A DNA stretch of 24,762 nt from a virus. Positions 1 through 24,762 of this stretch are shown here, piece after piece. The DNA lies in IMG/VR virus record IMGVR_UViG_3300025853_009734, positions 1 through 24,762 of that record; one strand, written 5' to 3'. Numbering within the stretch: the stretch's first letter is position 1; each line of letters starts with the position of its first letter. The translations under genes were made by a program, and so were the position numbers. The notes beneath the pieces are model-generated. The model searched no databases and was not told the DNA's origin. It was given only the letters and a program-made list of their open reading frames with translations.

Positions 1-2
1 CC

Positions 3-458
3 GGTTATGGCAATGTCATGGAAACCTTCAGGCCGGACTTGGGAAACAATCAACGCTTTGTTTTTGGACTCGACACCATCATTCAGGAAGATTTAGACGA
101 AATCCTCAGTTGGAGAGGCAGAGTTGGGCTTCTCACAGACCCAAACTATCCTGAAACGATTTGCAATGGGGTTGGAAGCTACTCACCTGAATTCTGCGAG
201 TGGATCTGGCAGGAATGGCAAAGGAAAGAGGATTATGAAGACCGGATTCTTTACAACGGCAGAATCTCAGAAATGCAGTTTTTGCGATTGCTAGCGAATG
301 ACGCAACCCGATTGAATGAAGTATTTCCAGATCAGATTCAGTCATACAAGTGCCACTGGCTCAAAAATCCTGAAAAACGAGAAGAAGCCAGCATTGTCTA
401 TTTTCATGGAAATCTAAAACCTCCAGACGTACACGCTGATCTACTAAGGCATTGGTGA
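3..458 (+). CDS. Glycosyltransferase-like protein, C-terminal part (5' end outside window)
   Basis: The frame is open to the left edge (GYGNV precedes the first Met at 18), so this is the last ~151 residues of a longer gene. The pattern FVFGLDTIIQEDLDEIL resembles the DxD-containing metal/nucleotide-sugar segment of GT-A type glycosyltransferases carried by phages, here FGLDT. The later Asn-Gly-Val stretch, the acidic/aromatic helix and the ending IVYFHGNLKPPDV match how these phage enzymes finish (a FHG-K-P motif near the C-terminus). The likely role is transfer of a sugar from a nucleotide sugar, but the acceptor is unknown. The stop overlaps the next gene by 4 nt (GTGA), so the two are translationally coupled. 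The family call rests on remembered motif patterns; the catalytic N-terminal half is not in view. Confidence 0.6.
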   Translation, partial: GYGNVMETFRPDLGNNQRFVFGLDTIIQEDLDEILSWRGRVGLLTDPNYPETICNGVGSYSPEFCEWIWQEWQRKEDYEDRILYNGRISEMQFLRLLANDATRLNEVFPDQIQSYKCHWLKNPEKREEASIVYFHGNLKPPDVHADLLRHW

Positions 459-1060
459 ACATCGATAAGACCGTAACCATTGAAGGCAATGTCCACTTTG
501 GGAAGAACGTTTACATTGGGCCTTACACGATCATTTATGGGCCTGCTGAAATTGGAGACAACGTTAAAATTCACGGGCATGTTTCAATCGGAGACACGCC
601 ACAGCACAGAACAAGGCCAAAGTTGTGTGGCGTTGAGATTGGCGACAACACAACAATCAGAGAGTTTGCAACCATCCATGCCGGAACTGAGAACAAAACG
701 AGAGTTGGCAAAGACTGCTACCTCATGAATTACTCGCACGTCAGCCATGATTCTGTAGTCGAAGATAATGTGACGCTCGCCAATTCGGTGCAGCTAGGTG
801 GGCATTCTTACGTCATGCAAGGCACAACGATTGGGCTTGGGGCAACGGTTCACCAGTATTCGCTGATTGGGAGCTTTTCCATGATCGGCATGAACTCAGT
901 GGTTGGAGTTAAGGCCCGAATTACCCCAGGAAAAATCTTTGCCGGAAATCCAGCCAGAAGCGCTGGTGAGAATGTGATTGGCTTGAGTCGAAACAAGGTA
1001 ACGAATGAGTACCTAATCAAAGAAACTGAGCGCTACTGGTACATCCTCGATGGCGATTGA
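455..1060 (+). CDS. LpxA-like left-handed beta-helix acyltransferase
   Basis: 201 residues from GTG 455 (AAGG five nt upstream; the TTG at 452 is the alternative). The protein is built of hexapeptide repeats (IGPYTIIYG, IGDNVKIHG, IGDNTTIRE), so it should fold as a left-handed parallel beta helix and act as a trimer. It follows UDP-GlcNAc O-acyltransferase LpxA segment by segment: HVSIGD near residue 45, EIGDNTTIREFATIHAGT, and LANSVQLGGH, whose His (about residue 117) lines up with the catalytic His125 of E. coli LpxA. LpxA transfers a hydroxyacyl chain from acyl-ACP to UDP-GlcNAc in lipid A synthesis. At 201 residues it lacks much of LpxA's C-terminal helical domain (about 262 residues in E. 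coli), so the substrate may differ. It sits between a glycosyltransferase and a head-tail gene, which suggests phage-directed change of a sugar or surface glycan. Confidence 0.8.
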   Translation: MNIDKTVTIEGNVHFGKNVYIGPYTIIYGPAEIGDNVKIHGHVSIGDTPQHRTRPKLCGVEIGDNTTIREFATIHAGTENKTRVGKDCYLMNYSHVSHDSVVEDNVTLANSVQLGGHSYVMQGTTIGLGATVHQYSLIGSFSMIGMNSVVGVKARITPGKIFAGNPARSAGENVIGLSRNKVTNEYLIKETERYWYILDGD

Positions 1061-1358
1061 ATCAGATGCTGATCGTGCAATCTATCTGGATACTGCAGAT
1101 TTTGGCGTGACTGTCACCAAGGCAGATGCCACCACCTTTTCGGCAATTTGGGATTTACGCTTTGTCCTAATTCAGCCCAATGGCTTATCGGTTGGGTATG
1201 AATCAGCAGAGCCTCGACTGATGGCAAGAACCTCAGACGTTAGTTCTCTCAGTCATGGAGACACGCTATCAATTCAAAGTATCAGCTATGTTCTCAGAGG
1301 GATTGAGCCGGACAATCTTGGAATGACAACGCTCTTAATGGAAAAGGCCAGTGTATGA
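1050..1358 (+). CDS. Head-tail joining protein (lambda FII-like)
   Basis: 102 residues, beta-rich, starting 11 nt inside the acyltransferase gene and ending 4 nt inside the next. The ending SYVLRGIEPDNLGMTTLLMEK is typical of small head-tail joining proteins of the lambda gpFII class, which cap the portal/connector so a tail can dock. Size (lambda FII is 117 residues) and position, immediately upstream of the tail terminator and tail tube genes, both fit. The N-terminal half (YLDTADFGVTVT) resembles the phrase in which these proteins set a required value. It would act in the virion neck. I saw no catalytic motif. The call depends mostly on context and the C-terminal pattern. Confidence 0.6.
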   Translation: MAIESDADRAIYLDTADFGVTVTKADATTFSAIWDLRFVLIQPNGLSVGYESAEPRLMARTSDVSSLSHGDTLSIQSISYVLRGIEPDNLGMTTLLMEKASV

Positions 1359-1843
1359 GCGTTCTGCATGCCAGACAGACGATCCGCGAACAGGTCGCCC
1401 AACTGATCACGCCTTTGACTACAACGGCTGGCAGAGTCTACACCACCAGACATCACAGGCTGGATCAGTCAAAACTTCCTTGTCTGCTGGTTTATATTTT
1501 AGAAGAAAATGTTGATCGCAGCGCTTTCAGTAAATTCAGAACACTTGAAAGAACGCTGATTCTTCGCATAGAAGGGGCCGCGAGAGCCACCAGTGATTTG
1601 GATGACACCTTGGACTCTATTGGTGGTGAAGTCGAATATGCTCTTGGTGGACAATTACCAGCAGGAGTAGAGGAGTTCTATCTTCAGAATGTGCAGATCG
1701 ATTACACCTCAGAAGGGGATGTCCCTTTGGGAGTAATCAAAATGGATTGGTTTTGTAGGTATCGCCAGACAATCGCGCAACCGGAAGAGGCTGGCGACAC
1801 GATTTTAGTAGCAAATGCCGTCTTGGATGGTGGCACTTTTTAA
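1355..1843 (+). CDS. Tail terminator protein (gpU-like)
   Basis: 162 residues, overlapping the previous gene by 4 nt (ATGA). The N-terminus MSVLHARQTIREQVAQLITPLTT, followed by a paired-strand region (LPCLLVYILEE, RTLERTLILRIEGAA) and a helix (DLDDTLDSIGGEVEYAL), is the usual order in minor tail proteins of the lambda gpU / HK97 tail-terminator type. These form a hexameric ring that stops tail tube growth and joins the tail to the head. The C-terminus ends VLDGGTF, and the next protein ends VDGGTF, a shared hexapeptide with no obvious reason. Identity is supported by order (head-tail joiner, terminator, tube) more than by any single residue. Confidence 0.65.
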   Translation: MSVLHARQTIREQVAQLITPLTTTAGRVYTTRHHRLDQSKLPCLLVYILEENVDRSAFSKFRTLERTLILRIEGAARATSDLDDTLDSIGGEVEYALGGQLPAGVEEFYLQNVQIDYTSEGDVPLGVIKMDWFCRYRQTIAQPEEAGDTILVANAVLDGGTF

Positions 1844-1852
1844 AGGAGAGAA

Positions 1853-2308
1853 ATGGCTAGATTGCAACTGAGAAGGGGATTGAATGCCAATCTCCCTACT
1901 ACGTCAATGCTCGCAGGCGAGCCGCACTTCACTACGGATCGAAACAATATCTTTGTGGCGACAGACGCAACCACAAAAGTGCCTGTCACGCCACCCGTAG
2001 ATTCGCTTTCAACACTTAGTTCTATTAGTGGAGCCAGTGATTTAATCATGATCCATGACGCCTCAGAAGCTTCTGGGCAGATGGAAAAGAAGATAACCTT
2101 CAACGCCTTCAAGACAGCACTGAACATTCCTGAATCTTCCACCGATGAACTGGTTGCTGCAGTATCCGGTGGCACGGCTGGCTACATTGGCGGTACCGAT
2201 GGAAGTGATGGAGTAGTCAGAGGCGATTCTTCTATTACTGTTGCCATTGATACGAGCAACGATTTTGTGACGCTATCGGTCGCCACAGTGGATGGAGGAA
2301 CCTTCTAA
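1853..2308 (+). CDS. Fibre-like accessory structural protein
   Basis: 151 residues with a strong ribosome site (AAAGGAGAG, 3 nt before ATG). The first 45 residues (LQLRRGLNANLP, LAGEPHFTTDRNNIFVATD) match the short N-terminal domain that begins many phage tail fibres and tropism proteins (the LRRGT...AGEP...TD pattern), which packs into a trimer or mounts the protein on the virion. The middle is Ser/Thr/Asp-rich beta (ASDLIMIHDASEASGQMEKKITFNAF), and the C-terminus is Gly-rich, ending VDGGTF. It lies between tail terminator and tube genes, an odd place for a fibre. It could be a neck whisker or head/tail decoration. Function is inferred from the N-terminal pattern only. Confidence 0.5.
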   Translation: MARLQLRRGLNANLPTTSMLAGEPHFTTDRNNIFVATDATTKVPVTPPVDSLSTLSSISGASDLIMIHDASEASGQMEKKITFNAFKTALNIPESSTDELVAAVSGGTAGYIGGTDGSDGVVRGDSSITVAIDTSNDFVTLSVATVDGGTF

Positions 2309-2550
2309 TGAAAATCATTAGAGGAAGAGAAAGGAAAACGATTGAAGCAGAAGATTTTGCAGAATTTGAAGCTGCCGGATGGGTGGCTTTGAAGCCGGAA
2401 ACACCGGCATTTTCTAACAGCCAAAAGGAGAAAAAATGGCAGTTACAAAGGGAAGTTCCGGTGTCATCAAAGCCGGAAGTCAAACAATCGGAGAAGTCAA
2501 AAGCTACTCCATCGACTCCACAGCCAACACCATCGACACAACCCAACTGA
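2308..2550 (+). CDS. Small protein overlapping the tail tube gene
   Basis: 80 residues, preceded by GGAGGAACC 7-9 nt before the ATG, whose A is the last base of the previous stop. Residues 1-35 (MKIIRGRERKTIEAEDFAEFEAAGW) look like a genuine small folded domain of a kind common as short phage genes before the tail tube. The last 38 residues are encoded within the first 115 nt of the tail tube gene in another frame. They are Lys-, Pro- and Ser/Thr-rich (TPSTPQPTPSTQPN), so the tail is probably disordered and shaped by the constraint of the shared DNA. No known function. A dnaX-like -1 slip into the tube frame was considered and not favoured. Confidence 0.55.
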   Translation: MKIIRGRERKTIEAEDFAEFEAAGWVALKPETPAFSNSQKEKKWQLQREVPVSSKPEVKQSEKSKATPSTPQPTPSTQPN

Positions 2551-2822
2551 GCGATTCAGCGACATCTTTTGTTGCCGGAAACACCAGTTTTTCAGGTAGT
2601 GCGGATGTCTTTTGGGACCCAGACGACACAGGCCAGCAGGCTGTAACGATTGGAAGCAGTGTCACGCTAAACCTTTATCCAGAAGGAACGGCAACGAGTT
2701 CCAAGTATTACAACGGCACTGTGATCATCACCGGAATCAGTCGCTCTGGGGCCATTGATGGGACTGTAGACGCAACCATCAGTTTCCAAGGTTCTGGCGC
2801 ACTAACCGAAACCACAGCCTAA
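2436..2822 (+). CDS. Major tail tube protein
   Basis: 128 residues with an excellent ribosome site (AAAAGGAG 5 nt before ATG). The opening MAVTKGSSGVIKAGSQTIGEVKSYSID, then TANTIDTTQLSDSA, a beta-sandwich core (SFSGSADVFWDPDD) and the closing TVIITGISRSGAIDGTVDATISFQGSG are the hallmarks of siphovirus tail tube proteins, in which an added-information loop is followed by a repeated 'GTVDATISFQGSG' type strand. Hexameric rings stack into the tail tube around the tape measure. The gene should be the most strongly expressed in the tail module, which agrees with its ribosome site. It is followed after 7 nt by the chaperone gene, as in lambda (V then G/GT). Confidence 0.85.
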   Translation: MAVTKGSSGVIKAGSQTIGEVKSYSIDSTANTIDTTQLSDSATSFVAGNTSFSGSADVFWDPDDTGQQAVTIGSSVTLNLYPEGTATSSKYYNGTVIITGISRSGAIDGTVDATISFQGSGALTETTA

Positions 2823-2829
2823 ACAGGTT

Positions 2830-3192
2830 ATGTCTGAAATTCTACAACGAGCTAAAGCTCATTATCGTGATCGCTTGGCTGCGCCTCTTCAATTCGTTGA
2901 AGTGCCAGAGTGGCCTGACGAAAAAGGCGAACCTACCAAAATCTACTATCGCTCCTCCATGACGTTGAGCGAGCAACAGGAGATTCTGGCGCTAAACAGT
3001 GCTGGCAAGGTTGGAGAAGCCTTAACTGCCACCTTGATTGCCAAAGCCTTGGATGCTGAAGGCAAAAAGGTCTTCAAGGTGGTGAATCGTACTGAATTCA
3101 TGCGAAGCGTTGATTCTGAGGTAATCGCCAGAATTGTGTCTTCAATGAATGCAGACGATGGCCTAACAGATGAGGAGATTGAAAAAAACTGA
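2830..3192 (+). CDS. Tail assembly chaperone, short form (gpG-like)
   Basis: 120 residues, mostly acidic and helical (EQQEILALNS, VGEALTATLIAKALDAEGKKVF), starting 7 nt after the tube gene. This is the G-position protein. In lambda gpG binds the tape measure during tail assembly but is not in the finished virion. The gene ends GAA AAA AAC TGA, and the two codons before the stop, with the preceding A, make the slippery heptamer A AAA AAC (3183-3189), so part of the ribosomes can move to -1 and make the long form. There is a Shine-Dalgarno-like AGGAG at 3173-3177, 5 nt upstream of the heptamer. No sequence family motif beyond position and composition, but the frameshift signal strongly supports the call. 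Confidence 0.8.
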   Translation: MSEILQRAKAHYRDRLAAPLQFVEVPEWPDEKGEPTKIYYRSSMTLSEQQEILALNSAGKVGEALTATLIAKALDAEGKKVFKVVNRTEFMRSVDSEVIARIVSSMNADDGLTDEEIEKN

Positions 3193-3338
3193 GAGAGTCG
3201 CCTGACCTGATGACGATCTTTGCTCTGGCTGAAACGCTTCATCAACCACTGTCTGAGGTGATGAGCTGGACACTGGACGAAGTGAAGGGTTGGGTGGCTT
3301 ATTTCAACATTCAGGCTGAAAAGAGAAACCAGAAGTAA
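2830..3338 (+). CDS. Tail assembly chaperone, long form by -1 frameshift (gpGT-like)
   Basis: A -1 slip at A AAA AAC (3183-3189) re-reads C3189 and continues through 49 more codons to TAA 3336-3338, giving about 169 residues. The added T domain begins LRESPDLMTIFALAETLHQP and goes on through EVMSWTLDEVKGWVAYFNIQ, a helical pattern typical of the second domain of these chaperones (Trp-rich, 'W...DEV..W.AYF'). The TAA shares its last A with the ATG of the tape measure, the usual coupling. No start codon with a ribosome site precedes the T segment, so frameshifting is the simplest way to express it. In lambda the GT:G ratio is critical for tail length control. Confidence 0.8.
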
Positions 3339-6300
3339 TGGCGACTAATACCACGATCACGATTTCAGCCGTTGACAAAACCCAAGCGGCTTTCAATTCG
3401 GTTGATCGTTCTCTACGACAAGTGGAAGCAACCAGCGCAAAGGTCGCTAGGAGTGTTGGGGGATTAACCACAGCACTGAAGGCCACAGTTGCTGCTTTTG
3501 CTGTTGATCGACTGATTGAATTCTCTGATGCTGCTGCCAACATTGAAAACCGCCTGAAGCTGGTAACGTCCAGCACTCAAGAACTCACCCAAGTACAATC
3601 CGCACTTTTTAAAATCAGCCAGGAAACAGGCCAATCTTTCCAATCCACGGCTGATCTGTATTCGCGCCTTGCCAGAGTCACAGGACGGTTAGGTGTTTCC
3701 ACTGCTGAACTGGAAGAGGTAACACGCTCGCTAGGTAAGGCGATAGCCATTTCTGGATCTACTTCAGAATCTGCCAATGCTGCCATCATCCAGCTAGGAC
3801 AAGGCTTTGCCGCTGGTGTGTTAAGAGGGGAAGAACTCAACTCTGTGATGGAGCAAACGCCAAGAGTGGCGCAGGCTATTGCCGATGGCTTAGGCATTAC
3901 GATTGGCGAACTTCGAGAATACGGGAAGCAAGGCAAGCTTTCCGCTGAGACGGTTTTTGAGGCGCTGCAGTCTCAGGCTGGAGTCTTGGAAGAAGAGTTT
4001 GCGAGAACAAGCCGAACGATTGGGCAAAGCTTCACGATTTTAGAAAATTCTGGAATTCGCTTGGCTGGCATTATCAACCAAGTTGCTGGAGCCAATGAAA
4101 GTCTTGGTGGTGCTATCCGAGATGTAGCGGCTGCACTGGATTCCATCACTGAATCGGATGTTGCCTTTTACATGGACGTTCTCACGGGAACAATTGGGGC
4201 CATTGTTGATGTCTTTACAAATGTAATTGACAAAATTCAGCAGTTCATCAGTCAGGATGATGAGGTTCTGGGTTATGCTTCCATTTTTGCCAAAATCCGG
4301 CTTGGTGTTGAGTTACTGAGCGCGAGCATTCAATTCCTGACGGATCTGATTGCAGACTCGTTTGTAGGCATGGCCTTCCGAGCCTTAGAGATCACATTCA
4401 AAACCATCTCTGCAGACATCAATCAGTTGATTGGCAATGTGATGCTGCTGGATGATGCCTTTGATGTTTTTGCAGCAACGGCTCAGTTGATGGCAGCGAA
4501 GGCGAATCCGTTTGGGGATGTTGAAGAAGCCTTGCAGAAAGTCATTGTTGCACAAGAAAAACTCACTGAGGAAACCAAAAAGGTAGGCGAAGAATACATC
4601 ACCGCAAAAGATGAAATTGCCAAAATCAAGATCATTACCGATGAAACAACAGGAGCTGCCAGCCGAGCCTTGGAGGTTTATCAGCAGAACGTCCAAACCG
4701 CACGAGACACCTACACCACGAGCCTAGCCAATTATGAACTAGGACTTCAGCAGGAATTTGTTGAAAAGAAAAAAGCTGAATTTCTATCTGAACAAGCTGA
4801 ATCCACGAAAGTTATTAAGAAATCGCAGGAAGAACTTCTGCAACTCAAGCAGATGCAGGAAGCGGCAGAAGCAGCCTCTGTGCTTGCTGCTCTGACCTTC
4901 CAAAACATCACAGAAAAGGTTGGAGGATTACTTGGCACACAAGGAAGTCTTGAAGAACAACTGACGGCAGCGAAGCAAGCACAAGCCTTATTACAAGAAA
5001 GGCTTTTTGTTTTAGCCAGTTCGACAGGTGATGAGTCCGGTAGGCAATTCACTTTGCTGACTTCGATCAACCGAGCCACAAAACAGCAAGTTGCATATCT
5101 TGAAGATCAAGTTGCAGCCCAACAAGCCGGATTTCTGGCCCAGGCTGAAAAGGTCAAGCAAGCATTGATTGAACAAGCCACCTATGAAAAGACGGTTGAA
5201 GAAGTCGCCAAGATTACCAAGAGCCTGGAGGATCAAGAAGCCGTGGACTTGGCAACAAAGGCGCTAAAAGAACAAGCGATCTATGAGGAAACAGTTCAAA
5301 AGGTTGCAAAGATTACAGAGCAGCTCCGCAACCAAGAGGCCGTTGACTTAGCGACCAAAGCCTTGGTTCGCGCCAGGAATGAAGAAAAGTCTCTCAAACT
5401 ATTAGAGAGACAGGCCAAGCAAGCCAAGGACATTGCCAAATCCTTAAATGCTCAAGAGCAACTCAAAGCCTTAAAGGCCCAGGACGATCAACTCAAGGCT
5501 CAAGCGGAATCCATCCGCCAAATTAACAATGTTCAGGCCATTGCCCTTGCCACAGCAGTAGAACTTGAACAGTTGACGCTGGAACAGGCCACAGCCCTTG
5601 CTGCAGAGTTAGGCATTCAAAAGCAGCTCACCAAAGAAATGGATGATCGGCTATCTCTGGCAGAAAAATACACAAAAGAAGTATTGAAAGGGGTTCGCGC
5701 AGGAGCGCAAGCCATCACCGAATCAGACACGGCTCAGGCTGTGATGTCAGCGGCTGGCCCATCTGGACAACGGGCTGCGAATGTCGCCAAGATCACAGCA
5801 GAGAAGGGACTAGAGCAAGGACTACTGGCGTTGGTTCTTTCCAATGAAAAAGTGCAGGAAGCCTTGGCAAAAGTTTTTGATGCGCTCTTTGCTTTGGTTG
5901 ATCCGATTATCGACTTATTGGTTCCGGTTGTGGAAGCCTTAATTCCAGTAATGGAAGCAATGCAACCTATTTTTGAGAAACTGCAAAGGCCGATTGAAAA
6001 GCTCGCTCCCTTATTGGTAAAGCTGCTTGAACTCTTGGAACCACTGATTGACGCCATCTTGTTTTTGGTGGAAGGCATTGAATCCGTTTTTGGTGCTTTC
6101 GAGAACGCCATGCAAGGCATTTTTCAGCCTCTACTTGATGCAATTGGTGGCTTGGGTTCCGTATTTAGTGACCAAATCGTTGAACCATTGAAAAATGTTT
6201 TTGGCAGAATGCTAACCGGACTGCAGGAGTTTGGTGGTGCCATCCAAGGCACGTTTGAGCAGGTTTTGTTGGATTTCGGTAATGCCTTTGGAAACTTGGT

Positions 6301-7234
6301 TGGAGGAATTGAACACGTTTTTGAACAAATCTTCTCAGGTGGAATTTTCAACTTTGTTGATTTTATACGTCAGAAGGTAATTGACATTTTCAAAGCCTTT
6401 GTACCTGGCGGAACCATTCCGCTATTACCAAATCCCTTCCATATGTTTGGTCTTGGGCCAAAGAATCTTCTGGAATTTAAGTTTGCCAAAGGTGGTTATT
6501 TGAATGGGCCAAGCCATGCCGCAGGCGGCATGCCTGCAATGGTAGGGGGCAGGATGCCAGTGGAGTTGGAAGGTGGCGAGTTCATCATTCGCAAATCTGC
6601 CGTTGATCAGTTAGGAATTAACCTTCTGAGCCTGCTCAATAGTGTCACCGATTCAGGACGCAAGAAACAGATGAATCAGTTGCTTGGGCCTGCCATGAGC
6701 TTTGGTGCAGGCGGACTTGCTCAAGGAATTTTGGCAAGCAACAAAAGCTTTGGAAAGGCTGGCTTGTCTCTCAGAGACTTGGGTTCTGTTGGCAATCTGA
6801 TTGCCGATGTTGTTGGCAATTTTGGCGCTGAACTAAAGCTTGGAATTCCGAATTTGGCACAAGGTAGGATTGGCTTTCTAGCGGCAGGCGGATTAGTCAG
6901 CGAAGGGAAAACCGCTTCACCTGTGAACTATGGTTTTGAGGCTGGCAATGATCTGCTTGGCAGAATCAAAGTTGGCTTGATGGGCAGCTTCTTTCCTCCT
7001 GCCATTGGGTTGAATGCCAGCTACAAGAAGCCTTCCTGGTGGCCTTTCGCTCAAGGCGGAAGCATCCCAACACTGAGAGGCGCAGCCATGAGCCAGAACT
7101 ATCAAGCAGCGCCAAAAATTGACGTTAATATCTATGACGGCACAGGCCAGCTCATCAGTCAGTACGATTCTGCCATTCGCGTAGAAATCAAGGAGAGAGC
7201 AGCCCGATTTGGTGAATTTCCGGCTGTAGCATGA
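3338..7234 (+). CDS. Tail tape measure protein
   Basis: 1298 residues; at about 0.15 nm per residue this would set a tail near 195 nm. Residues ~1-50 form an oligomeric helix start. Residues ~50-220 carry the classical tape measure domain (RLIEFSDAAANIENRLKLVT, then QETGQSFQSTADLYSRLARVT and GEELNSVMEQTPRVAQAIADGLG). Residues ~400-800 are long coiled coil with a 33-residue tandem duplication. Residues ~840-1030 are strongly hydrophobic and helical, suited to channel formation in the host membrane. The C-terminal part has the common GG-GPSHAAGG-ELEGGEF motif (around residue 1065). The gene overlaps its neighbours by 1 and 4 nt. It acts in the tail lumen and is probably ejected before the DNA. 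Confidence 0.93.
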   Translation: MATNTTITISAVDKTQAAFNSVDRSLRQVEATSAKVARSVGGLTTALKATVAAFAVDRLIEFSDAAANIENRLKLVTSSTQELTQVQSALFKISQETGQSFQSTADLYSRLARVTGRLGVSTAELEEVTRSLGKAIAISGSTSESANAAIIQLGQGFAAGVLRGEELNSVMEQTPRVAQAIADGLGITIGELREYGKQGKLSAETVFEALQSQAGVLEEEFARTSRTIGQSFTILENSGIRLAGIINQVAGANESLGGAIRDVAAALDSITESDVAFYMDVLTGTIGAIVDVFTNVIDKIQQFISQDDEVLGYASIFAKIRLGVELLSASIQFLTDLIADSFVGMAFRALEITFKTISADINQLIGNVMLLDDAFDVFAATAQLMAAKANPFGDVEEALQKVIVAQEKLTEETKKVGEEYITAKDEIAKIKIITDETTGAASRALEVYQQNVQTARDTYTTSLANYELGLQQEFVEKKKAEFLSEQAESTKVIKKSQEELLQLKQMQEAAEAASVLAALTFQNITEKVGGLLGTQGSLEEQLTAAKQAQALLQERLFVLASSTGDESGRQFTLLTSINRATKQQVAYLEDQVAAQQAGFLAQAEKVKQALIEQATYEKTVEEVAKITKSLEDQEAVDLATKALKEQAIYEETVQKVAKITEQLRNQEAVDLATKALVRARNEEKSLKLLERQAKQAKDIAKSLNAQEQLKALKAQDDQLKAQAESIRQINNVQAIALATAVELEQLTLEQATALAAELGIQKQLTKEMDDRLSLAEKYTKEVLKGVRAGAQAITESDTAQAVMSAAGPSGQRAANVAKITAEKGLEQGLLALVLSNEKVQEALAKVFDALFALVDPIIDLLVPVVEALIPVMEAMQPIFEKLQRPIEKLAPLLVKLLELLEPLIDAILFLVEGIESVFGAFENAMQGIFQPLLDAIGGLGSVFSDQIVEPLKNVFGRMLTGLQEFGGAIQGTFEQVLLDFGNAFGNLVGGIEHVFEQIFSGGIFNFVDFIRQKVIDIFKAFVPGGTIPLLPNPFHMFGLGPKNLLEFKFAKGGYLNGPSHAAGGMPAMVGGRMPVELEGGEFIIRKSAVDQLGINLLSLLNSVTDSGRKKQMNQLLGPAMSFGAGGLAQGILASNKSFGKAGLSLRDLGSVGNLIADVVGNFGAELKLGIPNLAQGRIGFLAAGGLVSEGKTASPVNYGFEAGNDLLGRIKVGLMGSFFPPAIGLNASYKKPSWWPFAQGGSIPTLRGAAMSQNYQAAPKIDVNIYDGTGQLISQYDSAIRVEIKERAARFGEFPAVA
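5171..5368 (+). repeat. 99-bp tandem duplication in the tape measure gene
   Basis: Two adjacent 99-bp units (5171-5269 and 5270-5368) encode residues 612-644 and 645-677. Each begins EQA-YE-TV and ends NQ/DQ-EAVDLATKAL, with most positions the same. Thirty-three residues is 3 x 11, which keeps the coiled-coil phase, so adding or removing a unit should change tail length by about 5 nm without breaking the protein. Confidence 0.85.
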
Positions 7235-8544
7235 GCAACCTTTCTTTAAAAGTAACCGTCAGCGGCACAGACTACTATCTTAGTGATGAAACCTTTTTAA
7301 AAACAGATGCCAACTTTCATTATGGATTTTTACTCAGTGGGCCAAGGATCAAAAAAGGCCAAGTGAAAGGCGGATTTTATGATTTTGAAGTGGGCCAGGT
7401 GCAGATAGAAAACAGGCCACTAGATGAAAATCATCCGTTTGGTGGCAGCCGCTACACCTCCTTGATTCAGAATCTGGGAACAGCCTATCCTTTCACCTTC
7501 CAGTATGGCCTTCAGGATTATGATTGGATCACCGGAACTTTGGTCTTAGAAAAAGTAGACAGAGAAGCCTTAACCTTTTCAGTAAATGCCACTGAATACA
7601 ATGTCGATGCCACTTCTACGGTGACAGACAACTCAGGCAATACGGTAACGGCTCCCTTTGCTTTTGGAGCCGTTACGCACTTTACACCATTGATTCGCAC
7701 CACCAGCAACCGCTGGCACAATCCAACCGGACTGACTTCAGGTATCACGGTTTTTGAAGATGGTGTCTCCAGAACGATCAATGCAATCACCAGCGACTAC
7801 ATAGAAATCACTGGATATTCAGCAGATGCTGGCGAGGTAAGCCTAACGAGTACAAACAGCAAAACACTGGAAGACTTTTTTGATTATGTGGCAACCCAGC
7901 TTTCCTTAAGCGTTAGCACAGCTGACACCACAAGGGCCACCAATGCGAGTTCCTACGATGTCAAGATCAAAGTCAATGCTCCGATTCCTTTGCTTGAGTT
8001 GGCTTCTGATGTGGCTGCAGCCTATAACCATCAGTTTGACATTCGCCAGGATTCCAGTGGCAACTCCACACTGCACTTGATTGATCGGGCCTATGCTGGA
8101 GCCACTATCACCAGTTACAAAGATTATGAACTACTAACAAGTAATTACACGCTTGGATTTCCCTTGGGTGGCGTTTCTTCTAGTTGGGGGATCAATGTAG
8201 TCGAAGGTGGAAGGTTGGTTGGGAAGTCTACCAGTGCCAGAAGCGCCAATAAACCCAAAGGCAGAGAGTTTTCTGTAAACGCTTATGCAGATCAGTATTC
8301 AGACATTACCAGAGTCCAAGGTCGGATTGATGCCATTAAGGATATTGAAAAACTTAGCAAGGCCAGTGTAACAATCCCAGACATCAACACCGAGATTGAG
8401 TTAGGTGACAGAATTCGCTTCAGAAGGCTTCAGGACTTTCTTGCATGCACCTTGACGGTTCGCTCGATTGATTATGATTTTTCAGCGAGAACCACAGCCT
8501 TGGAAGGGGACGCAACGCTTTCAGAATTTGTGAGGGATTTCTGA
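7231..8544 (+). CDS. Tail tip / baseplate hub-like protein
   Basis: 437 residues, directly after the tape measure (4-nt ATGA overlap), where lambda-like phages encode the distal tail and hub proteins. The N-terminal ~110 residues (YYLSDETFLKTDANFHYGF, then PRIKKGQVKGGFYDFEVGQ and IENRPLD) form a beta domain typical of distal-tail proteins. Residues ~215-285 (LEDFFDYVATQLSLSV, LELASDVAAAYNHQFDI) resemble the hub fold in which a helix pair is followed by a short beta unit. The C-terminus (VTIPDINTEIELGDRIRFRRLQDF) looks like an OB/LysM-type module found in hub proteins. It probably forms the ring that closes the tube tip. No enzyme motif was seen. Confidence 0.6.
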   Translation: MSNLSLKVTVSGTDYYLSDETFLKTDANFHYGFLLSGPRIKKGQVKGGFYDFEVGQVQIENRPLDENHPFGGSRYTSLIQNLGTAYPFTFQYGLQDYDWITGTLVLEKVDREALTFSVNATEYNVDATSTVTDNSGNTVTAPFAFGAVTHFTPLIRTTSNRWHNPTGLTSGITVFEDGVSRTINAITSDYIEITGYSADAGEVSLTSTNSKTLEDFFDYVATQLSLSVSTADTTRATNASSYDVKIKVNAPIPLLELASDVAAAYNHQFDIRQDSSGNSTLHLIDRAYAGATITSYKDYELLTSNYTLGFPLGGVSSSWGINVVEGGRLVGKSTSARSANKPKGREFSVNAYADQYSDITRVQGRIDAIKDIEKLSKASVTIPDINTEIELGDRIRFRRLQDFLACTLTVRSIDYDFSARTTALEGDATLSEFVRDF

Positions 8545-9761
8545 TGAGGATTCTTTATCAAGATCGTGTCACTTCCATCAGCACTCAAGAAGGCAACCTC
8601 ACCGGATTCCCTATTGGTAACGTGCAAGGAGATATTCCGCGCCAAGCTTTTATTTCTTCTGGAACTACTGAAGTCATCACGGTGAATTGCAGAGGAACGG
8701 TTGACGATCCAGTTCAGGCTTTTTTTGTTTCAAATCTGCTGGCGGACTCTGCCACTTGGGCTTTAAATTCAACTGATTCAAATTATGCCAATCCGAGCCA
8801 GATTGAAACAGGAACACTTCGCACTACCTACGGACTAGATTCAACGCTAGGGGGAAACTCAGCAACCGGATCAACCTTTTTTGCAGACCAAGCAGCCTAT
8901 CTGCCAGCTCAGTTCATCACTTTCGCCAATGAGCAATCTGGATACTGTCAGCTAGTCATTACCTTGACCACTTCAGTCAATGTTGGCGAAAAGAACCTTT
9001 CTGGAAACAGTGCAGAACGCTGGAATCAAGATTCAACAGTCTATGGCAGATTTGAAGACGCTTCTGGCAACCCAATTAATGTGATTAGTCACGGCAGAAT
9101 CTTCGTTGGTTCGCATGTCGCCACGGCAGCCTCACCACAAACTTACACTTCTGACACTACTTTATCTCCAACTTCAGGAGGAGTTTACTTTGTGATCAGT
9201 CCAATGACAGTTTCCAATAATGCTGTGGTTACGATTGATAACGGCACCAATGATTCGCTTGTCGAAATCACAAGCGTTCTTTCCTCTGGGCAGATTCTCG
9301 AAATTACCGGAGATGGAACCGGAGCAGATGCCATCAAACTAGACACGCAAATCAGTGACACCAATGACATTGGTTCTGTTTATAACCCAGTTCGCTTGGG
9401 GATTCTGCGAGTGGGGAAGGTATTGACGCTGCCAGATGCAAGACCAGGAGCCACCAAAAGCCTCAATGATTATTCGGTACGCAGGCCACAGCCCACAGGC
9501 GGTTACACCTATCAGCAAAGGCCAGTGGGTCATTCTGTGGGATTAAGTTTAGTTTTAACCAATACGCAGGCTGAAGATTTGGAAGCCGTTGCCAGAAGCT
9601 ATCGGTCAAAACCAATGCCGATTCTTTGGGTGGAGGACATGCCTGCAACATTTAAGGAATCGTCCAATGCCACAGGATTTTATTATCTGAATCCTCCGAG
9701 TTTTGGACATATCAGCCGAGACTATCAATCCTGCGCTCTTCAACTAACTGAGGTGATTTAA
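8544..9761 (+). CDS. Tail tip structural protein, unknown role
   Basis: 405 residues sharing one base with the gene before it and one with the gene after it (TGATG, TAATG). The N-terminus (MRILYQDRVTSIST, then NLTGFPIGNVQGDIPRQAF) has the phrase found at the start of beta-sandwich tail proteins with a galactose-binding-like fold. The middle is beta-rich, with Ser/Thr/Asn bias. The last 120 residues (RVGKVLTLPDARPGATKSL, then RPVGHSVGLSLVLTNTQAEDLEAVARSY and KPMPILWVEDMP) form a separate domain that reads like a tail-tip attachment module. The last domain may carry the fibres that follow. I recognise no named family with confidence. Its position between hub and fibres implies a receptor-proximal adaptor. 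Confidence 0.5.
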   Translation: MRILYQDRVTSISTQEGNLTGFPIGNVQGDIPRQAFISSGTTEVITVNCRGTVDDPVQAFFVSNLLADSATWALNSTDSNYANPSQIETGTLRTTYGLDSTLGGNSATGSTFFADQAAYLPAQFITFANEQSGYCQLVITLTTSVNVGEKNLSGNSAERWNQDSTVYGRFEDASGNPINVISHGRIFVGSHVATAASPQTYTSDTTLSPTSGGVYFVISPMTVSNNAVVTIDNGTNDSLVEITSVLSSGQILEITGDGTGADAIKLDTQISDTNDIGSVYNPVRLGILRVGKVLTLPDARPGATKSLNDYSVRRPQPTGGYTYQQRPVGHSVGLSLVLTNTQAEDLEAVARSYRSKPMPILWVEDMPATFKESSNATGFYYLNPPSFGHISRDYQSCALQLTEVI

Positions 9762-10756
9762 TGGGAATGAATACCCTTAAAACTGACATTGTTTTTCCAA
9801 CTACATCAGACGGCTCACTTTCCTTGTTTGGCAACTCTTCTGGTTCTGCGACAACCACAGGAATTACGATTGATTCTTCTGGAGTTGTCACCACCACAGG
9901 AGCCTTGGACATTGGGAACCAGACTACGGATACCGTTACGGTCACCGCACGATTTGATTCGGATTTGATTCCATCAACGGACAACACCAGAGACTTAGGC
10001 TCAGTCACCTTGGAATGGAAAGACTTATACCTTGACGGCACAGCCTATCTGGACACTGCAGAGATTGGCGTTGCTACAATAGCAACAGCAACCGCTACCA
10101 GCAGCTTCAATGGCAATCTGAACAGTAATTTGATTAGTGCAGAGTCTAGCGGTTCGGATGTTTTGTTTGGGGACAATATCGACTTGCAAACCAACATCAT
10201 AAAAACCAGCGCCAGTAATCAAAACATCACCATCACGCCATCCGGCACAGGCAGCTTGGTTGTTTCAGGTGCAACCAATCCGGCAAGCGTAGCACTCAAT
10301 GATGAAGCCAACACCTACTCTGTAACCATAACCGTTCCCAATTCTGCAAGCCTTGGCTCCAGCTACACGCTCACTCTACCCACTTCTGATGGAAACAACG
10401 GACAGGTTTTAATTACGGATGGAAGTGGCAACCTATCTTGGTCAACCGTCACCGGAACCGGAACTGTAACTTCAGTTGCTGTTTCAGGAACAGATGGCAT
10501 TGAGGTGGATTCCGGTTCACCGATTACAGCGGCAGGAACAATTGAACTTGGACTTAACATCAACACGATTGTCTCCAATCTTGAAGCACTAACTGGAAAC
10601 AATCGGCTCAATGTTAGCGCCTTGGCAAGAGACAGCGCAGACAATGCCCAGGCACTGATTTACAACTCAGCGACTGAAGAATGGGAACCTCAAGACCTTA
10701 CTGATTTTGGCGCTACCAATGGCAAGGTGGTGGCGCTTTCTATCGTTTTTGGATAA
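9761..10756 (+). CDS. Tail fibre protein
   Basis: 331 residues of low-complexity beta structure, rich in Ser, Thr, Gly, Asn and Asp and without Cys. It holds the fibre phrases DSDLIPSTDNTRDLGSVTLEWKDLYLDGTA (residues ~70-98), LPTSDGNNGQVLITDGSGNLSWS and VTSVAVSGTDGIEVDSGSPI, all of which recur in phage and bacterial trimeric fibres. The 'TRDLGS...W.dLYlDGTA' unit is usually just before a C-terminal tip domain. The protein ends GATNGKVVALSIVFG, and the 12093 gene product ends in a similar 'DPVVMAIALG', so the C-terminal peptide may be a shared docking piece. It probably forms a trimeric shaft on the tail tip. No peptidase/chaperone domain seen. Confidence 0.75.
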   Translation: MGMNTLKTDIVFPTTSDGSLSLFGNSSGSATTTGITIDSSGVVTTTGALDIGNQTTDTVTVTARFDSDLIPSTDNTRDLGSVTLEWKDLYLDGTAYLDTAEIGVATIATATATSSFNGNLNSNLISAESSGSDVLFGDNIDLQTNIIKTSASNQNITITPSGTGSLVVSGATNPASVALNDEANTYSVTITVPNSASLGSSYTLTLPTSDGNNGQVLITDGSGNLSWSTVTGTGTVTSVAVSGTDGIEVDSGSPITAAGTIELGLNINTIVSNLEALTGNNRLNVSALARDSADNAQALIYNSATEEWEPQDLTDFGATNGKVVALSIVFG

Positions 10757-10765
10757 AGGAAAAAA

Positions 10766-11140
10766 ATGGCAAATCCAAACATTGTCAATGTCAATGCGAT
10801 TTACGGGAAAACGGCAACCGTGAACCTCTCGACCACTAGCGCCACAGCCGTTATCTCCAATGCCAGCGCAAGTTCAAAAGTCCTCAAGGTCAACAGTATC
10901 TATGTTGTAAATACGGATGGAACCAATAGCGCAGACATTACGATTAGTTACTACAGTGCAGCGGCATTAGGCGGAACAGCCTATCCAATCGCCAGCACAA
11001 TTACAGTTCCTGCAGATTCAAGCCTAGTGATCGTTGAAAGAAACTCATCAATTTACATTGAAGAAGACCGAAGCATTGGGGCCACTGCAAGTGCAGCCAA
11101 TGATTTAACTGTGATCTGTAGTTATGAAGAAATCAGCTAA
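10766..11140 (+). CDS. Small beta-sandwich virion protein, paralogue A
   Basis: 124 residues with a strong ribosome site (AAAGG, 6 nt before ATG). It has the short beta pattern seen in many small marine phage virion proteins: SSKVLKVNSIYVVNTDGTNSADITISYY, then ASTITVPADSSLVIVERNSSIYIEEDRSI and a final DLTVICSYEEIS. The 12447 product has the same order of segments (SSASRTLTVEIKY, IPVGSSVNLLDGGKLVLVPNENLTV, VHLSYLEIT), so the two are probably diverged copies. The fold is likely a fibre- or receptor-associated decoration. No Cys pairs. The role is unknown, but the placement within the fibre cassette suggests it belongs to the adhesin tip or coats it. Confidence 0.55.
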   Translation: MANPNIVNVNAIYGKTATVNLSTTSATAVISNASASSKVLKVNSIYVVNTDGTNSADITISYYSAAALGGTAYPIASTITVPADSSLVIVERNSSIYIEEDRSIGATASAANDLTVICSYEEIS

Positions 11141-12093
11141 TGCGTAGTCAAGGATCACTGATCGGTAAAAACAATAGCGCAGCCACAGGCCAAGGGATCT
11201 GGAACCTGAACGCCTTTTTTGACCAACCTCCCAGAAACAATGCAGGTAAGTGGGGAGCAGATAGGCCAGATCCAGAATACCAAGAAAGCGATGGCATCTG
11301 GACATTGGACGAAATCACCAGATTAGGTCGAGACAATAAATGGAATTCAACAGTTTTGAATCAGTTTGGCCTAGAGGTGGCGGTGATTGCTGGTGGAGGA
11401 GGTGGCGGAACAACGTCACCAACAGCCGGAGGAGGTGGCGCTGGTGGAATGTTGATTTCTACTGAAACCGCAACAGTGGGAACTACTTATTCTGCAACAA
11501 TAGGTCTAGGCGGTTCTGCTGGTTCCAATGGCAGTAATTCCACATTATCTGTTTGGTCACTGACGGCAATTGGAGGGGGCAGAGGCCAAAACCATCCCAA
11601 CAGCACTGGCAACAGTGGAGGTTCAGGTGGTGGTGGTTCTTATGGGACTACTGGAGCCGGAACTGCTGAACAAGGGAATAATGCAGGAATAGGCTATTCA
11701 GGGAATCCGCTTACTTACGGAGGGGGAGGGGGCAAAGGTGGCGTTGGTGGAAACGGTCAAAACTCCTATTCAGGCACAGGTGGTGGCAATGGTGGTGCTG
11801 GATACGAGTGGCCTAGTGGTTCTGGTGATTACTACGCTGGAGGAGGTGGTGCTAGAGCAGGAGGTTCAGGTGGTTCAGGTGGAGGTGGAGCAGCCGGAAG
11901 TTCAGGCACAGCCAACACTGGAGGAGGTGGTGGTGGAGGAGGTGGTGGTGGTTCTGGTATTGTAATTCTAAAAATTAGGGCAAGCCAGTATTTGGGAAGC
12001 AGCACAGGAAGCCCAACCGTTGAGGACTTCAATGATGGAAGCACTGATTTCAAGCTAGTGAAATTTACAGGAAATGGGAGCTATACCGCATAA
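11140..12093 (+). CDS. Glycine-rich adhesin (poly-Gly tail fibre tip)
   Basis: 317 residues in two parts. Residues 1-85 are an ordinary charged domain (NAGKWGADRPDPEYQESDGIW). From residue ~86 to ~275 the protein is dominated by Gly-rich blocks, including a run of 11 Gly, separated by short polar or aromatic segments. The end (SGIVILKI, then KLVKFTGNGSYTA) is a typical closing of phage Gly-rich proteins. Blocks of this kind form polyglycine-II helical lattices in T4-type gp38 adhesins, where the loops between blocks contact the receptor; that is established for gp38, and applying it here is inference. The gene overlaps its neighbours by one base at each end. Poly-Gly coding tracts (GGA/GGT) are also prone to length change. 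Confidence 0.75.
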   Translation: MRSQGSLIGKNNSAATGQGIWNLNAFFDQPPRNNAGKWGADRPDPEYQESDGIWTLDEITRLGRDNKWNSTVLNQFGLEVAVIAGGGGGGTTSPTAGGGGAGGMLISTETATVGTTYSATIGLGGSAGSNGSNSTLSVWSLTAIGGGRGQNHPNSTGNSGGSGGGGSYGTTGAGTAEQGNNAGIGYSGNPLTYGGGGGKGGVGGNGQNSYSGTGGGNGGAGYEWPSGSGDYYAGGGGARAGGSGGSGGGGAAGSSGTANTGGGGGGGGGGGSGIVILKIRASQYLGSSTGSPTVEDFNDGSTDFKLVKFTGNGSYTA

Positions 12094-12443
12094 TGGCAAC
12101 GATTAAAGTTAAACGAGGAACAAGAAGCGAAATCAACACAGCAGCCTCTGCTTCTGGCTTGAATCAAGGTGAATTGTATCTGATTACTGATGAAGATGTC
12201 TTGGCTGTGGGAACCAGTAGCTCAACTTATGAAGATGTTAATTCAGCAGGACTAACAAATCTTGTCACAGATGTAACAGGAACTTTACCGATAGCAAACG
12301 GGGGAACCGGATTAACTGCCTTGGGATCAGCAGGACAGGTCTTGAAAGTAAATTCAGCAGGAAACGCACTAGAATACGCAACAGATAACACAGGTGCGGC
12401 ATCAGGCGCAGATCCTGTCGTAATGGCAATCGCACTAGGTTAA
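12093..12443 (+). CDS. Short fibre protein with tropism-determinant-like N-terminus
   Basis: 116 residues. The start MATIKVKRGTRSEINTAAS, then GLNQGELYLITDEDVLAVGTSSSTYE, is the N-terminal unit found in phage fibres and tropism determinants (a KRGT...GE.YL.TDE...vG pattern); the protein at 1853 starts with a related unit. It continues with VTDVTGTLPIANGGTGLTALGSAGQVLKVN, a very common phage fibre phrase (LPIANGGTG), and ends DPVVMAIALG. It has no tip domain and seems a minimal fibre: N-terminal mount, short shaft, and a hydrophobic C-terminal peptide. It may mount the next gene products. Starts one base inside the previous gene's stop. Confidence 0.6.
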   Translation: MATIKVKRGTRSEINTAASASGLNQGELYLITDEDVLAVGTSSSTYEDVNSAGLTNLVTDVTGTLPIANGGTGLTALGSAGQVLKVNSAGNALEYATDNTGAASGADPVVMAIALG

Positions 12444-12446
12444 AAA

Positions 12447-12782
12447 ATGGCAAACGCATTCCTCCGAAAAACAGTAACCGCAGGTACTTCAAGAACAGAT
12501 GTCTTAGCGTCAGATGTGCCTTCTGCAACAGAAGTCGTCTGTATCGGATTGATAGCCTCAAACAAATCTTCTGCGTCTCGTACACTAACTGTTGAAATTA
12601 AGTACGATACAGGAAGTCCTACTTATACAAGCTATATCACAAATATTCCAATTCCAGTGGGTTCTTCTGTCAATCTGTTAGATGGTGGAAAGCTGGTACT
12701 TGTACCGAATGAAAACCTGACCGTTACAGCAGATTCGGCATCAGCCGTAGATGTACATCTCAGCTATCTGGAGATTACATGA
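12447..12782 (+). CDS. Small beta-sandwich virion protein, paralogue B
   Basis: 111 residues starting 3 nt after the previous stop. The N-terminus (MANAFLRKTVTAGTSRTDVLASDVPSAT) and the paired-strand region (SSASRTLTVEIKY, IPIPVGSSVNLLDGGKLVLVPNENLTV) match a small phage structural family in which a 'vpa-tav..gl..sN-t-sa..v.i' unit is followed by 'G..l.v.ans'. It resembles the 10766 product in length, segment order and the SYLEIT/SYEEIS ending. These two may be a repeated decoration or fibre-tip component. The Gly-rich adhesin and the short fibre sit between them. The stop overlaps the next small ORF by 4 nt (ATGA), so translation is coupled. Confidence 0.55.
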   Translation: MANAFLRKTVTAGTSRTDVLASDVPSATEVVCIGLIASNKSSASRTLTVEIKYDTGSPTYTSYITNIPIPVGSSVNLLDGGKLVLVPNENLTVTADSASAVDVHLSYLEIT

Positions 12783-12910
12783 GTTATATCGGCAGCAAAC
12801 GATCCAGCAGTCTCGTTAGTTTTGATGATGGTACGATTGGCAGTGGGGTGGTGTTTCCTGCTGGGCATGAATTCATGGCTATCAAAGGCTTTGCAGGTGC
12901 TTGGTTATAA
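12779..12910 (+). CDS. 43-residue fibre N-terminal remnant
   Basis: A 43-residue ORF opening at the ATGA overlap, beginning MSYIGSKRSSSLVSFDDGT and ending GAWL. The MSYIG start is shared with the 367-residue fibre at 14843 (MSYIGNQP), and GSGVVFPAGHEF resembles phrases found in marine phage fibres just before their tip. It therefore looks like the mount of a fibre whose shaft and tip are gone, or a truncated leader that survives through coupled translation. The next gene starts within it. Product function unknown; it may be a degraded gene. Confidence 0.4.
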   Translation: MSYIGSKRSSSLVSFDDGTIGSGVVFPAGHEFMAIKGFAGAWL

Positions 12911-13229
12911 TTCTTATTCGTTCACTGGAGAACCCGAAACGGAAAAAGAGTTTTTAGCAGTTTTTAAATACAGCGGGAGTAAGGAAATTAATTGGGTCGA
13001 AATCCAAGCAAGAATTGCAGAACTCCAAGCAGCAGAACCAATGCGATTATTAAGAGAACAGCGTAACCAACTTCTTCAAAAAAGCGATTGGATGGCAGTG
13101 GCAGATAGAACAATGACGCAAGCACAAATCGACTACCGACAAGCACTACGGGATCTACCAGAGACAGCAGACCCACAACTAGACGAAAACGGACAACTTA
13201 CCAACGTAACGTGGCCTGTATATGAGTAA
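12897..13229 (+). CDS. Tail fibre assembly helper (phage tail APC-like)
   Basis: 110 residues from GTG 12897, which has AAAGG 8 nt upstream and opens just inside the previous small ORF; a TTG at 12822 or ATG at 12870 in the same frame would lengthen it. The segment RNQLLQKSDWMAVADRTMTQAQIDYRQALRDLPE is diagnostic of the C-terminal unit of phage tail fibre assembly/chaperone proteins (the 'R..LL..sDW......m....yRqaLRdlP' pattern), which end near a Trp-Pro. Here it ends NVTWPVYE. These helpers fold or trimerise fibres. The N-terminal FTGEPETEKEFLAVFKYSGSKEI is its own small domain. The stop overlaps the following fibre gene by 8 nt, which suggests that it serves that fibre. Confidence 0.7.
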   Translation: MLGYNSYSFTGEPETEKEFLAVFKYSGSKEINWVEIQARIAELQAAEPMRLLREQRNQLLQKSDWMAVADRTMTQAQIDYRQALRDLPETADPQLDENGQLTNVTWPVYE

Positions 13230-13773
13230 TGCACGGAATATAGCGAACTTACCAAACGGGGATGATGCTCCCATTTATGCGTGTAGGGCTTGGGTAAATT
13301 TTAGAGGAACTAGTCAATCCGGCACGTTAAACACCTCTGGCCCTGTTACTGGACTGTATACTGCTACGGTTACTGGAGCAACCACTTTTACGATTGAATA
13401 TAGCAGCACCACTTATACGGTAACTACATCTGGTAATCTCGAAGTTGGGGATGGTGAAGGTGTGGATTTAACGATCAGTGGAACGAGTGTCACGATTGAT
13501 ACTCAGATTCGTGAAAGTGGGAATGTATCTACAGTGGTTGACAACGGAACAGGCGACTATACCATAAATTTTGAAACTGCAATGCCTGATGCGAATTATT
13601 CAGTTTCTGGGTCAGTTTCTTGGGAAAATGCTACTTGGGGTAACACTTTTATGTTGAATGCTAACACTTATTCAACCTCAGCAGTTAGTATCGTTTCTCA
13701 AGACAATGACGGTAATATTGTTGGATATGCCAAAAAAGATGCGCTTATTGCTTGTGTTCAAGTATTTCGCTAA
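13222..13773 (+). CDS. Receptor-binding fibre tip protein, RAWVNF family (1 of 3)
   Basis: 183 residues. It begins MSNARNIANLPNG and reaches CRAWVNF near residue 21. Then comes a ~60-residue beta insert (GLYTATVTGATTFTIEYSSTTYTV), followed by the family core IRESGNVSTVVDNGTGDYTINFETAMPDANYSVS (residues ~97-130) and a final beta part ending CVQVFR. The core is present in two other genes here (14224 and 14843). I know the pattern from uncultured marine phage fibres, where it closes the protein and is taken to be the receptor-binding tip. The two Cys could form a disulphide or bind metal; this is inference. No own ribosome site is obvious, and coupling through the 8-nt overlap is likely. Confidence 0.7.
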   Translation: MSNARNIANLPNGDDAPIYACRAWVNFRGTSQSGTLNTSGPVTGLYTATVTGATTFTIEYSSTTYTVTTSGNLEVGDGEGVDLTISGTSVTIDTQIRESGNVSTVVDNGTGDYTINFETAMPDANYSVSGSVSWENATWGNTFMLNANTYSTSAVSIVSQDNDGNIVGYAKKDALIACVQVFR

Positions 13774-13787
13774 CCACAAAGGATTTT

Positions 13788-14000
13788 ATGAAACTAGCAA
13801 TTTTCCCCAATGAAGAAACCATCTCTGTTTTAGTACCTGCTCCGAACTGTGGGCTTACGTTAGAACAGATTTGCGCTAAAGATGTACCGACCGGAGTCAA
13901 GTACAAAATTATCGACAGTTCAGAACTCCCAGCAGACCGAGAATTTAGGGGGGCTTGGGACTATGATTTCACCAATTCATACGATGGAATAGGCGCATGA
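13788..14000 (+). CDS. Small fibre-associated protein
   Basis: 70 residues from ATG 13788, with AAAGGA 7 nt upstream (an upstream TTG at 13752 in the same frame is unlikely). Residues ~10-69 (LVPAPNCGLTLEQICAKDVPTGVKYKIID, ELPADREFRGAWDYDFTN) follow a short pattern seen often beside phage fibres, where a 'v..lP.dr.Fr.AW.yd' phrase closes the protein. It is followed, with a 4-nt overlap, by another short protein of the same pairing. The two probably form a helper pair for the adjoining fibre genes. No enzyme motif. The function is not known, but the pairing and placement are recurrent. Confidence 0.6.
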   Translation: MKLAIFPNEETISVLVPAPNCGLTLEQICAKDVPTGVKYKIIDSSELPADREFRGAWDYDFTNSYDGIGA

Positions 14001-14227
14001 TTACGATTGACATCAACAAAGCAAAAGAGATTAAAAAAGAATCTCTACGACAGGAACGCAAGCCTCTGTTAGAGGCTCAAGACGTAGCGTACATGAGAGC
14101 GCAAGAAGCTGGTGAAGATACGACTGCCATCGTTGCGGAAAAGGTTCGCTTACGGAATATCACCATGCTCTGTGACACGGCAACTAGCGTAGAAGATCTT
14201 AAAGCTATTGACATCAACGCATCATGA
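13997..14227 (+). CDS. Small helical helper protein
   Basis: 76 residues, highly helical and charged (INKAKEIKKESLRQERKPLLEAQDVAYMRAQEAGEDTT, then AIVAEKVRLRNITMLCDTATSVEDLKAI). The order 'K.IKr..lR.eRkplLe.lDv.ymrA.E.g', then 'i...k..LRdit', is a recurring partner of the preceding protein type in phages and looks like a coiled-coil chaperone subunit for a fibre. It overlaps the neighbours by 4 nt on both sides (ATGA), so it is produced in step with them. No known biochemical activity; the assignment as a fibre assembly factor is inferred from context. Confidence 0.6.
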   Translation: MITIDINKAKEIKKESLRQERKPLLEAQDVAYMRAQEAGEDTTAIVAEKVRLRNITMLCDTATSVEDLKAIDINAS

Positions 14228-14826
14228 CTACTGCTGTTGAAGTTGCCGAAAAGGGGCATCAGCTTGCTGCGTGGGTAAATTTTAATGGTACATTTTCAGA
14301 TACATCAGGACAAAGCGGAACCTATGCTTGTTCTGGTAGCACCATTACGATCACAAATACTGCACACGGTTTGTCTGTTGGCGATTCTATTCATGCAGCA
14401 TTTACGAGGAGTGCAGGGGATACGCCAACGATTACAGATGATTTCTTTGTTGTACTAACCGTTCCTTCTGCTGATACCTTTACGATTCAAACTGTGGTTG
14501 CTACAACGGATCAATCTGGATCAGTTGTTTACGACAGTGATGCCGCAACCGCAACCGCAGGATCTGGGCCAATACGAGGAAGTTACAATGTTTCATCAAT
14601 AATTGATGGAGCAGCAAACGGGCATTTTATAATATGTTTTGAGACTCCAATGGAAGATATTAGTTACAGTTTTCATGGCTCTGCATACAATGCCACTAAT
14701 GTTAATGTGTATCATTTAACAGGTTTTAATGGCGATCCTACTGCAACTCAGTTTTATGTGTACATTTATGATTTTAGTGGGACAGCAGTCAATGTTAAAT
14801 ATAACTATGCAGCTTTTTACAGATGA
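14224..14826 (+). CDS. Receptor-binding fibre tip protein, RAWVNF family (2 of 3)
   Basis: 200 residues. The start reaches LAAWVNF at residue ~15, then a ~90-residue Ig-like beta insert (STITITNTAHGLSVGDSIHAAFTRSAG, DTFTIQTVVATTDQSGSVVYDSD), then the family core IRGSYNVSSIIDGAANGHFIICFETPMEDISYSF and a C-terminal part ending AAFYR. The 'HGLSVGDSI...G......fTI' insert is a unit common in other phage fibres, so domains seem to be swapped as modules. Compared with the 13222 and 14843 copies the core has diverged strongly (Cys lost from the first motif, PMEDISYSF for AMPDANYSV), as expected if receptors differ. Coupled to the previous gene by a 4-nt overlap. Confidence 0.7.
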   Translation: MTTAVEVAEKGHQLAAWVNFNGTFSDTSGQSGTYACSGSTITITNTAHGLSVGDSIHAAFTRSAGDTPTITDDFFVVLTVPSADTFTIQTVVATTDQSGSVVYDSDAATATAGSGPIRGSYNVSSIIDGAANGHFIICFETPMEDISYSFHGSAYNATNVNVYHLTGFNGDPTATQFYVYIYDFSGTAVNVKYNYAAFYR

Positions 14827-14842
14827 TTCCAACGGACACTAA

Positions 14843-15946
14843 ATGAGTTACATCGGCAACCAGCCAGTCCTAAACACCAGTGAATTCCGAGAGGAGTTTG
14901 CGGTTACGAGTACACAGACGGTTTTTAACACAGGTGGTTTCACCGCATCAAGTGACTCTGCGACGTTGGAAGTCCTGCGAAACGGGGTGCTATTGGGAAC
15001 CGCAGACTACACTTTGGGCAGTGATGCCAGCACAGTGACGTTGGCAAATGCCGCAGTCAACGGAGACATCATCGTCATCAAGGGTAGACGAGAACTGACC
15101 AACGGGGTGCAGGTTACCGAATTCCGATATGAGGAGACGATTGCCAATAATGCCACTACGGTCACACCGAACTACACGATGGTTCCTGCCTACACCGATG
15201 TCTTTCTGAACGGTGTCCGATTGGCAAAGGGCAACAACGGAGTCACCGCAGATTACAGCATTTCCAGTAATACCGTCAGTTTTACGACCAACCCTGTCAA
15301 TGGCGATTTGGTTCAGATCATCAGTAGGGAAGCAGCAACCAGCATCTATGGCGATTCCTTCGCCAGCACCTCTGAAGTCCAAGGCGTCTACACAACTGCG
15401 ACCACTGCAAAGGCAACCAACGCCAATCAGTTAACATCGGTCACTGCAGTATCTGGATACAGTTTAGCAGACATTAGCGTTGGAGATTATGTTACCGGAG
15501 AAGGGATTCGGGTAGGCACAACGGTATCGGCAATCAGTGGGACTACGATCACACTTTACCACCCAGATGGAGATGCGCTAAGTAGTTCAATGACCGATCT
15601 GAGTGGTGATCCTGTTTCTTTCTACAATTCAACGAAAGCATTAAGTGCTGGGACAGTAGCAGGAGGGTTATGCCGTGCGTGGGTGAATTACAATACTTCC
15701 ACTAACAGCATTAACGCTAGTTTTAATGTTTCCAGTGTTACAGATGCAGCAGGCAATCTAGTAGTTAATTTTACAACTGCTATGCAAGATGCAAACTATT
15801 CCGTTCAAGTGACTGCTGGTGCTGGGTCAGGATTATTTCATGAACGAGTTGATAATTTAGCCACAGGTAGTTTCCGTATCTATACATATCGGGATAGTGG
15901 CGTACTAACGGATTACAACCCAACCTGTGCAGCAGTCTTCCGCTAA
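14843..15946 (+). CDS. Long receptor-binding fibre, RAWVNF family (3 of 3)
   Basis: 367 residues. The N-terminus MSYIGNQPVLNTSEFREEFAVTSTQTVFNTGGF, then VLRNGVLLGTADYTLGSDASTVTLANAAVNGD, is a widespread mount/shaft unit of marine phage fibres; a second copy follows (ATTVTPNYTMVPAYTDVFLNGVRLAKGNNGVTADYSI), so residues ~15-85 and ~95-170 are an internal repeat. Residues ~180-265 are a Thr/Ser/Gly beta region, and the end is the shared tip: CRAWVNYNTSTN, NASFNVSSVTDAAGNLVVNFTTAMQDANYSVQV, closing CAAVFR. It is the largest of the three copies and the only one with its own mount, so it may be the main fibre and the others variants or satellites. Confidence 0.75.
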   Translation: MSYIGNQPVLNTSEFREEFAVTSTQTVFNTGGFTASSDSATLEVLRNGVLLGTADYTLGSDASTVTLANAAVNGDIIVIKGRRELTNGVQVTEFRYEETIANNATTVTPNYTMVPAYTDVFLNGVRLAKGNNGVTADYSISSNTVSFTTNPVNGDLVQIISREAATSIYGDSFASTSEVQGVYTTATTAKATNANQLTSVTAVSGYSLADISVGDYVTGEGIRVGTTVSAISGTTITLYHPDGDALSSSMTDLSGDPVSFYNSTKALSAGTVAGGLCRAWVNYNTSTNSINASFNVSSVTDAAGNLVVNFTTAMQDANYSVQVTAGAGSGLFHERVDNLATGSFRIYTYRDSGVLTDYNPTCAAVFR

Positions 15947-15962
15947 CTCCAACAAGGTAAAC

Positions 15963-16241
15963 ATGAAACTACTACTTCTACTCCCACTCGCATTGTTTGG
16001 ATGCTCAGACTACCCAGCTTCTGAGGGCAACGATAGCGAAGCGAACCCGATTGAGATTCACATTAATATAGACACTCAAAACAATCTGACTGATCCGCCA
16101 GACAATGACACAATGGAAGTCGATGTGGATTCAAACAGTGACTCGCAAAGCGATTCCGACAGTAGTAGCGATAGCAGCAGTGAATCTACGATTGACAACA
16201 GCACTGGAATTCAAGTCTACGAATTTAATTCAATTCTATAA
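15963..16241 (+). CDS. Ser/Asp-rich lipoprotein
   Basis: 92 residues from ATG 15963, with AAGG 6 nt upstream (an in-frame start at 15927 would lie inside the fibre gene and spoil the signal). MKLLLLLPLALFGCSDY has a hydrophobic signal and the lipobox L-F-G-C, so Cys14 should be lipidated and the protein anchored in the inner or outer membrane. The rest is disordered and very acidic, with a Ser/Asp/Asn tract (SNSDSQSDSDSSSDSSSES). It sits at the head of the lysis cassette. Outer-membrane spanin partner and superinfection exclusion lipoprotein are both possible, and neither is proven. The start of the next gene is 13 nt after the stop. Confidence 0.6.
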   Translation: MKLLLLLPLALFGCSDYPASEGNDSEANPIEIHINIDTQNNLTDPPDNDTMEVDVDSNSDSQSDSDSSSDSSSESTIDNSTGIQVYEFNSIL

Positions 16242-16254
16242 CTGAGGCCGAGCA

Positions 16255-16596
16255 ATGCCAGCAGAACCCAACACAATGATTCAATTAGTCCAAGATTTAG
16301 GTTTTGGCATGGCTTCTCTCACCTTCAGCGGTTGGTTGATCGTGTTTCTTTTAAGAGGTTTTGAAAAGGAGCGAAATATTTGGCTAACTAAGGACTCTGA
16401 AAGCGATATTCGCGTCAGCGAGCTATTACGGGAAAATTCACAACTTCAACAGGCCACCACAGAAAAGCTCGCAAACCTTCAGGCTGCGCAGTCTCAACAA
16501 CTTTTGGCAGTTCACGAAAAACTCAACACTACTTTGACAAACATGACCGTTGCGATTAGCGAGCTAAGTCAAAAAATGGATAATCTAAAAAAATGA
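16255..16596 (+). CDS. Membrane protein with C-terminal coiled coil (holin or spanin candidate)
   Basis: 113 residues: one transmembrane segment near residues 16-34 (GFGMASLTFSGWLIVFLLRGF), then a positively charged flank (FEKERN) and a Gln/Leu-rich coiled coil (residues ~55-113: LLRENSQLQQATTEKLANLQAAQSQQ and on). An inner-membrane spanin has one N-terminal segment and a periplasmic coiled coil, and the size fits. But the basic residues just after the segment suggest that the C-terminal part is cytoplasmic, as in some BhlA/UviB-type holin-like proteins. So I keep both options. It lies between the lipoprotein and an exported protein, and overlaps the next gene by 4 nt. Confidence 0.5.
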   Translation: MPAEPNTMIQLVQDLGFGMASLTFSGWLIVFLLRGFEKERNIWLTKDSESDIRVSELLRENSQLQQATTEKLANLQAAQSQQLLAVHEKLNTTLTNMTVAISELSQKMDNLKK

Positions 16597-16907
16597 AACC
16601 GATTCTCGCAGGCTTGGCTTTACTGATTTCTACTTCAGCCCACGCTTTGCCTGTTGAGTACAAAACGCTTCACTTAGTCAGTTGGGCTTACCAATGCTCA
16701 CTTCGACTAGCACCGACTTATCAAATGCAAGGCATGAGCAGCAATCTCGCCATGCAATCCGCCATTCAGTTGTGTTCTTGCGTGATTGACCATTACCGCG
16801 AAAATCACAGATATGTAGACCTTCAGCTTATGTCGTTACCTCAAAGAGAAGCATTTGGCGAAATGTACAGTCAAGAGTGTATTGATTACCCAGAAAAGGA
16901 GACTTGA
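16593..16907 (+). CDS. Exported Cys-containing protein, unknown
   Basis: 104 residues with a clear Sec signal peptide (MKPILAGLALLISTSAHALP, cleavage expected after AHA). The mature ~85 residues contain four Cys (CSLR, LCSCVID, ECID), likely two disulphides in the periplasm, and a helix-rich region (SNLAMQSAIQLCSCVIDHYRENHRYVD). It is coupled to the previous gene (4-nt overlap) and to the endolysin (its TGA shares one base with the endolysin ATG). The position suggests lysis or a periplasmic block to superinfection, but I recognise no family. An exported protein beside the endolysin is notable because the endolysin itself has no visible signal peptide. Confidence 0.55.
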   Translation: MKPILAGLALLISTSAHALPVEYKTLHLVSWAYQCSLRLAPTYQMQGMSSNLAMQSAIQLCSCVIDHYRENHRYVDLQLMSLPQREAFGEMYSQECIDYPEKET

Positions 16908-17293
16908 TGGAATTTATTGACCACTCAGAACATTTTTCGAGGGACGAGTTGAAGTGCAAATTCACTGGTGAATGCTCTATGTCGAGTTCGTTTCTGACAA
17001 AGCTGGAAACCTTGCGCCAGCATTATGGCAAACCTATCAGACTGACTTCAGCCTTTCGCTCGCCAGAACATCCGGTTGAAAAGGCTAAATGGAAAGACGG
17101 GAAACCCAAAAGCACGGGTTATCATAGTCTTGGAAGAGCCGCTGACTTAGCGGTTTGGAATGGCGACGGTGCGCGACTTCTCCAGATTGCCATTCAAATG
17201 AATCTTTTCGGTGGCTATGGCTTCTCTTTCACTGGGAGCAATCGCTTCCTACATTTGGATGACAGAGACGATTTAATGATATGGAGTTATTAA
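16907..17293 (+). CDS. Endolysin, peptidase M15 type
   Basis: 128 residues from ATG 16907, with AAAAGGA 6 nt upstream (a TTG at 16904 is the alternative). Residues ~42-55 (KPIRLTSAFRSPEH) and 71-81 (GYHSLGRAADL) plus FLHLDD near 114 are the conserved parts of M15-family peptidases, with Zn ligands His73, Asp80 and His116 readable. These enzymes cut peptide cross-links in peptidoglycan (D-Ala/L-Ala endo- or carboxypeptidase activity), and small versions serve as phage endolysins. The N-terminus has no signal peptide, so export to the wall needs a holin, for which the next small gene or the 16255 product are candidates. Short but complete for the family. Confidence 0.88.
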   Translation: MEFIDHSEHFSRDELKCKFTGECSMSSSFLTKLETLRQHYGKPIRLTSAFRSPEHPVEKAKWKDGKPKSTGYHSLGRAADLAVWNGDGARLLQIAIQMNLFGGYGFSFTGSNRFLHLDDRDDLMIWSY

Positions 17294-17452
17294 ATGGATG
17301 TTCTCTTTGAATTCGTGAATGTAGCGATTGAATCTGGTGGCGTTGAGCTTATACTGACAGCAACAGGTTTGCCTGTGGCAGCGGTTGGAGTGGGGATCTA
17401 CAGAAAAATGAGGAAGGCAAAGAAGCTAAAAGAGGCAATCACTGGCGGATAG
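17294..17452 (+). CDS. Small membrane protein, holin candidate
   Basis: 52 residues starting at the base after the endolysin stop. A single hydrophobic stretch (residues ~19-35: LILTATGLPVAAVGVGI) is followed by a basic tail (YRKMRKAKKLKEA). This N-out/C-in single-span plan with a basic cytoplasmic end fits small holins or antiholins, which form the lesion that lets the endolysin out. It is the last late gene. The stop lies within a hairpin, TGGCGG-(10 nt)-CCGCCA (17443-17464), which might end or slow transcription but lacks a T run. Function is inferred from size, topology and position. Confidence 0.5.
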   Translation: MDVLFEFVNVAIESGGVELILTATGLPVAAVGVGIYRKMRKAKKLKEAITGG

Positions 17453-17464
17453 GCAAAACCGCCA
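17443..17464 (+). terminator. Possible hairpin at the end of the late operon
   Basis: Six-bp inverted repeat TGGCGG/CCGCCA with a 10-nt loop, spanning the stop of the 52-residue gene. No following T run is present, so an intrinsic terminator is doubtful. A convergent end is nonetheless needed here, because the integrase gene is transcribed towards it. Confidence 0.25.
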
Positions 17465-17495
17465 CTTAACGGAGGTGTCGTAAATCGGCTGGAGG

Positions 17496-17545
17496 TGGCT
17501 CCCCAAGCTGGACTCGAACCAGCGACCCAATGATTAACAGTCACC
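17496..17545 (-). other. attP: 3' fragment of a tRNA-Asn gene
   Basis: Reading the minus strand, positions 17545-17496 hold the anticodon stem-loop GGTGA-CTGTTAA-TCATT (anticodon GTT, Asn), a GGGTC variable region, the T arm GCTGG-TTCGAGT-CCAGC, the acceptor 3' strand TTGGGGA, a discriminator G and an encoded CCA. The 5' acceptor strand and a proper D stem are missing upstream, so it is not a full tRNA. Identity with the 3' end of a host tRNA-Asn is the usual attachment core of tyrosine integrases, which rebuild the tRNA on integration. It abuts the integrase stop (17546), and the integrase C-terminal codons are read through the would-be D arm. Confidence 0.8.
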
Positions 17546-18715
17546 TTAGTTCTTTCGGCTATAGGCTAGATGAATGCTGGGCTTGCGGCTTTCGGTTTTT
17601 TTCTTTGAAACAGTGTTTTGTGGCGAGTTTCCTAGTTTATTGACAAGATCCACTTGTTGCAAATGGTCTGAATTCAGGTAACTCATCGTTGTTTGAATTG
17701 ATTCGTGACGAAGTAGCATTTGAACATGCACCGGATTCGCAGACTCACCGGAAAGCAACTCAGTCGCAACCGTAGAACGAAACGAATGCAACGGTTTTGC
17801 GTTTTCAATGCCTACCTTTAGCAGTGCCTTCCTCATGGATTTGGTCAAATCCCCAAGCGAACTATAAAGCGGTTTACCTCTGCCGTTGTCCAGCACATAA
17901 CGCTCGCCTTCAATATCCTGCGCCTGAATAAATTCTTTTAAATCTTCAGCAATTGGAATGATTGCGTCTTTTCGACCTTTGACTTTCCAATCTCGCGTTG
18001 AGCGAAGTTCGATTCGGTCTGGGTAAACATTGTCCCATTTCAGCGCCAGCAGCTCACCACCACGCATTCCGGTATAGCGCAAAAACCACCAGGCACGAAG
18101 CAGCACCAGAAACCGTCTTCGTTTGGTTTCGTTCCAGCCTTGTTCTAGGTGTTGCCGCAAATCTTCGAGTTGTTGAGTAGAAAAGACAGCAGGCAGCGGC
18201 TTGGACGAGCGGACGCTTTTGACTTTGATTGCTGCTGGAATCTGGCCTTGCTCCCAAGACCAATTGAGGATTGCGCGAACTGCTCGAAGATAAGAATTAC
18301 AACTGTGATCATTCAGTCCAGCCTTTCTTAAAGACAGAACGAACTTGTCTGTCAACTGTGCGGAGTGAAGCCGAATCCGATAATTCCCAACTATCTTTTT
18401 ATAGCGAAGCAATTGCTGCCGATACTTGCCAACCGTCCTCTCGTCACGGTTTGCTTGAACATGTGCTAGGAACAAATCCAACAACTCACTAAAAAACAAA
18501 CCTTGTTCATCAGTTGCTCGTTCGACTTCTCGCGTCAGCCGCTCTTTGAGCTTTAGAAATCGCTCAACGAGCAGAGCGTTCAACTCGTCAGGCTCTAATT
18601 CTTCAGCATCCACAAAACGAATCAGAACTCTGCGATAACGCTTCTTACCAATCCATAGTTGACCAACATAAGCCTTTTGGCGTTGATCTGAGACGATTTC
18701 GTTTTTGTGGCTCAA
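17546..18715 (-). CDS. Tyrosine-type integrase
   Basis: 389 residues from TTG 18715; a stop lies one codon further up, so no upstream start is possible, and the ribosome site is weak. The N-terminal third carries the arm- and core-binding domains (LFFSELLDLFLAHVQANRDERTVGKYRQQLLRYKKIV). The catalytic domain shows Arg218 (RYTGMRGGELLAL), a Lys region near 242-249 (DWKVKGRKDAIIP), His310-x-x-Arg313 (LHSFRSTVATEL), His337 (LLRHESIQTTMSYL) and the nucleophile Tyr346. So all active-site residues are present. The enzyme should recombine attP with the host tRNA-Asn gene. It is transcribed leftward with the repressor, and its last codons overlap the tRNA-derived attachment region. Confidence 0.93.
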   Translation of the reverse strand: MSHKNEIVSDQRQKAYVGQLWIGKKRYRRVLIRFVDAEELEPDELNALLVERFLKLKERLTREVERATDEQGLFFSELLDLFLAHVQANRDERTVGKYRQQLLRYKKIVGNYRIRLHSAQLTDKFVLSLRKAGLNDHSCNSYLRAVRAILNWSWEQGQIPAAIKVKSVRSSKPLPAVFSTQQLEDLRQHLEQGWNETKRRRFLVLLRAWWFLRYTGMRGGELLALKWDNVYPDRIELRSTRDWKVKGRKDAIIPIAEDLKEFIQAQDIEGERYVLDNGRGKPLYSSLGDLTKSMRKALLKVGIENAKPLHSFRSTVATELLSGESANPVHVQMLLRHESIQTTMSYLNSDHLQQVDLVNKLGNSPQNTVSKKKTESRKPSIHLAYSRKN

Positions 18716-18755
18716 ATTTTATATTTGGTTATATGAATACATGTGTGAATCAATT

Positions 18756-18765
18756 GGGGGGGGGG
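18756..18765. repeat. Run of ten G
   Basis: A G10 homopolymer (C10 on the integrase strand) about 40-50 bp upstream of the integrase start and 63 bp after the repressor stop. Nothing like it is elsewhere in the window. Homopolymers of this length can slip. Whether the spacing of a promoter depends on it is unknown; a TTGATT at 18755-18750 on the minus strand could be a -35 box, with no convincing -10 at 16-18 bp. Confidence 0.75.
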
Positions 18766-18828
18766 TAGCTTTTTTGTAACACAATGAACAAAAGAAGAGC
18801 AGGCTAGGATTTTACTTGTCTTCAGGTG

Positions 18829-19230
18829 CTACATTGGAACTGATACCCAATTGTCTGGTTGGTTGTACCATTCCGGTACGATTTGCTGATTCCGTTTTTT
18901 TTTGTCTTCCTCAAGCCTCTCAATCGTTTTCTCAAGTCTCTCAATGTAGCTTTGCTGGATATTTATCGTCCGCTCTTTTTCCTTCAGAAGTTGCACTTCA
19001 GGATTAAAGTTGGTCGTTGAATCTGTTCTGTTCATTTCCTTCTCATATTCATCAAGCCAATCACTTTCAATATTTTGATTTTTCAGCAATTGACGAATTT
19101 CTGAAAATGGGAAATCTCCTCTTGAAATCTTTTGGCTAAATCCTGATTTAGTCAGGTTCAGTGCTTCAGCGATTTCCCTATCATAGCGATAGCCAAGTTT
19201 TTTCTTAGTAATTTCAATAAGTTTTTTCAT
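18829..19230 (-). CDS. CI-type repressor with HTH and C-terminal coiled coil (no S24 peptidase)
   Basis: 133 residues from ATG 19230, with GAGG 5 nt upstream (a TTG at 19239 in the same frame is a worse start). Residues ~12-60 (KLGYRYDREIAEALNLTKSGFSQKISRGDFPFSEIRQLL) match the phage CI repressor HTH family, whose pattern includes 'Y..D.EIA..LgitksafS....R...P...i', followed by a WLxxYE-like end. The rest (residues ~75-120) is a coiled coil (LKEKERTINIQQSYIERLEKTIERLEED) that could make a dimer. There is no S24/LexA Ser-Lys protease domain, so SOS self-cleavage is not expected and induction should use another route. It should bind the dyads at 19420-19483. Confidence 0.8.
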   Translation of the reverse strand: MKKLIEITKKKLGYRYDREIAEALNLTKSGFSQKISRGDFPFSEIRQLLKNQNIESDWLDEYEKEMNRTDSTTNFNPEVQLLKEKERTINIQQSYIERLEKTIERLEEDKKKRNQQIVPEWYNQPDNWVSVPM

Positions 19231-19402
19231 AATCCTCAAAAATTATAAGAACTGAACAGAATGAGTCAGATTCACTTTTGACTTTTTTTGACACTAAATC
19301 TGTCTTCCAGTTCGCTTGCCTCAACCTGTCGAAAATTAATTCGTTTCTAAGAAATCTTTTCCTCTTCATCCGCCTAAATTCGGTCTTTGCTGCTTTGGTC
19401 AC
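19214..19402 (-). CDS. Possible small basic protein in the repressor leader
   Basis: 62 residues from GTG 19402, with GGGG 6 nt upstream; a TTG at 19414 is the alternative. It overlaps the repressor start by 17 nt, so it would be translated on the same leftward mRNA, just upstream of the repressor. The N-terminal half is basic (KTEFRRMKRKRFLRNEL), and the C-terminal part ends FEDYEKTY. I recognise no family, and an accidental ORF in A/T-rich leader sequence is possible. If real it may tune repressor synthesis. Confidence 0.3.
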   Translation of the reverse strand: MTKAAKTEFRRMKRKRFLRNELIFDRLRQANWKTDLVSKKVKSESDSFCSVLIIFEDYEKTY

Positions 19403-19419
19403 AGTAAACCCCAAAAAAA

Positions 19420-19432
19420 AGTGTTGAACAGT
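19420..19432. promoter_or_regulatory. Operator dyad 1
   Basis: AGTGTT-G-AACAGT, a 13-bp dyad with one mismatch from ACTGTT-N-AACAGT and centre at 19426. It contains the TTGAAC (19424-19429) proposed as the -35 box of the rightward promoter. Its spacing to the other two dyads is 28 and then 23 bp. Confidence 0.6.
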
Positions 19433-19452
19433 TAAGAACTTTTTAGTATTGT
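19424..19452 (+). promoter_or_regulatory. Rightward early promoter candidate
   Basis: TTGAAC (19424-19429) and TATTGT (19447-19452) with a 17-bp spacer, each matching 4 of 6 consensus bases. The start would be near 19459, ahead of the 19499 GTG. The -35 lies in operator dyad 1, so binding there would block it. Confidence 0.4.
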
Positions 19453-19460
19453 TTAACCTA
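19448..19460. promoter_or_regulatory. Operator dyad 2 (weak)
   Basis: ATTGTT-T-AACCTA, centre at 19454. The left half matches the ACTGTT consensus at 5 of 6 positions, the right half at only 3 of 6. It overlaps both candidate -10 boxes, so it could decide which promoter is used. Confidence 0.4.
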
Positions 19461-19479
19461 TCGCCAAAACACTGTTCAA
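19451..19479 (-). promoter_or_regulatory. Leftward repressor promoter candidate
   Basis: On the minus strand TTGAAC (19479-19474) is followed at 17 bp by TTAAAC (19456-19451); the start would be near 19443. The -35 lies in dyad 3 and the -10 in dyad 2. The overlapping divergent layout would make use of the two promoters mutually exclusive. Confidence 0.35.
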
Positions 19480-19483
19480 CAGT
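19471..19483. promoter_or_regulatory. Operator dyad 3
   Basis: ACTGTT-C-AACAGT, a perfect 13-bp dyad around one central base, centre at 19477. It holds the minus-strand TTGAAC (19479-19474) proposed as the leftward -35 box, and lies just downstream of the predicted rightward start. Confidence 0.7.
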
Positions 19484-19498
19484 ATAGAAGAATAGAAC

Positions 19499-19669
19499 GT
19501 GAAAAACAATATAACTTTGAACGAAGTTAGCAAAAAAACAGGCATTTCTGTTGACAAGCTAAGACGCTGGAGAAGAGCAGGAAAAATACCTGCTGGCTGG
19601 CAAGCACATCCTCACGCACCTGTTGTGTACAGTTTAGAGGATCTTGAGAAAATTCAGGCTGTTTTATGA
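19499..19669 (+). CDS. Small HTH protein, excisionase/Cro-like
   Basis: 56 residues from GTG 19499 (AGAAG about 9 nt upstream), ending in the ATGA overlap with the next gene. The sequence NITLNEVSKKTGISVDKLRRWRRAGKIPAGW, then VVYSLEDLEKI, is the compact winged-helix pattern of MerR/AlpA-type and excisionase-like proteins: a helix-turn-helix followed by a basic wing and a hydrophobic beta/helix end. It is the first gene of the rightward early operon, the place of cro or xis. It could repress the leftward promoter, help excision by the tRNA-Asn integrase, or both. It is short and uses GTG, so it is easily missed by automatic calling. Confidence 0.65.
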   Translation: MKNNITLNEVSKKTGISVDKLRRWRRAGKIPAGWQAHPHAPVVYSLEDLEKIQAVL

Positions 19670-19866
19670 ATAATTCAGAACTACGCGAAGAACTCGCCAC
19701 GATTCGCAATTTGCTGAATGAGGTTCTAGTCAATCAGGACATTCTGGCAAAGCGAATCAATGCTGACACCGCAATCAAAGCGGTTCAGACAGAGCGAGCG
19801 GTTGAGTTGGAAAGATTAAGAAGAACGGCAGACAGAGCAACTCGCAGAACAGCGACTGTTGACTGA
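19666..19866 (+). CDS. Small helical early protein
   Basis: 66 residues overlapping the previous gene by 4 nt. It is a predicted coiled coil (ELREELATIRNLLNEVLVNQDILAKRINADTAIKAVQTE) with a basic C-terminus (RLRRTADRATRRTATVD). Many temperate phages carry a protein like this right after cro, with unknown function. The Arg-rich end could bind nucleic acid. Its stop lies at the base of an extended hairpin structure (19864-19936), so translation end and RNA structure may be connected. No family recognised. Confidence 0.5.
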   Translation: MNNSELREELATIRNLLNEVLVNQDILAKRINADTAIKAVQTERAVELERLRRTADRATRRTATVD

Positions 19867-20022
19867 GCCATAGTTATTTCAACTCATTGACCGAGTTGGA
19901 CGGTTTGGGAGAACCGGCTGGAGCGGCTATGGCTCATTGAGCAGTCTACATGGGGAAAACAAACGTTGTTTTAGTCATAGGTCAGAGGGGTCTTTCCTAG
20001 CAGCCTGAGCAACGTTTCCCCA
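19864..20022 (+). ncRNA. Structured RNA candidate in the early operon
   Basis: The 177-nt gap between two genes folds in two parts. Part A (19864-19936, 73 nt) is closed by a perfect 10-bp stem, TGAGCCATAG/CTATGGCTCA, and holds two inner hairpins: CAACTC-7 nt-GAGTTG (19880-19898) and CGGTT-6 nt-AACCG (19901-19916). This is a three-way-junction-like shape with the size of a tRNA, but without tRNA landmarks. Part B (19951-20022) has TGGGGAA and ACGTTG facing CAACGT and TTCCCCA, a 13-bp stem with a 5-nt bulge, around a smaller TAGG/CCTA hairpin. It may be a small RNA, an antitermination or processing signal. No T run follows either stem. Confidence 0.4.
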
Positions 20023-20043
20023 CCAAAAACATGGAGTTCAAGC

Positions 20044-20208
20044 ATGACAAGCACACCAACCATTCAGGCTTACTTCTTCAGAGCCGAATCAAAGAACAAA
20101 TCCAGAATCATAAATCACCACACCGCACCAGCCTGGAAGAAGCTTTGGTGGCGAATTCGTCTGTATTTCATAAACCGGAAATATGCACGAAGGCTTAGAA
20201 AGATTTGA
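20044..20208 (+). CDS. 54-residue basic protein
   Basis: Opens at ATG 20044 with GGAG 7 nt upstream and runs 54 codons into the next gene (26-nt overlap). Charged and aromatic: residues 31-54 are WKKLWWRIRLYFINRKYARRLRKI, an amphipathic Arg/Trp-rich end that could bind nucleic acid or a membrane, while residues 1-30 are polar. No recognised family. The ribosome site and overlap support translation, but its short length leaves room for doubt. Confidence 0.45.
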   Translation: MTSTPTIQAYFFRAESKNKSRIINHHTAPAWKKLWWRIRLYFINRKYARRLRKI

Positions 20209-20455
20209 AGCCTTTAAGGAGGAAACCAGAAGGATTGAACGGCACTATTGGGCAAGTGTTCGGAGGGCAGAAGCAGACTCCAAGGCGTTGCGTGAATCGT
20301 ATACGCCAGTTTTCCAATGTCCAGTTTGCGGTTTGTTCAGGCCGGAAGGACATAGCCAAAAGTGCAAAGACTTAAAGCCTTCAGACATATCTAAAGAAGA
20401 AAAGTTTCAGCGAATGGATGACCCACACAATGAATCAACTTTTAATTACGAATGA
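20183..20455 (+). CDS. Small zinc-ribbon early protein
   Basis: 90 residues with GGAAA upstream. The first 40 are a charged helix (GLERFEAFKEETRRIERHYWASVRRAEADSKAL), followed by a possible metal site CPVCGLFRPEGHSQKC (two Cys, then His and Cys) and an acidic end. Possible Zn ligands are the CxxC pair plus His/Cys. Proteins of this sort are common in phage early regions as regulators of transcription or DNA binding. The overlap with the preceding small gene implies co-translation. The exact role is unknown; it is one of three Cys-rich proteins in this early region. Confidence 0.55.
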   Translation: MHEGLERFEAFKEETRRIERHYWASVRRAEADSKALRESYTPVFQCPVCGLFRPEGHSQKCKDLKPSDISKEEKFQRMDDPHNESTFNYE

Positions 20456-20461
20456 GGAGGC

Positions 20462-20833
20462 ATGCCAAGACCAAGAAGAAAAGATTTAGCTTTATCAGAA
20501 AGCGCTAAACGACTTGATTCAGTCATATTTGCTAGCGGTCTGTCAATCGCTCAGTTTGCGGAAAGGATTGGGATGACTCCCAGCGGTTTCGGAGGTGTTT
20601 TTTTGAGAGGTGCAGAAGTCTCTGGCCTACAGGCAAGAGCTGTAGAACTAGAGTTTGGGGTATCTTATCGTTGGATTCTGACGGGTGAAGGCAGTTGTGC
20701 CAATTTAGAAAAACCGAAGCAAGTCTTCCAAATCGTTGAAGATATTAAAAAAATTAAAACACAGATTCAAAAGACAATAGAAGCACAGAATGAATTACAA
20801 CAAAAATTAAAGGCTCTAGGAATTGACGATTAG
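20462..20833 (+). CDS. XRE-family HTH regulator with coiled-coil tail
   Basis: 123 residues with an excellent ribosome site (GAGGAGG before ATG, 2-7 nt). Residues ~17-78 (KRLDSVIFASGLSIAQFAERIGMTPSGFGGVFLRGAEVS, YRWILTGEG) are a helix-turn-helix of the XRE/phage type, ending in the typical 'vs..WlLtGeG'. The remaining 45 residues are a coiled coil (FQIVEDIKKIKTQIQKTIEAQNELQQKLKAL). This is the same plan as the 18829 repressor: HTH plus coiled coil, no peptidase. It might be a second repressor, an activator of early or late genes, or an antirepressor that forms mixed dimers. The stop overlaps the start of the next gene by 11 nt. Confidence 0.75.
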   Translation: MPRPRRKDLALSESAKRLDSVIFASGLSIAQFAERIGMTPSGFGGVFLRGAEVSGLQARAVELEFGVSYRWILTGEGSCANLEKPKQVFQIVEDIKKIKTQIQKTIEAQNELQQKLKALGIDD

Positions 20834-21782
20834 AACCTGCACCAATTGTGGCCTGAAGTTTTTGACCGAAGGCGAGGAAAGAACTTGCGGACAGATTTGT
20901 TTTGACGAGTTAAAGGCGAACCACACCAAGCCTCAGTGTGTGATTTGTGGCAAGAAATTTAATCGCAAGTCCAGCAGCCACAAGACTTGTTCGCACAAAT
21001 GCGGTTATGAGCTGAAGAAGCAAAACGCTGCACGTTATCGCGACAAGGTGCGACCAGCGAAGCAAAAGATTGCCTGTGAACGTTGCAGCAAAATCTTTAT
21101 GCCAACTCGCAAGGATCAGCGGTTTTGTGGATCTAGGTGCTACAACCAGCACTATAAAAGAACGGTAACGGTTGAGCCAAGGCCATGTGTCGAGTGTGGC
21201 GAGGTGTTCCAGCCTAGGACTGAGCGCAACATTCTATGCAGTCAGCAATGCCGTTATATCAACGATAAGCGCAGAGCCTACGTCAGAGGCACGATTCCCA
21301 GAATGCCTGGGACTTTGAAACCCAAGAATTGTCTAGTCTGCAAAAAGGAATTTCAACCAAAAGCAGGTTCTCAAAAATACTGTTCACCAACCTGCAACGG
21401 ACTTGTCCACCTTAAGAGAAATCGCTCAAGGCTAGACCACAATCGACTTCTTAAATGCTGGATTTGTTCAAAGCAATTCAAGCCAGTGACCAGTAAGTCG
21501 AGAGCAAAGTTTTGTTCTGCTGAATGCCGCGCAGTCCACTTTGGAAATAAGGCGGCTGAGAAAAGAGAAGAGCTAGAGATTGAGGCCAAGAAGCAAGTTG
21601 AGGTCAAAGAAAAGTGGAACAACGCTTCAGTCACCTCAACCGAAGTTCCGGCTGACTCAATGTTTCCAGAAGAGATTCTGGCGTTTATTAATCGTGGTGG
21701 ACAAATAACCCAATACCTTAACCCAGTCTGGGTGGAAGGCTCGCAGCCTTCAGAATATGAGGATGATTTTATAACAGATTAA
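20823..21782 (+). CDS. Protein with six Cys4 zinc-ribbon units
   Basis: 319 residues from TTG 20823 (overlapping the previous stop by 11 nt). It contains six repeats of C-x2-C-x(12-15)-C-x3-C, with Cys at 6/9/22/26, 39/42/56/60, 85/88/102/106, 122/125/139/143, 170/173/187/191 and 212/215/231/235. Units follow 'C..CgK.F.p.....kyCs..C' and are joined by basic linkers (KKQNAARYRDK, NDKRRAYVR, LKRNRSR). The same motif usually occurs singly in phage HNH-type and DNA-binding proteins. No nuclease motif is present here; the end (residues ~250-319) is acidic. Multivalent DNA or RNA binding is likely. Six units in one phage protein is unusual. It may organise replication or the switch. Confidence 0.75.
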   Translation: MTIRTCTNCGLKFLTEGEERTCGQICFDELKANHTKPQCVICGKKFNRKSSSHKTCSHKCGYELKKQNAARYRDKVRPAKQKIACERCSKIFMPTRKDQRFCGSRCYNQHYKRTVTVEPRPCVECGEVFQPRTERNILCSQQCRYINDKRRAYVRGTIPRMPGTLKPKNCLVCKKEFQPKAGSQKYCSPTCNGLVHLKRNRSRLDHNRLLKCWICSKQFKPVTSKSRAKFCSAECRAVHFGNKAAEKREELEIEAKKQVEVKEKWNNASVTSTEVPADSMFPEEILAFINRGGQITQYLNPVWVEGSQPSEYEDDFITD

Positions 21783-21797
21783 GCCTTCTAGTTATCC

Positions 21798-21832
21798 GGT
21801 TTTGCCCATCCTCCCTAAAAAAACGGGCAACC
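21798..21832 (+). promoter_or_regulatory. Hairpin in the gap before the methyltransferase
   Basis: The 129-nt gap 21783-21911 contains GGTT-TT-GCCC (21798-21807) facing GGGCAACC (21825-21832), an 8-bp stem with a 2-nt bulge and a 17-nt loop including an A run. There is no T run after it, so a terminator is unlikely; it may be a transcript stabiliser or processing site. I see no gene in this gap. Confidence 0.3.
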
Positions 21833-21911
21833 ATTCATGTGCCGGAGTAAGCGATAAAGCTTTTCTCAACTCAAGCTCAAGCTGGCTGGAAGGCGCAAAT
21901 TAAAGAGAAGA

Positions 21912-22844
21912 ATGCAACTCGTTAAACTGGACGAAGCTAAGAGAGCTTTAGCAGAAGCTTCGACACTGCAAGAAATCAAAGACATACGAGATAAAGCGGA
22001 AGCAATCCGGCAATATGTAAAGGTTGCTGGATATCATCTTGGATATCAAAATCAAGCCGCAGAAACCAAGCTTCGAGCCGAGCGTAAGGCTGGTGAGTTA
22101 CTGAAGCAAATGGAGAAGAATAAAGGAGGCAAACCTAGTGAAAAGAACCGTGGACATGATGTCCATGGTATTCCAAGCCTGAAAGACTTAGGCATTCACC
22201 ACAAACAATCTCAACGTTGGCAACAGATTGCTGACTTACCGGAAGAATCTTTTGAAAATAAAATCGAAGAAGTAAAACAAAAGTATGAAGAATTAACACA
22301 ATCAATCTTTCTACAATTATCGAAAAGCTTACGCGCTCATGTTGCCAATAACTCTGGAGACAATGAATGGTACACTCCAGAAATTTACATCAACGCAGCA
22401 AGAGAGACACTAGGCACAATCGATCTAGACCCAGCATCCAATCCAACAGCAAATGAAATTGTAAAAGCAAAGACCTTTTACACAGCAGAAGACAGTGGAT
22501 TAGAGAAAGAATGGGTTGGCAATGTCTGGATGAATCCACCTTATGAAAGTCGACTTATCGGCTCTTTTATAGATAAGCTGCTGGTTCATTATGTAAAAGA
22601 GCAAATCCCACAAGCGATTGTTTTGGTGAACAATGCCACTGAAACGCAATGGTTTCAACTAATCGCTGAAGCCGCCAGAGCTTCCTGCTTCCCTAAAGGA
22701 AGAGTTAAGTTTTGGCATCCAAGAAAAGAAGCAGTTCCACTACAAGGCCAATCGATTCTTTATTTAGGACAAAACAAAGAAAGATTTATTCAGAATTTTC
22801 ACCAGTTTGGTGTTTGTTGGGAGGTTCCGCTTGGGATGGTCTAA
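21912..22844 (+). CDS. dam: Phage-type DNA N6-adenine methyltransferase with N-terminal extension
   Basis: 310 residues with AGAGAAG upstream. Residues ~150-300 are the phage Dam domain (PF05869 type): NEWYTP (151-156), DLDPAS (171-176), TAEDSGLEKEW, and VWMNPPYE, whose NPPY at 208-211 is the catalytic D/NPPY of N6-adenine methyltransferases. It methylates adenine in the phage or host DNA, perhaps to avoid restriction or to regulate genes. Residues ~1-140 are an extra part (IKDIRDKAEAIRQYVKVAG, KLRAERKAGELLKQMEKNKGG, then LKDLGIHHKQSQRWQQIADLP), helical and often found in phage and plasmid proteins with a ParB-like or DUF3102-like flavour, probably for DNA binding. The SAM-binding end is C-terminal as in the family. 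Confidence 0.85.
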   Translation: MQLVKLDEAKRALAEASTLQEIKDIRDKAEAIRQYVKVAGYHLGYQNQAAETKLRAERKAGELLKQMEKNKGGKPSEKNRGHDVHGIPSLKDLGIHHKQSQRWQQIADLPEESFENKIEEVKQKYEELTQSIFLQLSKSLRAHVANNSGDNEWYTPEIYINAARETLGTIDLDPASNPTANEIVKAKTFYTAEDSGLEKEWVGNVWMNPPYESRLIGSFIDKLLVHYVKEQIPQAIVLVNNATETQWFQLIAEAARASCFPKGRVKFWHPRKEAVPLQGQSILYLGQNKERFIQNFHQFGVCWEVPLGMV

Positions 22845-23337
22845 CGGCAGAATTATGGTCGAAGAGGCATATGCTCAAGGCAAAATGATTGACCATAGTT
22901 CCTGGGTGTTAGACAGAGGTTGCAATTTCTGTGATGTCGATATGCTGCTTGATTCAAAAGGCTGTTGTTTTTGGTGTTTTTTAGAGAGGACAAAGAATCG
23001 AAAAACCTTATCCAAAGGCCAAAGAATAGTTTTTAAAACTCTATCAAATTTAAATGGCTATCACATTGCGGCAGTCCTTCGCCATTCAGTTGATGTTAAA
23101 GAAAGAATTAATTCAAGATTTGATATTAAAGAAGCCGAGGTTTGGTTTGACCGAGGCCAAAGGCAAGTGCTTTTGAACAACGAGCAATATCAAAGATTGG
23201 TTTGCGCTTGGGCGAAGAACCCATACAAGGCGCTAAACCGATTGAGACTAAACTTTAACCAAAATGGGAGGAACCATTCGAAAAACAAAAAAGTTATTCA
23301 AATGAAACACAATCAATTTGAAATGCCATTAATCTAA
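22831..23337 (+). CDS. Cys-rich early protein
   Basis: 168 residues from TTG 22831, which has GGGAGG 6 nt upstream and overlaps the methyltransferase end by 14 nt; ATG 22855 in the same frame is an alternative. Near residue 30 it has RGCNFCDVDMLLDSKGCCFWCF, two CxxC pairs spaced by 12 residues, a likely Zn site. The rest is helical and basic (KNRKTLSKGQRIVFKTL, then YKALNRLRLNFNQNGRNHSKNKK), with a polar end. It lies between the methyltransferase and the annealing protein. No family recognised; a DNA- or RNA-binding role is inferred from the Zn site and charge. It starts within the methyltransferase gene, so translation is likely coupled. Confidence 0.6.
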   Translation: MGWSNGRIMVEEAYAQGKMIDHSSWVLDRGCNFCDVDMLLDSKGCCFWCFLERTKNRKTLSKGQRIVFKTLSNLNGYHIAAVLRHSVDVKERINSRFDIKEAEVWFDRGQRQVLLNNEQYQRLVCAWAKNPYKALNRLRLNFNQNGRNHSKNKKVIQMKHNQFEMPLI

Positions 23338-23344
23338 GGAACCC

Positions 23345-24088
23345 ATGACTGAAACCAACCTAATCGTGCAAGTGGCACAACAGTGCCAGGTAAAACCGGA
23401 AGAGCTGCAAGAAGTCTTGTCCAAGACGGTTTTGCCAACAGGCACAAAGCCAGAGCATTTGATGGCTTTTCTGGCAGTTGCCAAACAGCACAACCTGAAT
23501 CCATTGACGCGAGAGATTTACGCCTTTCCGGCAAAATCCGGTGGTATCAGCGTTGTCATGAGTGTGGACGGCTGGAACAAGATCATGAATCAACATCCGC
23601 AGTTTGACGGAATCGAATTCAACCATGCAACGGATGAAAAAGGCCAAGTGGTGAGCGTCACCGCCACGATTTACCGTAAAGACCGTCAGCGACCAACCGT
23701 GGTGACTGAGTTCTTGAGCGAGTGCAACACAGGAAGCCAACCTTGGAAACAATACCCCAGCCGGATGCTTCGCCATGCTGCAATGAAACAGGCCATTAGA
23801 CTAGCCTTTGGCTTATCGGGAATCACGCCAGAACCAGACGCACAGGAAGAAGAACCACCAGCACCAAAAGTCATCAATCCTGAAGGCTCACAAGCCTTCT
23901 TTTTGCTGAAAGAACAGTTTGAGTCCTGCCAAACTCAAGAGGCGCTTGAAGAGGCAAACAGTCTGGCGAATGCCTATGCCAAACGAGGTGACTTGAAAAA
24001 TGGCGAGGTAGACCGATTGAAGTTGATACAGAAGCAGGTTGAGCAGGAAATTGCTCAGACGATGGCAACCGCAACTGAAGCCGCTTAA
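23345..24088 (+). CDS. bet: Single-strand annealing protein Bet (RecT family)
   Basis: 247 residues starting 7 nt after the previous stop (AAGGAACC upstream). The first ~180 residues match Bet: PTGTKPEHLMAFLAVAKQHNLNPLTREIYAFPAKSGGISVVMSVDGWNKIM, then HPQFDGIEF, TATIYRKDR and PSRMLRHAAMKQAIRLAFGLSGI. Bet/RecT anneals complementary single strands, and in lambda works with an exonuclease (Exo) to repair ends and recombine. No exonuclease gene is seen in the window, though it could be just outside. The C-terminal ~60 residues are acidic and helical (QEALEEANSLANAYAKRGD), possibly for partner binding such as with SSB. It precedes the initiator gene by 9 nt, in one early operon. Confidence 0.9.
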   Translation: MTETNLIVQVAQQCQVKPEELQEVLSKTVLPTGTKPEHLMAFLAVAKQHNLNPLTREIYAFPAKSGGISVVMSVDGWNKIMNQHPQFDGIEFNHATDEKGQVVSVTATIYRKDRQRPTVVTEFLSECNTGSQPWKQYPSRMLRHAAMKQAIRLAFGLSGITPEPDAQEEEPPAPKVINPEGSQAFFLLKEQFESCQTQEALEEANSLANAYAKRGDLKNGEVDRLKLIQKQVEQEIAQTMATATEAA

Positions 24089-24097
24089 GAGGTAAGC

Positions 24098-24762
24098 ATG
24101 ATAGGCAAACGCATTGACGGACCTTACACTGTTATCGGTAACGCAGCCGCTCAGGACGCAGAACTTAGCTGGAAAGCCAAAGGCTTGCTGATTTACCTGC
24201 TCAGTCTGCCGAAGAACTGGAACATCCGAATCAGTGAGTTAGCCAATCATGCGACAGATGGCTATGACTCAACAAAGCGAGCAATGGATGAACTGCTGAA
24301 GTCTGGCTACATCAAGCGTGGTCCGAGAGTTCGCAAGCCGGATGGCAAGCTTGGGGATTATGTTTATCTGCTCTCAGGTGTTCGTGACGAAATGCCTAAC
24401 CTAGAAAAACCTAACGTGGATTTTCCTAGTCAGGGAAAACCTAGTCAGGGAAAACCTAGTCAGGAAAATCGCCAGCTACAAAATAAAGAATTAACAAAAG
24501 AAACAAATAACAAAAGAAACACTGAATATATTACGCACTTTGAAGGCTGGTGGGACGATTGGAAAGCAAAGGCAACCAGAAAGCCAGGACGCAAAGCCAA
24601 AGCCTTTGAGAACTTCAAGAAGCTGCTGGCAAAGTTCAGCGTTGCTGAAATTCAAATCGCAACCAAGCACTACCTCGCAGAATGTGGCGACAGCTACACC
24701 AAGGACGCTGAACGGTTCTTAGTCGAAGACTTGATTGAACAACACCAGGAACCAAGCCGAGC
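24098..24762 (+). CDS. Replication initiator, winged-helix type (3' end outside window)
   Basis: Opens at ATG 24098 (AAGAGG upstream) and runs with no stop to the right edge, at least 221 residues. The N-terminal ~75 (IGKRIDGPYTVIGNAAAQD, LSWKAKGLLIYLLSLPKNW, ISELANHATDGYDSTKRAMDELLKSGYIKRG) is a winged helix-turn-helix of the type that opens phage replication initiators (lambda O / replisome organiser-like). Residues ~100-124 are a PNLEK-PNVDF-PSQGK repeat, encoded by 15-bp tandem units (see repeat entry). Then comes a Lys/Asn-rich linker and a helical domain (FEGWWDDWKAKATRK, AEIQIATKHYLAECG). Placing the origin inside the initiator gene is the lambda O plan. The C-terminus, likely for the helicase loader, is missing. 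Confidence 0.75.
   Translation, partial: MIGKRIDGPYTVIGNAAAQDAELSWKAKGLLIYLLSLPKNWNIRISELANHATDGYDSTKRAMDELLKSGYIKRGPRVRKPDGKLGDYVYLLSGVRDEMPNLEKPNVDFPSQGKPSQGKPSQENRQLQNKELTKETNNKRNTEYITHFEGWWDDWKAKATRKPGRKAKAFENFKKLLAKFSVAEIQIATKHYLAECGDSYTKDAERFLVEDLIEQHQEPSR
24395..24469 (+). repeat. Five tandem 15-bp iterons, likely replication origin
   Basis: Five units of 15 bp follow each other without gap: 24395, 24410, 24425, 24440 and 24455. Three are nearly identical (CCTAGTCAGGGAAAA, twice exact, then ending GGAAAAT), and the first two are diverged (CCTAACCTAGAAAAA, CCTAACGTGGATTTT). With the preceding bases each good unit forms a dyad, TTTTCC-6 nt-GGGAAAA, as in lambda's iterons. An A-rich, low-G/C stretch (24480-24535) follows, as expected for a strand-opening element. 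In lambda O the origin also lies in the middle of the gene. That this is an origin is an inference. Confidence 0.65.

Follow-up and report, generated by a model that had tools for sequence, protein, structure and literature searches.

Three paralogous putative receptor tips in a replaceable slot of an uncultured virus, with mosaic tip genes that change ancestry at two conserved joints

Three paralogous tip genes (P1, P2 and P3) lie side by side in the window, which is the whole analysed stretch of 24,762 nucleotides (IMG/VR virus record IMGVR_UViG_3300025853_009734). We propose, at a probability of roughly 0.75, that they are three tip versions kept in a replaceable slot and that new tips are made by recombination at two joints, A and B. 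The slot would belong to a temperate tailed phage, and new tips would come from tip genes recombining with one another, either inside one genome or between co-infecting relatives, with crossovers in two short stretches that the fold would have to keep: joint A (AWVN[F/Y]NG), the predicted strand preceding the insertion loop, and joint B, the core as far as MPDANY. Crossing over at A would exchange insert, core and head, and at B the head only. The tips would bind receptors and presumably assemble as trimers. A phage-coded annealing recombinase, such as the RecT of the window, is a candidate agent; RecT as a general requirement was rejected (it was found in only 4 of 22 records). The features are as follows.

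11150..15932, + strand, putative replaceable receptor-tip slot; DNA homology to the nearest relatives, L084 and L086, breaks off at 11150 and is back at about 15932-15963
12074-12248, short conserved joint inside the slot, the sole exception to the homology gap against L084 and L086
12093..12443, + strand, small anchor-type gene; Mtd_N-like over its first ~48 residues, under the Pfam cut-off
12822..13229, + strand, gene for a tail assembly chaperone (Pfam Phage_tail_APC, 45.4 bits; cut-off 26.6)
13222..13773, + strand, P1, tip gene with insert
13288..13311, + strand, P1 joint A (AWVNFRGT)
13309..13506, + strand, P1 insert of ~66 aa, shared with L091, L092-L094 and L095
13522..13599, + strand, P1 conserved core (NVSTVVDNGTGDYTINFETAMPDANY), with joint B at its end
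13600..13770, + strand, P1 variable head; no DNA alignment to relatives with the same preceding part
13788..14000, + strand, 70-aa gene kept beside tip genes; 94-100% in many relatives
13997..14227, + strand, 76-aa gene; phrog_20196 (unknown), weak match to phrog_4912 (tail fibre assembly)
14224..14826, + strand, P2, tip gene with insert; missing from L088, 97% identical copy in L025
14290..14565, + strand, P2 insert of ~92 aa
14587..14667, + strand, P2 core
14843..15946, + strand, P3, insertless tip gene with long N-terminal part
15677..15691, + strand, P3 joint A (AWVNY); homology to relatives stops at exactly 15689 in 10 unique matches
15725..15799, + strand, P3 core
15800..15943, + strand, P3 variable head
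16255..16596, + strand, downstream shoulder gene of 113 aa; 48 of the 58 loci found have it at 93-100% identity, next to widely differing slot contents
23345..24088, + strand, RecT-family annealing recombinase (92.9 bits, cut-off 24)

The initial annotation had described three paralogues with an AWVNF/Y opening, a core and an FR or YR ending; its coordinates and motifs hold, and blastp, Smith-Waterman and a held-out profile agreed on the relationship. In P1, AWVNF occupies residues 23-27, the core ends in FETAMPDANYS and the protein in FR; the corresponding elements are AWVNF (16-20), FETPMEDISYS and YR in P2, and AWVNY (279-283), FTTAMQDANYS and FR in P3, whose long N-terminal part (residues 1-278) has no equivalent in P1 and P2. 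A profile of 55 uninserted tips, with the window copies held out, matched exactly three of the 80 window ORFs, namely P1, P2 and P3 (E-values of 3.6e-28, 1.5e-25 and 8e-14). Pairwise blastp among them gave E-values of 2e-11, 1.7e-9 and 1.2e-9, and all three pairs scored above all 1000 shuffles by Smith-Waterman, with a narrow margin for P1-P3 (105, where the best shuffle reached 101). PHROG 11355 (tail fibre protein) was matched by P1 (3.9e-9), P2 (1.8e-7) and P3 (2.7e-10), as well as by 54 of the 55 aligned tips. The Pfam family Gp53-like_C (PF21882) stayed below its curated cut-off of 24.9 bits, with 15.7 bits for P1 and no match for P2 and P3; at E<=0.1 it was found in 7 of the 55 tips, with a best E of 0.0019. 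A Pfam Invasin_D3 match on P1 (4.2e-5) was set aside, being under the cut-off and straddling insert and core. It was also confirmed that the insert differs between copies at one fixed point: P1 carries about 66 residues there, P2 about 92 and P3 none, and the P1 orthologue in L088 lacks the insert.

Judged from sequence and structural models, the three tips are probably tail-fibre C-terminal tip domains and putative receptor-binding tips. The top 11 structural rows for the P1 model (pLDDT 73) were all phage or pyocin fibre or tailspike C-terminal domains, with Z-scores of 5.5-8.8, of which values below 8 can reflect a common arrangement; the alignments covered 70-91 residues and skipped the insert. 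The best matches were the C-terminal domains of the pyocin R1/R2 fibre, AP22 gp53 and the phiAB6 and Pam1 tailspikes, with no clear sequence relationship; the fold of AP22 gp53 and the pyocin fibre is a beta-sandwich. Foldseek against the PDB gave no significant match (best E 0.29 for P1 and 0.17 for P2), and two tip alignments searched by sequence against solved structures returned nothing convincing (best E 0.087 and 0.2). The suggestion that two of the inserts are Ig-like found weak support for P1, whose residues 31-96 resemble T-cell receptor Ig chains (Z 3.0-3.4); in P2 the insert is poorly modelled (pLDDT ~43-61), so that we make no fold claim for P2. By sequence, the P2 insert is a module that also occurs inside other virion proteins (the P-SSP2 major capsid protein, P-HM1 gp7 and an L041 protein of 1661 aa); an Acinetobacter brisouii contig (L327) has a related module at the equivalent place in its tip. 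A second profile domain had hinted that the P1 insert duplicates part of the tip core, and this was dropped when the insert alone gave no match.

Relatives that are about 90% identical in DNA over 379-11150 carry other genes up to about 15932, and the first ~48 residues of the small anchor-type gene are common to the differing cassettes of L084, L086 and L088. Inside the tip genes an abrupt change of ancestry was found, as in mosaic receptor-binding proteins, and the homology breaks at joints A and B. Among 137 tip genes there were 50 segments of at least 93% identity, 9 spanning the gene and 41 ending inside it. Of those beginning at the 5' end of the gene and at least 60 bp long, 16 of 23 stopped at joint A and 4 of 23 in the core, where the mean expected fraction was 0.31. 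Furthermore, 56 of 137 unique right ends in 13222-15946 fell in six joint windows making up 5.5% of the span (12 window-copy loci and all genome_contigs loci excluded). The two counts are not independent. Since the motifs are conserved, similarity segments may end at them without a crossover. However, identity at codon third positions dropped across the joint from 75-100% to 31-61% in 12 mosaic comparisons, and it stayed at 86-98% in the whole-gene control of P2 against L025; therefore selection alone is not the cause. For this comparison, loci redundant by contig were merged if they shared an identical 400-mer, giving 89 clusters, of which 27 had at least two tip genes, 55 had one and 7 had none. 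In L005 the tip of P3 stands at the position of P1, upstream of the 70-aa gene and on an unrelated N-terminal part, with 95% DNA identity to P3 from AWVNY onward. Thus the initial annotation's idea of exchanged inserts stands insofar as tip parts are exchanged, and it has to be widened, because conserved joints are used, heads after the core are exchanged and the whole slot is replaceable. Variability was present in the insert, but the ~45-60 residues after the core and the whole ~4.8 kb slot vary as well.

The exchange might have occurred only between different phages by general recombination, with the array giving three receptor specificities at once and being no reservoir. We regard this as quite possible, though short of probable. 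Mosaic pairs were found mostly between genomes, and recent exchange among the three tips of the window is not seen: they have no long recent DNA tract in common, and no two of them match over more than 16 bp of DNA (with one mismatch). However, tip1 and tip2 of a relative (L091) are fused in L092-L094 through an 11-bp identical tract, with 2,298 bp missing, which joins two genes of one locus; L093 and L094 equal L091 exactly on both sides of the tract, and the flanks are identical over 1,193 and 2,295 bp. A mosaic pair of paralogues also lies on one contig (L010), 98.6% identical up to the core end and different thereafter. In addition, tip2 and tip3 of L091 have a 57-bp core in common at 98.2% in differing surroundings, which fits conversion within a genome. 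The related contigs are all metagenome assemblies of fragments and tip cores repeat within a genome, so the junctions could be imagined as assembly chimeras; this we consider very improbable. The tract at the L093 junction is only 11 bp, below the k-mers that assemblers usually use, and the same junction occurs in three contigs under different metagenome ids (the L091 form is in one contig). L092 matches L093 without a difference from end to end, 6,092 bp being identical, and L094 differs from L092 at 9 positions over 5,081 bp. Mosaic pairs, being only 86-97% identical, do not come from collapse of identical k-mers. All 24 tip loci in bacterial genome contigs had a single tip within ~6 kb, and arrays are therefore not general.

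A diversity-generating retroelement (DGR) was also weighed, because sister viruses carry one in the same slot and the window record is incomplete. The initial annotation had noted that the window has no reverse transcriptase system; this applies to the window and 37 other records (0 of 38, none of the others known to be complete), but not to the sisters. A reverse transcriptase, a template repeat and an Mtd-like target were found in this slot in 5 of the 46 records having the downstream shoulder gene (L260, L261, L263, L265 and L273), with the reverse transcriptase over the cut-off in each. Differences fell at template A in 19 of 30 cases in L261, 26 of 29 in L263 and 25 of 37 in L260, L265 and L273, and the L261 target matched mtd_2nd at 51.8 bits. 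In the window, 13222-15946 had no template-like repeat (best off-diagonal match 25 bp at 84%), and the tips differ by replaced segments rather than by point mutations at template adenines. With reverse transcriptase missing from the 38 records and the repeat from the window, a DGR acting on the window tips was rejected, and one located elsewhere in the genome is hardly credible. That P1-P3 are structural but not receptor-binding, varying by drift, we judge unlikely. Receptor binding by the tips is itself a reading of fold and context, but the P1 model matches C-terminal domains of fibres and tailspikes, an assembly chaperone lies in the gene context, and sister slots hold an Mtd-like protein, a chaperone-of-endosialidase fibre or other fibres. 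The comparison of slot contents covered the window and 50 of the 58 shoulder loci, leaving out L299 (shoulder match truncated where the locus stops) and L304-L308, L013 and L021 (shoulder identity <40%).

Like a DGR of the Bordetella Mtd type, the proposed recombination at joints A and B would direct change to putative receptor tips while the remaining genome stays stable, and it would do so in the slot that the DGR takes up in the sisters. It differs in that the tip arrays, known from fragment records, show no reverse transcriptase and the window no template repeat, and in that segments are swapped instead of mutated at adenines. In Rhs/CdiA orphan-tip displacement and pilE/pilS gene conversion, tandem partial or alternative C-terminal modules recombine via a conserved stretch, whereas here every copy is complete as a gene and lies in a phage tail slot. 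Invertible tail-fibre segments (Mu G, P1 C) provide alternative fibre ends in one genome; here all three tips are full genes on the same strand, and no reverse-strand match of the tip region to the remaining window fragment exceeded 21 bp (at 86%). Mosaic fibres with recent exchange, a conserved N-terminal part and a variable C-terminal part have been described for domain shuffling of phage receptor-binding proteins (Nat Commun 2023, PMC10684548) and for Litunavirus tail-fibre recombination (PMC9786124). The tip genes here are likewise mosaic, but they are tandem paralogues with two recurring joints in a ~100-residue domain and with within-locus fusion; the portions available of those two papers contain no treatment of paralogues within one genome that we could find. 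We found no published account of the AWVNF tip family or of fixed-joint tandem tip paralogues in a literature with subscription journals mostly uncovered, which is weak evidence of absence. Hence fibre-domain shuffling is known, and fixed-joint tandem tip arrays in a DGR-shared slot look like a new form of it.

Uncultured aquatic viruses alter host recognition fast, and the molecular route is mostly guesswork; here the route can be read from the sequence because the joints are fixed. More tentatively, and with considerable doubt, the tandem tips may be a standing reservoir of complete alternative putative receptor tips in an operon-like slot, new ones being made by annealing-type recombination at two fold-built joints. 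This would be a counterpart of a DGR that works without reverse transcriptase, and within one virus group the two strategies would be rivals for a single genome slot, each displacing the other there. The arrays can be compared with the DGR-bearing sisters through the common downstream shoulder gene, and fixed joints allow tip swaps to be counted in metagenomes and the next swap sites to be predicted. Motifs conserved within a receptor domain can act as recombination handles, and therefore fold and evolvability may be linked.

The window, a linear virus DNA of 24,762 bases, had been proposed in the initial annotation to encode three paralogous receptor-binding tips, and our analysis confirmed all three proteins (P1, 13222-13773; P2, 14224-14826; P3, 14843-15946), each with the AWVN[F/Y] motif, a core that closes on MxDxxYS, and a terminal FR or YR. 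Their paralogy was also borne out, as each of the three pairs scored above all 1000 of 1000 shuffles (narrowest pair, 105 against 101 for the best shuffle). The tip measures about 100 residues. When the 80 window ORFs were compared with a profile of 55 other tips, only P1, P2 and P3 matched, and all three match PHROG 11355 (tail fibre protein). No recent exchange among the three was seen, the longest mutual DNA match being 16 bp. The AlphaFold2 model of P1 (pLDDT 73, pTM 0.66) was closest to the spikes of phiAB6 (Z 8.8) and cyanophage Pam1 (Z 7.6) and to AP22 gp53 (Z 6.8), scores in a range that may reflect a common arrangement, followed by LKA1, pyocins R1 and R2, AP22 gp54 and a Klebsiella phage depolymerase. 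Ranks 1-11 were all C-terminal domains of phage tailspikes or fibres, aligned over 70-91 residues with the insert skipped. Foldseek matched 53 predicted viral proteins (E ≤ 0.001). Foldseek alone gave no significant match of this model in the PDB; given this and the ambiguous Z range, the modelled fold is probably that of a fibre tip.

Our results revealed that homology between tip genes breaks at joint A (the AWVN[F/Y]NG stretch) and joint B (the end of the core). A comparison of 137 distinct tip genes gave 50 segments (at least 93% identity, at least 40 bp), nine spanning the gene and 41 ending inside it. Conserved motifs by themselves attract segment ends, and the counts are to be read with this in mind: of 23 segments of at least 60 bp running from the gene start, 16 ended at AWVNFNG and four in the core (expected mean fraction for both sites jointly, 0.31), and 56 of 137 unique right ends against the window within 13222-15946 fell in six joint windows covering 5.5% of the span (P1, core end 27 and AWVNF 11; P3, AWVNY 12 and core end 3; P2, AWVNF 3 and core end 0), ten unique matches ending exactly at position 15689. 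For this reason codon positions were compared. In 12 comparisons, third-position identity dropped across the joint from 75-100% to 31-61%, in either direction, and it remained high in a whole-gene control comparison. At the sequence level, this drop indicates that the two halves of one tip gene differ in recent ancestry.

Rearrangements were also visible among relatives. Locus L091 carries tip1, tip2 and tip3, and in L092-L094 the first part of tip1 is fused to the last part of tip2. L091 1-1193 equals L093 7140-8332 and L091 3481-5775 equals L093 8322-10616, every base identical, with an 11 bp shared tract at the fusion and 2,298 bp missing; L094 is likewise, and L092 is identical to L093 along its entire length. 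The difference could have arisen either by a loss on the L093 side or by a gain on that of L091. A 57-bp core is common to tip2 and tip3 of L091 (98.2%; tip1 and tip2, 86%), which is consistent with conversion. Two L010 paralogues are 98.6% alike as far as the core end and differ beyond. Furthermore, in L005 an unrelated N-part is joined to the tip of P3 (95.1% identity over the stretch from AWVNY to the gene end), directly ahead of the 70-aa gene described below, a place taken by P1 in the window. L139 lacks the L091 block from tip1 start to tip2 start, with a jump in homology at the start codon.

As a mechanism, we propose that tip genes recombine with one another at joint A or B, and the RecT-family protein of the window may take part. 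The following window genes are consistent with a temperate phage:
17546-18715, phage integrase
21912-22844, Dam-type DNA adenine methylase
23345-24088, RecT-family recombinase
Rad52-like phage recombinases put up with sequence divergence (PMC3945230); the other literature drawn on is PMC10684548, PMC9786124, PMC10579305, PMC11631230 and PMC8594841. RecT as the sole agent was ruled out, because it is present in only 4 of 22 records tested. Elsewhere in the window, a hexapeptide-repeat transferase-like protein (452-1060; Pfam Hexapep, 87.1 bits) lies amid structural genes, and neighbouring stretches of the tape-measure gene (5162-5361) give secondary matches in L084 and L088, which suggests internal repeats.

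The spacing from AWVNF to the core is usually 10-16 residues, and longer spacings of 19, 23, 26, 31, 73 and 101 residues occur at the same point. The L088 orthologue of P1 is a short form lacking the insert, with upstream DNA about 93% identical to the window. Relatives of the P2 insert lie inside the P-SSP2 major capsid protein, P-HM1 gp7 and a 1661-aa protein of L041, and at the identical tip position in Acinetobacter brisouii contig L327. The short orthologue, the scattered relatives and the single insertion point indicate that the inserts act like mobile modules that always dock at one fixed point. At 14444-14452, inside the P2 insert, the L003 copy of the window (99.95%) has four compensated changes clustered within about 8 bases, either real or an assembly error.

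The tip genes lie in a replaceable slot. L084 and L086 follow the window at about 89-90% as far as 11150, lose homology, and resume at about 15962 (82.6-83.1%); L088 runs to 12376 and is patchwork thereafter up to 15932. P2 is absent from L088, and L025 has a copy 97% identical. Between the variable tips, two small genes (13788-14227; 70 and 76 aa) are strongly conserved in many relatives and are possibly helper or assembly factors. The downstream shoulder gene (16255-16596) occurs in 58 loci, at 93% identity or more in 48. We surveyed the stretch just upstream of it in 50 of these loci and the window: tip genes were present in seven (the window, two copies of it, the L088 contig, L139, L259 and L269), Mtd-like genes in eight, and assorted other fibres, one with a chaperone-of-endosialidase domain, in nearly all the rest. 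Tip arrays appear restricted to some virus groups, since bacterial contigs with a tip had a single copy in 24 of 24 loci.

The contigs compared are fragments throughout. Among them, reverse transcriptase (RT, RVT_1) was detected in none of the 38 records of tip arrays and near relatives and in 5 of 46 records sharing the shoulder gene. Ahead of the shoulder gene in L260, L261 (622-3348), L263, L265 and L273 is a diversity-generating retroelement (DGR) with Mtd-like target, template repeat and RT, in the same slot as the tip array of the window. In L261 the order is:
622-1800, target gene (mtd_2nd, 51.8 bits)
about 1820-1954, template repeat
2068-3348, RT (64.6 bits)
from 3369, shoulder gene
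Template adenines account for 19 of 30 repeat differences in L261 and 26 of 29 in L263. The RT frame of these DGRs has a C-terminal extension of roughly 100 residues, and a 100-aa ORF matching this extension remains in L086, L177, L286 and L288. No template repeat was found beside the Mtd-like gene of these four (10667-12163 in L086), and no RT was detected in their records, as if the DGR had been excised and the target frozen. Together with the slot survey, these RT and template-repeat results mean that one slot is occupied either by a DGR, by what looks like the frozen target of one, by a tip array or by fibres of other kinds.

Follow-up and report, generated by a model that had tools for sequence, protein, structure and literature searches.

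The DNA analysed here, which we call the window, covers an IMG/VR fragment of 24,762 bases. It comes from a temperate tailed phage whose genes include a tape measure, an integrase, a repressor-like HTH gene, Dam and Bet. On its plus strand, positions 20823–21782 form an open frame for a protein of 319 amino acids that starts with TTG and has 35 relatives. By pattern count, all 24 cysteines of this protein fall within six non-overlapping C-x2-C-x(9-20)-C-x3-C units. Unit 1 covers residues 6–26 (20838–20900), unit 2 residues 39–60 (20937–21002), unit 3 residues 85–106 (21075–21140), unit 4 residues 122–143 (21186–21251), unit 5 residues 170–191 (21330–21395) and unit 6 residues 212–235 (21456–21527), all on the plus strand. 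When the residues of the protein were shuffled 20,000 times, 18,432 shuffles (92%) contained no unit, and the best reached only three units, once. Hence, six units are beyond chance, and the array over residues 6–235 that the original prediction described is confirmed.

Other parts of that prediction held to different degrees. The units were said to be evenly spaced, which is only roughly true: the distances from one unit start to the next are 33, 46, 37, 48 and 42 residues. Linkers 2 to 5 are basic as proposed (net charge +2 to +7), but linker 1 is neutral. The end is indeed acidic, with a net charge of −9 over the last 51 residues (269–319), and residues 1–235 carry +36. The absence of a nuclease domain also stands, since a Pfam search of the array protein returned neither HNH nor any other nuclease.

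The TTG start overlaps the stop codon of the upstream gene. This overlap is conserved among relatives, and several of them have a GGAG about 7 nt 5' of the start; together these support the start codon. Pairwise identity between the six units is 18–35%, so the duplication is old. We rejected a recent duplication of neighbouring units in the DNA itself, because apart from this low identity the gene contains only two short two-copy repeat families.

A structured RNA element of about 180 nt (19858–20042, plus strand) lies 5' of the operon; the original prediction did not mention it. The first gene after it, F0 (20044–20208, plus strand), falls below the length of the open reading frame list and encodes a basic, Trp/Arg-rich protein of 54 amino acids. 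In relatives F0 is also basic and has 54–60 residues, with a piN/piS of 0.26 (48 codons, 23 sequences), which indicates purifying selection. F3 (20183–20455, plus strand), a protein of 90 amino acids with a CCHC knuckle (C-x2-C-x7-H-x3-C), is a constant neighbour of the array and was found in 27 loci, every one of them within the array group. The gene between F3 and the array, which encodes a Cro/CI-type HTH protein (20462–20833, plus strand), occurs in the window only and is a family of one; its stop overlaps the array start, so the overlap is kept here as well.

In relatives, the order on the 5' side is F16 (a MerR/excisionase-type HTH protein), F8, RNA, F0, F3 and array, sometimes with an extra gene between F8 and the RNA, for example a C5 methyltransferase (named by eye). 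After the array follow a variable cassette, Bet, an O-like initiator, RusA and a dCTP deaminase. The array thus closes a fixed block of RNA, F0, F3 and array, and the surrounding genes turn over. The cassette after the array (21912–23337, at the same place in relatives) is exchanged, and DNA methyltransferases of various families are frequent in it. Right after bet, on the plus strand, lie three tandem 15-nt repeats, CCTAGTCAGGGAAAA (24425–24469), which are possible origin iterons and sit where relatives encode the O-like initiator. A promoter scan found 6 candidates, not above the 6.7 expected from shuffles, and a terminator scan found 10 against 6.6 expected.

Maintenance of the array and its tail

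A scan of viral contigs yielded the 35 relatives of the array. Six units are present in 31 of them and five in two (L033, L035/L048), which lack unit 1 and have the same start codon; the remaining two (L031, L036) are fragments cut by a contig end. Units are therefore not lost freely, so this refuting outcome named in the original prediction is not seen. From 30 full-length array sequences taken, 24 distinct ones formed the set for measuring constraint. Across these 24 sequences all 24 cysteines are invariant, and piN/piS is 0.18 overall and between 0.10 and 0.28 in every unit and linker. Values are higher in two short segments (0.52 for residues 1–5 and 0.32 for residues 269–282).

The region behind the last ribbon (residues 236–319; 21528–21779, plus strand) consists of a helix followed by a flexible acidic end, and it stands where distant relatives carry a nuclease. 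Invariant or near-invariant residues are spread along this whole tail, and piN/piS for residues 283–316 is 0.108. The flexible tail is thus under as much constraint as the ribbons. Invariant cysteines and low piN/piS together mean that the array family is maintained, tail included.

Recombination in the array gene is intense: r2 is 0.29 between sites less than 30 nt apart and about 0.06 beyond 100 nt (21 sequences). A search for the host found none. No relative of the array in genome contigs was confirmed, where 41 stretches matched a pattern. The integrase gave one 29% match in a Mucilaginibacter bin, and a profile search with the array had no hit there. Known phages gave no match to the array at E 1e-5 and only weak partial matches up to E 10; the tail alone had no match among phages, and the DNA of positions 19800–21900 had none among phages and plasmids. 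At the level of titles and abstracts, the open-licence PMC literature held no description of the array or the RNA. Since all known examples of the module come from a single recombining phage group, common ancestry may account in part for its constant synteny.

A structured RNA at the head of the block

The RNA first became apparent as compensatory changes in an alignment of the regions upstream of the arrays. Its predicted fold, a three-helix branched domain and a long interrupted hairpin, has 51 pairs and is based on 27 distinct sequences. In these, 99.3% of cells pair compared with 93.8% in shuffles. Ten pairs show changes on both sides, and such cells number 76 compared with 28.5 in shuffles. 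Sliding the partners against each other cuts pairing to 32–49%. One of five measures, further pair types, was not above shuffles. Common descent cannot account for the covariation: the eight partner pairs variable enough to be tested in the 27 sequences have a mean r2 of 0.845, compared with a mean of 0.16 and a median of 0.04 for 430 non-partner site pairs 10–90 nt apart. Among 1362 paired cells, 156 are G-U and 2 are A-C, which shows that the transcript is the plus strand. The folding energy z-score is −3.98 on the plus strand and −2.49 on the minus strand.

Rfam gave no match at the gathering thresholds over the window and none at E up to 1 for positions 19830–20200. By this search the RNA is previously uncatalogued; its fold is strongly supported by covariation. 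When 54 sources were searched with a covariance model, 32 of them gave a strong match, each a single one. Second copies, as in nutL/nutR-like pairs, were not seen; there is one RNA per record save for mirror matches of 14.7–23.6 bits on the other strand.

Of the 36 arrays, 30 have the RNA upstream, among them all 27 with at least 600 nt of upstream sequence; the distance is 561–601 nt in relatives and 965 nt in the window. Conversely, 27 of the 32 contigs found by the RNA pattern also carry the array, and the other five end before or at its start. Of 30 contigs with an exact 16-mer of the RNA, two (L136, L152) are chance matches that lack the RNA. We also looked for coevolution between RNA and array. 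The linkage between their variants (r2) is at baseline, so co-adaptation was not seen.

Tandem ribbons in distant proteins

Profile searches place the array near several zinc-binding families and within none of them. Pfam returned only sub-threshold zinc-domain matches (NinG, YacG, MYM/FCS), and no HNH family, PF01844 included, matched the array protein at E up to 1. The NinG cut-off (PF05766) was narrowly missed at 25.1 against 25.4 bits, with the best stretch covering profile positions 4–37 of 193. The YacG cut-offs were missed more widely (17.4 against 25.5 bits for PF03884 and 18.5 against 83 bits for NF001638), and unit 6 is the weak YacG match (E 0.0036 in Pfam, 0.0013 in NCBIfam). In PHROG, the array matches HNH families and families of unknown function in their zinc-ribbon parts; the match to PHROG 1271 is partial (profile positions 173–247 of 361, at residues 163–248). 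A sequence search of solved structures with the array protein gave no match at E up to 1.

An AlphaFold model built with 13 relatives (mean pLDDT 66.5, below 50 for residues 291–319) predicts a hairpin and a helix for each unit; units 4–6 modelled alone reach 76.2. In fold, the modelled units come closest to YacG on gyrase (4tma_I), but weakly, with a Z of only 4.0 (45 residues aligned at an rmsd of 3.3); an FCS finger matches weakly at Z 2.8. The VIA-align fold list covers mainly the first modelled unit. Matches among viral models are WhiB, HNH and other multi-ribbon proteins. With a hairpin, a Cys pair and a helix, the modelled units are candidates for YacG/TRASH-type treble clefs (YacG, FCS, MYND, L24e), in which a zinc-knuckle hairpin is followed by a second Cys pair at a helix start. 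According to PMC4999995, YacG belongs to the TRASH family and is related to FCS. YacG differs in being a single unit that inhibits gyrase, as opposed to the six units here. A CTCF-like array was considered and set aside: C2H2 proteins top the Foldseek list for the full model, but at TM scores of 0.08–0.10 and rmsd values mostly of 24–35 Å the likeness is that of beads on a string only.

The original prediction called a six-fold tandem array on its own unusual, which, as regards tandem arrays as such, our survey does not support: arrays of 2–9 units are common in phages and mobile elements, mostly with a nuclease and sometimes without. Starting from scans and weak tblastn hits, we picked 22 distant unit-bearing proteins of phages, plasmids and viral contigs for translation; they have 2–9 units by regex count. 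We searched 20 of them (all but L125 and L129) with Pfam. Half of the 20 pass an HNH-family cut-off (L050, L051, L054, L057, L058, L121, L124, L126, L127, L131). One is TnsA-like above the cut-off (L059), and in another, gp65 of Mycobacterium phage Che8 (L123, 1213–1860), WhiB passes the cut-off and is fused to three such units. The remaining eight (L049, L052, L053, L055, L056, L122, L128, L130) show no effector domain above the cut-off; in L128 the MTES_1575 and DUF559 matches are both below it. Behind the nine-unit array of L130 (477–2315) follows a tail that by eye resembles a nuclease but matches none in Pfam. The homology among such short units is probable rather than certain.

The same Cys4 unit occurs in tandem, in 4–6 copies, at the N-terminus of phage HNH endonucleases of the PHROG 1271 type, such as gp136 of Mycobacterium phage Gaia, the protein of viral contig L058 and a Paenibacillus plasmid protein (WP_274336786.1). 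Gaia and others were recovered by tblastn, hmmscan and fold searches with the array. These proteins end in an HNH domain above the Pfam cut-off, and the window's array protein has none; L058, with six units and HNH, has the same layout with the nuclease retained. An enzyme in the tail of homologues, the other refuting outcome named in the original prediction, is thus found in distant relatives but not in the close family. Nuclease-free proteins with 2–4 units and no Pfam effector above the cut-off come from uncultured gut phages (L049, L052, L053), a Paracoccus plasmid (L055), a Natrinema plasmid (L056) and phage Cormatin (L122). An HTH gene lies near several of them (by eye), and they are not close homologues of the window's array.

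Two array-HNH frames are nested in terminase inteins, each in another reading frame. One lies in the terminase gene of Gordonia phage Clown (L124, 480–3239) and the other in that of Synechococcus phage S-EIVl (L172, 1585–4125), where the HNH part was seen by eye only. Such hidden, out-of-frame HNH homing elements bearing zinc fingers have already been described (PMC11855218). This nesting suits a DNA-targeting role for the array. Since distant arrays front HNH, TnsA-like and WhiB domains, and some belong to intein-nested homing endonucleases, the array may be a portable targeting front end.

Possible roles of the array

From the array, its constraint, the fixed block and the covarying RNA, all of which can be read from sequence comparison, we infer zinc binding, nucleic-acid binding, regulation and polymerase contact. 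The best reading of the array, which we hold tentatively and at somewhat less than even chances, is that it belongs to the tandem zinc-ribbon arrays of phages (TRASH/YacG/FCS-type treble clefs), has been kept by selection without a nuclease, and acts as a multivalent nucleic-acid-binding regulator of the early operon. The six ribbons and basic linkers would grip nucleic acid, either early-region DNA or the structured leader RNA of their own transcript. The conserved flexible tail, in place of the nuclease of relatives, would recruit a partner, for which host RNA polymerase is a candidate. The array would work jointly with F3, F0 and the structured RNA as a constant block. Of the functions first proposed, that of a nucleic-acid binder is kept as the most plausible.

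The polymerase candidate comes from a weak likeness between the tail and SutA of Pseudomonas aeruginosa. The motif FPEEILAFINRGGQITQY (residues 281–298; 21663–21716, plus strand) gives a SutA-RBD-like match below the Pfam cut-off. SutA-RBD is the Pfam family that matches the tails of most members (11/13, best E 0.027), but at 13.3 bits for the window's tail and at most 15.2 bits these matches miss the cut-off of 29.3 (PF20661). The SutA model is also matched weakly, below the cut-off, in 8 of 14 control genomes, and plainly spurious families score alike on the same tail. A search of solved structures with the tail profile gave three ribosomal-protein matches only (E 0.56–0.98), which we take as chance. 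SutA is not known to carry zinc ribbons.

The interface description of SutA in PMC9300723 names L67, M71, F74, L75, G78, G79, V81, I84, K60 and R64 at the polymerase. One fixed offset puts the eight hydrophobic and glycine contacts on F281, I285, F288, I289, G292, G293, I295 and Y298 of the tail, so that 8/8 are matched in kind, including the spacing of the Gly-Gly pair. Of the polar contacts 0/2 are matched: K60 and R64 align to E274 and D278. This eight-position pattern, which was chosen after seeing the match, occurs once outside the array family in 1.1 million residues of the loci searched. The SutA likeness is thus a lead.

Antitermination by lambda N/nut depends on a phage protein that binds a hairpin of the early leader RNA and modifies RNA polymerase. 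Lambda nut-N and the putRNA of HK022 are possible analogues of our locus, where a structured RNA in a phage early transcript likewise precedes genes for small basic proteins and for proteins that may bind nucleic acid. RNA, F0, F3 and array could then make up a phage system for antitermination or leader control that is new in kind, with the SutA-like tail holding RNA polymerase, although we consider this specific version unlikely. The early transcript would fold into the RNA of about 180 nt, F0, F3 and the six-ribbon array would bind it, and the array's tail would hold the RNA-bound proteins to host RNA polymerase. Such a system would be a zinc-ribbon counterpart of lambda N/nut, built from the domesticated targeting array of a homing endonuclease. 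In the comparison with lambda the predicted leader RNA is present, but the variants of RNA and array do not co-vary. The put element is described in PMC9378689 as about 70 nt long, with two stem-loops and two copies per genome near early promoters. By that description the RNA here, of about 180 nt and one copy per record, is not a put element.

Other explanations have to be weighed against an early-operon regulator. The array could be the DNA-targeting subunit of a two-part enzyme encoded elsewhere, for example with the methyltransferases that follow it, for self-protection against restriction. Methyltransferase-like genes are often found downstream (Dam in the window, the F31 family and others in relatives), and distant arrays are fused to nucleases; yet the gene directly after the array varies among relatives and RNA, F0 and F3 are constant, so we give this explanation a low probability. 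That the ribbons bind a host protein (gyrase, as YacG does) or act as a restriction decoy, in host takeover or counter-defence, is doubtful to a similar extent or slightly more: the weak match of unit 6 to YacG and the gyrase-bound YacG as top fold match speak for it, but the YacG scores fall short of both cut-offs, relatives carry the same unit ahead of DNA enzymes, and the array is strongly basic.

That the array organises replication or recombination by coating or bending the DNA around Bet, the O-like initiator and RusA agrees with its place in the operon of these genes. Against it speak the variable cassette between array and Bet and the constant partners, which are the RNA and the two small proteins; we think it improbable. 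Decoy and replication organiser, both part of the original prediction, are not borne out; what the conserved neighbourhood suggests is control of early genes. Least plausible is decay, with the array as the remnant of a homing endonuclease whose HNH part is gone. The closest architectures do carry HNH (the six-unit L058 protein and the Paenibacillus plasmid protein), but purifying selection, seen in the low overall piN/piS, the invariant cysteines and the conserved tail, largely refutes decay, as does the presence of the array on every RNA-bearing contig that extends past its start. With array and tail locked to a leader RNA and two small proteins in the early operon, a regulator fits better than decay, decoy activity or a part in replication.

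If the array is indeed such a regulator, then a selfish nuclease can lose its cutter and have its targeting half retained as a regulator. A strongly supported structured RNA without an Rfam match is added to phage early operons. Together with two small proteins and the array, this RNA makes a compact block that is experimentally tractable. The array itself may also be of use as a naturally occurring multi-finger reader of nucleic acids with a bacterial origin.
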